From positions 1 to 63,549 of the forward strand of contig NZ_JANIOA010000026.1 of the NCBI RefSeq assembly GCF_025175675.1: a DNA stretch of 63,549 nucleotides, read 5' to 3'. The stretch comes from Sedimenticola hydrogenitrophicus. Lineage in GTDB: Bacteria; Pseudomonadota; Gammaproteobacteria; Chromatiales; Chromatiaceae. Below are positions 1-63,549 of this stretch, piece by piece. The notes below the pieces were generated by a model. It made no database searches. It saw only the letters and a list, made by a program, of their open reading frames with translations, and had not been told where the DNA came from. The first letter of the stretch is position 1, and the number at the start of each line of letters is the position of its first letter. The translations under genes and the position numbers were made by a program.

Positions 1-18
1 ATCTACTTATCCACATAA

Positions 19-174
19 TTAGCTTCCCCGTAGTACATTTATTGAAACCATACCTAGGGATATAACTAGAATCCCAGCTCCTACCGATACCAGGAACTGT
101 CCTCCGGCTATGAGTGCAGCTCCAGATACAGCAGCGATCATTGCTGATTTCGTCACTCGCTTATTGGTAATCAT
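19..174 (-). CDS. small hydrophobic membrane protein, 51 aa
   Basis: This short frame opens with MITNKRVTKS and then runs as one continuous hydrophobic stretch (about residues 11-47, rich in A, G, I, V, L) with a short polar tail, ending in TAA. It looks like a one- or two-pass inner-membrane peptide with a basic cytoplasmic N-terminus. It lies 45 bp downstream of the 90-aa gene on the same strand and may be the third gene of the same operon. I see no strong Shine-Dalgarno sequence. No family is recognised; the call rests on composition, a clean start and stop, and position. Confidence 0.45.
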   Translation of the reverse strand: MITNKRVTKSAMIAAVSGAALIAGGQFLVSVGAGILVISLGMVSINVLRGS

Positions 175-219
175 AAATCTGTGCGTTTTAATCATTCTGC
201 TACCTCAGTTTATGCAGTA

Positions 220-492
220 TTAGTGACGATTGATTCGACGATATCGAAAGCCAATCGTCACAATTTGTTTGCCGGATTCAACAAGATACGCGTTGAGTTT
301 CCTTTCAATACATTTGTATGTGCCTCGACCAATGACGTTATGAATTTTTTTGCGAGACTTCTTATTGAAATACTTGATTACCCCACCATGATGGTCATGT
401 GTTTCCTCTCCGAATTCATAAAGAAGGTCAACAACCACTGGAGGAATAGCCCTTTGGGTTTGGCGAGTGAAAGAGTGTTTTGTGTGGGTCAT
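220..492 (-). CDS. conserved hypothetical protein, 90 aa, coupled to upstream HTH gene
   Basis: A small basic protein with the flow RQTQRAIPPVVVDLLYEFGE, then a YFNKKSRKKI segment, a RKLNAYLVE segment and a C-terminal RYRRINR tail. I recognise this pattern as a family of uncharacterised short proteins that often sit beside XRE regulators or mobile DNA. Its function is unknown. The start lies 2 bp after the stop of the HTH gene, with AGGGACAG upstream as a possible ribosome site inside that gene, so the two are probably translationally coupled. The arrangement resembles a toxin-antitoxin or small defence module, but no toxin fold can be assigned. Confidence 0.7.
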   Translation of the reverse strand: MTHTKHSFTRQTQRAIPPVVVDLLYEFGEETHDHHGGVIKYFNKKSRKKIHNVIGRGTYKCIERKLNAYLVESGKQIVTIGFRYRRINRH

Positions 493-494
493 CT

Positions 495-1460
495 CTATAC
501 TGTCCCTGGCTTTTGATTCCTGCGTTCAGACTCTTTAGACTTCATTTGTTTTATGATCTTTCGGAAATGCTTTCTGTACTTCTTGCTTGTTATTTCACTA
601 ACAAGGGACTCGAGCCCACCCCACGAGCTTTCATCGAAATAAGTCATACACGCACGAAAAAATTCTTCTGGAGAGTCAGAATGGAATAACGCATCGTTGC
701 CATAAGGGGAACTAAAATAATATCCATTGATTAGTTCGTTATAGAATTTCACACTTTCATCAATGCTCTTTGCACTGTATCCAGTATTGACACGACAAAT
801 CTTTTCTTTGGAGCTTAATGAAGAAAATTCAATGAGGCTTTTCTTGGTAGTATTTCTACGCGCCCAAAAATCTGATCCATAGCAATTGTCCGGAATATTT
901 TGGTGATCGATGCGTATTCCATCTATTGATTCGAAGGTTCCAACGTATAAAGTAATGCCGCTTTTCTCTCCGCTTAATTCTTTAAGCAGCGTGTTAAGGC
1001 GGCCTACAACGCGTATTTCTTCACTTGCAGAACTAAATTCATTGGCAAGTAATTCAATGAGCTGGATACAATCTGCCGCTCTTTCAGCAACCTCCTGCTC
1101 TGGGTCGAAGTCATATCTAAATTCGGGGTTAGTACCTAAAATCAGTTTTCTCAATTCAACAGCGGAGTTTGTGGATTTCAAATTAACGTTTTTGTGAGAT
1201 GAGCCAGTCACAGGACCTGGAAGGCTCGCTTGATTATGATCTTCATCCTTAATCTTGAGATCCTCAGGCCGCACAGCTAAGCACGTAACTAATTTTTCGA
1301 AATTTTTTGTTGATGGTCCCGACCTACCTACTTCCCAGTCTATATAGCAAGTTCGAGTAACTCCGACTTCATCAGCCAATTCTTCTTGGCTTAGGCTTTT
1401 GGAGTTTCTTAACTCTTTCAGTTTGTTTTGAATCAGCTTTATACCTTGTGGCCTTGCCAT
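495..1460 (-). CDS. XRE-family HTH regulator with long unknown C-terminal domain, 321 aa
   Basis: Residues about 10-70 form a Cro/CI-type helix-turn-helix (LSQEELADEVGVTRTCYIDW, the usual helix 2/helix 3 pattern). Residues about 100-321 have no domain I can name; they are mixed alpha/beta in character and contain several aromatic-rich stretches (FWARR, YYFSSPYGND). The protein is much longer than a simple XRE repressor, so the C-terminal part may be a sensor or effector. Base composition is clearly more AT-rich than the following hyf genes, which suggests transfer. It is the first gene of an apparent operon with the 90-aa and 51-aa genes. Confidence 0.75.
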   Translation of the reverse strand: MARPQGIKLIQNKLKELRNSKSLSQEELADEVGVTRTCYIDWEVGRSGPSTKNFEKLVTCLAVRPEDLKIKDEDHNQASLPGPVTGSSHKNVNLKSTNSAVELRKLILGTNPEFRYDFDPEQEVAERAADCIQLIELLANEFSSASEEIRVVGRLNTLLKELSGEKSGITLYVGTFESIDGIRIDHQNIPDNCYGSDFWARRNTTKKSLIEFSSLSSKEKICRVNTGYSAKSIDESVKFYNELINGYYFSSPYGNDALFHSDSPEEFFRACMTYFDESSWGGLESLVSEITSKKYRKHFRKIIKQMKSKESERRNQKPGTV

Positions 1461-1826
1461 TTTTGTCTCCTATTCCATCGGCAAATATATTATTTGCCAA
1501 TTAAATAACTAATAAAAGTTAATTAAACATAATATATACTATAAATAACGTTAATTAAACTGATAATCAGCCTATATTTTATTATAGATGTTTTAAATCA
1601 GAAATTGCTCAAGGATAACTGAGTCAGCTGGGGGGGGTTGAGGCTTCGCCGCGAAAATCTTCTCCTGCTTTGGCTTCAGACTCATTTCATATTGGACAAG
1701 GCTCGGGCTTGATAATCCACAAATCCCAGTGATATATTAAACATGCATATGTGTATCTTAGACATGGTTAGTAATATCTAATAGTACATTAAAGATATTT
1801 ACAGCATAAATAATGAGTATTCCCCT
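1461..1826. promoter_or_regulatory. AT-rich divergent intergenic region with candidate operators
   Basis: This 366-bp gap separates two divergently transcribed HTH genes. It holds two identical 11-mers GTTAATTAAAC at 1518-1528 and 1550-1560, start to start 32 bp (about three helical turns), close to the start of the 321-aa regulator. It also holds a perfect 7-bp inverted repeat AATATCT-N13-AGATATT at 1773-1799, 27 bp before the 81-aa regulator. These are plausible autoregulatory operators; binding is inferred only from position and symmetry. No coding sequence is seen here. Confidence 0.5.
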
Positions 1827-2072
1827 ATGATTACCTCCGCGCAGATGAAAGCGGCACGCGCCCTGTTGGGCATGGACCAGAAGAAGCTGGCCCAGGCGTG
1901 CGGCCTCTCGGTACCCACCATCCAGCGGATGGAAGCGAGCCAGGGCAATGTCCGCGGCAATGTCGAGTCGCTGGTCAAGGTGATCGATGCACTGGAGGCG
2001 GCGGGGGCGATATTGATTTCCGAAGGCATGGTCAGTGACACCGGCGGGCGCGGTGTACGTCTCAAATTCTGA
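1827..2072 (+). CDS. small XRE-family HTH regulator, 81 aa
   Basis: A stand-alone Cro/CI HTH protein: residues 4-60 carry QMKAARALLGMDQKKLAQ and SVPTIQRME, and the C-terminus ends ISEGMVSDTGGRGVRLKF, typical of short one-domain XRE proteins found next to metabolic operons. It ends 17 bp before hyfB and is co-directional, so it probably belongs to the same transcript or controls it. A perfect inverted repeat (1773-1799) immediately upstream is a candidate self-operator. What signal it senses cannot be seen from the sequence. Confidence 0.85.
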   Translation: MITSAQMKAARALLGMDQKKLAQACGLSVPTIQRMEASQGNVRGNVESLVKVIDALEAAGAILISEGMVSDTGGRGVRLKF

Positions 2073-2089
2073 ATCGGGATGCCGGTGCT

Positions 2090-4135
2090 ATGAGTGAGTT
2101 CTCTTCCACCCTGCTGACAGCCGTTTCCTTCGGCCTGCTGTTCGCCGCGGCTCTGGCTTCCATGCTGGTCGGGCGCCGGCGTTTGTGGATTACCTGGCTG
2201 GTGTTTCCGCTGATGGGTTTCGCCGGGCTGGCGGCCCTGCTGGCGGCGGGCGTCGTGCTGCTGGGCAATCCGGGGTTCAACGGCACGCTGCCGCTCGGCC
2301 TGCCCTGGCTGCCCTGGCATCTGCGCATGGACGGTCTGTCGGCTTTTTTCCTGGCGCTGATCGGCATCGGCACCATCACCAGCAGCCTGTTCGGTCCCGG
2401 CTATGTGCGGGAGTATCTGCGTGGCCCCTATCCGCTGGGACTGTTGGGGTTGATGACCTCGCTGTTCATCATCGGCATGCAGCTGGTGGTGCTGGCCGAC
2501 GATGCGTTCTTCTTCATGATCGCCTGGGAGCTGATGTCGGTCTCCAGTTATTTCCTGGTGGCCTACCAGCACCATCAGCCGGCCAATCGCCGGGCCGCCT
2601 TTCTCTACCTGCTGATGGCGCAGATAGGCGCGGTGCTGATACTGCTCAGTTTTGGCATCTTCGCTTCGTTTGGCGGCGCCTTCACCTTCGACGCGTTTCG
2701 CGCCATTCAATTGGCGCCGATCTGGGCCAGCGTCGCCTTCGGCCTCGGTCTGCTCGGTTTCGGCATGAAGGCCGGCATGTTCCCGGTGCACGCCTGGCTG
2801 CCGGAGGCGCATCCGGTGGCCCCGTCGCATATCTCGGCGTTGATGTCGGGGGTGATGCTGAAGGTGGCGATCTACGGTTTCGTGCGCCTGACCTTTGACC
2901 TGATCGGCACCCTGTACTGGAGCTGGGGGGTGGTGTTGCTGATCGTCGGCAGCGTCACCGCCCTGTTCGGGGTGCTCTACGCACTGATGCAGAACGATGT
3001 CAAACGGCTGCTCGCCTACTCCTCGGTGGAGAATATCGGCATCATCTTCATCGGCCTGGGGCTGGCGGTGCTATTCATCGGCGCCGGTTATCCCAAGCTG
3101 GGGTCACTGGGGCTGATCGCCGCGCTCTATCACGCGCTCAGTCATGCCCTGTTCAAGAGCCTGCTGTTCCTGGGTGCCGGCACCATTCTGCAACAGACGC
3201 ATGAGCATGACATGGGCAAGATGGGCGGGTTGATCCGGCGCATGCCCTGGACGGCGCTGTTTTTCCTCATCGGCTGTATCAGTATCTCGGCGCTACCGCC
3301 GTTCACCGGCTTTGTCTCGGAGTGGCTCACCTTCCAGACCGCGCTGCAGGCTACCATCCTGGAGAGCGGCGTGCTGCGCGCGGTGGTGCCGATCACCGCG
3401 GCGATGCTGGCGCTGACCGGGGCCCTGGCGGCCACCTGCTTCGTCAAGCTGTACGGCATCGTGTTTCTTGGCCAGCCCCGCTCGCGGCGGGTCAAGCACG
3501 CCCGCGAGGGCACCTCCGGCATGTTGTGGGCTCAGGGCTTGCTGGCCGGGTTGTGCCTGCTCTTCGGCATCCTCGGGGCGCCGACGGTGGCGATCCTGAG
3601 CCGCGTGGTGGCGGGACTGACCGGCAGCCATGTCACCTCGGCGACCGCCCACGGCTGGCTCTGGCTGACGCCGGTGGCGCCGGAGGTGGCCAGCTACAGC
3701 GGGCCGATGGTGCTGTTCGGCGTCACCCTGGCCCTGCTCGCCTGGGGTGCGGTTTATCTGCTGCTGTGCAAACACCGGCGCCTGAAACCGATCCAGCGCG
3801 GACCGGCCTGGGGCTGTGGATTCGGTCGGCTCACCCCCAACATGCAGTACACCGGCACCGCGTTTGTGATGCCGATCCAGCAGATCTTCCGGCCGGTCTG
3901 GCGGGTGCAGGAAGAGCAGCAACGTGAGCTGTCCACGGAACTGCGCAGTCATCCCACGCAACTGGGCTACCAGCTGCAGATCGAGGACATTACCTGGCGC
4001 TGGCTCTACCAGCCGGTGATGAAACTGATCCAGGCCAGCGCCCGCAAGGTCGGCCTGCTGCAGACCGGTAATCTCCGGCACTATCTTACCTATTCATTCG
4101 TGACCCTGGTGGTGTTGTTATGGTTGATTTCCTGA
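2090..4135 (+). CDS. hyfB: proton-translocating membrane subunit, HyfB/NuoL-like, 681 aa
   Basis: A large antiporter-type subunit of the Mrp/NuoL/HyfB family with about 14-16 membrane helices. The conserved proton-channel core is visible in the segment PVHAWLPEAHPVAPSHISAL and in QNDVKRLLAYSSVENIG. It is expected to sit in the inner membrane and move protons or sodium when the peripheral arm passes electrons. Length matches E. coli HyfB (about 670 aa). It starts the complex operon and overlaps hyfC by 16 bp. A soluble C-terminal tail of about 100 residues follows the main helices. Confidence 0.92.
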   Translation: MSEFSSTLLTAVSFGLLFAAALASMLVGRRRLWITWLVFPLMGFAGLAALLAAGVVLLGNPGFNGTLPLGLPWLPWHLRMDGLSAFFLALIGIGTITSSLFGPGYVREYLRGPYPLGLLGLMTSLFIIGMQLVVLADDAFFFMIAWELMSVSSYFLVAYQHHQPANRRAAFLYLLMAQIGAVLILLSFGIFASFGGAFTFDAFRAIQLAPIWASVAFGLGLLGFGMKAGMFPVHAWLPEAHPVAPSHISALMSGVMLKVAIYGFVRLTFDLIGTLYWSWGVVLLIVGSVTALFGVLYALMQNDVKRLLAYSSVENIGIIFIGLGLAVLFIGAGYPKLGSLGLIAALYHALSHALFKSLLFLGAGTILQQTHEHDMGKMGGLIRRMPWTALFFLIGCISISALPPFTGFVSEWLTFQTALQATILESGVLRAVVPITAAMLALTGALAATCFVKLYGIVFLGQPRSRRVKHAREGTSGMLWAQGLLAGLCLLFGILGAPTVAILSRVVAGLTGSHVTSATAHGWLWLTPVAPEVASYSGPMVLFGVTLALLAWGAVYLLLCKHRRLKPIQRGPAWGCGFGRLTPNMQYTGTAFVMPIQQIFRPVWRVQEEQQRELSTELRSHPTQLGYQLQIEDITWRWLYQPVMKLIQASARKVGLLQTGNLRHYLTYSFVTLVVLLWLIS

Positions 4136-5085
4136 ACCCTGCCGACTGGGTATTCGTCTGGCTGCAGACGGCACTGTTCGTGCTCCTGGCGCCGCTGTTC
4201 TCGGGCTGGATCAAGTGGCTCAAGTGCCTGCTGCAGAACCGCCGCCCGCCGTCGTTGCTGCAGCCCTACCGGGATCTGCTGCGGCTGGTGCGCAAGGACG
4301 TGCTGCTGGCGGACAACGCCTCGGTGCTGTTCCGCGGTGCCCCCTACATCATCTGCGGCTGCACGGTGCTGGCCGCCTCGGTGGTGCCGCTGCTGATCCT
4401 GCACCAGCCGATCAGCGCCATGGCCGATGTGATCGTGCTGGTCGGCCTGTTCGCCCTGGCGCGGTTTTTCCTGGCGCTGGCGGGTATGGATGTGGGTACG
4501 GCCTTCGGCGGCATGGGCTCCTCCCGGGAGATGACCGTTTCCGCCCTGGCCGAGCCGGCCATGCTGATGGTGGTGTTTACCCTCTCCATGGTGGCCTCCA
4601 GCACCAACCTCTCGACCCTGGTCGAGCACGGGCTGCAGCAGCAGTCGGTATTGCGCCCCTCCATCCTGTTCGCGCTGATTGCCCTGATCATGGTCGCGAT
4701 CGCGGAAAACGCCCGCATACCGGTCGACAACCCCGCCACCCATCTGGAGCTGACCATGATCCACGAGGCGATGATCCTCGAATACAGTGGCCGGCATCTG
4801 GCCATGATGGAGCTGGCCTCGCAGCTCAAACTGACCACCTACGCGGTGTTGATTATTGATCTGTTTTTCCCCTGGGGTATCGCCCAGAGCGCCTCCGCTG
4901 CCGGTCTCGGAGTGGCCGCGGTGGCGATCGCGGTGAAGCTGTCGCTGCTGGGATTGCTGTTGGCCCTGGGTGAGACGGCGGTGGCCAAGATGCGGCTGTT
5001 CAAGGTCCCCACCTTCCTGGCGATGAGTTTCGCGCTGGCGATGATCGGCATGTTGAGCTTTGTCATCCTGGAGTCCTCGAAATGA
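4120..5085 (+). CDS. hyfC: membrane anchor subunit, HyfC/NuoH-like, 321 aa
   Basis: Member of the respiratory complex I subunit 1 / HyfC family, which connects the peripheral redox arm to the antiporter-like subunits. Eight or so membrane helices are evident. The conserved cytoplasmic loops appear as PYRDLLRLVRKD and NARIPVDNPATHLELTM, which carry the acidic residues characteristic of the family. Length matches HyfC (about 315 aa). It overlaps hyfB by 16 bp and hyfE by 4 bp, so translation is coupled. Confidence 0.92.
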   Translation: MVDFLNPADWVFVWLQTALFVLLAPLFSGWIKWLKCLLQNRRPPSLLQPYRDLLRLVRKDVLLADNASVLFRGAPYIICGCTVLAASVVPLLILHQPISAMADVIVLVGLFALARFFLALAGMDVGTAFGGMGSSREMTVSALAEPAMLMVVFTLSMVASSTNLSTLVEHGLQQQSVLRPSILFALIALIMVAIAENARIPVDNPATHLELTMIHEAMILEYSGRHLAMMELASQLKLTTYAVLIIDLFFPWGIAQSASAAGLGVAAVAIAVKLSLLGLLLALGETAVAKMRLFKVPTFLAMSFALAMIGMLSFVILESSK

Positions 5086-5774
5086 GCGGCTTTCTCGACA
5101 CCTATTCCCATCTGACGCTCACCGAACAGGCGATCCTGACCCTGGCCGCCATGGTCCTGGTCTCATCTTTCGCCCTGCTGGCCCAGTCCCGGGTGGTGGC
5201 CACGATCAGGCTGTTCGCCCTGCAGGGCTTTCTGCTGGTGGTGGTCACCGCGCTGGTGGCGCTCGACACCCGCGAGTACCACCTGTTCTATTCCGCCGGG
5301 CTGACGCTGCTGCTCAAGGTCTGGTTCGTGCCCTGGCTGCTGACCCGCCAGGCGCGACGGCTCGGTATCCTGCGCGACCTCGACAGCCTGCTGCGACCCG
5401 GGGTGGTGCTGATCGCGGCGGGGGCGCTGGTGATCTTCTGCTACAGCGTCGCGCTGCCGATCCAGCGTTTTGCCGAATCGATCACCCGCGATGCCATCGC
5501 CATCAGTCTGGCGGTGGTCTTGCTGTCGATGTTGATGCTGATCACCCGGCGCAAGGCGATCACCCAGGTGGTCGGCTTCATGTCGATGGAGAACGGCCTC
5601 TTTTTTGGCGCCGTGACCGCCACCCAGGGCATGCCGATGGTGGTGGAACTGGGGGTCGCCTTTGACGTGCTGATCGCCGCCGTGGTGTTCGGCGTCTTCT
5701 TCTTCCATATCCGTGACAGCATCGAGTCCCTGGACGTGGACATGCTCAACCAGCTGACGGAGGTGGACGAATGA
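5082..5774 (+). CDS. hyfE: membrane subunit HyfE-like, 230 aa
   Basis: Hydrogenase-4 component E family, whose helices correspond to NuoK plus part of NuoJ of complex I. Six to seven membrane helices are visible, including the conserved stretch GFMSMENGLFFGAV. In group 4 complexes this subunit contributes to the proton path between HyfC and the antiporter subunits. It overlaps both neighbours by 4 bp (ATGA type), which places it firmly in the operon. Confidence 0.9.
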   Translation: MSGFLDTYSHLTLTEQAILTLAAMVLVSSFALLAQSRVVATIRLFALQGFLLVVVTALVALDTREYHLFYSAGLTLLLKVWFVPWLLTRQARRLGILRDLDSLLRPGVVLIAAGALVIFCYSVALPIQRFAESITRDAIAISLAVVLLSMLMLITRRKAITQVVGFMSMENGLFFGAVTATQGMPMVVELGVAFDVLIAAVVFGVFFFHIRDSIESLDVDMLNQLTEVDE

Positions 5775-7249
5775 GTGCGCTGTTCTGGACGCTGCTCACG
5801 CCGCTGGCCGGCGGCCTGCTGCTGGCGCTGATCCCCGGGACCCGGCTGGCGGCGCGGCTGAATATCCTGATCAGCCTGGCCGGCTTCCTGTTCTCGATCT
5901 GGCTGGCCAATGCGGTACTCCGTCAGGGGGCGCTGGACAATCAATATTTCTATATCGATGCCTTCAACGTCTACCTGGTGGCACTGACCAATCTGGTCAG
6001 TTTCACCACCTCGGTCTTCTCCCGCACCTACATGCTGCACGAGTTCGAGATCGGCCGGGTCTCGGAACGCCAGATGCGCCTCTATCACGCCAGCTTCCAG
6101 GCCTTCATGTTCACCATGCTGCTGGCGCTGACGACCAATAATCTCGGCGTGCTCTGGGTGGCCCTGGAAGGCGCGACCCTGGCCACGGTGCTGCTGGTGA
6201 GTCTCTACCGCACCCCGGCCTCGGTGGAGGCGGCCTGGAAGTACTTCATCCTCTGCGGTGTCGGTATCGCCCAGGCGCTGTTCGGTACCGTGCTGATCTA
6301 CCTGGCGGCCGCCAAGGTGGTGGATGGGCCGGATCAGGCGCTGCTGTGGAGTTCCCTGATCCGCCACGCCACGGAGCTGGAACCCACGGTGATGGGCATC
6401 GCCTTTGTCTTTCTGCTGGTCGGCTATGGCACCAAGATCGGCCTGGTGCCGCTGCACAACTGGCTTCCCGACGCCCATTCGGAGGGTCCGACACCGATGT
6501 CCGCGGTACTCTCGGGGTTGCTGCTCAACGTCGCGCTCTACGCCGTGATCAGGGTCAAGGTGCTGGTGGACGGGGCTCTCGCGGGGGGTGGCGAGCATGC
6601 CCCCCACTTGGCGGGCTATCTGATGATGAGTTTCGGCCTGCTGTCGTTTATCGTCGCCGGCCTGTTCCTGCATCGCCAGCGCGATATCAAACGCCTGTTC
6701 AGCTACTCCTCCATCGAGCACATGGGGCTGATGACCTTCGCCTTCGGGCTGGGCGGCCCGCTGGCCACCTTCGGGGCCTTGCTGCACATGACGGTGCACT
6801 CGTTGACCAAGTCCGCGATTTTCATCACCGTCGGCCAGGCCAGCCAGCTCTCGGGCACCCAGTCCATCGACCACATCCGCGGCGTGATCCAGACCCAGCC
6901 GGCGGTAGGCTGGGGATTGCTGATCGGCACCCTGGCGATTGCCGGTTTTCCGCCGTTCGGCGTGTTCACCAGCGAGTTCCTGCTGCTCAGCGCCACCATG
7001 CAGAGCCTGCCCTGGCTGACCATACCCCTGCTGGTCGGTCTCGGGATCGCCTTTGCCGGCCTGTTTCGCCACCTCCATCCCATGGTCTTCGGCAACCGGC
7101 CGGAGGGCCTGATGCCGATCAAGGCCACCGTCTGGCCGGTGGTGCTGCATCTGGCCCTGGTGTTGTGGCTGGGCCTCTCGATTCCCGATTTTCTGGCGCA
7201 CTGGTTTGACCAGGCGACCATCCTGATTTCAGGGAGCGGACTGTTATGA
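5771..7249 (+). CDS. hyfF: proton-translocating membrane subunit, HyfF/NuoN-like, 492 aa
   Basis: A second antiporter-type subunit of about 14 helices. The family segments GLVPLHNWLPDAHSEGPTP and RDIKRLFSYSSIEHMG hold the lysine, histidine and glutamate positions used for proton transfer in this superfamily. Together with HyfB it gives the complex two antiporter-like modules, as in Hyf rather than the single-module Hyc. There is no HyfD. It overlaps hyfE and hyfG by 4 bp each. Confidence 0.92.
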   Translation: MSALFWTLLTPLAGGLLLALIPGTRLAARLNILISLAGFLFSIWLANAVLRQGALDNQYFYIDAFNVYLVALTNLVSFTTSVFSRTYMLHEFEIGRVSERQMRLYHASFQAFMFTMLLALTTNNLGVLWVALEGATLATVLLVSLYRTPASVEAAWKYFILCGVGIAQALFGTVLIYLAAAKVVDGPDQALLWSSLIRHATELEPTVMGIAFVFLLVGYGTKIGLVPLHNWLPDAHSEGPTPMSAVLSGLLLNVALYAVIRVKVLVDGALAGGGEHAPHLAGYLMMSFGLLSFIVAGLFLHRQRDIKRLFSYSSIEHMGLMTFAFGLGGPLATFGALLHMTVHSLTKSAIFITVGQASQLSGTQSIDHIRGVIQTQPAVGWGLLIGTLAIAGFPPFGVFTSEFLLLSATMQSLPWLTIPLLVGLGIAFAGLFRHLHPMVFGNRPEGLMPIKATVWPVVLHLALVLWLGLSIPDFLAHWFDQATILISGSGLL

Positions 7250-8820
7250 GCGAAGCCTGGCTGAACGAGATACAACAGCAGTTCGCGGCGGCGGGCATCG
7301 AAACGGTCGATCACCACCCGGCGCGTCTGTTGCCGGCCCGGCAACTTGAGATCGCGCCGCACGCCTGGGCTCCCGCCACGGCACTCTGCAAGCAGTGCGC
7401 CATGCGCTGGGCCGCCTTCTGGGTGCGCGAGGCCGGGGCGGGGATTGAGGCCTTCAGCTGCCTGGAGAAGGGCGGCGGCTACCTGATCCTGTCGACCCGC
7501 CTGGGGGAACAGCAACCGCTGGAGTCGATCGCCCACCTCTATCCGGCGGCCGACCGGCCGCAGCGGCATGCCCACGACCTGTTCGGCATTGCGTTCGAGG
7601 GGCAGTGCGACAGCCGCCGCTGGACCCGTCACCAGGCATGGCGGGAGGACGAATTCCCCCTACGCGGCGACGGGCAGGCCGCCGAACCCCCGGCCCCGAC
7701 GCCGCCGGACGACAGCTATCCCTTCATCCAGGCCAGCGGCAGCGCGGTCTACGAGATTGCCGTGGGGCCGGTGCATGCCGGCATCATCGAGCCCGGCCAT
7801 TTCCGCTTTCAGGCCGTGGGCGAGACGGTGATCAATCTGGAAAAGCATCTGGGTTATGTCCACAAGGGAATCGAAAAACTGGCGCGGGGACGCGACCTGG
7901 ACGGATTGGCCCGCCTCGCCGGCCGGGTCTCCGGCGATTCCACCGTGGCCCACAGCTGGGCGGCCTGCCAGGCGGCGGAGCGGGCGCTGGCGGTCGAGCC
8001 CCCGCCCCGGGCCCAGCTGCTGCGTGCCATCATGGCGGAACGGGAACGGGTGGCCAACCACCTGGGCGACATCGGCGCCATCTGCAATGACGTGGGCTTT
8101 GCCTTCCCCCACTATCAACTGAGCCGCCTGAAGGAGCGGCTGGTGCGGGATAACGCCCTGCTGTTCGGCCATCGCCTGATGATGGACCGGATCGTTCCCG
8201 GCGGGGTTGCAATCGACATCGACAGTCAGGGGGCGGATCACCTGTTTGCCTGCACCCAGGAGCTGGAATCCGAGGTGGCCAAGCTGATCGAGATCATCGA
8301 GCGCTCGGAGTCCCTGGAGGACCGGCTGATGACCACCGGGCGGCTGACCCCGGAGTGGGCCGCCGAGCTGGGCTGCCTGGGTTATGTGGGGCGTGCCTCC
8401 GGGTGTGATTTCGATGTCCGCCGGGATGCCCCCTACGCCCCCTACCACCGCGTGACGGTGGCGGTGCCGGGGTACCGCGCTGGCGATGTGGCGGCCAGGG
8501 CCAAGATCCGCGCCGACGAGATCGGCATCTCCCTGGGGTTGATGCGGCGTTTTGTCGAGTTGCTGGAGCCGGGCGAACACCGGCTACCGATGCCCCGGGG
8601 CCGCGGCGGCGAGGGCTTGGGCATTGTCGATGGCTGGCGTGGCGAGATCATCAGCTACCTGGCGCTGGACACCGACGGGCGGGTGGAACGCTTCTTCCCG
8701 CGCGACCCGAGCTGGCTCAACTGGCCGGCGCTGGAGCAGCTGATCCAGGGCAACATCGTCCCCGACTTTCCGGTTTGCAATAAATCGATCAACGGCTCCT
8801 ACGCGGGGCAGGATCTATAG
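7246..8820 (+). CDS. hyfG: NuoC-NuoD/HyfG-type large subunit without [NiFe] ligands, 524 aa
   Basis: A fused 30-kDa (residues about 1-140) plus 49-kDa/large-subunit protein. In true [NiFe] hydrogenases the N-terminal ligand motif is RxCGxC; here the aligned residues 227-232 are RVSGDS. The C-terminal DPCxxC is replaced by DPSWLN (487-492). All four nickel ligands are therefore missing, so H2 cannot be turned over by the usual centre. This is the hallmark of energy-converting hydrogenase-related (Ehr) complexes and of complex I NuoD. The physiological electron donor and acceptor are unknown. The TAG stop coincides with the first bases of a TIR element (8818-9088). Confidence 0.9.
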   Translation: MSEAWLNEIQQQFAAAGIETVDHHPARLLPARQLEIAPHAWAPATALCKQCAMRWAAFWVREAGAGIEAFSCLEKGGGYLILSTRLGEQQPLESIAHLYPAADRPQRHAHDLFGIAFEGQCDSRRWTRHQAWREDEFPLRGDGQAAEPPAPTPPDDSYPFIQASGSAVYEIAVGPVHAGIIEPGHFRFQAVGETVINLEKHLGYVHKGIEKLARGRDLDGLARLAGRVSGDSTVAHSWAACQAAERALAVEPPPRAQLLRAIMAERERVANHLGDIGAICNDVGFAFPHYQLSRLKERLVRDNALLFGHRLMMDRIVPGGVAIDIDSQGADHLFACTQELESEVAKLIEIIERSESLEDRLMTTGRLTPEWAAELGCLGYVGRASGCDFDVRRDAPYAPYHRVTVAVPGYRAGDVAARAKIRADEIGISLGLMRRFVELLEPGEHRLPMPRGRGGEGLGIVDGWRGEIISYLALDTDGRVERFFPRDPSWLNWPALEQLIQGNIVPDFPVCNKSINGSYAGQDL

Positions 8821-9088
8821 TGTTCCGTCAACGTGATAATTGCGAGTTCAGTGAGCTTGTCAGCGTTCATGGCAAGGCGCGCCTCGCCGGCAATGGTCGG
8901 CTTCCCTTGGCAAGAGGCGCAACGCCGTCCATGGACGCTGACAAGCTCACCCTTCGGGCGTCCCTGTGGCGTCCCGCAGCCGCGTTGCAGCGCTTGACAA
9001 GGGAACCAACCATTGCCTGCGCACTGCGCCTTGCTGCGCAACGCCACAGGGACGCTGAATCCGTAATTATCACGTTGACGGAGCACTA
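8818..9088. mobile_element. MITE-like element with 24-bp terminal inverted repeats (family 1)
   Basis: The ends 8818-8841 and 9065-9088 are inverted repeats with one mismatch (outer sequence TAGTGYTCCGTCAACG). The outermost TA on each side could be a TA target duplication, as made by IS630- or IS427-type transposases. Inside lie nested inverted repeats (8853-8872 with 8929-8948; 8959-8972 with 9041-9054) and two inverted copies of a core also present in family 2 elements. No transposase gene is inside. The left end provides the TAG stop of hyfG and the right end contains GGAG, 8 nt before the hyfI ATG. Confidence 0.8.
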
Positions 9089-9091
9089 ATC

Positions 9092-9613
9092 ATGTTGGGT
9101 ATGTTTAATAAGATTTTCCGCACCGGGCTGGTCACGGAGGAGCCGGCAACCGACGCGGAGATCGAGCAACTGGCCCCGGAGCTGAAACGGATGGTCGACA
9201 AGCAGTTTCGCGGCAGCCTGGCGATCCGCATGGTGGACGCCGGCTCCTGCAACGGCTGCGAACTGGAGATTCACGCCCTCAACAACCCCTACTACGCCAT
9301 CGAACGCTATGGCGTGCACTTCGTCGCCTCGCCCCGCCATGCCGATGCACTGCTGGTGACCGGCCCGGTGTCGCGTCACATGGAGGCGGCGCTGATCGCC
9401 ACCTACGAGGCGATGGCCAAACCGTGTTACGTCATCGCCAGCGGCGATTGCGCCTGCAACGGTGGCGAGTTCGGGGTCAATTACGCTTCCTGCGGAGCGG
9501 TCGAAAATGTACTGCCGGTTGATCTGAAGATCCCCGGCTGCCCCCCTTCGCCGGCCCAGTTGATCCGCGGGCTGTTAATCCTGATGGGACAACGGGAACC
9601 GGTGCAGCGCTAA
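9092..9613 (+). CDS. hyfI: NuoB/HyfI-type [4Fe-4S] small subunit, 173 aa
   Basis: Complex I 20-kDa / group 4 hydrogenase small-subunit family. The four ligands of the N2-type proximal cluster are kept: C53 and C56 (GSCNGCELE), C120 (SGDCAC) and C150 (PGCPPSP). Electron transfer to the large subunit interface is therefore still possible although the large subunit has lost its metal site. Full Hyf small subunits have a longer C-terminus; this one is NuoB-length. No HyfA or HyfH ferredoxin subunit follows, so the electron entry partner must be encoded elsewhere or be a soluble ferredoxin. Confidence 0.9.
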   Translation: MLGMFNKIFRTGLVTEEPATDAEIEQLAPELKRMVDKQFRGSLAIRMVDAGSCNGCELEIHALNNPYYAIERYGVHFVASPRHADALLVTGPVSRHMEAALIATYEAMAKPCYVIASGDCACNGGEFGVNYASCGAVENVLPVDLKIPGCPPSPAQLIRGLLILMGQREPVQR

Positions 9614-9785
9614 TCCTGATACCGCGGCCGGCGTGATTCACGTCACACTTATGGCAATCAGCGGTATATACTGTGCCCCTGCGTTCTTTCCGTCGACGGG
9701 TCAAAAACTACCAGTCGCTCGCTAAACGCTTGATTTACAAGCAATAAACAATCAGTAGTGATTGTTTCCGTTCAGGATCAACCGT

Positions 9786-11042
9786 ATGCCAGACCAGACC
9801 CAGGACAGCCTCTATTCGGATATCTTTTTTGCCCGGCAACCGATCTTCGACCGTGGCGGTTCGATCTGGGGATACGAGTTGTTGTATCGCAAGAGCGCCG
9901 ACTGCCGCACGGCGCAGATAGACGACTACGACCTGGCCACCGCCTGTGTCGCCACCGCCGGCCTGGTCTGCCCCGACACCGATTTCAAGCCCTCCAAGCG
10001 GATCTTCATCAACTACACCGAAAAACTGTTGCTTAACGGCGCCCCCAAGGGCCTGCCCCCCGGGGTGACCGTGGTCGAGGTGCTGGAATCGGTGACCGCC
10101 AGCCCCGAGGTAATCAAGGCGATTATCGAATTGAAACAGGAGGGCTACCTGATCGCCATTGACGATTTCCGCGGTGAAGCCAGCCTGTCGCTGTTGATGG
10201 AGTATGCCGATATCATCAAGATCGACCTGCTGGGTCTGGAGTTGGAGCAGATCGCCGCGCTGGTCGCACTGGTGCCGGATCGGGTGCTCACCCTGGCGGA
10301 GAAGGTCGAAGACCCGGCCCAAGTCCCCCATCTGCAGGAGATGGGGTTCGATCTGTTTCAGGGCTACTATTTTGCCCATCCCCAGACCATTTCCGGCAAG
10401 AAGCTGTCGGCCACCAGTTTCTCCAAGCTCAAGACCCTGACGTTACTGGAACAGCAAAATGCCACCCCCCAGGACTACACCCGGCTGATCGAACGCGATC
10501 CCAGTATCGCCTTCCGACTGCTGCGACTGCTCAATTCGGCGGCTTTCTGCTTTTCGGTGAAGATTAAATCGATCCAACACGCCATCTCCCTGCTGGGGAT
10601 GATGCGACTCAAATACTGGCTGCGGATGGTGGTGTTGTCGGATGTGGGGGCCCGCCAGGTCACCCCGGAGCTGTATCGCATGTCCATCGTGCGGGCACGT
10701 TTCTTCGAGCGGTTGCTCGCCGAAGACCCGGAGCGCAAAGCGCTGGAGTCGGACAGCCTGTTCCTGTTCGGCCTGCTGTCGCTGCTGGATGTGATGCTGG
10801 ATGTCGGCATGGACCAGTTGCTGCCGATTCTGTCGTTGCAAGAACCGCTGGCCCGGGGACTGGAATCCGGCCAGGGGCATTTCGGTCATTATTTGAAGCT
10901 GGCAATCGCCATTGAAACGGCCGACAGCGAGGCGATCAGCCGCCAGGCCCAGGTGTTGCGGATCGAGGAACACCTGATCTCAGGCGTCTGGCGCGAAGCG
11001 ATGCTGTGGGGCAATGAGGTCGAGCAACAGACCGAGGTCTAG
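9786..11042 (+). CDS. EAL and HDOD domain signalling protein, 418 aa
   Basis: The N-terminal half is a degenerate EAL-type domain (FFARQPIFDR, GYELLYR in place of a clean EAL motif, then LIAIDDF and IIKIDLLG). The C-terminal half, from about residue 200, is an HDOD domain (SIAFRLLRLLNSAAF and SIQHAISLLGM). Proteins with this order (YuxH/CdgJ type) usually bind or interfere with cyclic-di-GMP signalling or motility rather than hydrolysing it. The ATG at 9786 is preceded by AGGA and is preferred over an upstream TTG. It is monocistronic. Confidence 0.88.
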   Translation: MPDQTQDSLYSDIFFARQPIFDRGGSIWGYELLYRKSADCRTAQIDDYDLATACVATAGLVCPDTDFKPSKRIFINYTEKLLLNGAPKGLPPGVTVVEVLESVTASPEVIKAIIELKQEGYLIAIDDFRGEASLSLLMEYADIIKIDLLGLELEQIAALVALVPDRVLTLAEKVEDPAQVPHLQEMGFDLFQGYYFAHPQTISGKKLSATSFSKLKTLTLLEQQNATPQDYTRLIERDPSIAFRLLRLLNSAAFCFSVKIKSIQHAISLLGMMRLKYWLRMVVLSDVGARQVTPELYRMSIVRARFFERLLAEDPERKALESDSLFLFGLLSLLDVMLDVGMDQLLPILSLQEPLARGLESGQGHFGHYLKLAIAIETADSEAISRQAQVLRIEEHLISGVWREAMLWGNEVEQQTEV

Positions 11043-11423
11043 GCGGATAGCGTTTGTGAAGCCGCGAATGAACGCGAATGAACGCACATAGCGTAGCTTA
11101 TCCTGATCGAGGAGTAGCGGCTTTATCCAGCCACGGCACTTGCCGGCGATGTAGGATGCCGGTGAGGCACGAACCGCATCAGGCCATACCGCAAATGATG
11201 CGGTTCGCAAGCTCACCGGCATCCTACACCTGTTATTTCTATCTTGGGCATTGTGGTTTGTAGTCCGTAGATGTAAGCCTTGGATTTCAATGGGCGTATC
11301 CGCGTTCATTTGCGTTTATTCGCGGCTAAAAATATAAAGAATAGACTCAATTATAAATCACCAGATGAGCCACAAAAATAATCTGGTAAATAAAGCTGTA
11401 GTTCACTTGGAGGAAAACAACAC
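11043..11423. repeat. intergenic region with palindromic repeat
   Basis: No gene is seen. A long inverted repeat spans 11151-11227 (outer arms GTAGGATGCC and GGCATCCTAC; inner arms CGAACCGCATC and GATGCGGTTCG). A second copy lies at 25622-25701 upstream of thiL. Short direct repeats of the GAATGAACGC type flank it at about 11066-11092 and 11301-11325. Such structures often fold into stable RNA hairpins; here one could end transcription from the EAL/HDOD gene. Confidence 0.6.
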
Positions 11424-12308
11424 ATGAGAACCATCATCATCGGTGCGGTACTGCTCGCCCTGAGCCTGAATCTCGCGGCGCAGGAATATACTCCCGCCCA
11501 AAACCCCGTCGGCCCCGAAAGCTGGTGGTGGGATGAGCAGTGGTGGGAGGAAGGTCAGATCCCCAATCCCGATAACCACCCGGTGCGGGTCGAATGGAGC
11601 GAATACCCCAGCGGCGATGTCACGGTCCCCGCCCTGGTCGCCCGCCCGGATGACGACCGGCCCTATCCCGCCGTGCTCTACCAACACGGGCGGCGCGGCC
11701 TGGATGAACTGGTGCAGCGCCAGGTCAAGCGCATCGCCGCGCGCGGCTTCGTGGTGTTGGCGCCGGACGTCTACAGCGCCCACTTCATCGAGAAGCTGCC
11801 GATCGAGCACGATTATGTTGTGGAACAGGATGTGAGCCTCGGCCTCGACCAGCTGCTGGCGCGCCCCGACGTCTCCACCCGCCGGGCCTGTCTGGTGTCG
11901 CACACCCGCGGCGGCTACATGACCCTGAAAGCAGCCACCACCCACAAGCGACAGTCGGATGCGGCCGCCTGCTATGTCGCCTGGTATCCCCACTTGCAGG
12001 ATCCCAACGCCCCGGAACCGATGCAGGTCTATCGCTACGCACCGGAGATCGACCAATTGCTGTTGCCGACCATGATCTTCATCGGCGAGCAGGAGCAGTA
12101 CCAGCGCCGCCGCAGTATTGAAACGGCCGTCACCTCGATGCAGGCGGCGGGACGCCAGGTACAGCTTGTTGTCTATCCGGGTGTCGGTCGCGGGTTCGAT
12201 TTCCGCCCGCCCCATGTACGCACCCTGGCCGATGACCTGGCTTCTCAGGACGCCGTGCAACGGGCGGCGCGGTTCATGCGCCGGACGCTCAAAACATACG
12301 CCAAGTAA
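11424..12308 (+). CDS. exported dienelactone hydrolase-like alpha/beta hydrolase, 294 aa
   Basis: A signal peptide (residues 1-19, ending NLAAQ) and a Trp-rich N-terminal segment precede an alpha/beta hydrolase core. The strand-turn VLYQHGRRG carries the oxyanion region, and VVLAPDVYS is typical of dienelactone hydrolases. At the nucleophile elbow the family usually has G-x-C/S-x-G-G; here the residues are SHTRGG (159-164), placing Thr161 where Cys or Ser is expected. Either the catalytic residue has changed or the protein is no longer an esterase. A good ribosome site (GGAGG) precedes the ATG. Confidence 0.75.
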   Translation: MRTIIIGAVLLALSLNLAAQEYTPAQNPVGPESWWWDEQWWEEGQIPNPDNHPVRVEWSEYPSGDVTVPALVARPDDDRPYPAVLYQHGRRGLDELVQRQVKRIAARGFVVLAPDVYSAHFIEKLPIEHDYVVEQDVSLGLDQLLARPDVSTRRACLVSHTRGGYMTLKAATTHKRQSDAAACYVAWYPHLQDPNAPEPMQVYRYAPEIDQLLLPTMIFIGEQEQYQRRRSIETAVTSMQAAGRQVQLVVYPGVGRGFDFRPPHVRTLADDLASQDAVQRAARFMRRTLKTYAK

Positions 12309-12471
12309 CTGTATTTCAATACTTTTTATTGAAAGCAACCCGAACCCACTGAATTTTTTCAGCCACCGTGGTTCTATATTTATATGGACGGGGCGGCCTA
12401 TTATGACTGCCCCCTGCGATTTGGACACCCGGACATAATCGGGTTAGAGATAGGCAGCGGAGGAGGTCTTT

Positions 12472-12705
12472 ATGTTTCGACTCAGCATGATTTTGCTTTT
12501 GACGACGGCACTTGTGGGACTCGGCCCGAGCGCCTGCTCGACAAAAGAGGTGGTCGGCGGGGCGGCGATTGGCGGCGCAGCCTATGAATACTCGAACAAG
12601 CGCGCCATGGACGAACTCAAGGAGGACTACCAGTCCGGACGCATCAGCAACGACGAGTATCAGCGGCGTAAAAACGAGATCGAGGGGCGCTCAGTAATCT
12701 ACTGA
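12472..12705 (+). CDS. small lipoprotein, 77 aa
   Basis: The first 22 residues form a lipoprotein signal with lipobox GPSAC, so the mature protein would start at Cys22 and be lipidated. A glycine-rich segment (GGAAIGGAA) follows, and the last 30 residues (LKEDYQSGRISNDEYQRRK) resemble a short SHOCT-like helix pair. The ribosome site is AGGAGG. Proteins of this kind are common in Gammaproteobacteria but have no defined role. Confidence 0.75.
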   Translation: MFRLSMILLLTTALVGLGPSACSTKEVVGGAAIGGAAYEYSNKRAMDELKEDYQSGRISNDEYQRRKNEIEGRSVIY

Positions 12706-12910
12706 ATCTACTGACAATAGCCCGCAACAACACCCGTCCAGGGTTACGACAGCGTGAAGCCGCTGCCATCCGAACCTGAACTGTCCGGTTAGCCGCGACA
12801 ACGGGAACGGGGCAGCGGTGGTGCGCCGCTTTAATTGCCCGCTGACTGGCGACGGAGTGGCCGACACCACCGGAAGATTCCGTTACGAAAGCCGTATCCA
12901 GGAGTGTGCC

Positions 12911-12970
12911 ATGCAACGGGGATATGATGTGGTGATCGCCGGCGGGTCACTGACCGTGCGGCTCGGGCGA
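12911..12970 (+). pseudogene. possible 5' stub of an FAD-dependent oxidoreductase
   Basis: After AGGAG and an 8-nt gap there is an ATG followed by MQRGYDVVIAGGSLT, which is the start of a Rossmann dinucleotide-binding domain (DVVIxGGxxxG) as seen in flavin oxidoreductases. Similarity stops after about 15 residues, where the 3' end of the convergent GntR gene begins. It is read as the remains of a gene cut off at a deletion or insertion junction. The match is short, so chance cannot be excluded. Confidence 0.35.
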
Positions 12971-13645
12971 GGCAGGCAGGATACCGGTCCGCCTGGCCGC
13001 TTCCACCAGATGGCTGTACATCAATTCGGCGGCGCTGTCGGCATCGCCGCGGATCATGGCGTTGAGGATCTGCCCATGCTCCTGCCAGACCTTGATCGAC
13101 ATGCCCGGATGGCGCAGGACCTCGCCCATGGCGCGGCGCAGGTGCAGCCAGTATAGGCGCATCGTCTCGCTGATGATCTGATTGCCGGACAGGTCATAGA
13201 TGAAGGAGTGGAAATCCATGTCCGCCTGCAGGCAGGCCCCGGCATCGCCGGCCATCGCCCTGTTGCGGCCATGCTCCACCAGCGACTGGCCCTGCACGAT
13301 CAATTGCGGCGTGAGCCTGCGGGTGGCCAGGCGCACCGCGAGCGGTTCCACCGCCGAGCGGAACTCGTAGATTTCGCGGAAAAACGACGCACCGACCTCG
13401 CTTACCATCAACCCGCGTTTCCCGGTCTGCACCAGAAAACCCTGTGCCTTGAGCAACACCAGCGCATGGGTCACCGGTTGCCGCGACACATCGAGCCGCG
13501 CCGCAATGTCTTCCTGGGTCAGCCTCTCGCCGGGTTTGAACATGCCGTTGCAAATCGCGTCGAGGATCACCTCATAGGTCTGATCGACCAGGTTTTTGGC
13601 GGGTTTTAGCGATTCCAATTCCGATCTCCCATACTGAGACAGCAT
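12947..13645 (-). CDS. GntR-family (FadR/FCD type) transcriptional regulator, 232 aa
   Basis: The N-terminal winged helix (residues 15-80, with GERLTQEDIAARLDVSRQPV) is of the GntR type. The C-terminal FCD domain (about 90-220) keeps the acidic and histidine residues that bind metal and carboxylate ligands (ADMDFHSF, QEHGQILNAM, MYSHLVEAA). It is divergent from the 2-hydroxyisobutyryl-CoA mutase operon and is its likely regulator, probably sensing 2-hydroxyisobutyrate or a related acid. A perfect 14-bp palindrome at the operon promoter (14015-14028) is a candidate binding site. Confidence 0.85.
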   Translation of the reverse strand: MLSQYGRSELESLKPAKNLVDQTYEVILDAICNGMFKPGERLTQEDIAARLDVSRQPVTHALVLLKAQGFLVQTGKRGLMVSEVGASFFREIYEFRSAVEPLAVRLATRRLTPQLIVQGQSLVEHGRNRAMAGDAGACLQADMDFHSFIYDLSGNQIISETMRLYWLHLRRAMGEVLRHPGMSIKVWQEHGQILNAMIRGDADSAAELMYSHLVEAARRTGILPASPEPHGQ

Positions 13646-13658
13646 ACAAACATTTCCA

Positions 13659-13960
13659 GTAACTACTCACCCGGTCTGTAAGTGATTGGCCTGCCTTGTT
13701 GGCCGATCTTGATGGCGCCTCGAATCCGGCCCCGTTTTCAGATTCAAGCCTGCCCTTGTTTGAGCGAAGCGAGTTTGGGCAGGCGCTGAAAATGGGGCCT
13801 GATTCGAGGAGATAAGCCATCGTGTGAGGCCGGCAAGGCAGGCCAATCACTCCGTGAGCATTGGCGAGGAGTGGTACATGAATGTACCCGTTTACGGACC
13901 TGAGGATGGCATGCGCCTACCGGCTTATCCACCCTACATCCATACCCCGTGAGTAGTTAC
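13659..13960. mobile_element. MITE-like palindromic element, family 3, copy 1
   Basis: Ends GTAACTACTCAC (13659) and GTGAGTAGTTAC (13960) are inverted repeats. Positions 13659-13851 closely match the element at 42241-42448, including an internal palindrome built on GCCTGCCCTTGTTTGAG. This copy carries about 100 extra bases near its right end. It lies in the GntR-hcmB intergenic region, upstream of the hcmB promoter, and so probably separates the GntR start from the operon promoter. No coding capacity is seen. Confidence 0.75.
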
Positions 13961-13982
13961 CATTCCCATATTTATTGGCACA

Positions 13983-14028
13983 TTGACAGAGTAGCAACTG
14001 ATTCCTATTCTGTATACTGAATTCAGTA
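13983..14028 (+). promoter_or_regulatory. sigma-70 promoter and 14-bp palindromic operator of the hcm operon
   Basis: A consensus -35 box TTGACA (13983-13988) is followed after 17 bp by TATTCT (14006-14011). The perfect palindrome TACTGAATTCAGTA (14015-14028) lies where transcription would begin, a position typical for a repressor operator. The neighbouring divergent GntR/FCD protein is the obvious candidate to bind it. A strong ribosome site (GGAGGAGAAGG) follows before the hcmB ATG at 14059. Confidence 0.6.
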
Positions 14029-14058
14029 CTCTGTATTCGCTTATGGAGGAGAAGGGAC

Positions 14059-14472
14059 ATGACTGAAACAGGGCCGATCCGGATGCTGTTGGCAAAGGTG
14101 GGGCTGGACGGACATGACCGGGGCGTGAAAGTGGTCGCCCGGGCACTCCGGGATGCCGGGATGGACGTGATCTATTCGGGCCTGCACCGCACCCCCGAGG
14201 AGGTGGTCACCGCCGCGGTGCAGGAGGATGTGGACGTGTTGGGCGTCAGCCTGCTTTCGGGCACGCAGCTGACGGTGTTTCCCAGGATCTTCGCCCTGCT
14301 CGGCCAGTACGGGGCAGGGGATATGATCGTCGTGGCCGGCGGGGTGATGCCCGATGAGGATGTGGCCGCCATCAAGGCGATGGGGGTACGCGCCGTGCTG
14401 CTGCAGGACACCCCGCCCGAAACCATTGTCACCACGTTGCGCCGGCTGGTGGCCGAGCGCGGCGCACGCTGA
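14059..14472 (+). CDS. hcmB: 2-hydroxyisobutyryl-CoA mutase, cobalamin-binding small subunit, 137 aa
   Basis: A stand-alone B12-binding domain. It has the base-off ligand motif DxHxxG (D17-G22, with His19 as the cobalt ligand), the second motif GVSLLSG (62-68), and the third GG pair at 94-95. Length and sequence flow agree with HcmB of Aquincola tertiaricarbonis as I recall it (about 136 aa). It forms the heterotetramer with HcmA. It is the first gene of the operon behind a sigma-70 promoter. By itself it could equally serve a methylmalonyl-CoA mutase; the assignment follows from hcmA. Confidence 0.85.
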   Translation: MTETGPIRMLLAKVGLDGHDRGVKVVARALRDAGMDVIYSGLHRTPEEVVTAAVQEDVDVLGVSLLSGTQLTVFPRIFALLGQYGAGDMIVVAGGVMPDEDVAAIKAMGVRAVLLQDTPPETIVTTLRRLVAERGAR

Positions 14473-14483
14473 GGGTGGTCGCC

Positions 14484-15917
14484 ATGGAATCCTGGTCTTT
14501 CCCGCCCGCCTACAATGCCTCCTATCTCCCCCCGGAGAACAGCCGCTACTGGTTCCCCCGGCGCGAGACCATGCCCGCCGCCGAGCGCGAGGTGGCGATC
14601 CTCGGGCGGCTGCAACAGGTGTGCCGCTACGCCTGGGAGCACGCGCCCTTCTACCGCCGCCTGTGGGACGAGGCCGGGTTTCACCCCGACCATCTGCGCA
14701 GCCTGGAGGATTTCGAAACCCGGGTCCCGGTGGTCACCAAGCAGGACCTGCGGGAATCGCAGGCCACCCACCCGCCCTTCGGCGATTACCTCTGCATCCC
14801 CGATTCCGGGATATTCCATATCCACGGCACCAGCGGCACCACCGGGCGCCCCACCACGTTCGCCATCGGCCGCGCCGACTGGCAGGCGATCGCCAATGCC
14901 CATGCACGGGTCATGTGGGCGATGGGGGTGCGCCCGGGCGATACGCTCTGCATCGCCGCGATCTTCAGCCTCTACATGGGTAGCTGGGGTGCCCTGGCGG
15001 GCGCGGAGCGGTTGGGCGCGAAGGCGTTTCCGTTCGGTGCCGGGGCGGCTGGCATGACCGCCCGTTGCGCGCAATGGCTCGATGCGCTGAAGCCGACCGG
15101 TTTTTACGGCACACCCACCTATGCCTTGCATCTGGCGCAGACGGCCAGTGACGAGGGACTGGACCCGCGCGACTTCGGTCTGCGCTACATGATCTTCTCC
15201 GGCGAGCCCGGGGCCTCCATCCCCAGCGTGCGCCAGCGGCTCGAAGCACTGTACGGCGCCAGGGTGTTCGATTCTGGATCGATGGCGGAGATAACGCCCT
15301 GGATGAATGTCGCCGGGTCGGCGGAAACAGCGGGGATGCTCTGCTGGCAGGATGTGGTCTATACCGAGGTCTGCGACCCGAAATCCCTGACCCGGGTCCC
15401 CTATGGCCAGCGCGGCACCCCGGTCTATACCCACCTCGAACGCACCTCGCAACCCATGATCCGTCTGCTGTCGGGTGACCTGACGCAGTGGGTCGATGGG
15501 GAGACCCCCTGTGGCCGCACCTACCCGCATCTGCCGAACGGCATTTTCGGCCGCATCGACGACATGTTCACGATCCGCGGTGAAAACGTCTATCCGAGCG
15601 AGATCGATGCGGCGCTCAATGAGACGCCGGGGTACGGCGGCGAACATCGCATCATCATCACCCGCGATGCCACCATGGACGAGCTGTTGCTGCAGGTCGA
15701 ATATGCCGGCGACATCGCCGCCGATCCCGCCGGGGCCGAGGCATTCCGCCAGGATGTGGCACGTCGGGTGCGGAAACTCCTGGGGCTGCGTACCCTCTCC
15801 GAGGTGATGCCGCAGGGCTCGCTGCCACGCACCGATTTCAAGGCCCGTCGGGTGATCGACGACCGCGCCATGTTCCACGAGGTGCGGACCCAGGCCGGGA
15901 CGGGAAGCGCCCCATGA
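14484..15917 (+). CDS. acyl-CoA ligase of the PaaK type, probable 2-hydroxyisobutyrate-CoA ligase, 477 aa
   Basis: Adenylate-forming enzyme of the phenylacetate-CoA ligase branch. The AMP-binding P-loop HGTSGTTGRPT is at about residue 115, and YGTPTYALHLA and the C-terminal hinge GRIDDMFTIRGENVYPSEI are both present. Placed between hcmB and the mutase GTPase, it most likely activates 2-hydroxyisobutyrate, or a close analogue, to its CoA ester at the cost of ATP. The ATG at 14484 has GAGGG 8 nt upstream; a GTG at 14475 is also possible. The substrate is inferred from context. Confidence 0.8.
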   Translation: MESWSFPPAYNASYLPPENSRYWFPRRETMPAAEREVAILGRLQQVCRYAWEHAPFYRRLWDEAGFHPDHLRSLEDFETRVPVVTKQDLRESQATHPPFGDYLCIPDSGIFHIHGTSGTTGRPTTFAIGRADWQAIANAHARVMWAMGVRPGDTLCIAAIFSLYMGSWGALAGAERLGAKAFPFGAGAAGMTARCAQWLDALKPTGFYGTPTYALHLAQTASDEGLDPRDFGLRYMIFSGEPGASIPSVRQRLEALYGARVFDSGSMAEITPWMNVAGSAETAGMLCWQDVVYTEVCDPKSLTRVPYGQRGTPVYTHLERTSQPMIRLLSGDLTQWVDGETPCGRTYPHLPNGIFGRIDDMFTIRGENVYPSEIDAALNETPGYGGEHRIIITRDATMDELLLQVEYAGDIAADPAGAEAFRQDVARRVRKLLGLRTLSEVMPQGSLPRTDFKARRVIDDRAMFHEVRTQAGTGSAP

Positions 15918-16891
15918 GCTACATCCCCTCGGACACCCTGGCGGAGCGTGCCGCCAGGGGAGAGTTGCAGGCCGTCGGGCGGCTGATCTCCCGCGCCGAG
16001 GCGGGCGTGCCCGAGGTGCGCCCCACCCTCGCCGCCATCTACCGGCGCACCGGCGCGGCGCATGTCATCGGCATTACCGGGGTCGCGGGCAGCGGCAAGT
16101 CGACGCTGGTGGCCGGGCTTGCCCTGCGCCTGCGCCAGGCCGGCGACAAGGTGGGGATTGTGGCAATCGACCCATCAAGCCCCTATTCGGGCGGATCGAT
16201 CCTGGGCGACCGCATCCGCATGAGCGAACTCGCCGCCGACCCCGGCATCTTCATCCGCTCCATGGCCACCCGTGGCGCGCTGGGGGGCATGGCACGCGCC
16301 ACCCTCGAGGCGGTGGATATCCTCGATCTGGCGGGCTTCGATGCGATCATCATCGAAACCGTCGGGGTCGGTCAGGACGAGGTGGAGATCGCCCGCGCCT
16401 CGCATACCACTATCGTGGTGTCGGCTCCGGGACTGGGGGACGGGATCCAGGCGATCAAGGCCGGCACGCTGGAGATCGCCGATATCCACGTCGTCTCGAA
16501 ATGCGACCGCAGCGATGCCGACCGCACCCTGATGGATCTCAAGCAGATGCTGATGCTGGGCCACGCCGCGGCCGCCTCCACCGACTGGCAAGTCCCGGTC
16601 ATCGGCGTCAGCGCCTATTCCGGCGAGGGGATCGACGCACTGGTCACGGCCATCACACGGCATCGCGCCGTGGCCTTGCGGAGTGCGGCAGGCCAGACGC
16701 GACGCCTGGCGATCGCCGATTTTCGGCTGCGGAAAACCGCTGAAAACCTGCTGGCCGAACGCTTCGCGGCAGTAGCGGCCGAGGGTGCCCCGCCGCTGGC
16801 ACGCCGGCTTGCCGATCGCGATGCGGACCCTTATACCCTGGCACGGGAACTCGTCGCCAACCTCCTTGCGTGGGAATCCAAACATGAATGA
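15914..16891 (+). CDS. meaH: mutase-associated GTPase, MeaB/MeaH family, 325 aa
   Basis: G3E-family P-loop GTPase that protects and reloads acyl-CoA mutases with adenosylcobalamin. Walker A GVAGSGKST is at residues 56-64, followed by VAIDPSSPYSGGSILGDR (switch region typical of MeaB/ArgK) and ETVGVGQDEVE. The base-recognition motif reads SKCD where NKxD is usual. It overlaps the ligase by 4 bp and hcmA by 8 bp, so it is dedicated to this mutase; such linked copies have been called MeaH. Confidence 0.88.
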   Translation: MSYIPSDTLAERAARGELQAVGRLISRAEAGVPEVRPTLAAIYRRTGAAHVIGITGVAGSGKSTLVAGLALRLRQAGDKVGIVAIDPSSPYSGGSILGDRIRMSELAADPGIFIRSMATRGALGGMARATLEAVDILDLAGFDAIIIETVGVGQDEVEIARASHTTIVVSAPGLGDGIQAIKAGTLEIADIHVVSKCDRSDADRTLMDLKQMLMLGHAAAASTDWQVPVIGVSAYSGEGIDALVTAITRHRAVALRSAAGQTRRLAIADFRLRKTAENLLAERFAAVAAEGAPPLARRLADRDADPYTLARELVANLLAWESKHE

Positions 16892-18590
16892 GCGTCACCA
16901 CACTCCGAACATCTCCGCCCAGGCCGCCGCGCAGATCCGCCGCGAGGTGGAGCAGTGGGAGGCCGACGAGGTCAGCCGGTTCACGGCGCGCCGCCCCGAG
17001 CGAAAAGAGCGGTTTTTCACCCTGGGCGACTTCCCGGTCAAACGCGTCTACACCGCCGCCGATCTGGCCGGTACGCAGCTCGAGGTGATCGGCCTGCCGG
17101 GTCGCTACCCGTTCACCCGTGGCCCCTACCCGACCATGTACCGCTCGCGGCCCTGGACCATGCGCCAGATCGCCGGATTCGGTACCGGTGAGGATACCAA
17201 CCGGCGCTTCAAATACCTGATCGCACAGGGGCAGACCGGCATCTCCACCGATTTCGATATGCCGACCCTGATGGGCTATGACAGCGACCACCCGATGAGC
17301 GAGGGGGAGGTGGGCCGCGAAGGCGTGGCGATCGACACCCTCGCCGACATGGAGGCGCTGTTCGACGGCATCGATCTTGAACACATCTCGGTCTCCATGA
17401 CCATCAATCCCACGGCCTGGATCCTGCTGGCCATGTATATCGTGCTGGCCGAAAAGCGCGGTTATGACCTCAACAAGCTGTCCGGCACCGTGCAGGCCGA
17501 TATCCTCAAGGAGTACATGGCGCAGAAGGAGTACATCTTCCCGATCGCGCCCTCGGTGCGCATCGTGCGCGACTGCATCACCTACTGCGCCGGGCATCTG
17601 GCGCGTTATAACCCGATCAACATCTCCGGCTACCACATCTCCGAGGCCGGCGCCTCGCCGCTGCAGGAGGCGGCCTTCACCCTGGCCAATCTCATCGTCT
17701 ATGTCGAGGAGGTGCTGGAGACCGGCCTGGAGATCGACGAGTTCGCCCCGCGACTGGCGTTCTTCTTCGTCTGCCAGGCCGATTTCTTCGAGGAGATCGC
17801 CAAGTTCCGCGCGCTCCGGCGCTGCTACGCCAGGATCATGAAGGAGCGCTTCGGCGCACAAAACCCGGAGTCCATGCGCCTGCGTTTTCACTGCCAGACG
17901 GCGGCCGCCTCGCTGACCAAGCCGCAATACATGGTCAATGTCGTGCGCACCTCGCTGCAGGCGTTGGCGGCCGTGCTGGGGGGCTGCCAGTCGCTGCACA
18001 CCAACGGTTATGACGAGGCCTTCGCCATACCGACCGAGGAGGCGATGCGCCTGGCACTGCGCACCCAGCAGGTGATCGCGGAGGAGTCCAACGTCACCCA
18101 GGTCATCGACCCGCTGGGCGGCAGCTACTACCTGGAGACACTGACCAACGACTACGAAAGGGGGATATTCGAGATCCTGGCCGAAGTCGAGGAGCGCGGC
18201 GGCACCCTGCGGCTCATCCAGGAGGGGTGGTTCCAGCGCCAGATCGCCGACTTCGCCTATGAAACCGCCCTGCGCAAGCAGTCGGGAGAGAAACCGGTGA
18301 TCGGGATAAACCGCTTTGTCGACGACACGCCCGATCCGCAAATCCACACCCACCCCTACGATCAGAGCACCGCCGACCGGCAGATTGCCCGCACCCGCCG
18401 GGTACGCGCTCAACGTGACCAGGCCAAGGTCGACCGGCTGCTGGCACAGCTGGTGGAAACAGCCAAGGATCCCTCGGTCAATATCCTGCCGGTGACGATC
18501 GAGCTGGTCCGGGCGGGGGCGACCATGGGCGATATTGTCGAGACCCTGAAAGCCGTCTGGGGTACCTATCGGGAGACCCCGGTGTTCTAA
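16884..18590 (+). CDS. hcmA: 2-hydroxyisobutyryl-CoA mutase, large substrate-binding subunit, 568 aa
   Basis: A (beta/alpha)8 acyl-CoA mutase of about 562-aa class, carrying the substrate domain only. It keeps [16 protein letters not shown] and [13 protein letters not shown]. The specificity position that is Tyr in methylmalonyl-CoA mutase and Phe in isobutyryl-CoA mutase is Ile here (Ile96, MRQIAGF), and Asp123 (ISTDFD) matches Asp117 of the Aquincola enzyme. Ile plus Asp is the established signature of 2-hydroxyisobutyryl-CoA mutase, which interconverts 2-hydroxyisobutyryl-CoA and 3-hydroxybutyryl-CoA. The ATG at 16884 overlaps meaH. The TAA stop directly abuts a MITE. Confidence 0.88.
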
Positions 18591-18749
18591 GGGCTCGCGC
18601 AAGAACAAGTTCCGGTATTCGATTGCCCCTGGCCCCCCGCTGGCGGCGTTACGCTTTTGCCAAGGGAATGGCCATTGCCTGCAAAGCGTGCCTTGCCGGC
18701 GTGGCCCAGTGGTGCCCTCGGTAGTACGGAATTATTTTTGCGCGAACCC
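18591..18749. mobile_element. MITE-like element, family 2, copy 1 (159 bp)
   Basis: Imperfect terminal inverted repeats GGGCTCGCGCAAG and its counterpart near 18749. The second copy at 23990-24148 has the same length and is about 85 percent identical by eye. This copy begins immediately after the hcmA TAA and is followed by TGA, so the flanks fit a TNA target pattern (IS5-family, IS1031-like). It would form a long hairpin at the end of the hcm transcript. There is no transposase inside. Confidence 0.75.
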
Positions 18750-18786
18750 TGAGTATTTGCCTTTTAATCTAGGAAGTGGCTCTAAA

Positions 18787-18803
18787 TAATGATAATTTCA
18801 TTA
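18787..18803. promoter_or_regulatory. AT-rich inverted repeat upstream of the Lrp gene
   Basis: TAATGA-N5-TCATTA is a perfect inverted repeat 43 bp before the ATG of the Lrp/AsnC gene. Lrp-type proteins bind AT-rich dyads of this size and usually regulate themselves. The site is inferred from symmetry and position only. Confidence 0.4.
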
Positions 18804-18845
18804 CCATATGCCCTCTTAATACGGGTTCTATAGGTAATTTGGCTA

Positions 18846-19322
18846 ATGAAGATAGACCGCATAGACCGACACATTCTTCGCGAGCTTCAGGAGCATGGGC
18901 GCCTGCCCATCGTGGAGTTGGCCAACCGGGTAAACCTCACCAAGACACCTTGTGCACAACGCGTGCGGCGACTCGAGGAGGCCGGCATCATCCGCGGCTA
19001 TCGTGCCGACCTGGACCCGAATCAGCTCGGCGCCGGTCATGTACTGGTTGTGTTGGTGACGCTGGACAAGACCAGCGACGATGCGCTCGAACGCTTCAAC
19101 AAGGCAGTACGCCTTATCCCGGAAGTGCAAAGCTGTTATATGGTGGCGGGAAATTTCGACTATCTGTTAAAGGTCAGGACCCACGACATCGCACACTACC
19201 GTGCCGTGTTGGGCCACCAGATCGGCAAGTTGCCCAATGTCCATCAAACGCACTCCTTCGTCGCCATGGAAGTTGTGAAGGACGAAGTGACCGTGCCGGT
19301 TCCGACCGTTAGCTTCGTGTAG
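18846..19322 (+). CDS. Lrp/AsnC-family transcriptional regulator, 158 aa
   Basis: Winged helix-turn-helix at residues 4-60 (IDRHILRELQEHGRLPIVEL, then TPCAQRVRRLEEAGII) followed by a RAM/AsnC ligand-binding domain (SCYMVAGNFDYLLKV). Size and order are normal for the family. It follows the hcm operon but is separated from it by a MITE and its own AT-rich upstream region, so it is probably an independent gene. The ligand is likely an amino acid or a small carboxylate; which one cannot be told. Confidence 0.88.
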   Translation: MKIDRIDRHILRELQEHGRLPIVELANRVNLTKTPCAQRVRRLEEAGIIRGYRADLDPNQLGAGHVLVVLVTLDKTSDDALERFNKAVRLIPEVQSCYMVAGNFDYLLKVRTHDIAHYRAVLGHQIGKLPNVHQTHSFVAMEVVKDEVTVPVPTVSFV

Positions 19323-19894
19323 TCGAAAAGGGTGAAAATACAGGACCCTGGATTTACCCAATATTGCAGAGAAACACTACTGGAATGCACCGCTACTGAA
19401 GTCCGGCATCGCACCCTGCAGCAGGCCCGCCCCCGGGCCGATATCGCGACAAGGTGCCGCTCCAGGTCGATTTTTACAATCACCGGGTAAACTCACCAAG
19501 TCGGACGCCCGCAAGTAACGCACCCACTCCACAAGCTTCTGTTACATTTGCAAATGCACACCACGGCGCGCCGACACCGTCATCATTTTTCACAGCTCCG
19601 TTGGACCAGCTGGGATTATGTCATTCATCGCCGTGAACACTTGTTTGGCATTAGCGCCATATCCCATGAATTCAAGCAGCTCGCCACCGCCTTTGCCAAA
19701 ACCAAATCCTAGCACCCTATCCTCTGGACCCGGGCCGTCCAAACGCCCACCTTTCGCCGCAAATCGGCACTGATCCGGTGCGGCCAGGGCGCAGCCCGGC
19801 ATGCAAATCCCACAGTGCCCCTGGTCTTTGCCTTGTGATAGGATACGGAGGGGAAACAAGCTGCTATCAATTCTACTCAACAGACTGACACATA
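19323..19894. other. 572-bp region without an intact gene
   Basis: No complete gene is seen. A plus-strand open stretch from about 19551 to 19711 ends with HEFKQLATAFAKTKS and a stop, and reads like the C-terminus of a decayed protein (also SWDYVIHRREHLFGI upstream), but it lacks a start and a family assignment. The rest is unstructured by eye. Confidence 0.3.
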
Positions 19895-20581
19895 ATGATA
19901 AAGAACATGTCGATGTTGGCACTGGGCGGTGCCTTTGCTATCTTGCTGATCGGTACCTTCGGCCTGGCTTATGCCCAGCCCGCCGAACTGGATATCGCCA
20001 CCCAGGAGAAGATCATCCAGGAGTTGGAGCCACGCATCGAGGCGCTGAAGAGCGACCCGAAGCAACTGGCGCGGGTCATTGAAGAGGGGCGCAACAGGAC
20101 CGTGCTCTGCCGCACCTGCCACGGCAAGGACGGTGCCGCGGTGAAGGAGCTGGTGCCGAACCTGGCCGGCCAGAACCCGGTGTATATCGTGGATCAGTTT
20201 CAGCGCTTCGGCGACGGGCGCCGTTACGACTACCTGATGAGCGGGCTGGCCAAGAGTTTCAGCGACGAGGACAAGATCAAGGTCGCCCTCTACTACTCAA
20301 ACCTGGAGCCCAAGGTGTCCGGTGGCGGTGATCCCGCACTGCTGCCCGAGGGGGAGCGACTATTCAATTCCATCTGCAGCGAATGCCATGGTACGGACGG
20401 ACATGGCGAGAAGGGCTACGCCCGTCTCGCGGGTCAGCGTACCGACTATGTCCTGAAGATGCTTCAGGAGTTCCGTGACCGTACCGGTCGGCGCAGCAAC
20501 CCCTGGATGACGGCGGTCGCCATCCGCCTGAGCGAACCGCAGATGAAGGCGGTCGCAACCTACGTCGCCAATCTCAAATAG
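19895..20581 (+). CDS. exported diheme cytochrome c (c4-like), 228 aa
   Basis: A signal peptide (about residues 1-27, cleavage after AYA) leads to two class I cytochrome c domains with CRTCH at 72-76 and CSECH at 161-165. The spacing of about 90 residues between hemes matches cytochrome c4 and related diheme periplasmic electron carriers. The segment between the signal and the first heme is a helix of about 40 residues. It probably shuttles electrons to a terminal oxidase or reductase; no partner gene is adjacent. Confidence 0.85.
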   Translation: MIKNMSMLALGGAFAILLIGTFGLAYAQPAELDIATQEKIIQELEPRIEALKSDPKQLARVIEEGRNRTVLCRTCHGKDGAAVKELVPNLAGQNPVYIVDQFQRFGDGRRYDYLMSGLAKSFSDEDKIKVALYYSNLEPKVSGGGDPALLPEGERLFNSICSECHGTDGHGEKGYARLAGQRTDYVLKMLQEFRDRTGRRSNPWMTAVAIRLSEPQMKAVATYVANLK

Positions 20582-20634
20582 CTGTCGCCACCCACCGCCC
20601 GATCCGGGCGAGTGGGAGTGGATAGCTTCGGAGA

Positions 20635-21186
20635 TCAGGGCTCGCTTTCATCGCTGCTGTGCAGCGGGTAGCTGCGCTCCAGCTGATACACCGCCCCTTC
20701 CGGTCGGGTATCGCTGGAGAAAAGCACAAACTCCCGAACCCGGATGGGCCCCGGATCAAGCCGCTCCCCCTGCGCCAGGAAGCGTTCGATCTTGACCCTG
20801 GACACGCCCGGCTTGCAGCGCGCCAGGGTGATATGGGGATGGAACTCCCTGGCCTCTGCCTGAAAACCCGCCTGCTGCAACGCCGCGGACAATCGCTTCT
20901 GCAATAGCGTCAGTTCTTCGCTGGGCTCCACTCCCGCCCAGAGCACGCCTCCCCTGGCGGGGTGGAGCCGCCCCAGCCCCTTGATCTGAAGTGAAAATTC
21001 CCGGGTCTGGACACTGCGGACGGCCTGATGCACCCGTTCGATATCCGCCACCCCGATAAAACACAGGGTCAGGTGCAGCCCCTCCCTGCTCAGCGGACGC
21101 AGGCCGACGCCCGGCTTTGGCTGAAAGGCAAGTAAGACCTCCTTGATCGCGTCCGGGATATCCAATGCCAGAAATAGTCGTTTCAT
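20635..21186 (-). CDS. thpR: RNA 2',3'-cyclic phosphodiesterase, 183 aa
   Basis: 2H phosphoesterase superfamily (LigT/ThpR). The two HxTx catalytic motifs are HLTL at 38-41 and HITL at 118-121, about 80 residues apart as expected. The enzyme opens 2',3'-cyclic phosphates on RNA ends. The N-terminal MKRLFLALDIP is typical. It is transcribed convergently with the cytochrome gene. Confidence 0.9.
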   Translation of the reverse strand: MKRLFLALDIPDAIKEVLLAFQPKPGVGLRPLSREGLHLTLCFIGVADIERVHQAVRSVQTREFSLQIKGLGRLHPARGGVLWAGVEPSEELTLLQKRLSAALQQAGFQAEAREFHPHITLARCKPGVSRVKIERFLAQGERLDPGPIRVREFVLFSSDTRPEGAVYQLERSYPLHSSDESEP

Positions 21187-21245
21187 GTCGACAGAGACTC
21201 GTCAGATTCAAGAGCCCAACATCATGGCGCATACGCGTGAAAACC

Positions 21246-21350
21246 CGTTGGGGTTCGCAGGCTCACCCCAACCTACGGGCTTGGCATTCTAACCCTGGGC
21301 ATCGTGAATTGTAGCGCGTAGGTTGGGGTGAGTGGAGCGAACCCCAACGG
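21246..21350. repeat. inverted repeat of the 'AACCCCAACG' type, copy 1
   Basis: Outer arms CCGTTGGGGTTCGC and GCGAACCCCAACGG, inner arms CTCACCCCAACCTACG and CGTAGGTTGGGGTGAG. A related palindrome lies at 28332-28420 with the arms in the opposite order. It sits in the thpR-lipoprotein divergent region. Confidence 0.65.
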
Positions 21351-21461
21351 GCCATCCTGTTTAGAACCCGATGCAGGGTTTCTCACCGCAACGGGGCTAC
21401 ACTTCCCGTTGAGGTAACGGTTTTTACGCCGCCGCAACACCGAATCGCTTGAGGAGGACCC

Positions 21462-22931
21462 ATGCGCGTCCATTCCAGGTCATCGCCTGCCCGCTTCGCC
21501 GCGCGGGTCCTAAGCCTGCTACTGCTTGCACTACTGACGGGCTGTGCCACAGCACCGCCGACCGGCGATGCGACCGGCGCCTCCCCGCCCAGCTGTCTGC
21601 AGCTGTTTGTGGATAACGACCGATTGATCGACCGCGCCGACCGGCGCGACCAGGGGGTCACCCGGGTTCCCGGCTTCCCCTACCTGCGCAGCGACCGCTT
21701 CCTGGCCTCCTTCCGTAACGAGGTCGCGGGTAGCGATCAGCTGGAGCGCTGGACCTATCACCTGGCGGCACTGGATGGTGTCGCCCGCCGCCTGGAGATC
21801 AACAACCTGCCCGATCCCGCCCTCCGCCGGGAAGCCCAGTCACAGCTGCCGCGGCTGGAGCGCTGCCGGGAACAGCTGCGCCAGGCACTGCTGACGGACC
21901 CGGAATCGCTGCGCCGGCTGCGCACCGCCAGCGCGGTGGCGGACGACTATGTGATGAGCTGGCGGGTGTTCGGCCTCTATCCCGTCACCGCCCCGATTGT
22001 GTCGCTGCGTATCGCCAACTGGCACCAGGACACCGCGGCACGTTTCGCCCTGCCGTTGGACCGGCTGGTGGTGACCGGCAGGCTGACACGCTGGTCGACG
22101 CGCCGGCCCGAAAGCGTCCCCGGCGCGACACCGGAGAGGGACCATGACGCCCTGGGGATCCCCCAATTGAGCGAGGCGACGATACAGCGCCTGTTCGTCC
22201 GCCACGCCCCGGTGTGGGAGGTCGATGTGGCGAGCAATGCCGACCACATCGGCACGCTGGAATGGGGTGATGAGGCCACGGTGGATACCCGCCGCGCCAG
22301 TGAATACCGGCTGATCAGCTATACCCGCTTCCAGGGCCGAATACTGCCGCAACTCAACTACCTGATCTGGTTCCCGTCGCGCCCCAGTCGCGACATCTAT
22401 GGCGGGCGCTTCGACGGCCTGCACTGGCGAGTCACCCTGGGGCCGGACGGCACACCCTTGCTGTATGACAGCATCCATCACTGCGGCTGCTACTACATGG
22501 CCTTTCCGACGGCCCAATTACGGCCCCGGCCGGACCGCCAACCCTTTACCGAGCCAGCGCTGATGCCGCAGCCGGCGCCCCCTGGCCCCCTGGTGCTTCG
22601 CATCGCCCCGGTCACCCACTATATCGAACGGCTCTATCCTCTGGAGGGCGGGCCGAACGCTCTGGGCATGACGCAACAACCCTATGACCGGCTGCGCTCC
22701 CTGCCGGCGGAGGAGGGCCATCGCAGCCTGTTCGCCGATTATGGCCTGGTAGCGGGCAGTGAACGGCCGGAACGGTTCATCCTCTGGCCTATGGGCATCC
22801 GCTCGCCCGGGGCCATGCGCCAGGCCGGCCGCCACGCCATCGCCTTCGTCGGGCGGCGCCATTTCGATGATCCGTTCCTGATACCCACGCTGTTCGAGGC
22901 GGCCGGGGATTGGGCGTCAGGACAGCGCTAG
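21462..22931 (+). CDS. lipoprotein of unknown function, 489 aa
   Basis: The signal sequence contains a lipobox LLTGC (Cys28), so the protein is probably anchored to the outer membrane. The mature part has no domain I recognise. Visible traits are a helical region at about 60-150, a YLIWFPSRPSRDIYGGRFDG segment, and a Cys-rich HHCGCYYMAFP motif that could bind metal or form a disulfide. Similar proteins are annotated as hypothetical in sulfur-oxidising Gammaproteobacteria. Preceded by GAGGAG. Confidence 0.75.
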   Translation: MRVHSRSSPARFAARVLSLLLLALLTGCATAPPTGDATGASPPSCLQLFVDNDRLIDRADRRDQGVTRVPGFPYLRSDRFLASFRNEVAGSDQLERWTYHLAALDGVARRLEINNLPDPALRREAQSQLPRLERCREQLRQALLTDPESLRRLRTASAVADDYVMSWRVFGLYPVTAPIVSLRIANWHQDTAARFALPLDRLVVTGRLTRWSTRRPESVPGATPERDHDALGIPQLSEATIQRLFVRHAPVWEVDVASNADHIGTLEWGDEATVDTRRASEYRLISYTRFQGRILPQLNYLIWFPSRPSRDIYGGRFDGLHWRVTLGPDGTPLLYDSIHHCGCYYMAFPTAQLRPRPDRQPFTEPALMPQPAPPGPLVLRIAPVTHYIERLYPLEGGPNALGMTQQPYDRLRSLPAEEGHRSLFADYGLVAGSERPERFILWPMGIRSPGAMRQAGRHAIAFVGRRHFDDPFLIPTLFEAAGDWASGQR

Positions 22932-22958
22932 CGACCCACCCCGAACTCGCGAACTTGG

Positions 22959-23627
22959 TCAGAACTTGCTCTGCAGCACCATCAGGCTGCCCTTGTGCTG
23001 CATATTCACCCGGCCGAGAAAGCTCATGCCCAGCAGCACCCGGTGCGGGCTGTTGCCCTCCACCACGACCGCCTCGACCTGCTGCAACGTCAGTTCCCCC
23101 ACCTGCACCTGATCCAGGGTCACGGCATAGGCGCGGGCAAAACCGGAGGCGGTGCGCACCCCGGTCTTCTCCCCCTTGATCCGGTAGGGGATGCCCAGGC
23201 GTTTCGCTTCCGTTTCACTCATGGCGACGCTGGTGGCGCCGGTGTCCACCAGCATATCCACCATGCGGCCGTTGATGCTGCCCACGGTGTTGTAGGAGCC
23301 CTTGGTGTCGGCCCAGATCTTCACCTCAGCCATCTGTCGCTGGGCGAAGTTACCGCCGACCTGGGAACCCAGACCGTAGCGTTCGCGCCGGCCATCCATC
23401 TCGATCACCGCCCCGTTGGCGTCCGCCGAGACCAGCAACACCCCTTCCGGGCTGCGCTGCCCGGCCCGCAGCAGTCGCTGCTGGCCGTCGATCTGCAGCA
23501 TCGCCTTGTCGGCAAACAGCGCCATCACCCGCACCTTCTCCACCGCCAGGAGAGCGGTCGATGCAAGCAGGCAGCCCAGCAGGAGACTGGCCAGGGGGAG
23601 TTGTCGGATCACTCTGTATCGGATCAT
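22959..23627 (-). CDS. retropepsin-like aspartic protease (clan AA), 222 aa
   Basis: A signal or anchor helix at the N-terminus (residues 8-29) is followed by a beta-rich linker and a single-domain aspartic protease. The catalytic motif LVDTGATSVAMS has Asp128. TIGR02281-type proteins of this kind act in the periplasm as dimers. The C-terminal GMSFLGRVNMQHKGSLMVL is the conserved second hydrophobic-glycine segment. Its substrate is unknown. It is convergent with the lipoprotein gene. Confidence 0.85.
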   Translation of the reverse strand: MIRYRVIRQLPLASLLLGCLLASTALLAVEKVRVMALFADKAMLQIDGQQRLLRAGQRSPEGVLLVSADANGAVIEMDGRRERYGLGSQVGGNFAQRQMAEVKIWADTKGSYNTVGSINGRMVDMLVDTGATSVAMSETEAKRLGIPYRIKGEKTGVRTASGFARAYAVTLDQVQVGELTLQQVEAVVVEGNSPHRVLLGMSFLGRVNMQHKGSLMVLQSKF

Positions 23628-23989
23628 CGGATGCTCTCTCTATCGCAATGGCGCGGGGCCGATCTGCTTCCGCCCGTTGAATGTTTATCAAGTCGGCGCC
23701 CTCCGGGTGCCCCAGGGCTGCCCTTTACCCATAAGTGGGTCGGACTGCATCCAGGCGTAGGATGGGTGGAGCGCCTCCATGAACTCTCCGCCGGCTTCCG
23801 CTCCGGCGCGCAACCCATCGTGCACCTGCATCCGCATCCGAAGATGGGTTACGGCGCGCCCGACCGCCGCGAATAGCCGTCAATAAGGGTGCCGCGCCTC
23901 CACCCATCCTACACGCGTGTTCATCGGCATTTGTGGGTAAAGGGTAGCCCTATGGAGTGGGCCGTGCCCGCGGATGGTCAGCGCCCTTA
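23628..23989. other. intergenic region with repeat fragments, no gene seen
   Basis: This gap holds short repeat fragments (CATCCTACACG-type and GGATGGGTGGAGC-type arms at about 23758-23915 that can pair with each other) but no convincing coding frame. It ends at the TTA that flanks the family 2 element. Confidence 0.4.
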
Positions 23990-24148
23990 GGGCTCGCGCA
24001 AGAATAATTCCGCAGTACCGAGGGCGTCACTGGGCCATGTCGGCAAGGCACGCTTTGCAGGCAATGGCTGTTCCCTTGCCAAAAAGCGTAACGCCGCCGA
24101 CGTGGTCCAGTGGCGCGCGAATACCGGAACTTATCTTTGCGCGAGCCC
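23990..24148. mobile_element. MITE-like element, family 2, copy 2 (159 bp)
   Basis: Terminal inverted repeats GGGCTCGCGCAA and TTGCGCGAGCCC, flanked on both sides by TTA, which fits a 3-bp TNA target duplication. On the minus strand the flanking trinucleotide is the TAA stop of pgpA. Relative to pgpA the element is in the same orientation as copy 1 is relative to hcmA. The core shares similarity with the family 1 element (GGCAATGG and GCGTAACGCC type segments). Confidence 0.8.
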
Positions 24149-24637
24149 TTAGCCTAGCAGATAAACCGCCAGCTGGATGAGAACGAAACCGTAGATCCCG
24201 GCCAGCACGTCATCCAGCATGATCCCCAGCCCGCCGGAGACCTGCCGGTCCAGCAGGCCGATAGGCCAGGGCTTGAGGATATCGAAAAAACGGAACAGGC
24301 AGAAGCCGGCCAGCAGCCAGTACCAGCCCGGCGGGGCCATCCACAGCGTAATCAGCAAGCCGACCCACTCGTCCCAGACGATACCGCCGTGGTCATGCAC
24401 CCCGAGATCCCGCGAGGTACGACCACACAGCCAGATGCCAAGCAGGAACAGCAGCAACACCAGCAGCAGGTACGGCAGCGGGGCCAACGGCTGCAGCAGC
24501 AGGTAGAGCGGCACCGCCGCCAGGGTGCCGAAGGTGCCGGGTGCCTTGGGCGCCGCGCCGGAGCCGAGGCCGAAGGCCAGCAGATGGACCGGATTGCGCC
24601 AGTCGGGCCGGGGCTCAGGGGTTGCGGAAATGGTCAT
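24149..24637 (-). CDS. pgpA: phosphatidylglycerophosphatase A, 162 aa
   Basis: PgpA family, an inner-membrane enzyme that dephosphorylates phosphatidylglycerol phosphate. Family motifs are the GSGAAPKAPGTFGT segment, HDHGGIVWDEWVG, and FRFFDILKPWPI with the acidic residues of the active site. Four membrane helices are apparent. The start at 24637 (MTISATPEP) has GGAGGG upstream and overlaps thiL by 23 bp, as is common for thiL-pgpA pairs. Its stop abuts a MITE. Confidence 0.92.
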   Translation of the reverse strand: MTISATPEPRPDWRNPVHLLAFGLGSGAAPKAPGTFGTLAAVPLYLLLQPLAPLPYLLLVLLLFLLGIWLCGRTSRDLGVHDHGGIVWDEWVGLLITLWMAPPGWYWLLAGFCLFRFFDILKPWPIGLLDRQVSGGLGIMLDDVLAGIYGFVLIQLAVYLLG

Positions 24638-25586
24638 ACCCTCCGCGGGCGACAGCGATGGGATTGCCCGCGGCATCGAGGCAGTGGATAGCGCCGCCGG
24701 CCTCGATGCGGCCGATCAGGCTGAGCGGGAGATCCAGGGTCTGTCCCACCGCCTCGACCGCCGCCTGCCGGTCGGCGGGGACTATGAGGCAGAGTTCGTA
24801 ATCGTCCCCGGCGGCGAGCGGCATCGACCAGTCCGCGGTTGCCCGCACATAGGCCGCTAGCGCTGCGGAGAGGGGGATGGCCGCTTGTTGGAGCGTCGCG
24901 CCCACGTTGCTGTGTTCGCAGATATGCCCCAGGTCGGCGAGCAGGCCATCGGAGATGTCGATGGCGCCGCGGGCCAAGTCGCGCAGCGCCAGGGCCTCGG
25001 CAAGCCGGGGTTCGGGCCGCTCCAGCCGCCGCTGCAGCGCCGCCAGATGTTCCCCGGCATCGTAACCGCCCTGCAGGGCGAGCAGCGCCAGCCCGGCATC
25101 GCCCAGGGTGCCGGTCACGTAGATCAGGTCGCCCGGCCGCGCCGCATCGCGCCGCAACGCCCGGCCCGGCTCGACAAAGCCGTGCACCTGAACCGTGATA
25201 CTCAAGGGGCCGCGGGTGGTGTCGCCCCCCACCAGCTGTACCTGATAACGGGCGGCCAGCCGGCCAAAGCCGCGGCAGAACGCCTCGATCCACGCCTCGT
25301 CCACCCGCGGTAAGGTCAGCGCCAGGGTGACCCAGGCCGGCGCTGCCCCCATCGCCGCCAGGTCGCTGAGATTGACCGCCAGCGCCTTGTGTCCCAGGGA
25401 TTCGGCGTCCACACCAGGCAGGAAATGGGTCCCCTCCACCAGGCTGTCGATGCTGACCGCCAGCTGTTGTCCCGGCGGGACCTGCAGCAGGGCGCAGTCA
25501 TCCCCCACGCCCAGCGGCACATCTGAACGGCGCGCGCCGAGGCGGGAGAAGTAGTGCTCGATCAGTTGGAATTCGGAGGCCGGCAT
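24615..25586 (-). CDS. thiL: thiamine-monophosphate kinase, 323 aa
   Basis: ThiL of the PurM-like ATP-binding superfamily, making thiamine diphosphate from thiamine monophosphate. Motifs include GVGDDCALL near residue 27, DSLVEGTHF, NLSDLAAMGA and GDTTRGP, and a C-terminal DISDGLLADLGH. The start MPASEFQLIEHYF fits the usual N-terminus; an upstream in-frame ATG would run into the palindromic repeat at 25622-25701 and is not favoured. Confidence 0.92.
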   Translation of the reverse strand: MPASEFQLIEHYFSRLGARRSDVPLGVGDDCALLQVPPGQQLAVSIDSLVEGTHFLPGVDAESLGHKALAVNLSDLAAMGAAPAWVTLALTLPRVDEAWIEAFCRGFGRLAARYQVQLVGGDTTRGPLSITVQVHGFVEPGRALRRDAARPGDLIYVTGTLGDAGLALLALQGGYDAGEHLAALQRRLERPEPRLAEALALRDLARGAIDISDGLLADLGHICEHSNVGATLQQAAIPLSAALAAYVRATADWSMPLAAGDDYELCLIVPADRQAAVEAVGQTLDLPLSLIGRIEAGGAIHCLDAAGNPIAVARGGYDHFRNP

Positions 25587-26056
25587 GATGTTGTTGGCGA
25601 TACCCTGTGTCCCGTCGGCGCGTAGGATGTGGTGAGGCACGAACCGCATCGAATCGGTAACCCCGCGAACGATGCGGTTCGCAAGCTCACCAGCATCCTA
25701 CCAGCAATTCTGAATTTGGCGAGGTTTAGCCTCGGCATCTCTTGGCAAGGATTCATTTTTAGCCGCGAATGAACGCAAAAGAACGCAAATGAACGCAAAT
25801 AAATTTACCATAATCCCCTCCAGTGGTTTGGTGGGCACCGGAGAGGTGAGGCATTACAGACGACTTAATTGATACCAGGCCTAACGGGCGAGACCCTGGA
25901 GAACCACGGATTCACACAGATAAACACGGATTCAGAATTCTGCTCGCCTATCCGTGTGAATCTGTGTCCATCCGTGGTTCCTTATTCACCGGGCCGGGAT
26001 AACTAAACGGCTATTGAAAGCCCTACTTGGTGTATAGGGCGGGCCGGGCCCGCCGG
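25587..26056. repeat. repeat-filled gap between nusB and thiL
   Basis: No gene. 25622-25701 is the second copy of the palindrome seen at 11151-11227. 25755-25800 has GAACGCAAATGAACGC direct repeats. 25900-25981 is an inverted repeat with arms ACCACGGATTCACACAG and its near complement at the right side. 26038-26055 is a G/C palindrome (GGCGGGCC, GGGCCCGCC) just after nusB. This gap interrupts an otherwise tight nusB-thiL arrangement. Confidence 0.6.
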
Positions 26057-26479
26057 TTACTTCTTCAGCTCGCCCGAACGCAGCTGACGCGCCAGCTTGT
26101 CCAGCACGCCGTTGACATACTTGTGACCCTGCTCGGCGCCGAACACCTTGGAGAGCTCGATCGACTCGTTGATGATCACCTTGTAGGGGACCTCCAACTG
26201 GTAGCGCAGTTCGAAGGCGCCGAGGCGCAGGATCGCCCGCTCAACCGGATCGACGCTCTCGATGGAACGGTCGAGATAGGGCCCCAGCAATTCATCCAGC
26301 TCATCCAGGTGGGCCGGTACGCCGTGCAACAGGGCCTCGAAGTAGGCCAGTTCAAAACTCCCCGGCTTGCGATCGGCCACAAACTGATTGCGGATATCCT
26401 TGATATCCTGCCCCGCGACCTGCCACTGGTAGATGGCCTGTACCGCGTTGTGCCGGGCCTGGCTTCGTTTTTTGCTCAT
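26057..26479 (-). CDS. nusB: transcription antitermination factor NusB, 140 aa
   Basis: Short all-helical RNA-binding protein. The N-terminal RHNAVQAIYQWQ and the C-terminal VIINESIELSKVFGAEQGHKY match the family (E. coli NusB about 139 aa). It works with NusE in rRNA antitermination. The start lies 15 bp after ribH, the standard ribH-nusB pairing. Confidence 0.95.
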   Translation of the reverse strand: MSKKRSQARHNAVQAIYQWQVAGQDIKDIRNQFVADRKPGSFELAYFEALLHGVPAHLDELDELLGPYLDRSIESVDPVERAILRLGAFELRYQLEVPYKVIINESIELSKVFGAEQGHKYVNGVLDKLARQLRSGELKK

Positions 26480-26494
26480 TCAGTCGATGCTCAT

Positions 26495-26965
26495 TCAGTC
26501 GAGCTGGCGCAGGACGTTGACCATCTCGATGGCGGACATGGCTGCTTCCGCTCCCTTGTTGCCGGCCTTGGTGCCGGCCCGCTCGATCGCCTGCTCGATG
26601 GTATCCACCGTGAGTACGCCGAAGGCGATCGGCAACTGGTGTTTGAGGGTCACCTGGGCCATGCCCTTGACGCACTCGCCGGCAACAAAGTCGAAGTGCG
26701 GGGTGCCGCCACGGATCACCGCGCCCAGGGCGACGATGGCGTCATAACCGCCCTTGGCCGCCAGCCGTTCCAGCACCAGCGGCATCTCGAAGGCGCCGGG
26801 TACCCGCACCACGGTGATATCGGCGTCACTGGCACCGTGACGCTTCAGGGTGTCGATCGCCCCGTTCAGCAGACTCTCGACGACAAAACTGTTGAAGCGT
26901 GCCACCACCAGGCAGAAACGCGCGTTTTGTATCGTCAGCGAACCCTCTATGGTTTTTATAGCCAT
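26495..26965 (-). CDS. ribH: 6,7-dimethyl-8-ribityllumazine synthase, 156 aa
   Basis: Lumazine synthase, penultimate step of riboflavin synthesis. Conserved segments are [42 protein letters not shown] with the catalytic His, and the C-terminal [13 protein letters not shown]. Length is normal. It lies between ribBX and nusB on one strand. Confidence 0.95.
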
Positions 26966-27034
26966 CTCTTCATACGACCTTTTAGTGCGGGAAGCTTCCC
27001 GATTGGATTATGCAACAGGGCAAAATGACCCGGC

Positions 27035-28147
27035 CTATTCACAAGCCACATACTCGACAATCTCCAGGTCGAAGCCGGAGATGGCGTACAGGCTCTTCGG
27101 CGCGCTCAGCACGCGCATCTTCTGCACCCCCAGGTCGCACAGGATCTGCGCGCCGATACCGTAGGTGCGCAGATGGCGCTTGCTATCCCCGGCCGGCATG
27201 CTCTTCTCCCTGTCGTGGTAATGGAAATCGCGCATGCGCTGGATCATGTCCCGGGTGGTGTCGTGATTGCGCAGCACCACGATGATACCCGAACCCGCCT
27301 TGGCGATCTGTTTCATGGCGTTCTTCAACGGCCAGCTGCAACCGGCATGGCTGGTCGAGAACAGGTCGCACAGGGTGTTCTGCATGTGTACCCGCACCAG
27401 CACCGGCTGGCCCGGGTCCACCTCGCCCATCACCAGGGCCAGATGCAGTTCGGGATCGACACAATCCTGATAGGCCACCAGGCGGAAATCGCCGTACTCG
27501 GTCGGCAGGGTGCACTCGCTGACCCGTTCGATGGTCTTTTCATTACTGACCCGGTAATGGATCAGGTCGGCGATGGTGCCGATCTTCAGGTCGTGCTGCT
27601 CGGCAAACTTCTCCAGGTCGGGCCGGCGCGCCATGCTGCCGTCCTCGTTGAGGATCTCGACAATCGCCGCCGCCGGGCTGAAACCGGCCAGCCGGGCCAG
27701 GTCGCAACCGGCCTCGGTGTGTCCGGCGCGCACCAGCACGCCGCCGGGCTGGGCCATCAGCGGGAAGATGTGGCCGGGCTGCACCAGGTCCTGGGGCATC
27801 GCCGCCTCCTTCACCGCCGCCAGCACCGTGGTGGCGCGATCCGCCGCGGAGATGCCGGTGGTGACTCCCTCGGCCGCCTCGATGGAGACGGTGAAGTTGG
27901 TGGCGTGCTGGGACTCGTTGATCCCCACCATCAGCGGCAGCCGTAACTGCTGGCAGCGCTCCTTGGTCAGGGTCAGGCAGATCAGTCCGCGCCCGAATCG
28001 GGCCATGAAGTTGATCGCCTCGGGCGTCACCGCCTCGGCTGCCATCAGCAGGTCGCCCTCGTTCTCGCGATCCTCATCGTCCATGATGATCACCATCTTG
28101 CCCTGGCGCAGATCCTCGATAATCTCTTCTGTCGTATTAAAAGCCAT
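27035..28147 (-). CDS. ribB: 3,4-dihydroxy-2-butanone-4-phosphate synthase with degenerate GTP cyclohydrolase II domain (RibBX), 370 aa
   Basis: The N-terminal domain (1-200) is a complete DHBP synthase: DDEDRENEGDLLMAAE and the HTEAGCDLARLAG loop with catalytic residues. The C-terminal domain has the GTP cyclohydrolase II fold, but where three zinc cysteines and the catalytic loop should be it reads NTLCDLFSTSHAGCSWPL, without the C-x10-C-x-C pattern. The Tyr/Arg catalytic region is also altered (RNHDTTRDM). Such fusions, called RibBX, keep only DHBP synthase activity. A separate ribA must exist outside the window. Confidence 0.9.
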   Translation of the reverse strand: MAFNTTEEIIEDLRQGKMVIIMDDEDRENEGDLLMAAEAVTPEAINFMARFGRGLICLTLTKERCQQLRLPLMVGINESQHATNFTVSIEAAEGVTTGISAADRATTVLAAVKEAAMPQDLVQPGHIFPLMAQPGGVLVRAGHTEAGCDLARLAGFSPAAAIVEILNEDGSMARRPDLEKFAEQHDLKIGTIADLIHYRVSNEKTIERVSECTLPTEYGDFRLVAYQDCVDPELHLALVMGEVDPGQPVLVRVHMQNTLCDLFSTSHAGCSWPLKNAMKQIAKAGSGIIVVLRNHDTTRDMIQRMRDFHYHDREKSMPAGDSKRHLRTYGIGAQILCDLGVQKMRVLSAPKSLYAISGFDLEIVEYVACE

Positions 28148-28658
28148 AATTACTACCGTGCCTCAAAGCACCGAAAACAGCGGAAAAGTGTAACAAAGCC
28201 GGGGGAATCTCCCAAGACATTAAAAATCTGATCGGCGGATGCGCTGAGCTTATGCCCTCCTCACCCCCGTAAATGGTACATCCTGGTACCACGCCTCATA
28301 TAGGGTCTGCTCCCCATTTGCGAGGCGTCAGCCCGTAGGTTGGGGTGAGGAACGAACCCCAACATCATGGCGCACACGCATGAAACCCCGTTGGGGTTCA
28401 CAGGCTCACCCCAACCTACGGCCTGGCCATCAAGTCCACCTGTGCATTCCAGGCCATGACGAAACCCGGGAGCCGCTTATCCCAACCCATCCACGGCCGT
28501 CAAACGGTGGGTATGCATTCCCACGCGGAGCGTGGAACGAGGGGATGATCGCAGCGCCCTCAGGGGTCGGAGTCAAGCCACGGCAAGGAAGCATGGTAAA
28601 TGGAAGCAACCCGGGCGGCTTGACTCCGACCCCAGACTTTCGCGGGAACGGTCTCCAA
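28148..28658. repeat. repeat-rich gap between ribE and ribBX
   Basis: No gene and no FMN riboswitch consensus is visible. 28332-28420 is an inverted repeat (GTAGGTTGGGGTGAG with CTCACCCCAACCTAC). 28563-28633 is a palindrome of the GGGGTCGGAGTCAA type. 28260-28300 carries GGTACATCCTGGTACC. The accumulation of these elements in the operon gap matches the other intergenic regions of the window. Confidence 0.6.
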
Positions 28659-29324
28659 TTAGCGCAAAAACCCCCGCTCCGCCAGCAACGCCATCGTCAC
28701 ACCGGATTCGGGCGTGGCCGGCTGCGCCGCCCGCTCGCCCAGCAGCAACCGCTCCAGGTAGCGCGCCACCAGGTCCACCTCCAGGTTGACCCGGCTACCC
28801 GGGCGGTAGTCGGCGGTGATGGTCTCCTGCCGGGTGTGGGGGACGATATTCAGATCGAAGCGGTGGCCATCCACCGCGTTCACCGTGAGGCTGGCGCCGT
28901 CGACGCAGATCGAGCCCTTTTGGGCGATATAGCGGGCCAGTGCCGGCGGCGCCTCCACCAGCAAGCGGATCGAGCGCGCCTCTTCGCGCCGCTCCAGGAT
29001 GGTCCCCACCCCGTCCACGTGGCCGCTCACCAGGTGGCCGCCCAGCGGGGTGCTCAGGGTCAGCGCCTTCTCCAGGTTGACCCGGCTGCCCACCGCCAGC
29101 TCGGACAGGGTGCTCAGCGCCAGGGTCTCGCGCGACACGTCGGCCAGGTAACCGTCGCCGGTCAGTTCGACCACCGTCAGGCAGACGCCGTTGGTGGCGA
29201 TGCTGTCGCCGAGCCGCACATCGGCCAGGGGCAACCGGCCAACGCGAATCGCCAGGCGCAGATCACCGCCGCGGAGTTCGCGACCGGCCAGGGTACCGAC
29301 GGCCTGGATAATGCCTGTAAACAT
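28659..29324 (-). CDS. ribE: riboflavin synthase alpha subunit, 221 aa
   Basis: Two tandem lumazine-binding barrels. It begins [12 protein letters not shown], has the internal repeat starts GDSIATNGVCLTV and KGSICVDGASLTVN, and the HLVSGHVDGVGT loop. It catalyses the dismutation of two lumazines to riboflavin. The start overlaps the ribD stop by one base. The C-terminus is slightly longer than in E. coli. Confidence 0.95.
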   Translation of the reverse strand: MFTGIIQAVGTLAGRELRGGDLRLAIRVGRLPLADVRLGDSIATNGVCLTVVELTGDGYLADVSRETLALSTLSELAVGSRVNLEKALTLSTPLGGHLVSGHVDGVGTILERREEARSIRLLVEAPPALARYIAQKGSICVDGASLTVNAVDGHRFDLNIVPHTRQETITADYRPGSRVNLEVDLVARYLERLLLGERAAQPATPESGVTMALLAERGFLR

Positions 29325-30460
29325 CAGCTCTCCACCTTGATGGCTCGTGTGGGTTTCACCCGGATGCGCAGATCGGGCCCGACCATGCGCAGATCCTCGA
29401 TCTCCAGGGCGATGCGGTCTTTCATTTCGGTCAGGGCCGGCAGATTGAGCAGCCCCCGGGCATCGCTGCCCATCAGGATCGGCGCCGCATAGATGGTCAG
29501 TTCGTCCACCACCCCGGCCGCCACCGCCGCCCCGGCCAGGGTGGGACCGGATTCGATCAGCACCTCGTTGATGCCGCGCTGGGCCAGCGTCTCCATCAGC
29601 CGCTCCAGGTCGATCCCCAAGCCGCGACGCGGCAGTTGGATCACCTCGGCCCCAGCCGCCTCCAGCGCCTGCCTTCTGCTCTCATCATCGGTCACGCTGA
29701 TCACCAGGGTCGGCCCCGGCAGGCTCAGCATCCGCGCAGTGGGGGACAGCTGCAGATCGGGATCCAGCACCACCCGCAGCGGCTGCGGCAGGTAGTCGTC
29801 CGAGACCACCCCCGGCAGTTCGGCGGCACGCAGGCGCACGTTCATCGAGGGGTCATCGGCCCGTACCGTGCCGATGCCGGTGACGATGGCATCGCTGCGC
29901 GCGCGCAGCCGCTGCACATCCAGCCGCGCCGCCTCGCTGGTTATCCACTTGCTCTCGCCGCTGGCCATGGCGGTACGCCCGTCCAGGCTCATCGCCAGCT
30001 TGCAGCGCACAAAGGGCCGACCGCGACTCATGCGGGCGATGAAACCGGGATTGAGGGCCTGCGCCTGGGCCGTCATCACCCCCTGATCGACCCGGATGCC
30101 GGCCGCCTGCAGCTGGGCGATGCCCTGGCCGGCCACCCGTGGATTGGGGTCGGTCATGGCCACCACCACCCGCACCACGCCGGCTTCGATCAGGCCGTCG
30201 CTACAGGGCGGGGTGCGACCGTGATGACAGCAGGGTTCCAGGGTCACGTAGGCAGTGGCGCCGCGTGCCCGCTCCCCGGCTTCGGCCAGGGCGTTGCGTT
30301 CGGCGTGGGGTTCGCCGGCGCGGTGGTGAAAACCCTCGCCGACGATCACGCCGTCACGCACCAGCACGCAGCCGACCCGGGGATTGGGATGGGTGGTGTA
30401 AAGACCCTGTTCGGCCAGGCGGATGGCCCGGGCCATGTAGTAGTGGTCTTCAGCCGTCAT
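29324..30460 (-). CDS. ribD: bifunctional deaminase/reductase RibD, 378 aa
   Basis: N-terminal cytidine-deaminase-like domain with zinc motifs HAERNAL (HAE) and [13 protein letters not shown] (PCxxxxxxPPC). The C-terminal reductase domain has [19 protein letters not shown] and ESGPTLAGA. It performs the second and third steps of the riboflavin pathway. It overlaps nrdR by 11 bp. Confidence 0.95.
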
Positions 30461-30965
30461 CGTCTTTGTTGCCGTTGAGCAGGTCCAGCTGATCGCGGCG
30501 CACGTCCGGCGGCAGCTGCTTCTCCAGCCGTTCGATCTCCTCGCGGAAGGCGTTCACGTCCTCGAAACTGCGATACACCGAGGCGAAGCGCACATAGGCC
30601 ACCTGGTCCAGGGCCCGCAGCTCCTCCATCACCCACTCGCCGATCTGCCGCGATGGCACCTCGCGCTCGCCATGGGCCAGCAGCTTGCGACGAATGTGGC
30701 CGATCGCCTCCTCCACCTGCTCGGCGCTGACCGGGCGTTTCTCCAGGGCACGGGACATGCCGGAGGCGAGCTTGCGGCCATCGAACGGGACCCGGCTGCC
30801 ATCCTGCTTGATCAGCATCGGCAGGGTCAGTTCCGCCGTTTCGTAGGTGGTGAAGCGCTCCTTGCAGATGGCGCATTCGCGCCGTCGACGCACCTGGTCC
30901 CCATCCCCGAACAGTCGGGAATCCACCACCTTGGTATCCTGGGCACCGCAGAAAGGGCATCGCAT
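30450..30965 (-). CDS. nrdR: transcriptional repressor NrdR, 171 aa
   Basis: Zinc ribbon C3, C6, C31, C34 ([10 protein letters not shown] and ECAIC) followed by an ATP-cone domain ([20 protein letters not shown]). It senses ATP/dATP and represses ribonucleotide reductase genes through NrdR boxes. It heads the riboflavin operon, a usual position in Proteobacteria. Length is a little above the 150-aa average because of an acidic C-terminal tail. Confidence 0.95.
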
Positions 30966-31040
30966 GATTTAACCTGATCTTTCCAGAAAGCGCATGAAAA
31001 ACTTGGCCCTGGGCCATTGATCCCAGATTTGCCCGGTTGC

Positions 31041-31216
31041 GTAGGGTGGGTTAGCGACGCACAGGCACCCCACTTCCAGACCACGACAATACCCGGGCGC
31101 CGCGTAACCCACCATTTTTTCAATCCATCTCAACCTGCCAAACGGTGGGTTACGGCGCGCGCACGGTGCAATGCAACCGGCCACCCGCTGCGCAGGGCGC
31201 GCCTAACCCACCCTAC
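31041..31216. repeat. dispersed 'GTAGGGTGGGTTA' repeat, long form, copy a
   Basis: Inverted arms GTAGGGTGGGTTAG and CTAACCCACCCTAC enclose inner arms around GGCGCCGCGTAACCCACC and AACGGTGGGTTACGGCGC. A second long copy is at 58412-58574 and two short copies are at 39774-39846 and 56436-56508. It fills the gap between glyA and nrdR and probably forms a strong hairpin. Confidence 0.75.
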
Positions 31217-31276
31217 ATCCCATCGGCTCCACTTCACAATGACAGCGGAGCGTTCACCCTTGGTCCGGGCGCATGC

Positions 31277-32539
31277 TTACCGATAGACCGGATGCCGCTT
31301 GCACAGATCCAGCACCTGGGCCTTGACCCGGTCGATGGCCGCCTGGTCGCCGCGGGCATCGATCACGTCGCACATCCAGCCCGCCAGGGTCCTGGCCTCG
31401 GCCTCGCCGACGCCGCGGGTGGTCAGAGCCGGGGTACCGACACGGATGCCGCTGGTGACGAAGGGCGACTGCGGATCGTTGGGCACGGCGTTCTTGTTGA
31501 CCGTGATATTGGCCTCCCCCAGCCAGGCATCCACATCCTTGCCGGTGAGGCCGGCCTGGATGAAGCTGACCAGGAACAGGTGGTCGTTGGTGCCGCCGGA
31601 GACCACGTCGTAGCCGCGTTCGATGAACACGCTGGCCATCGCCTGGGCATTGTCGATCACCTGCTGCTGATAGGCCTTGAACTCCGGCTCCATCGCCTCT
31701 TTGAAGGCCACCGCCTTGGCGGCGATCACGTGCATCAGTGGACCGCCCTGGGTGCCGGGGAAGACCAGCGAGTTGAGCTTCTTCTCGATCTCCGGGTTGG
31801 CCTTGGCCAGGATCAGGCCGCCGCGCGGACCGCGCAGGGTCTTGTGAGTGGTGGTGGCGGTGACATCGGCGATCTGCACCGGACTCGGGTAGAGGCCGGC
31901 GGCGATCAGACCGGCGACATGGGCCATGTCGACAAACAGATAGGCGCCCACCTCATCGGCGATGGCACGGAAGCGCTGCCAGTCGACCACCCGCGAGTAG
32001 GCGGAGAAGCCGGCCACGATCATTTTCGGCTTGTGCTCACGGGCCAGGCGCTCCACCTCGGCGTAGTCGATCTCGCCGGTGGCCGCATCGAGTCCGTACT
32101 GGACGGCGTTGTACAGCTTGCCGGAGAAGTTGGGCTTGGCGCCGTGGGTCAGGTGGCCGCCGTGGGCCAGGCTCATGCCCAGCACGGTGTCGCCCGGCTC
32201 ACACAGGGCCATGTAGACGGCGGCATTGGCCTGGGAACCGGAGTGCGGCTGGACGTTGGCGTAGTCGGCGCCGAACAGCGCCTTGGCGCGGTCGATGGCC
32301 AGCTGCTCGGCGATATCCACATACTCGCAGCCACCGTAGTAGCGCTTGCCGGGATAGCCTTCGGCATACTTGTTGGTCAGCACGCTGCCCTGGGCCTGCA
32401 TCACCCGCGGGCTGGTGTAATTTTCCGAGGCGATCAGCTCTATATGCTCCTCCTGCCGGGTCTCCTCCGCCTGGATCGCCGCCCAGAGCTCGTCATCATA
32501 ACCACCGATCTGCATATCTTTACTGAACATGTCAGCCAT
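31277..32539 (-). CDS. glyA: serine hydroxymethyltransferase, 420 aa
   Basis: PLP enzyme interconverting serine and glycine with tetrahydrofolate. Typical segments are [30 protein letters not shown], and the PLP-lysine region [17 protein letters not shown]. Length and start agree with GlyA (about 417 aa). It is placed upstream of nrdR, as in many Gammaproteobacteria, with a repeat in between. Confidence 0.96.
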
Positions 32540-32754
32540 CTCCGCCGGGAAAAAATGGGATATTTTAACACCAAGCGGGCAGAGCGTCGCTATCCGCTTG
32601 AAAGAATCCGCTCCCGGTTGCGAAAAATCCGCTTATGACACCGAACGGCTCAGGGATGGGGAATTATGGACGCTAAGGGGTTGATCACCCGGGATACCGG
32701 ACTTGGTACTTTCAGAACCGGTCTGAAAATCAACAACTAAGGAGAACGTCCCCG

Positions 32755-33660
32755 ATGCGAATTATTGCCACCTTTGCCTGCCTGAGCCTGTTGTTCGCCG
32801 CACCCTCGGCCTACACCGCCGGGTCGGATAACCAGGAACTGCAGGGCCTGGTCGACCAGCTGCGCGAACTGACCGAGCGGGCCCGCCAGCAGCGGGCGGC
32901 CGATCGCTGGCTGCTGAACGAACTGGAGGAACTGGTCAGCCGCCACGACTGGCCCTGGCGCAATGAACTGCTGAGCGAGGACTTCGCGGACGGCGACTAT
33001 GACCAGAATCCCCGCTGGCAGGTGCACTCCGGCCGCTTCTGGGTGGACAGCCGGCTGGGGCTGCGTTCGCGCAGTGAGGCGGCCAGCGACCCGGCGCAAC
33101 CACCGAAAAAAGCGGAACAGAAGCAGGACCTGGGCAAGGCGTTGCTGGGGGCCCTGCTGCAGGATGCGCTACGTGGCGACAACGACAGCCGAGGCCGGGA
33201 AGAGCGCCGCGAGGAATCCCGCGAACAGCCCCACCAACCGGCCGAGATCCGCTTGCCATTGCCGGTCCCCCCGGTCTTCGACCTGCAGATCGAGCTATCC
33301 GCGCACAATCCACCGAGCGAGGCCGGGCAGATCGAGTTCAGTCTCGACCAGGGGGAACTGGGTGATACCGGCTACCGGCTGGTGCTGATGCTGGGCGAGC
33401 GCGGTAGCCTTGAGCTGCTGAGCCGGCTCAACGGCCGCACCCGGGTGATCGAACGCCTGGAACTGGATAATATAGGCGACGGTCGGACCCACGCCATCGA
33501 ATGGCGCCGCGGCCCCAACGGCCGGATCGAACTGCTCCTGGACGAGCAGCCCCTGCTCCAGGTCAGCGACCACTCCTTCCGCCACCCCTTCAGCCAACTC
33601 GCCATCCGCAACCAGGTGGGGGACTTCGCCATCGGCAGCATCCGCCTGTACGGCAACTAA
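32755..33660 (+). CDS. exported protein with lectin-like C-terminal domain, 301 aa
   Basis: Signal peptide 1-22 (cleavage after YTA). A coiled helix at about 25-60 (LQGLVDQLRELTERARQQR) is followed by a beta-rich domain: LSEDFADGDYDQNPRWQVHSG resembles the start of concanavalin/laminin-G-like domains, and the strands VFDLQIEL to IGSIRLYGN complete it. A low-complexity, charged insert (about 100-160, rich in R, E and Q) splits the domain. The function is unknown; it may bind sugar or be a cell-surface protein. AAGGAG lies upstream. Confidence 0.7.
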   Translation: MRIIATFACLSLLFAAPSAYTAGSDNQELQGLVDQLRELTERARQQRAADRWLLNELEELVSRHDWPWRNELLSEDFADGDYDQNPRWQVHSGRFWVDSRLGLRSRSEAASDPAQPPKKAEQKQDLGKALLGALLQDALRGDNDSRGREERREESREQPHQPAEIRLPLPVPPVFDLQIELSAHNPPSEAGQIEFSLDQGELGDTGYRLVLMLGERGSLELLSRLNGRTRVIERLELDNIGDGRTHAIEWRRGPNGRIELLLDEQPLLQVSDHSFRHPFSQLAIRNQVGDFAIGSIRLYGN

Positions 33661-33790
33661 GGGGCGTTGTCAGGGTGACCGACCACGCAGAACCGGCAAT
33701 CACCCCATGGTGCAAGCCCATCACGGCTTGCGTTGTCGGCAGGGAAGGCGATATAAATTTAATTCGCGACAGATCCGGAGAGTCAGATAG

Positions 33791-34576
33791 ATGATCATGA
33801 AAGGCGTACGGACCGTGGTATACGGACTGCTGATCCTGCTGTGCCAGCTGCCGCTGGCCCAGGCCGCCACGCAGATCAACCTGGCGGAGGCGATCAATAT
33901 CGCCGGGCGCCAGCGTATGCTCAGCCAGCGCATCGTCAAGTCCTACCTGCAGATGGGACAGGATGTCCGCTACCGGGTAGCCAAGGGCCACCTCAAGGGG
34001 TCGATCATCCTGTTCGAACAGCAGCTCAACATGCTCAAGGGGTTCAGCCAGGACCCGGAGACCCAGCGTGGACTCGCCCTGGTGGAGCAGCTCTGGAAAC
34101 CGGTCAAGGCCATCGCCAGCGGTCCGGTACAGCGGGAGAAGGCCGAGGAGCTGAGGGCCAATGCCGAACAGCTGCTGGCGGCCGCCCACCAGGTGGTGCT
34201 GATCCTGACCGACCAGTCCGGCACCCAGCAGGGCCACCTGGTCAATATCGCCGGCCGCCAGCGCATGCTCAGCCAACGCATGGGCAACCTCTACATGCTG
34301 ATGAGCTGGAAGTTCGACGATGAGCTCTACCGCCAGGACTACCAGGCCGCCACCGAGCAGTTCGACAACGCCCTGCAAGAGCTGAGCTATGCCAACGAGA
34401 ACACCCCGGAGATCGGCCGGATCCTCGACCAGGTGAGACAGAACTGGGGCCTGTACAAGTTGAGCAACCGCATGGGCGAGGGCGAGTTCGTGCCGGGGCT
34501 GGCGGTGCGCATGCTGGACAAGATCCTGCTGCAGATGAACGAGGTGACCGGGCTCTACGCCGCCCTGCCCCGGTAG
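33791..34576 (+). CDS. periplasmic protein with two PilJ-type sensor motifs, 261 aa
   Basis: A signal peptide (to about residue 25, AQA) leads to an all-helical protein with two copies of the INIAGRQRMLSQR signature (about 37-49 and 155-167). This is the P-box-like motif of the PilJ/NarX sensor domain that binds nitrate or other small ligands. Here it is not attached to a kinase or chemoreceptor and there is no C-terminal membrane helix. It may be a soluble sensor or scavenger that works with a separate receptor. It is convergent with the NosL cluster. Confidence 0.8.
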   Translation: MIMKGVRTVVYGLLILLCQLPLAQAATQINLAEAINIAGRQRMLSQRIVKSYLQMGQDVRYRVAKGHLKGSIILFEQQLNMLKGFSQDPETQRGLALVEQLWKPVKAIASGPVQREKAEELRANAEQLLAAAHQVVLILTDQSGTQQGHLVNIAGRQRMLSQRMGNLYMLMSWKFDDELYRQDYQAATEQFDNALQELSYANENTPEIGRILDQVRQNWGLYKLSNRMGEGEFVPGLAVRMLDKILLQMNEVTGLYAALPR

Positions 34577-34628
34577 CCGGCACCGCGGCCGGATTCGACC
34601 ACGCCCGCCGTCCCCTGCCGGGCCAGAC

Positions 34629-35123
34629 CTACTCGAACACCCCGCGGTCGAGCCTCTCCAGCAGCTCCGCCGTCACCTCATCCCGGCGCAGGATCCTAAC
34701 CCCGCGGTGATCGCGCAGGAACTCCTCGGCGTCCTCCCGCGTCTCCAGCGGGATCAGCTCGTGCCCCATCGGACCGAGCACGTCCGAGCCGATCACGTAC
34801 CAGGCCGACCCGGCATCGATGCGGCCCAGGGTGTAGTACTCGGTCACACCGATGGTGTCGATCTCCTCGCTGCGGTGTCCCGGCGCCCAACGCGCCAGGT
34901 CCAGCAGATACTTGAACAGGTCCTTGGCGCCGTCGAAATGGTGCAGGTGACCGTCGCGATAGCGCACGCTGGCCACCCAGGCCGGATACTTGGCGACGAA
35001 CATGCCGCACACCGGGCAGGTGTCGTCCGCCCGGGGCGGCGCTATCTCCACCGGCCCCGACAGCACGGGCGGCACACCCAGCAGCAGGAGCACGCTTACC
35101 AGAATTTTCGACGTCTGCTTCAA
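34629..35123 (-). CDS. NosL-like metal-binding protein, 164 aa
   Basis: Sec signal at 1-22, then a NosL domain. The copper-binding type motif CPVCGM has C36, C39 and M41, and is followed by HLHHFDGAKDLFKYLLDL, a His-rich segment typical of the family. NosL proteins deliver Cu(I) to nitrous oxide reductase, but no nosZ is present here. It is the last gene of the minus-strand cluster that starts at 39566, 65 bp after the second NosL gene. Confidence 0.85.
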   Translation of the reverse strand: MKQTSKILVSVLLLLGVPPVLSGPVEIAPPRADDTCPVCGMFVAKYPAWVASVRYRDGHLHHFDGAKDLFKYLLDLARWAPGHRSEEIDTIGVTEYYTLGRIDAGSAWYVIGSDVLGPMGHELIPLETREDAEEFLRDHRGVRILRRDEVTAELLERLDRGVFE

Positions 35124-35188
35124 GACACTTCCCCACTTACCGGTTGGCGCGGCAGCCGGTCACAACCGGCCGCCGCGGGCGCACTGCT

Positions 35189-35869
35189 TCAGCCGCCACT
35201 CTTTTTCATCTGCATCATCTTCCTGACCTTCTCTGCCCGGCGCTTGCGGATCATCAACGTATCCTGCGCCATGCCAAGGTAGGCCGCCTTCAGCCCTTCG
35301 TCGAACGAGGCCAACTCCCCACCCTGCTCCGCCTGGGCCGCCCGCGCCGCCTCCGCCGAAGCGAATGCCATCTTGCTACTCGCAGTCATGGTGCCCTTGA
35401 GTTTTGAGCCGAGCAGATAAGTCGCCGCATCCACATTGACCAACGGTTTGACTTTTTCGGCCGCACCAAAATCCGCGGCATAGATCGCCTTGGGACCGCG
35501 ATCGAGATTGAGCGACAGGCTGATGGCCAGGCAGTGGATGGAGCAGGTGCCGTCCACCAGGTCGTCGTCATACTGCACCAGGTGGCGGCTGTGCTGCCAC
35601 TGGGTGCGGTTCATGCCGCAGTAGGGACAGGCGGGATACTTCTCCAGTTCGTTCTCCAGCGGAGCGGCGTCCGGTGCCCGCTTCGGGATAAACTGCAGCG
35701 GCGTGCCGTCCCCCTGACACGCCTCGCCGGACGCTTTCACCCAACCTTTGCCCGGCACCATGGCGCCGACACCGGGACCGGCAACCACCGGCCCCGCCAG
35801 GCTGCCGAGACCGGCCACCGCCAGCAGTTTCAACACGCCACGTCGATCCAGCATCTTCTCTTCACACAT
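35189..35869 (-). CDS. NosL-family protein with Tat-like signal, 226 aa
   Basis: The N-terminus has an RR followed by a hydrophobic core (DRRGVLKLLAVAGLGSLAG), compatible with Tat export. The domain carries CPYCGMNRTQWQHSRH (C81, C84, M86) and GTCSIHCLA with two further cysteines. The C-terminal tail is helical and strongly basic. The start at 35869 is chosen for the signal; an upstream ATG at 35887 is also in frame. It may bind copper or another soft metal. Its neighbours suggest a dedicated export or maturation role. Confidence 0.78.
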   Translation of the reverse strand: MCEEKMLDRRGVLKLLAVAGLGSLAGPVVAGPGVGAMVPGKGWVKASGEACQGDGTPLQFIPKRAPDAAPLENELEKYPACPYCGMNRTQWQHSRHLVQYDDDLVDGTCSIHCLAISLSLNLDRGPKAIYAADFGAAEKVKPLVNVDAATYLLGSKLKGTMTASSKMAFASAEAARAAQAEQGGELASFDEGLKAAYLGMAQDTLMIRKRRAEKVRKMMQMKKSGG

Positions 35870-35956
35870 TACGTCTCTCCCTATCAATCGCTAACTCTGC
35901 GGTGTTATCTGACAACGCCGGACCCAAACCGCAGGTCGGACCGGCCCTTGATACGT

Positions 35957-36445
35957 TTACATCAGACTCCTGATGAGTCGTTCCAGCTGATCCGGGGACG
36001 CGCCACCCAGCATCCGCGCATGCAATCGGCCACGCCGGTCGAGGAGATAGATAACCGGCAGCGCCGAGACGCCGTAGCGCCTGGACATTTCGCCACCGCT
36101 ATCGAGCAATACCGGGTAACTGATATCCAGACCCGCCAGGTAGGCGCGGACCGTTTCACGGGGCTGCTGCAGATTAATGGCTAGGACCTCCAGCCCCCGG
36201 TCTCGGTAGCGCCGATAGAGCGGCTCGGATTCCTGCAGCTCCTCCCGGCAGAGCGCACACCAGTCGGCCCAGAAGTGGATCAGCAGCACGCGCCCCCGAT
36301 AGGCCACCGGAAACTGCACGCCCCCTCCCGCGAACCGCACCAGATCGACCGCGGGCACCTCCTGTCCGATAGCCAGTGGTTGGTCCGTGGCATCACAGGC
36401 GGTCAGCAACAGCGGCAACAGCAGCCACGACAACCAGCGCGTCAC
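35957..36445 (-). CDS. TlpA/ResA-like thioredoxin-fold lipoprotein, 162 aa
   Basis: A signal sequence with lipobox LLTAC suggests an anchored periplasmic protein. The thioredoxin motif is WADWCALCREE (CxxC), with the cis-proline loop SALPVIYLLD. TlpA-like proteins reduce cysteines of copper-binding or cytochrome-maturation partners. The start is one of three consecutive GTG codons; the one at 36445 overlaps the stop of the upstream gene in GTGA fashion. It probably keeps the NosL CxxC motifs reduced (inference). Confidence 0.83.
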   Translation of the reverse strand: MTRWLSWLLLPLLLTACDATDQPLAIGQEVPAVDLVRFAGGGVQFPVAYRGRVLLIHFWADWCALCREELQESEPLYRRYRDRGLEVLAINLQQPRETVRAYLAGLDISYPVLLDSGGEMSRRYGVSALPVIYLLDRRGRLHARMLGGASPDQLERLIRSLM

Positions 36446-37449
36446 CACCACACCCCCTGCATCACCAGGGGCGAGCTGTAGACGAACCAGCCGGCCGCCA
36501 GATAGAACAGCAGGAACATGCCCAGCGAGCGGCGCACCAGCCGGCTCGCGCCGTCCGCCACCGCCGCGTCCAGGCTGGGGATGTGCCGCCAGGGCGCCAC
36601 CACCGCCACCCCCAGAGCCCAGGCGGTGGCGGCGAACAGCGGGATATAGAGCAGATAGCCGGCAAAGCCGTGCCCGGACTTGAGGATGCAGAACGGGCAG
36701 TGATGCTCGGGGTGGGCGTAGATGTAGGGGGAGATCACCGACACGATGGCCGCCAGGGCGATGCCGAACGCCAGCAGCGCCAGCAGGCCGAACAGCGGAC
36801 CGCCGCGGCGGGTGCGCTGGAAGCGCAGGCCGGCGGCGAGCACCAGCACCCCGGACAGCGCCAGGCCCCACACCGCCAGCGCCGGGGAGAGCGCGGCCAC
36901 CTCCCCGGCCACGCCCCGGGCATTGGCGGAGAACAGCGAGCCGCAACAGGAGGTGATGACATCCGGGCGCAGTTCCAGGAAATAACGCAGCTGCAGCCCA
37001 GTCTCCACTGCCACAAGGGGTACGATAAGCAACAGCAGGCGATACTTGAGGCGGACCAGCGGGTAGTCATAGCCGCGGTTGTCCAGCGCGTTCAGGATCA
37101 GCCAGCTGGCGCCGCTGAAGAAAATGGCGATCTTCAGCAGCAGCGTCGGCCAACCCCAGGCATTGACGTTCAGCACCCCGGTGGCGCACATGGCACCGAC
37201 GAACTGACCCGACATCGCCTCGGCGTTGTAGACGAACAGCAGCAGCGACACCAGCTCGGCGGCGAACGCCCAGGCCAACAGGGTGGAGATCAGGTAGGTG
37301 CGCCGCTCCAGCCGGAGTTGCCGTTCGCTGCCGCTGCTGATATCCCAGTGGCGCAGCAGCTGAATGGCGAAACCGGCGGCGAGCAGCAGCATCGACAGCA
37401 CCACGCCGGAGACCAGGATCAGCACCATGGTTGCCGGGTTGAGCAGCAT
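36442..37449 (-). CDS. polytopic membrane protein with HHCPFC motif, 335 aa
   Basis: About eight hydrophobic helices are seen. A loop near residue 260 reads HPEHHCPFCILK, a CxxC with adjacent histidines suitable for metal or thiol chemistry, and another loop has TSCCGS. No named family is recognised, but the motif and the neighbours (TlpA, NosL, ABC exporter) suggest metal handling or thiol transfer across the membrane. The ATG at 37449 lies 2 bp after the ATPase stop. Confidence 0.7.
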   Translation of the reverse strand: MLLNPATMVLILVSGVVLSMLLLAAGFAIQLLRHWDISSGSERQLRLERRTYLISTLLAWAFAAELVSLLLFVYNAEAMSGQFVGAMCATGVLNVNAWGWPTLLLKIAIFFSGASWLILNALDNRGYDYPLVRLKYRLLLLIVPLVAVETGLQLRYFLELRPDVITSCCGSLFSANARGVAGEVAALSPALAVWGLALSGVLVLAAGLRFQRTRRGGPLFGLLALLAFGIALAAIVSVISPYIYAHPEHHCPFCILKSGHGFAGYLLYIPLFAATAWALGVAVVAPWRHIPSLDAAVADGASRLVRRSLGMFLLFYLAAGWFVYSSPLVMQGVWW

Positions 37450-37451
37450 GG

Positions 37452-38129
37452 TCAGCCTCCCACCACCTGACCGTCGCACAGCTCGATCACCCGCTCCACC
37501 ACCGGTGAGTCGAACACCACCGGGTCGTGGCTGGTGATCAGCACCGTCCGGCCGGACTCGCGCAGCCGGCGGATCTGTTCCATGAAGTCGCGGGAGAGCC
37601 GGGTGTCAAGGTTGGCGGTCGGCTCGTCGGCGATCAGGATCCGCGGATCGTTGATCAGGGCGCGGCAGATGGCGACCCGCTGTGCCTCGCCGCCGGACAG
37701 CCACTGCACCGGGTTGCGCGCCTTGTGCGCCAGGCCGAAGCGGTCCAGCAGCGCGCTCGCCGTGGCGGTGAGTTGCCGGTGGTCGGGCGCCAGGGGATAG
37801 GCCGGCAGCATGATGTTCTCCAGCACGCTCAGGCCGCTGATCAGGTTGAACTGCTGGAAGATGAAGCCGAAGGTGTGACGGCGGATATCGGTGAGAAAGC
37901 GCTCCGGCAGGCCGGAGAGCAGGCGCTCGCCCAGGTGAATACGTCCCGCGGTGGGCCGCGACAGGCAGCCGATCATGGAGAGCAGGGTGCTCTTGCCCGA
38001 TCCGCTGGCCCCCTTGAGACAGGTGACCCGGTTCGGCTCGATGCTCAGGGAGACGCCGCGGATCGCCTCGTGGGCGTTGGGGCGCCCCTGGTTGAACACC
38101 TTGTGTACATTCTCCAGGACGATGCGCAT
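37452..38129 (-). CDS. ABC transporter ATPase, LolD/MacB type, 225 aa
   Basis: Walker A GASGSGKST (near residue 40), Q-loop FIFQQFNLISGLS, signature LSGGEAQRVAIC, and Walker B RILIADEPTANLD are all complete. The sequence is of the MacB/LolD group that pairs with FtsX-like permeases. It powers the permease encoded immediately upstream, 4 bp away. Confidence 0.9.
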   Translation of the reverse strand: MRIVLENVHKVFNQGRPNAHEAIRGVSLSIEPNRVTCLKGASGSGKSTLLSMIGCLSRPTAGRIHLGERLLSGLPERFLTDIRRHTFGFIFQQFNLISGLSVLENIMLPAYPLAPDHRQLTATASALLDRFGLAHKARNPVQWLSGGEAQRVAICRALINDPRILIADEPTANLDTRLSRDFMEQIRRLRESGRTVLITSHDPVVFDSPVVERVIELCDGQVVGG

Positions 38130-38133
38130 GGGC

Positions 38134-39267
38134 CTACCTCATCACCGCGTCGGGATCGGTCACCGACACCTGCCAGATCGGAATGATGGTGGCCACCACG
38201 TAGGGAAACACGCTGAAGAAAAACAGCGTGGCGACCTGCAGTCCATCGATCACCGGGGTGAGGCGGAAGGCGGGGTAGAGCACCGCCCAGCCCTTCAGCA
38301 CCGGTTCGAACAGGCTGGCGGAGGCGTGGAACACATGCAGATAGGCCAGCAGGTAGCCGAGCAGGAACGCCATCAGGGAGAGGATGGCACCCTCCCAGAA
38401 CTTCATCCGCAGCACATCGCCGGTCTCCCAGCCGACCGCCTTGAGGATGCCGATCTCGCGTCGCTCCTCCGCGCTCAGGCCCGAGGCCTTGTCCCAGGCG
38501 AAGATGACAAACGCCAGGATCGCGCCCAGCAGCAGCACGAACAGGATCCCCTGGCGCCAGGAGAAGATGGAGTCGTAGGTGCGCAGGATCTCCTCGCGCA
38601 GGATCGGCCGGGTGTCCGGCAGGCGCAGGGTGAGCTTCTCGGCGATCTTCGCCAGCTCCAGGGGGTTGCTCACCGACAGCACGATATCGGTGTACCAGCC
38701 CTCGGCCACGCCCTGGCTGACCCGGAAGGCACGTTCCGACATCAGCACCAGGTCGGCGCTGAACAGCTCCGTATCGCTCGCCAGCAGCTCCCTGACCCGG
38801 AAACTGTAGGCCTCCCCGTCGTGGGCGCGGAAGGTGAGGTAGTCCCCCGGGCCGATGCCCCGGGTGCGGGCGATGGCGCTGCCGATGATCACCTCGCTAT
38901 CCGCCAGCCGCCGCTCCGGCGCCACCATCAGGGTGTAGTTGGCCCGCACCGCCGGGTCGTAGAAATAGCCCCACAGCCGCCCCTTGCGGGCGGTCACCCC
39001 GCGCAGGCGCCCGATCTTTCGCAGATAATCCGCCGGGATCAGGGCATGGCGGCCGGCCTCGATGCGCTGCAGGATGATCTCCGGCGACGCCTGCAGCACC
39101 TGCCCCATCTCCCGCTTCAGGGCATGCGTGAACAGCATCACCGAGGCGAGCATGAAGACGATCAGGCTGTAGACCAGCAGCAGGCCCAGGTTCTTGCCCT
39201 TGCGCCGCAGCAGCGAGGCGATGATGAAATCCAGCAGGTAGCGCTGGTGCCGCAGCCATCCCATCAC
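38134..39267 (-). CDS. ABC transporter permease, FtsX/MacB type, 377 aa
   Basis: One N-terminal helix, a large periplasmic domain (about 60-240) and three C-terminal helices follow the MacB topology. The cytoplasmic coupling region SAEERREIGILKAVGWETGDV is the conserved FtsX-domain element. Such exporters often act mechanically on periplasmic proteins or lipoproteins rather than move small solutes. It overlaps the 100-aa gene by 4 bp. Confidence 0.87.
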   Translation of the reverse strand: MMGWLRHQRYLLDFIIASLLRRKGKNLGLLLVYSLIVFMLASVMLFTHALKREMGQVLQASPEIILQRIEAGRHALIPADYLRKIGRLRGVTARKGRLWGYFYDPAVRANYTLMVAPERRLADSEVIIGSAIARTRGIGPGDYLTFRAHDGEAYSFRVRELLASDTELFSADLVLMSERAFRVSQGVAEGWYTDIVLSVSNPLELAKIAEKLTLRLPDTRPILREEILRTYDSIFSWRQGILFVLLLGAILAFVIFAWDKASGLSAEERREIGILKAVGWETGDVLRMKFWEGAILSLMAFLLGYLLAYLHVFHASASLFEPVLKGWAVLYPAFRLTPVIDGLQVATLFFFSVFPYVVATIIPIWQVSVTDPDAVMR

Positions 39268-39566
39268 TCGCCCCTCCCGTGAGTCGCCGGGCGTGGCGGT
39301 GCCAGCAGCGATCCGCTGGGGAAGTGTTCCAGCGCCATCGGATGATCCTGGAAGGCCGAGTGCAGATCAGCCTGGGAGAGGTGCCGGGTGTAGCGGGCCT
39401 CGGTAAACAGCGCCGGATCACTCAGGCCCAGCTCGCTCACCAGCCTGCGGACAGGGTCGAGCCGCTCCGCCGCCGCCTGCGGGGAGCGCGTGCTGCCGGC
39501 CAGCGTCCACAGGAACAGCCCCGCCAACAGGGCGAGGAGCGACAGGAGAGGATCTGACTTACGCAT
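39264..39566 (-). CDS. small exported protein of unknown function, 100 aa
   Basis: The N-terminal helix (LLSLLALLAGLFLWTLAG) is a signal or anchor. The remainder is a short periplasmic part with RLVSELGLSDPALFTEARYTRHLSQ cut by a proline-rich tail. No family is recognised. It is the first gene of the NosL/ABC cluster and its stop overlaps the permease start by 4 bp, so it is probably a functional partner of the exporter. Confidence 0.65.
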   Translation of the reverse strand: MRKSDPLLSLLALLAGLFLWTLAGSTRSPQAAAERLDPVRRLVSELGLSDPALFTEARYTRHLSQADLHSAFQDHPMALEHFPSGSLLAPPRPATHGRGE

Positions 39567-39921
39567 AGAGGGAGGTTCGGTGGCCGCATCAACACAGGTA
39601 GAGGGTTAATCTACCGGCTGGCGAAACCGCTGAACATTGATAACCGTCAATCGTTTCTGATAACCATCAATTAGATAAATATAGAGTTTTTGATCGTGTG
39701 ATATGCCACAGGGGGGCGCTTCAATCAGGTCTTATGACCTGTTTTTGTGGCGGTCGCGGCGGGTTGAGAAAACGGTGGGTTACGCGGCGCCCGGGTATTG
39801 TCGTGGTCTGGAAGTGGGGTGCCTATGCGCCGCTAACCCACCCTACTAACTCGGATTTTATTGGGTTACGGTGCTACAAGCTCGCCCGACCGGCTACGCA
39901 TCCGCGATCCGGGAGTCGTAA
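39567..39921. repeat. intergenic gap with dispersed repeat, short form, copy b
   Basis: No gene. 39774-39846 carries the short form of the GGTGGGTTACGCGGCGCC repeat whose arms end in CTAACCCACCCTAC. 39637-39675 has a short inverted repeat built on TGATAACCGTCAATCG and TGATAACCATCAATTA type direct copies, possibly part of the promoter of the NosL cluster. Confidence 0.5.
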
Positions 39922-40770
39922 TCAACCCGCCTCGCGCAGGCGTTCCCGGCGGGATTGCTCCTCGACCCGTGCCGCGTTGATTTCATCCAGTACGGCAACC
40001 ACATCGGCGACCTGCTCGGACGCCTCGAAGCGGCCGGTGAGCGGCACCTCCGGGTGTAACCGGCCATTTTCGTACAGTGCCCAGATCTCTTTGGCGTACT
40101 GGCTCTCCAGCAAGTCTGGGGCATACTGGGCATAGTAGCCGGTGATGCTGTTTACATCCCGTTCCAGCATCGCCTGGGCGTTGTTGTTGGCCGCCGCGTT
40201 CACCGCCTGCGGAAGGTCGATAATCACCGGACCGGACGCATCCACCAGGACATTGAATTCGGACAGGTCACCGTGTACCAGTCCGGCACAGAGCATGCGC
40301 ACCACGAAGCGCATGATGATCGCATGGCCCTCCCGTGCCTGCTCCGCGGACATCGACAGATCGTTCAGGCGCGGCGCCACCTGCCCCTTGTGATCGGTTA
40401 TCAGTTCCATCAGCAGGACGCCGTCAAAGCAGCCAAAGGGTTGCGGGACACGTACCCCGGCACGCGCCAGGCAGTAGAGCGCATCCACCTCGGCACTCTG
40501 CCAGATCCGCTCTTGTTCATCGCGGCCGAACCGGGAGCCCTTCTCCATCGCCCGGGCGCGGCGGCTATTGCGCACCTTGCGGCCCTCCTGGTATTGCGCC
40601 GCCTGCTTGAAGCTGCGTTTGTCCGCCTCCTTGTATACCTTGGCACAACGGGTTTCGCCACCGCATCGCACCACATAGACGGCGGCCTCCTTGCCGCTCA
40701 TCAGCGGGCGGATCACCTCATCCACCAGGCCGTCGTCGACCAAGGGCTGGATTCTTTTAGGAATTTTCAT
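39922..40770 (-). CDS. RIO1-like serine kinase, 282 aa
   Basis: RIO-type atypical kinase. The N-lobe has GKEAAVYVVRCGG and CAKVYKEADKRSFKQAAQY. The catalytic loop is LVHGDLSEFNVLV and the metal-binding loop VIIDLPQAV. Bacterial RIO proteins of this length are poorly studied and are proposed to phosphorylate or hydrolyse ATP on an unknown target. The start MKIPKRIQPLVDDG at 40770 is preferred; upstream in-frame sequence is low quality. It is not part of the nif operon by appearance but follows clpX. Confidence 0.87.
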   Translation of the reverse strand: MKIPKRIQPLVDDGLVDEVIRPLMSGKEAAVYVVRCGGETRCAKVYKEADKRSFKQAAQYQEGRKVRNSRRARAMEKGSRFGRDEQERIWQSAEVDALYCLARAGVRVPQPFGCFDGVLLMELITDHKGQVAPRLNDLSMSAEQAREGHAIIMRFVVRMLCAGLVHGDLSEFNVLVDASGPVIIDLPQAVNAAANNNAQAMLERDVNSITGYYAQYAPDLLESQYAKEIWALYENGRLHPEVPLTGRFEASEQVADVVAVLDEINAARVEEQSRRERLREAG

Positions 40771-40905
40771 GGCGCCCTTATACGCCGATTGCGCAGCGGA
40801 TGGAATAGAGCCGGCGGTCTGGACAGAACGGCGGTCGGCGGTACGGGCGGCAAACGGAGCGCGGATCGCCACGCCCCGCCATCCTTGGGAAGAAACCACC
40901 CGGGA

Positions 40906-42225
40906 TCAGCGCCCCGCGGCTTCCCCGACCAGCTCCCGGGGGATATCCGCATCCGCGACAAGGGTGGGCTCCTCGGTTCCCAGCACCACCTGTTCATCCA
41001 CCAGGCACCCGGTGACGCCCTGGATCGACGGAATCTCATACATGATCCTGCGCAACAGCCCCTCCAGGACGGCCCGCAGTCCGCGCGCCCCGGTGCCGCG
41101 TTCGATCGCCTGGCGGGCGATCAGGCGCAACGCTTCCGGGGAAAACTCCAGCGCGACCCCCTCGTACTCGAACAGCCGCTGGTACTGGCGGATCAGGGCG
41201 TTGCGCGGTTCGGTGAGAATCCGCAACAGCGCCGCCTCATCCAGGTCGTGCAGTGCGGTGATGACGGGAAAGCGGCCGATGAACTCGGGGATCAGGCCGA
41301 AATGGCGCAGATCGTCCGGCTGTACCTGCTCGAACAGGCACGCCGGGTCATAATCCGCGCCGGCGGCCGCGGGTTCGGCATGGAAACCGATCCCCCCGCC
41401 ACCGCTGCCCAGGCGTTTCTCCAGCAAGCCCTCCATCCCGGCAAAGGCGCCGCCGGCGATGAACAGGATATGGCGGGTATCCAGCAGCAGATCGCCCCCC
41501 TGCCCCTTCGCACCCTTGGCACTCAGCTTGACCCGGGCGCCTTCCACCAGTTTCAGCAACGCCTGCTGTACCCCCTCGCCGGAGACGTCGCGGGTACCGT
41601 GGGATGACTCGCCGGCGCGCGCCAGCTTGTCGATCTCGTCGATGTAGACGATCCCCCACTCCGCCAGCTCCAGGTTACCCTCGGCGCTGTCCACCAGGCG
41701 CGCCAGGATACTCTCCACGTCATCCCCCACATAGCCCGCCTGGGTCAGGGTGGTGGCATCGGCAATCACGATGGGGACGCCGACGATACGCGCCAGGGTA
41801 CTGGCCAGCAGGGTCTTGCCGGTGCCGGAGGGGCCGAGCAGCAGGATGTTGGATTTTTCGATCTCCACATCCGGATTGCAGACCGGCATCTTCGGGCCCG
41901 CCTGCTCCATGCTCAGCCGTTTGAAATGGTTATAGACCGCGACCGCCAGGGTCTCCTTGGCCAGATCCTGACCGATGATATAGCGATCCAGTTGCGCCTT
42001 GAGTTCGACCGGCTTGAGCAGGTTCTGCAACGGCTTGGCGGCCGCCCGCTTGCGTCCCCAGCTGCCGACCACCTGGGAGGCCAGGCGGACGCACTCCTCG
42101 CAGATGTGCCCCTCTTCACCGGCGATCAGCGGAAGGTCCGGACTCTGTTCCTGACCACAGAATGAACAGTGCGCTTTTAGCTGGCTCACGGGCTTCACCT
42201 CTCCGGGCAGCAGTGACGCTGCCAT
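40906..42225 (-). CDS. clpX: nif-linked ClpX-type AAA+ unfoldase, 439 aa
   Basis: N-terminal zinc-binding domain (HCSFCGQ and CEEC), Walker A GPSGTGKT, Walker B IVYIDEIDKLA, and the IGF loop (GIGFHAE) used to dock ClpP. Length is normal. In Azotobacter a second clpX copy closes the nifV-cysE-nifWZM operon, as here, and is thought to help turn over nitrogenase accessory proteins. A MITE separates it from nifM, which might reduce or alter its expression. A housekeeping clpX is presumably elsewhere. Confidence 0.9.
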   Translation of the reverse strand: MAASLLPGEVKPVSQLKAHCSFCGQEQSPDLPLIAGEEGHICEECVRLASQVVGSWGRKRAAAKPLQNLLKPVELKAQLDRYIIGQDLAKETLAVAVYNHFKRLSMEQAGPKMPVCNPDVEIEKSNILLLGPSGTGKTLLASTLARIVGVPIVIADATTLTQAGYVGDDVESILARLVDSAEGNLELAEWGIVYIDEIDKLARAGESSHGTRDVSGEGVQQALLKLVEGARVKLSAKGAKGQGGDLLLDTRHILFIAGGAFAGMEGLLEKRLGSGGGGIGFHAEPAAAGADYDPACLFEQVQPDDLRHFGLIPEFIGRFPVITALHDLDEAALLRILTEPRNALIRQYQRLFEYEGVALEFSPEALRLIARQAIERGTGARGLRAVLEGLLRRIMYEIPSIQGVTGCLVDEQVVLGTEEPTLVADADIPRELVGEAAGR

Positions 42226-42240
42226 GTTTGAATGCGGGCA

Positions 42241-42448
42241 GGTAACTACTCACCCGGTCAGTAAGCGATTGGCCTGCCTTGTTGGCCGATCTTGATGGCG
42301 CCTCGAATCCGGCCCTTTTTTCAGATTCAAGCCTGCCCTTGTTTGAGCGAAGCGAGTTTGGGCAGGCGCTGAAAATGGGGCCGGATTCGAGGAGACAAGC
42401 CATCATGTGAGGCCGGCAAGGCAGGCCAATCACCCATGCGTAGTTACC
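42241..42448. mobile_element. MITE-like palindromic element, family 3, copy 2 (208 bp)
   Basis: Terminal inverted repeats GGTAACTAC and GTAGTTACC, flanked by direct 5-bp copies of GGGCA (42236-42240 and 42449-42453), which is a clean target duplication. The interior is nearly identical to 13659-13851, with an internal hairpin on AGCCTGCCCTTGTTTGAG. It is inserted between nifM and clpX. It carries no gene. Confidence 0.85.
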
Positions 42449-42467
42449 GGGCATGGTTGAATTTGAC

Positions 42468-43394
42468 TCATGACCGGGCATACCGGTCCCCGGATAGCGG
42501 CCTCGGCGCGGGCGTTTCGCTCAAGGGGGCAGGGTCCCGCTCCGGCAGGGCGGCCAGCCACGCCTTCTGACGGTTGCGCCGCTGGCGCTCCTGGAGCAGC
42601 TGGCGAATCCGCGCCTGCGCCCGGGCCAGCGGCATACGCTTGCCCGGCTTGATCTTTTCACACAGCAGGATATGAAGACCCATCTCCGTCTCGATAATCG
42701 GGCTGATCTCCCGCGCCTGCATACTGAACAGCATGGCGTCCAGTTCGGCATAGAGCTGCCCCGGCCTGACATCACCCAGCGCGCCCCCCTGCATGGCGGT
42801 CGGGCACTCGGAGTAGCGCTTGGCGAAATCGTGGAACCGGTTCACCCGCCCGGACAACTTCTCGACCAGCTGCTCCATCCGGGCGCAGGCCGCGGCGCGG
42901 GTATTTTCCGGGAAGTCGGGATTCACGGTGATCAGGATATGCCGTGCCACCCGCTGTTCCGGAGCCTCGAAGCGTTCCCGATGCATCTCGTAGAACAGGC
43001 CGACATCGATGTCGCTGACCCCGGGGCTGGCGGCGGCGACCCGTTGCAGAGTTGCGTCGAACAGCAGCTCGCGATGCAGGGCGCGACGCAATCCGGCCTC
43101 GTCCAGGCCATTGACCCCCAGGTCCTGGAGATACTCCTCCCGGCTGGCATAGCGCGACAACAACTGCTCCAGCGAGGCGTCCAGCTGCGCCTCGGAAATA
43201 ACCAGTCCCCGGGCCTCGTCCGCCGCCAGCACCCGTGACTCCAGGTCAAAGCTCCTGGCCGCCTGGTCATGCACCTGGCGATACTCCTCCGGCGCCAGTT
43301 GCGCCAGGTTCCTGCCGAAACCGTGCAAGGCGTTGCGCAGCAGATGGTAGCTGAACTCGGAGCCGCTATCGGGTTGCCTGTCGGAACCGCTCAT
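42468..43394 (-). CDS. nifM: nitrogenase maturation protein NifM, 308 aa
   Basis: Parvulin-type peptidyl-prolyl isomerase needed for folding of the Fe protein NifH. The N-terminal helical region (SYHLLRNALHGFGRNLAQL) is typical of NifM. The parvulin domain starts at RHILITVNPDFPEN and continues with GGALGDVRPGQLYAELD and ETEMGLHILLCE. The ATG at 43394 overlaps the nifZ stop (ATGA). Confidence 0.9.
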   Translation of the reverse strand: MSGSDRQPDSGSEFSYHLLRNALHGFGRNLAQLAPEEYRQVHDQAARSFDLESRVLAADEARGLVISEAQLDASLEQLLSRYASREEYLQDLGVNGLDEAGLRRALHRELLFDATLQRVAAASPGVSDIDVGLFYEMHRERFEAPEQRVARHILITVNPDFPENTRAAACARMEQLVEKLSGRVNRFHDFAKRYSECPTAMQGGALGDVRPGQLYAELDAMLFSMQAREISPIIETEMGLHILLCEKIKPGKRMPLARAQARIRQLLQERQRRNRQKAWLAALPERDPAPLSETPAPRPLSGDRYARS

Positions 43395-43849
43395 CAGGCC
43401 TCCTCGGGTTCGCCCGGCGGAAAGTCGAGCGCACACTCCGGAACCTGCAGGGTGCGGCCACTGAAACGGACATGATAGGCCGGGCCGTTCTCCTGCTCGC
43501 GCAGGACCTTTTCCACTTCGCCGCAATCACCGGGGCGGGCAATCACCTCACCCTGAATGGCCAGCGGCATGCGCGGCGTGACCTTGTCCCTGAATTCGAA
43601 ACGGGTCGGCACCCAGGGATCGCTGGCCAGCTGCAACTCCGGCTCCCGGCAACCCACCATGCATTGACTGTCGATGAAATCCACCGAGTAGATGATCTGA
43701 TCCTGCAGGAAGGTACCGACATCACGCACATAACCGACACTGCCACGGCGCACCAACAGGCGGCCGGTCGGCTCGCCGGGATAGGTGCCGTCATTGCGCA
43801 CGTTGCGGATCACCCGCACCGCCTCGCCATATTCAAATCTTGGTCGCAT
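43394..43849 (-). CDS. nifZ: nitrogen fixation protein NifZ, 151 aa
   Basis: NifZ family, which assists maturation of the P-cluster in NifDK. Visible traits are FEYGEAVRVIRNVRNDGTYPG, RRGSVGYVRDVGTFLQDQII and YSVDFIDSQCMVGCREPEL; the last is the conserved C-terminal block. The start overlaps the nifW stop by 17 bp. Confidence 0.92.
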   Translation of the reverse strand: MRPRFEYGEAVRVIRNVRNDGTYPGEPTGRLLVRRGSVGYVRDVGTFLQDQIIYSVDFIDSQCMVGCREPELQLASDPWVPTRFEFRDKVTPRMPLAIQGEVIARPGDCGEVEKVLREQENGPAYHVRFSGRTLQVPECALDFPPGEPEEA

Positions 43850-44180
43850 GCGCGGCTCCCTGTTTAAACAGTTCGCTCAGCGGCACCTCCACGCTGAACG
43901 GTTCTTGCATACGAAAGACCTTGAACACCTTTTCGGTGCGGGCGTCCGAGGCGACAAAATCGTTATAGGCGCTGTCGAGCAGGCCGGCGTAAAGGGCGCG
44001 GCGCGCCACCTCGCTCTCGGGCATCTCATCCAGGTCATCGAGGTAGTCGTGAAAGCGCTGCAGAATGTGCAGCCGGTTGACCTGTACCACCGCCGGGTCG
44101 TAAGCCACACCCAAGTACTCCAGAAACTCCTCCGCACTGCTGAGCTCTTCCAGGTCCAGATCAAATTCGCTGTCACTCAT
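43833..44180 (-). CDS. nifW: nitrogenase-stabilising protein NifW, 115 aa
   Basis: NifW protects nitrogenase and helps MoFe protein maturation. The sequence has LEELSSAEEFLEYLGVAYDP and VQVNRLHILQRFHDYL, the two conserved helices of the family. Length is normal. It lies between the TPR gene and nifZ. Confidence 0.93.
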   Translation of the reverse strand: MSDSEFDLDLEELSSAEEFLEYLGVAYDPAVVQVNRLHILQRFHDYLDDLDEMPESEVARRALYAGLLDSAYNDFVASDARTEKVFKVFRMQEPFSVEVPLSELFKQGAAHATKI

Positions 44181-44212
44181 CTTCTATCTCCCGATTGAAA
44201 TTCAATATGCCG

Positions 44213-44746
44213 TCAGGTCGCACTCAGGTGGGTCCGGGGCGCCCGTCTCCCCAGTGCATCACGCGCGATGCTGAGCAGGCTTTTGGCACCCAGGCGGTCC
44301 CGGCTGTCCAGTTCCGCCACCTTCTCCAGACGCTCGATGGCCGAGTCGTAGCGGCCCAGCCGGAACTCCAGATAACCGGCCCCCTTCAGCGCCAGCATGT
44401 AAAAGCGAATCAGGGCCATGGAGATCATCACCCCGCTGCCGATGCGCAGCTCGGTGATCTCACGCCAGTTGTCCGGCAGTTCGAGCCGTTTCGCGAACAC
44501 CGCCAGCACCCGCTCGGCCACCATCAGGGCCTCTTCCAGACGGTGCTGGTAATAGAAATAACGGTACAGCGCCACCAGCACCATCGGGTGTTCCGGCTCC
44601 AGAAAGTAGGCCCGCATCAGCGACCGCTCGGCGCGGCCCTCGGCATACTGTTCGGCGGCGCAATCCAGACACCGGCTCGCCTCATCCGTAAGCGGCTCGT
44701 CGAAGTAGAGGTCCCCGGCTTCAAAATCCTGCATATCCATAATCAT
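44213..44746 (-). CDS. TPR-like protein embedded in the nif operon, 177 aa
   Basis: An all-helical protein with tetratricopeptide-like repeats ([60 protein letters not shown]). It begins by ATGA overlap with the cysE stop and precedes nifW, so it belongs to the nif operon. The gene is not in the classical Azotobacter set. It may be an adaptor or chaperone for nitrogenase assembly; that is inference. Confidence 0.75.
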
Positions 44747-45525
44747 CTCCTTTTGCCCTCGCCCGCCGTTTCGCAGACCTGGTTCGCATCACACTCGTCA
44801 CACCCCTGTGCCGGCCGGGCATCCGCCAGCAGGGCATCATGCATGCCCACCTGCCGCTCCAGGCGGCCGATGCGCTCCAACAGGCAGTTGACGGCATCGG
44901 CCACCGGATCGGGAATGATATGGTGATCCAGATCGATGCCCCGGCTGGGGGCCACCCGCTTCGGGCCGACCACCTTGCCGGGAATACCGACCACCGTCCG
45001 CCCCTCCGGTACCGAGGCGATCACCACCGAGTTGGCGCCGACGCGCGCCTGGCGGCCGATATGGATGGGCCCGAGAATCTTGGCCCCCGCACCGACCACC
45101 ACCTGGTCGCCCAGGGTGGGGTGACGCTTGCCCCGGCTCCAGGAGACACCCCCCAGGGTGACCCCGTGATAGAGGGTCACATCGTCCCCCACCTCGGCGG
45201 TCTCGCCGATCACCACGCCGGCCCCGTGATCGATAAAGAACCGCCGGCCGATGGTGGCGCCCGGATGGATATCGACACCGGTCCAGATGCGCCCCACGTA
45301 GCTGATCAGCCGCGGCAGGTAGCGCCAGCCGCGCCGCCACAGGCGATGGGCGATGCGGTAGAGCATGATGGCGTGCACCCCCGGATAGGTGGTGATGATC
45401 TCCAGGCGGGTGCGGGCCGCCGGGTCGCGTTCAAAGACGCAGGCGATATCCTCGCCGATGCTGCGCCAGACCGAGTCTCCGCGCGTCCACGGCATCGCCG
45501 GGTTGATCAGTTCGCTGCTGTTCAT
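44743..45525 (-). CDS. cysE: nif-linked serine O-acetyltransferase, 260 aa
   Basis: Left-handed beta-helix acetyltransferase. Hexapeptide repeats ([20 protein letters not shown], then [20 protein letters not shown]) and the catalytic Asp/His are visible. It makes O-acetylserine to boost cysteine supply for Fe-S cluster assembly under diazotrophy. The nif-associated copy CysE1 in Azotobacter holds the same place. It overlaps nifV and the TPR gene by 4 bp each. Confidence 0.93.
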
Positions 45526-46676
45526 TGTGGCCGCCGCTCCTTGTGGGCCTGATTGACGTCGAAATAGAACTGGCGCAGTTCCTGATCCGCCGGTGGCCGC
45601 TTGTGCAGGACGGTGTAGCGCCTGACCAGCAGCAGCAGGGACTCCGCCTGCTGGCGGGTCAGGTGGATGCTCATATCGGCGTAGGCCTGGATCACCGCGT
45701 GGCTGCCGGAGTGCTTGCCCAGCACAATCTGGTGCTCGCGCCCCAGTTCGGCCGGATCGATCCCCTGGTAGTTGCGCCGGTCCTTGATCAGGCCATCCAC
45801 ATGGATACCCGCCTCGTGGGTGAAGACACCGGCCCCTACCAGGCTCTTGTGCCAGCCGACACTGCGCCCGGAGGCCAGCTCCACCAGTTGCGAGACGGCG
45901 GAAAAGTGCGCCATGTCGATCTCCTGGCCCTGCGCGTAAAAGCGTCGCAACCCCATCACCACCTCTTCCAGGGGGGCATTGCCGGCCCGCTCGCCCAGGC
46001 CGTGCACCGTGGTGTTGACATGCGTCGCCCCGCCGCGGATCGCCGCCAGGGTATTGGCCGTGGCCAGACCGATATCATCATGGGCATGCATCTCGATCTC
46101 CAGGTCGCAGATGCGCCGCAGATCGGCCATGGTTTCGCACACCTGGAACGGCTCCATGATGCCCAGGGTATCGGCAAAGCGGAACCGGGCCGCGCCGGCC
46201 TGCTCGGCCACCTCCACCACCTGCCAGAGGAACTCGGGATCGGCACGCGAGGCGTCCTCACCACCGACGCATACTTCCAGGCCCAGCTCCTGCGCCTCGC
46301 CGGTGCAACGGACGATCTGCTGCAGCAGCCATGCTCGACTGCGCCCAAGCTTGTGGTAGATCTGTTGATCGGAGACCGGGATGGAGAGATCGACCCGCCG
46401 CACCCCCAGGTCACGGCACTCGGCGATGTCCTGGCTGTGCATCCGGCACCACACCATCAGCTGCGCATGCAGCACCACCTCGGCGACCGCGCGGATGGAA
46501 TCGCGCTCCTCATGCCCCATGGCCGGAATGCCCACCTCAAGTTCGGGCACGCCCAGTTCATCCAATGCACAGGCGATGGCCAGTTTCTCCTCCAGGGTGA
46601 AGGCAACGCCGGCAGACTGCTCGCCATCCCGCAGGGTGGTGTCGTTGATCGTGATCTTCGCTGTCTGTGTATGCAT
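45522..46676 (-). CDS. nifV: homocitrate synthase NifV, 384 aa
   Basis: Alpha-isopropylmalate/homocitrate synthase family. It has the metal and substrate motif [17 protein letters not shown], the [17 protein letters not shown] segment with the HxH metal ligands, and [20 protein letters not shown]. It supplies homocitrate for FeMo-co. It heads the nifV-cysE-TPR-nifWZM transcript, with its own sigma-54 promoter. Confidence 0.95.
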
Positions 46677-46701
46677 GGATCTCTCCTCTACCAGGAGCTA
46701 G

Positions 46702-46717
46702 TGCAAACAGTGTGCCA
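46702..46717 (-). promoter_or_regulatory. sigma-54 promoter of nifV
   Basis: On the minus strand the sequence is TGGCAC-ACTGT-TTGCA, a perfect -24/-12 match (GG to GC spacing 10). It lies 26 bp upstream of the nifV ATG. It is the promoter by which NifA and RpoN would start the nifV operon independently of nifUS. Confidence 0.85.
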
Positions 46718-46789
46718 GACGAAATACCCCCACTTTTTCAACAAGATAGTTTTGTCTGAAACAGCAATTTATGTAGGGTTTGGGGCGAT

Positions 46790-46805
46790 TGTCGCAAACC
46801 GGACA
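46790..46805. promoter_or_regulatory. NifA upstream activator site for nifV
   Basis: TGT-N10-ACA (TGTCGCAAACCGGACA) 73 bp upstream of the nifV sigma-54 promoter, the normal distance range for NifA binding. The duplicate in copy A (53405 region) reads CGT in place of TGT, so only this copy appears intact. Confidence 0.75.
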
Positions 46806-46954
46806 AGGGCGCTTTCCACCAGGGGGGTTGCCCCTACGACCATCCCGGCCTTCCGTTCATTGACCCGTGCGCCGGATTCTGTGCGACCCACCGTAGGGGC
46901 AGGCCCCTGTGCCTGCCCGCTCCAAAGCCGCTCCCGGCCATGCCTGGCGCACAC

Positions 46955-46981
46955 AAAAAAATGCCGCAACGGGGTTGCGGC
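46955..46981 (-). terminator. rho-independent terminator (duplicate, copy A')
   Basis: Minus-strand stem GCCGCAA-CCCCG-TTGCGGC followed by ATTTTTTT. It is identical to the nifS terminator at 53688-53714. In its present place it ends any read-through from the inserted block before the nifV promoter. Confidence 0.85.
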
Positions 46982-47148
46982 AAAAGATGGGGTTCGGGTC
47001 AACCGCCGTGTTACCCGGTCACATTCGGGTGCACGATCTTTGTTATCAGGCGTATGTTGGTGCAAATTCCTGCCCGGGTTCGTCGGCCGGCGCATCGCCA
47101 TTCCAGTAGGGGGAGAGCTTGCGCAGCCGCTCGACAATCAGTGGCACC

Positions 47149-47210
47149 GCCGCCGGCAGTGACGACCATCACGGCTTCGCCACCACGTTCCGCTATGAGT
47201 GGTGACTGTA
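47149..47210 (+). repeat. duplicated 3' end of the autotransporter gene (copy B')
   Basis: This matches 52497-52558, the last codons and stop of the autotransporter (HHGFATTFRYEW), with one or two substitutions. It is joined directly to the nifS fragment at a short GCCGCC homology. It is a scar of the rearrangement that built the insert. Confidence 0.85.
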
Positions 47211-47406
47211 CCAAATCGGTAACACCCATAAATGTTTAAAATCCAGACCGCGCAGAACGCAGCCAACACCAGCCAGCTCTCGCACCACTTGTTGTAGACC
47301 TTTGTAATCTCGGAGAACGGCTTGAGATTGATCAGAAACACGCCGATCTGCGTCGCGCTGGACAGCCATGATGGTTACTGGCATAGTCCTTAACGAAGTC
47401 CGCAGG
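47211..47406. other. short region without recognised gene
   Basis: The minus strand reads an open stretch of about 40 residues (MFLINLKPFSEITKVYNKW at 47285-47341, then a hydrophobic run) that looks protein-like but is joined to duplicated DNA and has no known family. It may be part of a broken mobile gene. The response regulator promoter should also lie here. Confidence 0.3.
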
Positions 47407-48033
47407 ATGTATCCAATTAGCCCCGTGCAGCCATTCCATATTCTCCTTATCGATGACCATGCCATGTTTCGTACAGGATTACGGATGATCCTGGAAATGG
47501 AAATGACGCAGATGGCGGTTTCCGAGGCCGAGTCGTTGGCGGAAACATTTGACATGTCTGCGGCGCCCGACTTGATTCTGCTCGATATCCAGCTGCCGGG
47601 TCTGAACGGTCTCGAGGCGATGGCTTCACTCAAACAGCGCTGGCCCGGGTCTGCGATTATCGTCGTATCGGCTCTGCATGCTACCAGTAATGTCGAATTG
47701 GCTTACGAGCAAGGTGCTGCCGCTTTTATTTCCAAAACAGAACCTTCAGCCAACATCGTCAGGATTATTGAGCAGATACGGGGTGGGCAAGCTTCCGATA
47801 TATCTGAAAAACAAAAAACCACAACCCGGAAAGAAAGGCCGCGCCTGACGCCTCATCAATGTGATGTGCTTGAACTATTGTGCCGGGGGCATCCCAATAA
47901 AGTGATTGCCCGCAAATTGGATCTTTCGGAAAACACGGTTCGTTGGCATGTGCAGGCTTTATTGGAAATACTGGATGCCAGTTGCCGCTCTGAGGCGATT
48001 TTTTTGGCCTGTAGCAAGGGCCTGATTCTATAA
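47407..48033 (+). CDS. LuxR/NarL-family response regulator, 208 aa
   Basis: Receiver domain (HILLIDDHAMFRTGLRMILE, phospho-acceptor Asp in DLILLDIQLPG, SALHATS and conserved Lys in FISKTEP) followed by a LuxR helix-turn-helix (LTPHQCDVLELLCRGHPNKVIARKL is longer; the core is LSENTVRWHVQALLE). The start is uncertain: an ATG at 47368 is in frame, but 47407 gives the normal N-terminus. Its stop shares one base with the kinase start, so the two form a two-component operon. Confidence 0.88.
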   Translation: MYPISPVQPFHILLIDDHAMFRTGLRMILEMEMTQMAVSEAESLAETFDMSAAPDLILLDIQLPGLNGLEAMASLKQRWPGSAIIVVSALHATSNVELAYEQGAAAFISKTEPSANIVRIIEQIRGGQASDISEKQKTTTRKERPRLTPHQCDVLELLCRGHPNKVIARKLDLSENTVRWHVQALLEILDASCRSEAIFLACSKGLIL

Positions 48034-49784
48034 TGCAACTTTCTGAGTCACGCATACTTTCGGAACAACTCAAACTCTCTTTCAGGCATATCATCAATTC
48101 GGCAGCCCCTCCTCCCTTGGTGGCCGTACTGATGGTGTGGGCACTTTCCGATCAGAGTAATCTACAGGCACTCATAATCTGGTGCGCAGCCACGCTCTTA
48201 TCCGGTTTTGCCTATATCTATGAAGCCCGAAAACAGTTAGCGACAAATATTCCCCCGGAAAATGCCCGGCATGTGTTGAAGCGACTGATCATTGTCAATA
48301 TCGTGTCCGGCGCCTGCTGGGGAGGACTGCCTTTAGCGGCATTTGCCCCTGCAGATGCGGCCAGCAGTATTCTGGTTGTTACTGTGATTACCGGGGTGGC
48401 AGCTAACGCGATGGCGACTCTGGCGCCTGTGTTTTCTGCCTACGCGGCATTTGTTCTTTTTGAAATGGCGGGCCTGATCTGGGTGTTACTCATGGTCGGC
48501 GAAACGGCCTACACCGCTCTCGCTATAGTGGGCGCATTGTATCTGGTCAGTTTACTTGGCATGGCAAGTAATGGCGCAAAAACAACTCGATCAACAATCA
48601 TTTTACGTTTTGAAAATAGTGATCTGGTTGAGCGGCTGAAACAGGAAAAGGCATCGACACTGGCCGCCTATCGTGAGGCCGAGCAAGCAAATCAAGACAA
48701 GTCCCGCTTTCTGGCAGCGGCCAGCCATGACCTGCGCCAACCGGTTCATGCCCAAGGGCTGTTTATGGATGTACTCGTTCGAAGCGGCTTGGCTGGCACC
48801 CAGCAAGATCTGCTGAACAGGATTCGGGGTTCCTGGCGGGCGTCCACCGAGATGCTCGACGCTTTGCTGGACATTTCGCGTATCGAAGCCGGTGTGGTCG
48901 AACCGCAACAACGTGTTTTTCATCTGCACCCCCTGCTGACTAAACTGGAAATCGAATTCGGGCCACAGGCCGATCGTAAAGGGTTGGTATATCGCTGCCG
49001 TGAAACGATGCTGGCAGTGGAATCCGACCCGGTGCTGGTTGAACTGATGTTGCGCAACCTGATAGCGAACGCGATCCGTTATACCGAACAAGGCGGCATC
49101 TTGATCGGCTGCCGCAAACGAAACGACAAGGTGCTACTCGAAGTTTGGGATACCGGTATCGGCATGGCGCCCGAGCAACAACGCGATATCTTTCAGGAGT
49201 TCTATCAGGTCGGCAACAGCGAACGGGACCGGCGCAAGGGGCTGGGGTTGGCCATTACCGATGGCCTGGCGCAAGTGCTTGAACACCCGTTATCGCTGGC
49301 GTCCAGACTGGGGCTTGGCAGTGTTTTCCGGCTGGCCTTGCCGCTGACGGACAAACCGGTTGTCATTGAAAGTGTTGACCAACAGCCCATTCAATCAAGG
49401 CGGCTGGGTTTGAGTGTGCTGGTCATTGACGATGATGAAGCCGTACTGGCTGGCATGCAGCAATTACTCAGCGCGTGGGACTGTGACAGCAAAGCCGCCG
49501 ACTCACTTGCGCACGCCTTGCATCTGACAGAAACCTGGCAGCCGGATCTTGTCATCAGCGACTACCGCCTGCGTGAGCAGAAAACAGGCGCAGACGTAAT
49601 TAAGCAGTTGCGCGACCGGCTGGGGCGAAACCTGCCGGCTATCCTCATCACCGGCGACACCGCTCCCGCGCGAATACGCGAGGCTGAGGCCAGCGGCATA
49701 CCCCTGCTACACAAACCGGTGGCCGCCAACCAGCTTTATCAGCGAATTATCGCTTTGACGCCTTCCACTAAACTAATTGGTTAG
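48033..49784 (+). CDS. hybrid sensor histidine kinase with C-terminal receiver, 583 aa
   Basis: Residues about 25-190 form six hydrophobic helices, a membrane sensor module. The phospho-accepting box AASHDLRQPVHAQ has His at about 232. The ATPase part has LRNLIANAIRYTEQGGI, DTGIGMAPEQQ and RRKGLGLAI. The receiver SVLVIDDDEAVLAGMQ with Asp in LVISDYRLRE and Lys in LLHKPVA completes it. This is the same domain order as in several NarL-linked hybrid kinases. Its signal is unknown. Codon use is less GC-rich than in nif neighbours. Confidence 0.88.
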   Translation: MQLSESRILSEQLKLSFRHIINSAAPPPLVAVLMVWALSDQSNLQALIIWCAATLLSGFAYIYEARKQLATNIPPENARHVLKRLIIVNIVSGACWGGLPLAAFAPADAASSILVVTVITGVAANAMATLAPVFSAYAAFVLFEMAGLIWVLLMVGETAYTALAIVGALYLVSLLGMASNGAKTTRSTIILRFENSDLVERLKQEKASTLAAYREAEQANQDKSRFLAAASHDLRQPVHAQGLFMDVLVRSGLAGTQQDLLNRIRGSWRASTEMLDALLDISRIEAGVVEPQQRVFHLHPLLTKLEIEFGPQADRKGLVYRCRETMLAVESDPVLVELMLRNLIANAIRYTEQGGILIGCRKRNDKVLLEVWDTGIGMAPEQQRDIFQEFYQVGNSERDRRKGLGLAITDGLAQVLEHPLSLASRLGLGSVFRLALPLTDKPVVIESVDQQPIQSRRLGLSVLVIDDDEAVLAGMQQLLSAWDCDSKAADSLAHALHLTETWQPDLVISDYRLREQKTGADVIKQLRDRLGRNLPAILITGDTAPARIREAEASGIPLLHKPVAANQLYQRIIALTPSTKLIG

Positions 49785-49797
49785 AGCATCAACCCCT

Positions 49798-49872
49798 AGG
49801 TGTCGGAGTCAAACCAGCCACCCGCCGTGCGATCAGCTCACCCAACCGAGCCTGGTTTGACTCCGACACCTT
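49798..49872. repeat. GTGTCGGAGTC palindrome, copy p2
   Basis: Arms AGGTGTCGGAGTCAAACCAG and its inverse at 49853-49872. An almost identical palindrome in inverted order lies at 56537-56610. It sits between the kinase stop and the autotransporter and could fold into a long hairpin. Confidence 0.75.
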
Positions 49873-49985
49873 ACCGAGGTTCTATGCAACAAAAATCCGC
49901 CACCCCGTCCAAATGGACGGCATGAATAAAAAAGCCGGAGTGCTACCGTAGAGCGCTTTGTTTAGCAGATTTGCGGTGGCAAAGC

Positions 49986-52553
49986 ATGAATCGAATCTAC
50001 AGGGTTGTCTGGAGTGTCAGTCGTCAGACATGGATGGTTGTGGGTGAATTGACCAAGGGGCTTGGCAAGCGCAAAAACACCGTCACCTCTTCAGCTTCAA
50101 GCCATTTGCAAAAATCTGCATTACTCCTCGCTGTATTGCTATGCGGCGCAACCCCGGTCTGGGCCGACGTGGACATCGACGGCGGTACCACCGAGACGGT
50201 GATCGGCACCGGTGGCGGCACGCAGACGAGTCCGTGGAATATTGGTGGTGCCTCTCCCTACTTTCTCTATGTCGGCAAAACTGGCACAGGAACATTGACC
50301 ATTTCCAATGGCGGCACCGTCAACAGCGCGCACACGTCGGTCGGCCATGCAACAGGATCGAGCGGCGACGTGACCGTCACCGGTAACGACTCCAATCTGA
50401 CCTCCACGACCTACGGCTTTTGGGTCGGCAATTATGGCACCGGCACACTCACGATTGAGGGCGGCGGCGTTGTCGCGGGCGATTACATCTATATCGGACC
50501 GCAAACGGGCGCAAACGGAACCGTCACCGTCACCGGCGCGGGGTCCACCGTAACGCTTACCGGTGGGGCGCCCCTCCTTATCGGCTCTAACGGAAACGGC
50601 GAATTGACCATCGCAGATGGCGCCACTGTCACTACCCCTAACGTCACTGACATCGCCAGAACTGGTGCCGGTTCCACCGGCACACTGAACGTCGGCGCGG
50701 CATCGGGGGATGCGGCGGTCGCGGCGGGCACGCTCAATAGCCCGAGCGTAGTGTTCGGCGCCGGCACGGGCAAGATCGTCTTCAACCACACCAATAGCGG
50801 CTACACGTTCTCATCCGCCATTTCCGGCAACGGCACGATCGATCATCTCGCAGGCGAGACGACCCAATCGGGCAACTCATCCAGTTTCACGGGCACGACC
50901 ACCGTTTCCGGCGGCACCCTGCTGGTGAACGGCGCCATCGCCAACTCGACCATCACCATGAACACCGGCGGCACGCTCGGCGGTAGCGGCACCCTGGGCG
51001 ACGTGACCGTCAACACCGGCGGCACGCTGGCGCCGGGCAACTCCCCCGGCATCCTCGCCGTAAACAGCCTGACGCTCAACGCCGGTTCGGTCACGCAGAT
51101 GGAGATCGACGGGCCGACCCCGGGCACCGGGCACGACCAGATCAACGTCACCAACACCGCGACGCTTGACGGCACGCTGGACCTGAACTTCGGCTTCGTC
51201 CCGGTAGACGGCGACCGCTTCAACCTGATCAACGCCGGCGACTTCGTGCTCAACGGCGACGCCACGACCGGCTTCGCCACCATCACCGATAACCTGGGCG
51301 CGGCCCTGCTCGCTACTCCTGTTATAGACCCGACGACGTTTGACATCCTGATCGAGCTCGCCCAGCAGAGCTTTGTCACCTCCGCAGGGGGGGCGCTCAC
51401 ACCCAATCAGGGGCAGGTAGCGGCCAGCCTCGATACCTTTGCCACCTCCGGCCAGGCCGCCGACCTGATTGGCGCCTTGAATCTGTTGTCCGCCGCGGCC
51501 CTGCCCGGCGCCTTCGACAGCCTCTCCGGCGTGCAACACAGCCACGCGCAGACCCTGGCTATCCGGGCCAGCCAGCAGTTCCAGAGGCTGTTGTCCGGGC
51601 GCCTGGGCGGGAACCCGTTGACCCTGGCCGATCGCGGCAACCTCATATTCGCTGCTAATGATGGCGGCATGGTCAGCGATGCCGGCACGAGCGGCCTCAA
51701 TGCGGGCGACGCGCTGGCCCCTGGGCGCGACTGGTGGCTGCGGGGCTTTGGTGGCTTCGGTGATATCGACGACACTGCCAACGCCAGCGGCGCCGATTAC
51801 CACGACAGCGGCGTGGCGGTCGGGGCCGACCTGGAACTGCGGGACGACCTGACCGTCGGCGCCGCCTTCGGCTACACCCGCACCGATGCCGACACCGCCG
51901 GGGGCAAACTCGACGTGGACAGCTATCAGGGGGCGCTCTATGGCGGTTGGGCAAACGCCGGCAATTACCTCAAAGGCTCGGCCGGCGTCGGCTATCACGA
52001 TACGGACGCGAACCGGCGCGTGGCCTTCGGCGGTTTCAATAACACCGCCAAGGCCGATTACGCCGGCTGGACCGCCACCGCGACAGCCGAGGGCGGCAAG
52101 GCGTTCGACCTCGCCGGCCGCGCCACGCTGACACCCTTCCTGGGGCTGGACTACACTCATCTGCGGCGCGAGGGCTTCACCGAGCAGGGCGCGGGCGGGG
52201 CCAACCTCACGCTCGATACCGAGCACCAGGACTCGCTGCGCTCAGTGGTGGGCGTGCGATTGCACCAGACCTTCAAAACCGTGCGCGGGACAAAAATCAC
52301 GTCGGCCGTCGAGGCCGCCTGGGTGCACGAATACCTGGACGATAATGCCGCCATCGATGCCGGCTTCGCCGCCGCTCCGGCGTCGGCCTTTCGCATCGAC
52401 GGGCCGGAGCTCGACCGCAACCGCGCCCGTGTAGGCGCCGGACTGACGGTGCAACTTGCGGACCGCGCCCGTCTGCATATCGCCTACACCGGCGAGGCCG
52501 CCGGGAGTGACGACCATCACGGCTTCGCCACCACGTTCCGCTATGAGTGGTGA
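49986..52553 (+). CDS. ESPR-type autotransporter adhesin, 855 aa
   Basis: The long N-terminus MNRIYRVVWSVSRQTW is an extended signal peptide region (ESPR), followed by a Sec signal ending VWADVD. The passenger (about 60-560) consists of beta-helix repeats of the type GTGTLTISNGGTV and GGTLGGSGTLGDVTVNTGG. The last 270 residues form an autotransporter beta-barrel that ends in FRYEW. It would be displayed on the cell surface, perhaps for adhesion or biofilm formation. The neighbouring kinase and regulator may control it. Its 3' end is duplicated at 47149. Confidence 0.88.
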   Translation: MNRIYRVVWSVSRQTWMVVGELTKGLGKRKNTVTSSASSHLQKSALLLAVLLCGATPVWADVDIDGGTTETVIGTGGGTQTSPWNIGGASPYFLYVGKTGTGTLTISNGGTVNSAHTSVGHATGSSGDVTVTGNDSNLTSTTYGFWVGNYGTGTLTIEGGGVVAGDYIYIGPQTGANGTVTVTGAGSTVTLTGGAPLLIGSNGNGELTIADGATVTTPNVTDIARTGAGSTGTLNVGAASGDAAVAAGTLNSPSVVFGAGTGKIVFNHTNSGYTFSSAISGNGTIDHLAGETTQSGNSSSFTGTTTVSGGTLLVNGAIANSTITMNTGGTLGGSGTLGDVTVNTGGTLAPGNSPGILAVNSLTLNAGSVTQMEIDGPTPGTGHDQINVTNTATLDGTLDLNFGFVPVDGDRFNLINAGDFVLNGDATTGFATITDNLGAALLATPVIDPTTFDILIELAQQSFVTSAGGALTPNQGQVAASLDTFATSGQAADLIGALNLLSAAALPGAFDSLSGVQHSHAQTLAIRASQQFQRLLSGRLGGNPLTLADRGNLIFAANDGGMVSDAGTSGLNAGDALAPGRDWWLRGFGGFGDIDDTANASGADYHDSGVAVGADLELRDDLTVGAAFGYTRTDADTAGGKLDVDSYQGALYGGWANAGNYLKGSAGVGYHDTDANRRVAFGGFNNTAKADYAGWTATATAEGGKAFDLAGRATLTPFLGLDYTHLRREGFTEQGAGGANLTLDTEHQDSLRSVVGVRLHQTFKTVRGTKITSAVEAAWVHEYLDDNAAIDAGFAAAPASAFRIDGPELDRNRARVGAGLTVQLADRARLHIAYTGEAAGSDDHHGFATTFRYEW

Positions 52554-52558
52554 CTGTA
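52497..52558 (+). repeat. 3' end of autotransporter, source of duplicate B'
   Basis: This end matches 47149-47210. It lies in the coding sequence of the autotransporter and includes the stop codon. The duplicate joined to nifS shows that the autotransporter was present before or during the rearrangement. Confidence 0.8.
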
Positions 52559-52681
52559 TAGGAGGAAAAGGGGGCGTGGGGAATTAAAAGCATTCCCTCC
52601 AATAATCCTCTAGCCGCCTCCTGAATTCGGTGGTACTCGTTGGTTTGAGACCGCCGACGACCACCTGACCAGGAAACGACA

Positions 52682-52744
52682 ATGACACTGTTTTGCGGAA
52701 TAGACCTTCATGCCAACAACGATGACCTGCTACTCAAGCGGCTA
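52682..52744 (+). pseudogene. truncated IS110-family transposase start
   Basis: After an upstream purine-rich stretch an ATG opens with MTLFCGIDLHANN, the start of the DEDD transposases of IS110-type elements, and continues with a short LLLKR-type match that lacks the intervening residues. The rest of the gene is absent, replaced by the 3' end of the antitoxin gene on the other strand. It is a remnant that marks past transposition. Confidence 0.55.
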
Positions 52745-53012
52745 CTGACAAATGCACACCCAACGCGTGCATCAGCCGGTGGATTGTGTCCCACTTAGGT
52801 TGCACCTGGCCATTGATCACTTTGTACAGGCTTTCGCGGTTGAGCCCAGCCGCTTGGGCAACCTGCGCGACTCCCTTGTGTTTGATGGCATGACCCAACG
52901 CCACAACAAACACGGCAGGATCATCATCTTCGTAGGCGTCGGTCAGGTACTGAGACAGCTCGTCCTCGGCCAGCAGGTGATCAAAAGGATTGTATTCTGT
53001 CAGTTTGGACAT
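52734..53012 (-). CDS. HigA-like antitoxin, 92 aa
   Basis: Short protein with a C-terminal XRE-like HTH (VAQVAQAAGLNRESLYKVIN) and the N-terminal EYNPFDHLLAEDELSQYL typical of addiction-module antidote proteins. It follows the toxin gene by 3 bp, so it is expressed with it and probably neutralises it and represses the operon. Confidence 0.85.
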   Translation of the reverse strand: MSKLTEYNPFDHLLAEDELSQYLTDAYEDDDPAVFVVALGHAIKHKGVAQVAQAAGLNRESLYKVINGQVQPKWDTIHRLMHALGVHLSVAA

Positions 53013-53015
53013 GGG

Positions 53016-53321
53016 TCAAGCCTCCAATTCGTTCAATATCCGTTGCGCACGGGCAATGTCGCGTGACTGACTGGATTTGTTACCGCCGCACAACAAGATA
53101 ATCAGTTCGCCATCACGGATCGTAAAGTACAGCCGGTAGCCGGGGCCTGCGAAAATTCTCATTTCGCTTACACCCTGTCCCACAGGCTTAACGTCTCCAA
53201 GATTGCCAGCGGCGGCCCGGTCCAGTCTCTGAGCGATAGCCCTCGCGGCTTGGCGATCGCGAATGCGAGTCAACCAGTGATTGAAGTCATCGGTGGAAAC
53301 GATGTGATAGCGCATGTGCAC
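53016..53321 (-). CDS. RelE/HigB-like toxin (Gp49 family), 101 aa
   Basis: Compact RelE-fold toxin. Visible pieces are FNHWLTRIRDRQAARAIAQR, LGDVKPVGQGVSEMRIFAGPG (the characteristic central block) and YRLYFTIRDGELIILLCGG. Such toxins cleave mRNA on the ribosome. The toxin-first order is typical for HigBA and Gp49/HTH pairs. It may stabilise the inserted block. Confidence 0.85.
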   Translation of the reverse strand: MHMRYHIVSTDDFNHWLTRIRDRQAARAIAQRLDRAAAGNLGDVKPVGQGVSEMRIFAGPGYRLYFTIRDGELIILLCGGNKSSQSRDIARAQRILNELEA

Positions 53322-53436
53322 ATTGTAGCCCGCGAGCTACAAATGGGCAAGATAACTCAATAAACTGAGTTCGGAGTCAGAGTAACGATGAGTTCAAGGG
53401 CGATCGTCGCAAACCGGACAAGGGCGCATTCCACCA

Positions 53437-53507
53437 GGGGTCGGAGTCAAATGGGCTCGATATCATACGGCCGACCAGCCTCATACGCCCCATTTGACTC
53501 CGACCCC
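53437..53507. repeat. GGGGTCGGAGTC palindrome, copy p3
   Basis: Arms GGGGTCGGAGTCAAATGGG and its inverse at the right. It is inside the extra sequence of copy A and is flanked by CCACCAGG at the left and CCTGGTGG at the right, extending the dyad. Confidence 0.75.
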
Positions 53508-53687
53508 GGCCTGGTGGCCCTGACCCATCGGCCACCGGCCGACCGGGCAACCACGGAGGGTTGCCCCTACGACCATCCCGGCCTTCCGTTCATTGACCCG
53601 TGCGCCGGATTCTGTGCGACCCGCCGTAGGGGCAGGCCCCTGTGCCTGCCCGCTCCAAAGCCGCTCCCGGCCATGCCTGGCGCACAC

Positions 53688-53714
53688 AAAAAAATGCCGC
53701 AACGGGGTTGCGGC
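53688..53714 (-). terminator. rho-independent terminator downstream of nifS
   Basis: Perfect 7-bp stem GCCGCAA/TTGCGGC with a 5-base loop, followed on the minus strand by ATTTTTTT. It lies 64 bp after the nifS stop and closes the iscA-nifU-nifS transcript. This explains why nifV needs its own promoter. Confidence 0.9.
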
Positions 53715-53778
53715 AAAAGATGGGGTTCGGGTCAACCGCCGTGTTACCCGGTCACATTCGGGTGCACGATCTTTGTTA

Positions 53779-54990
53779 TCAGGCGTATGTTGGTGCAAAT
53801 TCCTGCCCGGGTTCGTCGGCCGGCGCATCGCCATTCCAGTAGGGGGAGAGCTTGCGCAGCCGCTGGACAATCAGTGGCATCGCCGCAATCACCCGCTCGA
53901 CCTCCTCCATGGTGTTATAGCGGGAGAAGGAGAAGCGCACCGAGCCGTGGGCCGCGGTAAACGGGATATCCATGGCGCGCATCACATGCGACGGCTCCAG
54001 CGAGCCGGAGGTGCAGGCGGAACCGCTGGAAGCGGCGATGCCCATCTTGTTGAGCAGCAGCAGGATGGCCTCGCCCTCGATAAACTCGAAGGCGATATTG
54101 CAGGTATTCGGCAAGCGGTTTTCCGGATCGCCGGTGACGAAGCAGTGGGAGACCTGTTCGATGATCCCCTGCTCCAGGCGGTCGCGCATCGAGCGCACGA
54201 CACGCTCCTCGTAGGCCAGCGCCTCGCCGGCCATCTCGCAGGCTTTGCCCAGCGCGACGATGGAGGCGGCGTTTTCGGTGCCGGCACGCCGCCCCCGCTC
54301 CTGGTGGCCGCCGCGCAGCAGCGGCCGGAAACGCACACCACGGCGCAGGTAGAGCACCCCGATCCCCTTGGGGGCATGCAGCTTGTGGCCCGACAGCGAC
54401 AGCATGTCGATACAGCTCTCCTGCAGGTTGATGGGCAGCTTGCCCACCGCCTGCACCGCGTCGGTATGAAACATCACCCCGGCGGCGCGGGCCATCTCGG
54501 CCATCTCTTCCACCGGGAACAGGGTCCCGCTCTCATTGTTGGCCCACATAATGGAGACCACGGCCACCTGGTCCGACAGCAGCCGGGCGTACTCCTGCAG
54601 ATCCAGCCGCCCGCGCTTGTCCACCTTCAGGTAGTGCACGGTATAACCGTCCTTCTCCAGGTACTGGCAGAGCGTGAGTATCGCCGGGTGCTCCACCACG
54701 CTGGTGATGATCTCGCGGCGTTCCGGCTGCGCCTTGAGCGCGGAGAGGATCGCGGTGGAGTCGGATTCGGTGCCGCAGGAGGTGAAGATGATCTCCGAGT
54801 CATGCTCCGCCCCGAGCAGCGCCTGCACCTGTTTGCGCGCCACCTTCAACGCCCGCCCCACCTGGTTGCCGAACTGGTGCAACGAGGAGGGATTGCCGAA
54901 CTGCTCGGTGAAATAAGGCAGCATCGCCTCCACCACCTCGGGGGCCACCATGGTGGTGGCGTTGTTGTCCAGATAGATACCCTTGTCCAT
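53779..54990 (-). CDS. nifS: cysteine desulfurase NifS, 403 aa
   Basis: Class V PLP aminotransferase that provides sulfur for nitrogenase Fe-S clusters. The N-terminal YLDNNATTMVAPEVVEAM, the PLP-lysine region LSGHKLHAPKGIG, and the nucleophile loop SSGSACTSGS with the catalytic Cys are intact. The C-terminus is present in full, so the rearrangement has not destroyed the gene. It starts 3 bp after nifU ends. Confidence 0.95.
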   Translation of the reverse strand: MDKGIYLDNNATTMVAPEVVEAMLPYFTEQFGNPSSLHQFGNQVGRALKVARKQVQALLGAEHDSEIIFTSCGTESDSTAILSALKAQPERREIITSVVEHPAILTLCQYLEKDGYTVHYLKVDKRGRLDLQEYARLLSDQVAVVSIMWANNESGTLFPVEEMAEMARAAGVMFHTDAVQAVGKLPINLQESCIDMLSLSGHKLHAPKGIGVLYLRRGVRFRPLLRGGHQERGRRAGTENAASIVALGKACEMAGEALAYEERVVRSMRDRLEQGIIEQVSHCFVTGDPENRLPNTCNIAFEFIEGEAILLLLNKMGIAASSGSACTSGSLEPSHVMRAMDIPFTAAHGSVRFSFSRYNTMEEVERVIAAMPLIVQRLRKLSPYWNGDAPADEPGQEFAPTYA

Positions 54991-54993
54991 GCC

Positions 54994-55884
54994 TCAGCCC
55001 CCCACGGTCGCGCGGCAGGCCAGCTCTTCCGCCGGCAGCACCAGGATGAATTCGCTCAGGCCCTCCGCCAGATGCTGCTGGATGCCCCCCAGAGTGGTGG
55101 CCGCCATTTGGCAGCCGGAGCAGGCACCGGTCATCTTGACATAGATGTGGCGCCCGTCGACCTCCACCAGCTCCACGTCGCCGTGGTCACGTTGCAGGTT
55201 GGGACGGATCTCATCCAGCAACTCCTCGATGCGCCGGATGCGCTGCAGGTTGGTCAGGCCGGTGCGGGGCTGGCGGGCCTCTGCCGCCACCGCGTTGATC
55301 ACCAACTGCTCGCCCTGCTCGGCCAACACCCGGCCCAGTATCTCTTCGATACCCTCGTGACAGGAGGAGCAACCGCCGCCCGCCTTGGTGTAGTTGGTCA
55401 CCGCTTCCACGCTGCGCAGGCCGTTGGCGCGTATCGTCTCCTCGATCATCACCGCATCGATGGCGAAGCATTTGCAGATCAGGGCGCCCTCTTCGTGGTC
55501 GTCCTTCCACTCTTCACCACGGTAGTTGGCGACCGCCGCCTGCAGCGCCTCGCGCCCCATCACCGAGCAGTGCATTTTCTCTGGCGGCAGGCCGTCGAGA
55601 TAGTCGGCGATATCCTGGTTGCTCACCTTCAGCGCTTCGCTCAGGGTCATACCCTTGATGATCTCGGTCAGCGCCGAACTGGAGGCGATGGCCGAACCGC
55701 AACCGAAGGTCTGGAATCCCGCCTCCAGGATAGTCTCCGTCTCCGGGTCGACCTTGAGGGTCAGGCGCAGGGCATCACCGCAGGAGAGTGAGCCGACCTC
55801 GCCCACCCCATTAGCCGCCTCGACCGCGCCGGCGTTACGTGGATTGAAAAAATGTTCCTGAACTGTTTCCGAATAGTCCCACAT
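54994..55884 (-). CDS. nifU: Fe-S scaffold protein NifU, 296 aa
   Basis: Full three-domain NifU. The N-terminal IscU-like domain begins [19 protein letters not shown] and keeps [11 protein letters not shown] and KMHCSVMG. The central [2Fe-2S] domain has CKCF and [10 protein letters not shown]. The C-terminal Nfu domain has [16 protein letters not shown]. It assembles clusters for NifH and NifDK with sulfur from NifS. Confidence 0.96.
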
Positions 55885-55902
55885 GACGGTTCTCCCGGTG
55901 CA

Positions 55903-56226
55903 TCACGCTGAAAATGAGTTGCCGCAGCCGCAGCTGGCACTGGCATTGGGGTTCACGAACTTGAAGCCGCTCCCCTCCATGCTGTCGACAAAATCGACCG
56001 TCACGCCCTGCAGCAGCGGCGCACTGTGGGGATCGACAAAGATCTTCAACCCGCCCACTTCGACAACGGTATCCTCGGACAGGGCAGACGCTTCCAGGGC
56101 CAGGCCGTACTGCATGCCCGAACAGCCGCCCCCGGTGACGGAGATCCGCAGCCCCGCGACCGGGGCATCCGAACCTTTGATAAAACGGCCCACGGCCTTC
56201 TGGGCACTTTCAGTGAGTGTCAACAT
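55903..56226 (-). CDS. iscA: nif-linked A-type Fe-S carrier (IscA-like), 107 aa
   Basis: A-type carrier with the three conserved cysteines: one in GGGCSGMQYGLAL and two in the C-terminal SASCGCGNSFS. The start MLTLTESAQKAVGRF at 56226 fits the family; an upstream in-frame ATG lies in the promoter-proximal leader. It is the first gene of the iscA-nifU-nifS transcript, 18 bp before nifU. Confidence 0.93.
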   Translation of the reverse strand: MLTLTESAQKAVGRFIKGSDAPVAGLRISVTGGGCSGMQYGLALEASALSEDTVVEVGGLKIFVDPHSAPLLQGVTVDFVDSMEGSGFKFVNPNASASCGCGNSFSA

Positions 56227-56274
56227 GGCTAACTCCCGTGACAAATGTGTTTGGTTACGCTTCACCAGACAGGG

Positions 56275-56290
56275 TGCAAGGGCTGTGCCA
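56275..56290 (-). promoter_or_regulatory. sigma-54 promoter of iscA-nifUS
   Basis: Minus strand TGGCAC-AGCCC-TTGCA is a perfect -24/-12 element 48 bp upstream of the iscA ATG. It would be used by RpoN together with NifA bound at 56359-56374. Confidence 0.88.
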
Positions 56291-56358
56291 TGCGCTTGCG
56301 AAAATTGTTATCCGTTGAATTTTCTGTTTTTTTTGCTGTACCTAGCGCCTGAAAAACT

Positions 56359-56374
56359 TGTCGCGATTACGACA
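56359..56374. promoter_or_regulatory. NifA upstream activator site for iscA-nifUS
   Basis: TGT-N10-ACA (TGTCGCGATTACGACA), a dyad about 69 bp upstream of the sigma-54 promoter. Confidence 0.82.
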
Positions 56375-56435
56375 ATGCACAACAGATTGAAGGGTGTGGG
56401 ATAAGGATGGATTGCCGTTTGGCGAGTCAGGGATC

Positions 56436-56508
56436 GGTGGGTTACGCGGCGCCCAGGCATCATCATGGACTGGAAGTGAAGTGCCCGTGCGCCGCTAACC
56501 CACCCTAC
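56436..56508. repeat. dispersed repeat, short form, copy c
   Basis: GGTGGGTTACGCGGCGCC at the left and CTAACCCACCCTAC at the right, the same short form as 39774-39846. It lies upstream of the NifA site. Confidence 0.7.
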
Positions 56509-56536
56509 AAATCGCGTAAGGATGTAGTAGTTGTAA

Positions 56537-56610
56537 AGGTGTCGGAGTCAAACCAGGCTCGGTCGGGTGACTTGATCGCACGGCGGGTGGCTGGTTTGAC
56601 TCCGACACCT
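56537..56610. repeat. GTGTCGGAGTC palindrome, copy p4
   Basis: It is nearly the reverse complement of 49798-49872 (a few differences in the loop). It lies 70 bp from the transposase remnant at 56678-56860, in agreement with the REP/RAYT type of association. Confidence 0.75.
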
Positions 56611-56677
56611 GGGGGTTGACATCTGGGGGTTGCTGGTTCGACTCCGCCCTCTAGGCACGTCCCCGCTCAACACCAGC

Positions 56678-56860
56678 TCAACCACCACCCGCCAACCTGG
56701 CCACCTTTGACAGAAACTCCGCACACCCGATGCCGATACCCTTCTCGGTCCCACAGCGAATCCCGGTCAACTCCCTGCGCGACAGGTTTTCATCAAACAA
56801 TCTCCGGTATGCCTCATGAGGGTTCTCATCCACAGGTGTCAGAGCCTGGTAGCGTGGGCA
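56678..56860 (-). pseudogene. C-terminal remnant of a REP-associated (Y1/RAYT-type) transposase
   Basis: The minus strand encodes YQALTPVDENPHEAYRRLF and LSRRELTGIRCGTEKGIGIG, then a short FLSKVARLAG end. This order (Y-R-x-L-F, then I-R-x-x-T-x-K-G-x-x-x-G-x-x-x-F) is that of the C-terminal part of RAYT transposases linked to palindromic repeats. The catalytic N-terminal half is missing, replaced by low-quality sequence containing GAAGAACGC repeats. The similarity is judged from memory. Confidence 0.5.
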
Positions 56861-57064
56861 CGCTTTTTGTGCCAACGCGGATGCGACTCGGCAAGACATC
56901 AGTAACCGCGAAGAACGCGAAGCTCGCAAAGAAAAAAATTGATCCCTCGCCTTGATCTTTGCGCTCTTGGCGTCCTTGGCGGTTGCGATACAGGGCATGG
57001 TCCTTCGGCAATACTTTCACAGCCTCAGAGCGTGGAAACGAGGAAAACCTACGGGCTACGCGAC

Positions 57065-57487
57065 TCACTCCGGCATCGGCAGCAACTTCGGCTCCACCTG
57101 GATTGTCGCCTCCCGCCCCCAGGCAGTCAGCGCCTCCACAAACCAGGCCTTTTTGCGTGGGTGCGGTTTGACGATATCCTGCTCCACAAAGAAACTGCCA
57201 TCGGCATGAAACACCAGGCTGCCCCGGCTTCGCCCCTGCTCATCCTGCCAGCGTCCCACCAGGGCATGGGCACCGGTGAAGCTGTCTTTCTCCAGACGGT
57301 AGCTGGCGGCAGACGGCGGCATGAGTGTTACCTCATGCTCCGCAAACCCCATTCTCCAGAGTTCGTCGCCGAGCCGCTCATGGATCATTTCGGCGAGTTC
57401 ACGGACCTCGCCGAAGCGGGTGGCAACGGCATCGTTCAGCCCGCCATCAGGATCGGGGCCGCACCGCGACAGAGTGATGTCGGACAC
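57065..57487 (-). CDS. nif-region protein of unknown function, 140 aa
   Basis: An alpha/beta protein without a named domain. It has a helical N-terminal half (FGEVRELAEMIHERLGDELW) and a beta-rich C-terminal half (GSLVFHADGSFFVEQDIVK). It starts 7 bp after the ferredoxin stop and is therefore in the same operon. Similar short proteins occur in nif clusters of Methylomonas- and Azotobacter-like bacteria, as I recall; their role is not known. Confidence 0.7.
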   Translation of the reverse strand: MSDITLSRCGPDPDGGLNDAVATRFGEVRELAEMIHERLGDELWRMGFAEHEVTLMPPSAASYRLEKDSFTGAHALVGRWQDEQGRSRGSLVFHADGSFFVEQDIVKPHPRKKAWFVEALTAWGREATIQVEPKLLPMPE

Positions 57488-57494
57488 CCGGCCC

Positions 57495-57821
57495 CTATCC
57501 CCAGAACTCGCTGGACATCAGCAGGCGCTCGACCGGCCGGTCGTTCTCCAGGTGCTCGTCGAATATCGCCGCCACATCCTCCTTGCCGACGCCGCCATAC
57601 ATCACCCCTTCCGGGTAGACCAGGACCGAGGGGCCCTCGCTGCAGGGACCCAGGCAGCCTGCCGTGGTCACCCGCACCTTGTCGAACAGCTGCCGCTCCT
57701 GCAGGTGCCAGTAGAATTCGTCCGCCACCTCGCCGCAGTTTTTCTGCCCGCAGGAGGGCCGGGGATGGCCCAGGGGCCGGTTCTGCATGCAGATGAACAC
57801 GTGCTTTTCGGGTTTTGCCAT
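57495..57821 (-). CDS. thioredoxin-like [2Fe-2S] ferredoxin, 108 aa
   Basis: Shethna-type ferredoxin with ligands C11, C24, C56 and C60 (C-x12-C and C-x3-C). It starts MAKPEKHVFICMQNRP and has TAGCLGPCSEGP. These proteins dimerise and occur in nif regions of Azotobacter and Aquifex relatives. It may donate electrons or protect nitrogenase. The ATG at 57821 is preceded by GGAG. Confidence 0.9.
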   Translation of the reverse strand: MAKPEKHVFICMQNRPLGHPRPSCGQKNCGEVADEFYWHLQERQLFDKVRVTTAGCLGPCSEGPSVLVYPEGVMYGGVGKEDVAAIFDEHLENDRPVERLLMSSEFWG

Positions 57822-57831
57822 GCTCTTCTCC

Positions 57832-58164
57832 TCACGCCGACAGGGTCTGCGGCTGGTGGGTGAAACACTTTTTCGGACAGATACGCGCACAGGAGCCGCA
57901 ACCGATGCAGTCCTGATCGTTCTTCAGACTCATCACCATGGCCGTATCATCGGAGAAGCCGTCATCGTCATCATCGCCATAGTCGTCGTCATAATCGTCG
58001 GCTTCCAGCGCCTCCAGCTCTTCACGCTCGACCAGATCGAACACCTCACGCGGACAGACCTTGAAACAGCGGCCGCAGCCGATACATTTGGTCTGTTCAA
58101 TCGCCATCACGAAGGCGGGGGTATAGGGTTCACCACCCCGGGTAACACCGGTTATCACTTGCAT
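57832..58164 (-). CDS. fdxB: nif-specific 2[4Fe-4S] ferredoxin FdxB (ferredoxin III), 110 aa
   Basis: Two complete cluster motifs, CIGCGRCFKVCP (27-38) and CIGCGSCARICP (86-97). Between them is an insert with a strongly acidic run (about residues 55-73, nearly all D and E with Y and G). FdxB proteins assist nitrogenase electron supply or cofactor assembly. The acidic loop may set the partner surface or lower the potential. It precedes the thioredoxin-like ferredoxin by 10 bp. Confidence 0.92.
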   Translation of the reverse strand: MQVITGVTRGGEPYTPAFVMAIEQTKCIGCGRCFKVCPREVFDLVEREELEALEADDYDDDYGDDDDDGFSDDTAMVMSLKNDQDCIGCGSCARICPKKCFTHQPQTLSA

Positions 58165-58174
58165 TGTGAGTTCC

Positions 58175-58390
58175 TCAATTTATCTCTACTTCGGCCGCCC
58201 TGAAGGCGGCTTCCACCTCGGCCCAGGCCTTGCAGGCGTCGTAGGTGGCCTGCGCCAGGGCGGGAATCTCCTCATAGGCGGCGGGCAGCCGATCTTCCAC
58301 CAGATCGTGCAGTTCACCCGCCTTCTCCGTGGCAATGCGCTTGGCCTTTCGCACCGCCTTCTGCATGCCTTTCAACTCTTCCGGATTCAT
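58175..58390 (-). CDS. CCE_0567/DUF683-type nif protein, 71 aa
   Basis: Small helical-hairpin protein. It starts MNPEELKGMQKAVRKAKRIA and has AYEEIPALAQATYDACKAW. It belongs to the short nif-associated family typified by CCE_0567 of Cyanothece, reported to be a helical metalloprotein. It is normally next to fdxB and the NifX-associated gene, as here. It starts at the ATG at 58390; the frame upstream runs through a repeat. Confidence 0.83.
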   Translation of the reverse strand: MNPEELKGMQKAVRKAKRIATEKAGELHDLVEDRLPAAYEEIPALAQATYDACKAWAEVEAAFRAAEVEIN

Positions 58391-58845
58391 CTCGTTTCTC
58401 CATTCCATCCCGTAGGTTGGGTTAGCGGCGCACGGGCACTGCGCGTCCAGACCACGACAATGTCCGGGCGCTGCGTAACCCAACGCATCCGCGGCCGACA
58501 AACGGTGGGTTACGGCGCGCGCACGGTGCGCGGCAATCGGCGACCTCTGTGCAGGGCGCGCCTAACCCACCCGACACTCAGCCTCTAACGTAGGGTGGAT
58601 AAGCCCGAGGGGCGCATGCCATCCTCAGGTCCGTAAACGGTACATTGCATCCTCGGCTCCGTTATCGGTACATCCTTGTACCACTCCTCATGTACCACTC
58701 CTCACCATTGCCGCTGGGTATGCATGCCCACGCAGAGCGTGGGAACGAGGAACCCGACGTAGGGGCAGGCCCCTGTGCCTGCCCTGGCCTGCCGACCTCC
58801 GACCCAGCCGGGCAACCACGGGGGGTTGCCCCGACACGGCGAGCG
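58391..58845. repeat. repeat-filled gap in the nif cluster (dispersed repeat, long form, copy d)
   Basis: 58412-58574 is the long form of the GTAGG(G/T)TGGGTTAG repeat, similar to 31041-31216. 58590-58690 and 58735-58850 contain further repeated segments, including GTAGGGGCAGGCCCCTGTGCC, shortened here to its first bases and shared with the A/A' region. No gene is seen. It splits the DUF269-CCE_0567 pair that is normally tight. Confidence 0.65.
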
Positions 58846-59319
58846 CTACAGCCCGGCCACCTTCGGGTGCAGGCCGATGATTTCCAACGCCACCGACAAC
58901 AGCTTGTCGCCCTCGTCCTTCATCTTCGACAGGCTGGGAAAACCGAAGCGGTGGACATCGCGCAGCGTCCGGTCCATCACCACCAGCTTGCCGACGGTGA
59001 TCAGCGCCCGGCCGAATCCCTCATGGGTCAGGTTGAGCATGGGCACCGCCATCAGCCCGCACTCCTTTTCGATCAGCACAGAGATGGCGTTGTAAAACGC
59101 CCGCACCCGCGCCATCACGATCTCGTCCGGATCCCCCACCACCGGGATCTCCCGTTTCTTCTCCTTGGTCAGGACGAAGGGCTCCAGGATCTTCTCCAGG
59201 GGCCAGTTGTCGTAGCTGCCGTAGGTGTCGATGGCACGCATCTGACGCACCATCTCCTTGGCGAAATCGGTCCCCAGGACCGGATCGTCACTGCTGATAG
59301 CCAATACCGCTTCGCTCAT
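58846..59319 (-). CDS. NifX-associated protein (DUF269), 157 aa
   Basis: DUF269 family, found next to nifX in most diazotrophs. Conserved segments are MRAIDTYGSYDNWP and EILEPFVLTKEKKREIP-like text (here LEKILEPFVLTKEKKREIP), plus HEGFGRALITVGKLVVMD. Its role in FeMo-co handling is presumed but not established. It lies downstream of rseC on the same strand. Confidence 0.92.
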   Translation of the reverse strand: MSEAVLAISSDDPVLGTDFAKEMVRQMRAIDTYGSYDNWPLEKILEPFVLTKEKKREIPVVGDPDEIVMARVRAFYNAISVLIEKECGLMAVPMLNLTHEGFGRALITVGKLVVMDRTLRDVHRFGFPSLSKMKDEGDKLLSVALEIIGLHPKVAGL

Positions 59320-59427
59320 CTTCTGCTCCTGTCTGATTCAAAAATTAACTGGTGTTACTTCAAATTGATAAAGTACTTTTGTAGGGTGGATACGCCTACC
59401 GGCTTATCCACCCTACAAAACTGTGAT

Positions 59428-59943
59428 TCAAGATTCTCCATGGGTTGTGTCAACCGTTATTCCATTCATCCCTACCGGAAAGCTCACCGCCCGGCCGGAA
59501 GCCGGGACGGAGAGGCGCAACAGGCGGGGATTGAGATGGGCATCGCCCGCGCCGCCACCGCTGCCGCCACCGGTCAACCGGCGCACCAGCATGAGGCCGG
59601 CGACCAGACCACCCAGACCCATCAGACCCTGCACGCCCTCGCCGGCATCCAGCAGCCGGCCCGTCAGGGCGGCGCCGATCATCACCAGCAGCGGAAGCAG
59701 GTAGGCCCATAGCGAGGCGCTTACCAGCACCGCCTCGGGGATGCCGATCACCACCGTATCGCCGGTGCTGGCCGCCAGCGTATTGGGCAGCTGAATGCGC
59801 TGACGCCGCTCACCGAACAGTTTCGACACCACCGCCGAGCTGCAACTGCCGCTGGCACAGGCCGAGCAGCCGCTCACCTGGCGGGTCTCCACCCAGAGGG
59901 TTGTATCGGTTGTCGCCACCACGATGCCGGTCTGTTCGATCAT
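59428..59943 (-). CDS. rseC: RseC/SoxR-reducing-system membrane protein, 171 aa
   Basis: RseC family. The N-terminal domain carries a cysteine cluster (SGCSACASGSCSS) next to a beta-rich cytoplasmic part. Two membrane helices (SASLWAYLLPLLVMIGAAL and the following GLMGLGGLVAGLMLV) and a glycine-rich tail complete it. RseC works with Rnf-type complexes. Placed between nifX and DUF269 it may connect to Rnf-driven electron supply for nitrogenase (inference). Confidence 0.88.
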   Translation of the reverse strand: MIEQTGIVVATTDTTLWVETRQVSGCSACASGSCSSAVVSKLFGERRQRIQLPNTLAASTGDTVVIGIPEAVLVSASLWAYLLPLLVMIGAALTGRLLDAGEGVQGLMGLGGLVAGLMLVRRLTGGGSGGGAGDAHLNPRLLRLSVPASGRAVSFPVGMNGITVDTTHGES

Positions 59944-59963
59944 CTGCTTACCTTATTCCGCCA

Positions 59964-60449
59964 CTACTCTTCCCAGCCCTCGGTTTCCATCGCATCAAAG
60001 CGGCCGGGATCGGCCGGCAGGGTGCTGGCGATGGCCTTGGCCAACCAGCTGCCGGGGCCCTGGCGCAGCTCCTCCTGCAGCGCCTCGACCAGGTCACTGA
60101 TCGCGGCGCCCGGCGATACCTTCACCGGTTGGATCCCCTGGGCCTTGAGCTGGGTGATGGCCGAGGCGCCGACCGCCTGGCTGTAGACGGCGATACAGCC
60201 GTCCAGCGCGGTGATCTTCTCCGCCAACTTGTCCTCGTTGCCGTCCATGTCCAGGTCGCCGAACTCGCACGCCTCGACAAAACAGGCCCGCTCCCGGTCC
60301 ACCGCATAGATGGCAAACGACTGGGCCGCGCCAAAGTGCTGGTCGACATGCTTCATGTCGCGGGTGGCAAAGGCCACCTTCAGGGCGCTGCCCATCCACT
60401 GCCCCTCGCTGTTGTTACCCACCAGCTGCAGTCGCCGCTGTAGCGTCAT
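59964..60449 (-). CDS. nifX: FeMo-cofactor carrier protein NifX, 161 aa
   Basis: NifX/NafY family. The segments [19 protein letters not shown] and SFAIYAVD are the hallmark ligand-binding region with the conserved His, and [15 protein letters not shown] follows. It binds the FeMo-co precursor (NifB-co/VK-cluster) between NifB and NifEN. The start overlaps nifN by 35 bp. Confidence 0.93.
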
Positions 60450-61818
60450 GGGTCACCTCCGGTTTTTGTGAATAGATGGAGCGATAGGGATGGATCTCCC
60501 CCTTCTCCAGGGACAACAGGATGTTGGCCAGGTCGAACAGCGTCTGGCGGCTGCCGCGATAACCGATCCAGGTCTTCTGGTAGCCGCCCAGGGCGTCGTA
60601 CTGGGGGAAGCCGGCGCGCAACAACGGGATACCGAGTCGCGCGGCGCTCTCCACCCCGTGGGAATTGCAGATCAGCACCTCGGCCTCGGCCGTGCGCGCC
60701 AGCTGCTCCAGGTCCTCCAGATCGCCGATCTTCACCGCCGCCGCTGCGGCCTGTTGCAGTACCGGCGCATTGACCGGCGCCACCGCCGCCACGGTTTCGG
60801 CACCGACTCCGGCCAGCAGCTGGCTGAAGGCGGTGAGCAGGTCGGGATCGGCGGCCACGGCGATGCGCGCCAGGCCGAGCATGAAGTGGCCGTCGAGCAT
60901 GGCGTCCTGCAACTGGGCACGCTGCCGCTCCAGTTTTGCCGGCACCGGCTCGGTGGAGATCCGCTGCAGGGTATCGACCAGGGCGTCCACCGCCGCCAGC
61001 CCCATCAGGTGATCGAAACGGTAATCGGGCACCCCTGTGTGCTGCTGCAGCAGGTCGGCCGCCTTGTGCATGGAGCGGCCGATCACCAGGGTGGCCACGG
61101 CATCGCCCAGGGTCCGCAGTTCGGAGACGTCGGTGCCGCCGATGGTCAGGGGCGAGAAATCCTCCTCGCCCAGGTGACCGTCCAGGGAGTCGGAGAGGTC
61201 CGGCACCAGTACCGGGCGCAGGCCGAACGCCTCGATGATCTCCTTCAGCTCCTCCAGGTCACCGGGGGTCAGGAAGCAGCCCACCAGCACATTGAGCTGC
61301 CGGCGGCGGCGTCCCGGCTGGGTGCCGGCCACCTCGGCCGTGGGTACGGCCGCCTGGATGATCGCCTCCACCGCCTTGCTGAAACCCGTCTCCAGACAGC
61401 CGCTGTAGTCGGGTGTGGAGACCGGGACCACCGGAATGGCCGCGAACTCGGGATGGCGTTTGCGGAACAGCTTGACCGCCATCGGCACGTCGCTGCCCTG
61501 GGTCTCGGAGAGGCCGGTGGTCGGCACCCCGATCAGCGACGGCCGGTTCTTTTCGGCGAGGGTCCTGAGACCCTCCACCACGCTCTCCTCGGAACCCATT
61601 ACCGTGGTCACCTGGTCCATGGCGGTGGTCTGCAGCGGGATCGGTTCACGGAAATGGCGCACGAAGAATATCTTGCCGAAGGCGCTGCAGCCCTGGGACC
61701 CATGCAGCATGGGAATGGCGCGGCGGAAGCCGAGGAAGGCGAGCGCCGCCCCGATGGTCTGGCTCGCCTTCAGGGGACTGACCGAGAGCGCCTTGTTGCA
61801 TTTGATGATCTCAACCAT
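60415..61818 (-). CDS. nifN: nitrogenase cofactor scaffold subunit NifN, 467 aa
   Basis: NifD/NifK superfamily member that with NifE forms the scaffold for FeMo-co assembly. It opens with [20 protein letters not shown] and [15 protein letters not shown], the NifN N-terminal motif with a single cluster-ligand Cys. [16 protein letters not shown] and the P-loop-less Rossmann repeats follow. Length is typical. It starts 3 bp after nifE ends. Confidence 0.95.
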
Positions 61819-61821
61819 GGT

Positions 61822-63315
61822 TCACGCCTCCAGATCAATGGGGTCAGACTCGATTGATCTATTGAGCTGTTGATCCCAAACTTGTGGGCAATGATCAATC
61901 GAATCTGACCCCTTTGATCCCTGACTCCGACCCCTCTCGACGGCATGCCAGGGGGCGGCCTGGCGCACCGCCGGCCACACCGGACTGTCGATGGTGAGCA
62001 CCAACTGCCGCGCCAGCTCCAGCATGCCCTCATAGCCGGCATAGCCGAAGTCGCGCTCCTGGTTGATGTCGAGAAAGGGAATACGCGCCTTCAGCGCGGT
62101 ATACATGTTGCGCCCGCCGGCGATCAGCACATCCACCTGCTGGTCACGCACGATATCGATCAGCCCCCGGGGATTGCCGTCTTCCAGCATCAGCGCCTCG
62201 CCCCCCATCAGTTCGCGGATGCGCGCCTTGTCCTCTTCGGTGGATTTCCTGGTGCCGGTGGCCACCACCTGCATACCCAGATCCTGCAGCGCCGCGACCA
62301 CCGACCAGGATTTGACCCCGCCGGTATAAAGCAGCACCTTCTTGCCCTTCAGTTTCTCCCGCCAGGGGGCCAGTCGCCGGCTTATGCGCGCCTCTTCCCG
62401 CTCGATCAGCAGCTCGGTGCGGGCATACAGATCGGGGTCGCGGATCAGCCGGGCAAAGTCGCGCAGCGCCTGGGAGACATCCTGCACCCCGTAGAAGCTG
62501 CCCTCGAACCAGGGGGTGCCGTAGGCCTCCTGCAGCTTGCGCGCGACATTGATCATCGCCTTGGAGCAGACCATCATGTTGGCCTCGGAACGGTGCATGG
62601 TCTGCACCTCGCTGTAGCGGGCGTCACCGGACAGGGTGCAGAGCACCCGCAGCCCCAGCTCATCCAGCAGCGGCAGCACGTGCCACAGCTCACCCGCGAT
62701 GTTGTACTCACCCACCAGGCTGACATCATGCACCCGGATGCCCGGGCGCTGGGCGGCCGCCGGCAGCGGATCCGGTTCGCGGGTGCCGCAGACATATTTC
62801 ACCATGGTCTCGCCGGCGATCCGGTTGCCGAGGTTTTTGGTGCCGTAGAAACCGGCCGCGTCCACCGGGATCACCGGGGTGTTCCAGCGCTCGGCGGCCG
62901 CCTTGCAGACCGCGCTCACGTCATCGCCGACCAGCGCGGGGACACAGGTGTTGTAGACAAACACCGCCGCCGGGCGGTAGCTCTCGATGGCCTGCTTGAT
63001 GGAGTGGAACAGGCGCTTCTCGCCGCGCCCCATGATCACATCCTGCTCGGTCAGATCGGTGGTCATGCCGATGCGGAACAGCCGCGAACCGCTGGAGCGG
63101 GTGCCGCGGTTGTCCCAGGAGCTGCCGGCGCAGGCGATGGAGCCGTGGACGATGTGCGCCACGTCGGCGATCGGCAGCAGGGCGATCTGCGCCCCGTCGA
63201 AGGCGCAACCGCCGGCGGTGGCGCCGGGCTTGGGTTTGGCACAGCCCGACTTGGATTTCTTGTTGTGGGCGCAGGCCGGTTCATCCAGCAGCGCCGCGAT
63301 ATCTTTCTGTTTCAT
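61822..63315 (-). CDS. nifE: nitrogenase cofactor scaffold subunit NifE, 497 aa, with palindrome-derived C-terminal tail
   Basis: NifE of the NifEN complex. Conserved parts include [34 protein letters not shown] and [14 protein letters not shown]. The normal C-terminus ends near [13 protein letters not shown]. Here the frame continues for about 40 residues through a palindromic element (61840-61912) and a further GACTCCGACCCC box, so the last residues ([10 protein letters not shown] to SDPIDLEA) are repeat-encoded. The enzyme core seems intact. It has its own sigma-54 promoter upstream. Confidence 0.93.
61840..61912. repeat. GGGGTCAGACTCGATTGATC palindrome inside the nifE 3' end
   Basis: Inverted arms GGGGTCAGACTCGATTGATC and GATCAATCGAATCTGACCCC with one to two mismatches. 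A separate half-palindrome GACTCCGACCCCT lies at 61922-61934. The element was inserted in frame with no interruption of nifE. Confidence 0.8.
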
Positions 63316-63353
63316 GTTCGATAGGACTCTGTTGTTGCCTTACCCAGGGTTAG

Positions 63354-63369
63354 TGCAAGCGACATGCCA
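63354..63369 (-). promoter_or_regulatory. sigma-54 promoter of nifENX
   Basis: Minus strand TGGCAT-GTCGC-TTGCA, a -24/-12 element with correct spacing, 39 bp upstream of the nifE ATG. Confidence 0.85.
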
Positions 63370-63414
63370 TATCGAAAGCTATTGTTTTATTGGGTTTTTC
63401 AGCAGATTTCCGTT

Positions 63415-63430
63415 TGTCGCAAACACGACA
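63415..63430. promoter_or_regulatory. NifA upstream activator site for nifENX
   Basis: TGT-N10-ACA (TGTCGCAAACACGACA) 46 bp from the promoter. It shares the TGTCGC half-site with the nifV and iscA sites. Confidence 0.82.
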
Positions 63431-63549
63431 AACGGGAGACGATTGGAGGATCTGCGACCAAGCGGCAGGCGTCCCGATGGGCTGGACAAACCAGGTTGGA
63501 TGGACACGTTTTATGCGCCCACGCGGCGCGTGGCAAGGTATGCATTCCT

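Follow-up and report, generated by a model that had tools for sequence, protein, structure and literature searches.

The locus described here raises the question of how several kilobases of DNA came to lie between nifV and nifS, and whether the nif genes on either side were left intact. The window is a stretch of 63,549 nucleotides from Sedimenticola hydrogenitrophicus (contig NZ_JANIOA010000026.1). The original prediction described in it a 6.7-kb block bordered by direct repeats of the last nifS codons, the terminator, and the spacer, and proposed as its origin either Campbell-type integration of a circle or a rearrangement with a large target duplication. The nif flanks and the two repeats, termed A' and A, are arranged as follows.

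45522..46676, minus strand: nifV (homocitrate synthase), left flank; above the cut-off of the NCBIfam equivalog model TIGR02660
46703..46717, minus strand: sigma-54 -24/-12 promoter of nifV, TGGCACACTGTTTGC; exact consensus match
46783-47153: A', the direct repeat on the left, made up of the region upstream of nifV, the nifS terminator, and the last 35 nifS codons with the stop
46790..46805: upstream activator site for NifA, TGTCGCAAACCGGACA; unmutated in this copy (A')
53398-53440 and 53555-53886 (span 53398..53886): A, the right direct repeat, which runs on into intact nifS
53779..54990, minus strand: intact nifS (403 aa), right flank; above the cut-off of the equivalog model TIGR03402

The direct repeats are present and far above chance. 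Repeat comparison gave a match of 300 nt (99% identity, spacing 6733) and a second of 43 nt (95% identity, spacing 6615). A' and A differ at 5 of 368 compared positions (46790, 46813, 46890, 47132, and 47147), and their longest exact run is 241 bp (46891-47131 / 53624-53864). Although the two are homologous, as predicted, their collinearity is incomplete: 118 bp in A, among them a hairpin (53437-53507) whose 19-bp arms are perfect, are absent from A'. The block size had to be revised, because 6.7 kb is the repeat-to-repeat period and the unique block spans 47154-53397 (6.2 kb). Elsewhere in the 4.71-Mb genome, the matches to A' were short pieces of dispersed repeats among the 40 of 139 candidates scored. 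For the three differences that could be polarized (46790, 47132, and 47147), the derived state lies in A each time; this 3/3 count is weak, with the remaining two differences having no assignable polarity.

An uninterrupted nifV-nifS junction, which the original prediction had proposed to look for in relatives, was found in G006, Sedimenticola thiotaurini (G003), and G014. Against the ancestral junctions of G006 and S. thiotaurini, the outer joints (nifV with A', and A with nifS) are seamless, and comparison of the junctions showed that both inner joints of the block are non-homologous. The block was absent from 37 of 37 relatives searched and is thus not a feature shared by all relatives; no copy was seen elsewhere in its own genome. 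The expectation that A' keeps the ancestral nifV side and A an intact nifS was borne out: the nifV-A' joint matches G006 and S. thiotaurini, the sigma-54 promoter and NifA site are present, and the full 403-aa nifS gene, whose product is 99% identical to NifS of G006, is continuous with A. The sigma-54 motif of nifV is also readable in the junctions of G006 and S. thiotaurini, and the 16 bases of the NifA site are identical there; the numbers of both motifs are within chance (9 matches with at most one mismatch vs 6.8 expected, and 11 vs 7.4 expected, respectively). The copy of the NifA site in A is mutated at its first base (T to C, 53405). Because nifV has its promoter and NifA site in A' and nifS has its end and terminator in A, both nif units should remain functional, and, judging from the sequence, nifV and nifS would continue to be expressed despite the block. 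The block itself contains the following features.

47149..47210, plus strand: left-border copy (62 bp) of the 3' end of the autotransporter gene; 61/62 identical to 52497-52558
47211..47371, minus strand: segment with an open frame that, by eye, has the look of a membrane protein; no Pfam match
47410..48033, plus strand (ORF start possible at 47368): LuxR/NarL-type response regulator (Pfam Response_reg, GerE)
48033..49784, plus strand: hybrid histidine kinase (Pfam HisKA, HATPase_c, Response_reg)
49789..49872: REP-like hairpin repeat of 84 bp, with at least 22 other sites in the same genome
49905..49920: palindrome CCGTCCAAATGGACGG, candidate operator of the response regulator; exact at the equivalent place in S. 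thiotaurini
49986..52553, plus strand (listed ORF from 49971): T5SS autotransporter with PEPC-type passenger repeats (Pfam, NCBIfam)
52497..52558, plus strand: internal partner of the 62-bp repeat in the autotransporter 3' end (repeat comparison)
52602..52720, plus strand: IS110-type remnant, comprising the first codons of a transposase gene (start codon ATG at 52682) and the sequence ahead of them
52734..53012, minus strand: antitoxin, HI1420 family; above the TIGR02684 cut-off
53016..53321, minus strand: RelE/ParE-type toxin, HI1419 family; above the TIGR02683 cut-off

The claim that the cargo, with its regulator-kinase-autotransporter genes and toxin-antitoxin pair, is foreign to nif was supported. 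The autotransporter, scanned against Pfam and NCBIfam from 50031, has the C-terminal beta-barrel of type V autotransporters (PF03797, 6.6e-73, profile positions 1-255 of 255) and exceeds the cut-offs of TIGR01414 and TIGR04393. The hybrid kinase resembles the NahK/ErcS group, yet it falls below the model cut-off (341.5 vs 400 bits). The toxin and antitoxin genes are adjacent and both score above the curated cut-offs, as in an HI1419/HI1420-type pair, and a toxin-antitoxin function is predicted for them. The IS110 remnant is 71% identical to G006 C24 79212-79335, a region that covers the beginning of a complete IS110-family transposase gene. The block ORFs profile-tested matched no recombinase, and this remnant is the only trace of a transposase in the block. 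When the segment at 47211-47371 was compared with 210 genomes of the order, it matched nothing but itself. In 500-base windows, the G+C content is 48-59% in the regulator-kinase stretch (47500-49749) vs 59-70% in the left nif flank (40000-46999). The autotransporter (50250-52499) is 62-69% G+C, a composition that is the same as in the flanks and counts against the insertion-duplication model given below.

The cargo is not a random assortment: the three genes for regulator, kinase, and autotransporter make up a self-contained unit that, palindrome included, occurs at another locus in S. thiotaurini. This second version of the three-gene core is diverged (the kinases share 59% identity), and different genes lie between the neighbors that flank it in two further relatives, G002 and G005. 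No direct or inverted repeats of at least 25 nt were found around the S. thiotaurini unit, and a repeat-flanked insertion there was therefore rejected. Among 210 genomes of the order, CCGTCCAAATGGACGG occurs in two, only in the kinase-autotransporter gaps of S. hydrogenitrophicus and S. thiotaurini; in a class sample, it occurs in one of 369 genomes, that of S. hydrogenitrophicus. In both gaps the palindrome is followed on its 3' side, by eye, by GTGCTA and TAGA at equal spacing. We predict that the autotransporter is most likely under the control of the response regulator, with CCGTCCAAATGGACGG as the site of action.

For the origin of the block, we give an even chance to a lineage-specific insertion-duplication, in which a foreign circularized fragment integrated by a single crossover in the A segment. 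The foreign fragment would have consisted of the regulator-kinase-autotransporter genes, the IS110 remnant, and the toxin-antitoxin pair, pre-joined to the nifV-nifS spacer and nifS 3' end. It may have been circularized by a short end-join at GCCGC, a sequence common to nifS and the autotransporter end, by which the 62-bp copy overlaps A' at the left border. The circle would then have integrated through one homologous crossover in A, a segment of 0.4-0.5 kb, placing A' next to nifV and A next to nifS and leaving both neighboring nif units complete. The anatomy expected of Campbell-type integration was thus recovered, with target-derived direct repeats on both sides and outer joints seamless against the ancestral site; the circle and its nif segment are inferred. 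There is a precedent in E. coli, where 56 of 60 clones were single-crossover duplication products, the 14 clones sequenced had duplications of 109-950 bp, and the authors favor linearized DNA that re-circularized (PMC3240628). Against the integration model, no donor locus, conspecific empty-site strain, or circle was seen, and the block ORFs tested hold no recombinase apart from the IS110 fragment. The model requires a donor in which the cargo already adjoined the nifS spacer. To account for the 62-bp autotransporter repeat, it also needs something more, for example a donor with two copies of the autotransporter.

A blastn search with 47149-53400 matched 59 plasmid records; all 15 of those listed match the kinase part, and the other 44 include six at 80-95% identity. 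No plasmid or phage record covered 80% of this stretch and the one phage match was 91 bases, on which grounds a plasmid or phage origin was rejected. The autotransporter matched 45 plasmid records by tblastn, all below 60% identity, and had no relative in viral contigs. A donor search of genome contigs with the kinase gave 36 loci with a best-segment identity of at most 46%, and phmmer found no autotransporter relative in these loci, several of which are short. A limited literature search gave nothing plainly matching the regulator-kinase-autotransporter unit or insertions in nif clusters, which is no proof of absence, and nothing related to the large target duplication.

A map identical to the single-crossover product could also result if a linear fragment was inserted directly by illegitimate joining and the target was duplicated over a long stretch, its two ends having joined different sister chromosomes, one at 47153 and the other at 46783. 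The 0.4-0.5 kb between these positions would be doubled, and the incoming DNA would not have had to carry any nif sequence. The two non-homologous inner joints are consistent with this route, and PMC3784515 describes interchromatid integration in Streptococcus pneumoniae transformation, but with homologous ends and duplications of ~100-900 kb. Direct insertion requires two illegitimate joints, and the illegitimate outcome was far rarer in the E. coli clones (4 vs 56 of 60; PMC3240628). We consider it unlikely but worth keeping in view.

The weak point of the assembly is the exact repeat of 241 bp rather than 47149-47210, the site at which an artefact would have refuted the original prediction. 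If this repeat was misthreaded, the true arrangement would be an intact nifV-nifS junction with a ~6.7-kb circle, or a mixed population, and a path swap at the repeat yields exactly this junction and circle. Common short-read k-mers are shorter than 241 bp, and the genome is in 132 contigs. However, the contig passes through both copies, A and A' differ on either side of the exact run, and other contigs show only short pieces (40/139 candidates scored). A free circle should also need replication genes, and none occur among the block ORFs tested. We therefore regard misassembly as improbable.

The 62-bp copy and its partner form a nested direct repeat, absent from the original prediction, with 53 bases exact and a spacing of 5348 bp that brackets the three-gene unit. 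This would fit a stepwise history, in which A was duplicated and the toxin-antitoxin pair arrived first, and the regulator-kinase-autotransporter genes followed as a 5.35-kb circle through a crossover in the autotransporter 3' end. Unlike the single-step model, such a history accounts for the 62-bp copy, but 53 exact bases are a short substrate for homologous crossover and an autotransporter end already at the site must be assumed; we hold it to be quite doubtful. Transposition with a normal target duplication was rejected because of the 0.4-0.5-kb repeat length and the lack of a recombinase in the block ORFs tested, and the idea that A' was re-inserted later, thereby restoring the NifA site, was rejected because comparison with G006 shows a seamless joint at 46783.

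Returning to single-crossover integration, the locus is a clear natural example of how a dense functional cluster can take up foreign DNA without being broken, as the duplication leaves nifS its end and terminator and nifV its NifA-sigma-54 control. Because its operator-like site is nearly unique, the small unit of regulator, kinase, and autotransporter offers a direct and simple test of surface-protein control. There is a slim chance that the block works as a surface-protein cassette that is reversible and guarded by the toxin: a crossover between A and A' would free a 6.7-kb circle and restore the nifV-nifS junction, the toxin-antitoxin pair would select against loss, and a dedicated regulator and operator would let the core work wherever it landed, as in S. 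thiotaurini.

The anatomy is close to that of Campbell-type insertion-duplication. Here too, foreign DNA lies between target repeats, one of which is truncated by an end-join, and the size of the duplication is within the 109-950 bp given for E. coli in PMC3240628. In contrast, the event here is natural, the circle is a presumed one, and A and A' differ by 5 substitutions and a 118-bp indel. Homology-facilitated illegitimate recombination is likewise homologous on one side and, apart from a few shared bases, non-homologous on the other. However, its predicted outcome, according to PMC3240628, is an insertion with deletion of recipient DNA, whereas recipient DNA is duplicated here relative to G006. 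The block resembles a genomic islet with a toxin-antitoxin pair in being small, absent from relatives, partly different in base composition, and equipped with accessory genes and an IS remnant, although the block ORFs tested include no integrase. Two-component systems of the BvgAS type control an adjacent adhesin. While the block kinase is a hybrid, NahK/ErcS-like below the cut-off, and regulation is predicted here, the block shares with the BvgAS type a regulator and kinase beside a surface protein whose gene is preceded by a palindromic site.

The block (47154-53397, about 6.2 kb) is a real, lineage-specific insertion-duplication of an already known kind, and its cargo is coherent and testable. 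As the original prediction held, direct repeats of the nifS 3' region, A' and A, border it on both sides; each copy spans the final codons of nifS, a stem-loop terminator, and the region upstream of nifV. Five substitutions over the 368 positions compared and an indel of 118 bp separate them, and the longest exact run common to both is 241 bp. The terminator stem-loop folds at -23.5 kcal/mol in both copies (z -2.6 and -2.5). In addition, the 3' end of the autotransporter gene recurs at the left border as a nested 62-bp repeat (47149-47210 and 52497-52558). The relevant features are as follows.

46783-47153: A', left direct repeat
53398-53440 and 53555-53886: A, right direct repeat
46703-46717, minus strand: sigma-54 promoter adjoining nifV, exact consensus match
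46790-46805: TGT-N10-ACA site within A'
56276-56290 and 56359-56374: similar promoter/site pair before genes upstream of nifU
49789-49872: 84-bp hairpin inside the block
49905-49920: palindrome CCGTCCAAATGGACGG upstream of the autotransporter, exact in both Sedimenticola genomes (8471-8486 in locus L105 of S. thiotaurini)

The window also contains a 192-nt direct repeat (13659-13850 and 42242-42433; 96% identity) whose copies are separated by 28.6 kb; one of them lies directly upstream of a gene, clpX-like by eye, close to the nif cluster. A possible flip point is formed by inverted repeats with arms of 99 and 49 nt (18587-18753 and 23986-24152, approximately 5.2-5.5 kb apart).

We sought NifS in 37 relatives and compared the nif region of the five with close NifS (77-99%). 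In G006, the closest relative compared (NifS 99% identical), and in S. thiotaurini (G003), the spacer alone joins nifV and nifS, giving the uninterrupted junction that the prediction called for, and G014 has the same gene order with about 0.3 kb separating the matched ends. G010 matched only nifS and the region beyond, and the G022 contig stops just past nifS; both are therefore silent on the junction. The window and G006 share 92.0-98.8% identity at aligned positions in 37 of 40 500-bp steps of the shared nif region, the other three being at 88.8, 91.8, and 81.4%. The nifS-nifV spacer (window 46822-46919; locus L029 4440-4812) contains fragments of a dispersed repeat of the GTAGGGGCAGG type, with several tandem units in G006 versus one in the window. 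Nor is the block common to all relatives: with up to seven candidates scored in each of the 37, block DNA gave any match in seven, most of these limited to short stretches of repeats, domains, or IS elements; the only long match among those scored was in S. thiotaurini (66% over 0.95 kb, within the kinase gene).

Motif counts in themselves were within chance for both the sigma-54 promoter (9 found versus 6.8 expected) and the TGT-N10-ACA site (11 versus 7.4); the pair by nifV is supported because it is readable in the G006 and S. thiotaurini junctions. In A, the first base of the site is altered (T to C at 53405). Because similar pairs lie by nifV and upstream of nifU, the block is located between two nif transcription units. 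We infer that the units on both sides still work; the main point of interest in the nif setting is that nothing essential seems to have been disrupted.

Three of the five A'/A differences could be polarized (46790, 47132, and 47147, but not 46813 and 46890), and at all three A' matches the G006 and S. thiotaurini state while A is derived. Two are coding changes, the intact NifS having M371 and Q376 versus V and E in G006. Over 199 bases A' differs from A at two, compared with 6 of 198 from G006; the duplication thus seems to postdate the divergence from G006, although the numbers are small. The 84-bp hairpin is one of a family that has at least 22 further sites in the same genome (counted by hand, 40 of 99 candidates scored), twelve of them 89-96% identical to the block copy, whereas the best G006 copy among 7 of 116 candidates scored is 86% identical. 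Judged from these identities, the block has probably been carried for some time by this lineage or by a close donor.

In the cargo, the regulator and kinase genes abut, with the autotransporter gene next in line and in the same orientation. The regulator-kinase stretch has a G + C content of 48-59%, versus 59-70% in the left nif flank; the autotransporter (62-69%) is flank-like, so base composition by itself is not enough to call the entire block foreign. Among 210 genomes of the order, own genome included, 26 have kinase matches at 1e-60, the only close one being in S. thiotaurini (59%; others at most 45%), and 26 have toxin matches at 1e-25, none of these among the other eight members of the genus. 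Autotransporter matches at 1e-40 occur in three of the 210 genomes, again counting the own one, S. thiotaurini not among them because its protein, encoded immediately after the kinase gene, is too diverged. Of 47 scanned kinase loci (L058-L103 and L105; neighbors may be missed where the flanks are short, as in L058-L067, or where the contig itself is short, as for some of the others), three have an autotransporter relative: L058 in the own genome and L059 and L105 in S. thiotaurini. In S. thiotaurini, the unit is some 35 kb away from nifS, between a TetR gene and a region common to other genomes; at the corresponding place, G002 and G005 carry different genes. Palindrome CCGTCCAAATGGACGG occurs between kinase and autotransporter in both Sedimenticola genomes and nowhere else in the 210, where its backward control pattern was not seen; in 369 genomes sampled from the class (overlapping the 210 in the own genome and at least G014, G015, and G090), it was found in the own genome only and the control in four. 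Its weight comes from this common position, since its count in the window with up to one mismatch (1 versus 0.58 expected) is not above chance. GTGCTA and TAGA, read by eye, follow it at equal distances in both genomes.

The outer joints are seamless, the inner joints are non-homologous, and the target is duplicated. This anatomy is the product that single-crossover integration of a circularized fragment would give. The original prediction had proposed either such an integration or a large target duplication; the predicted anatomy is present, and one genome permits no firm choice between circle integration and direct insertion. A wrongly threaded repeat in the assembly (4.71 Mb in 132 contigs, the window being contig 52) may also account for the A'/A arrangement. 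Interchromatid integration is likewise an established route (PMC3784515). Of 60 clones examined in a conjugation study of E. coli, 56 had the duplication product, which made it the predominant class; four clones appeared to be of the insertion-deletion type, and the 14 duplication clones sequenced had duplications of 109-950 bp (PMC3240628). At approximately 0.37-0.49 kb, the duplication at the block falls inside the range of these single-crossover products (PMC3240628).
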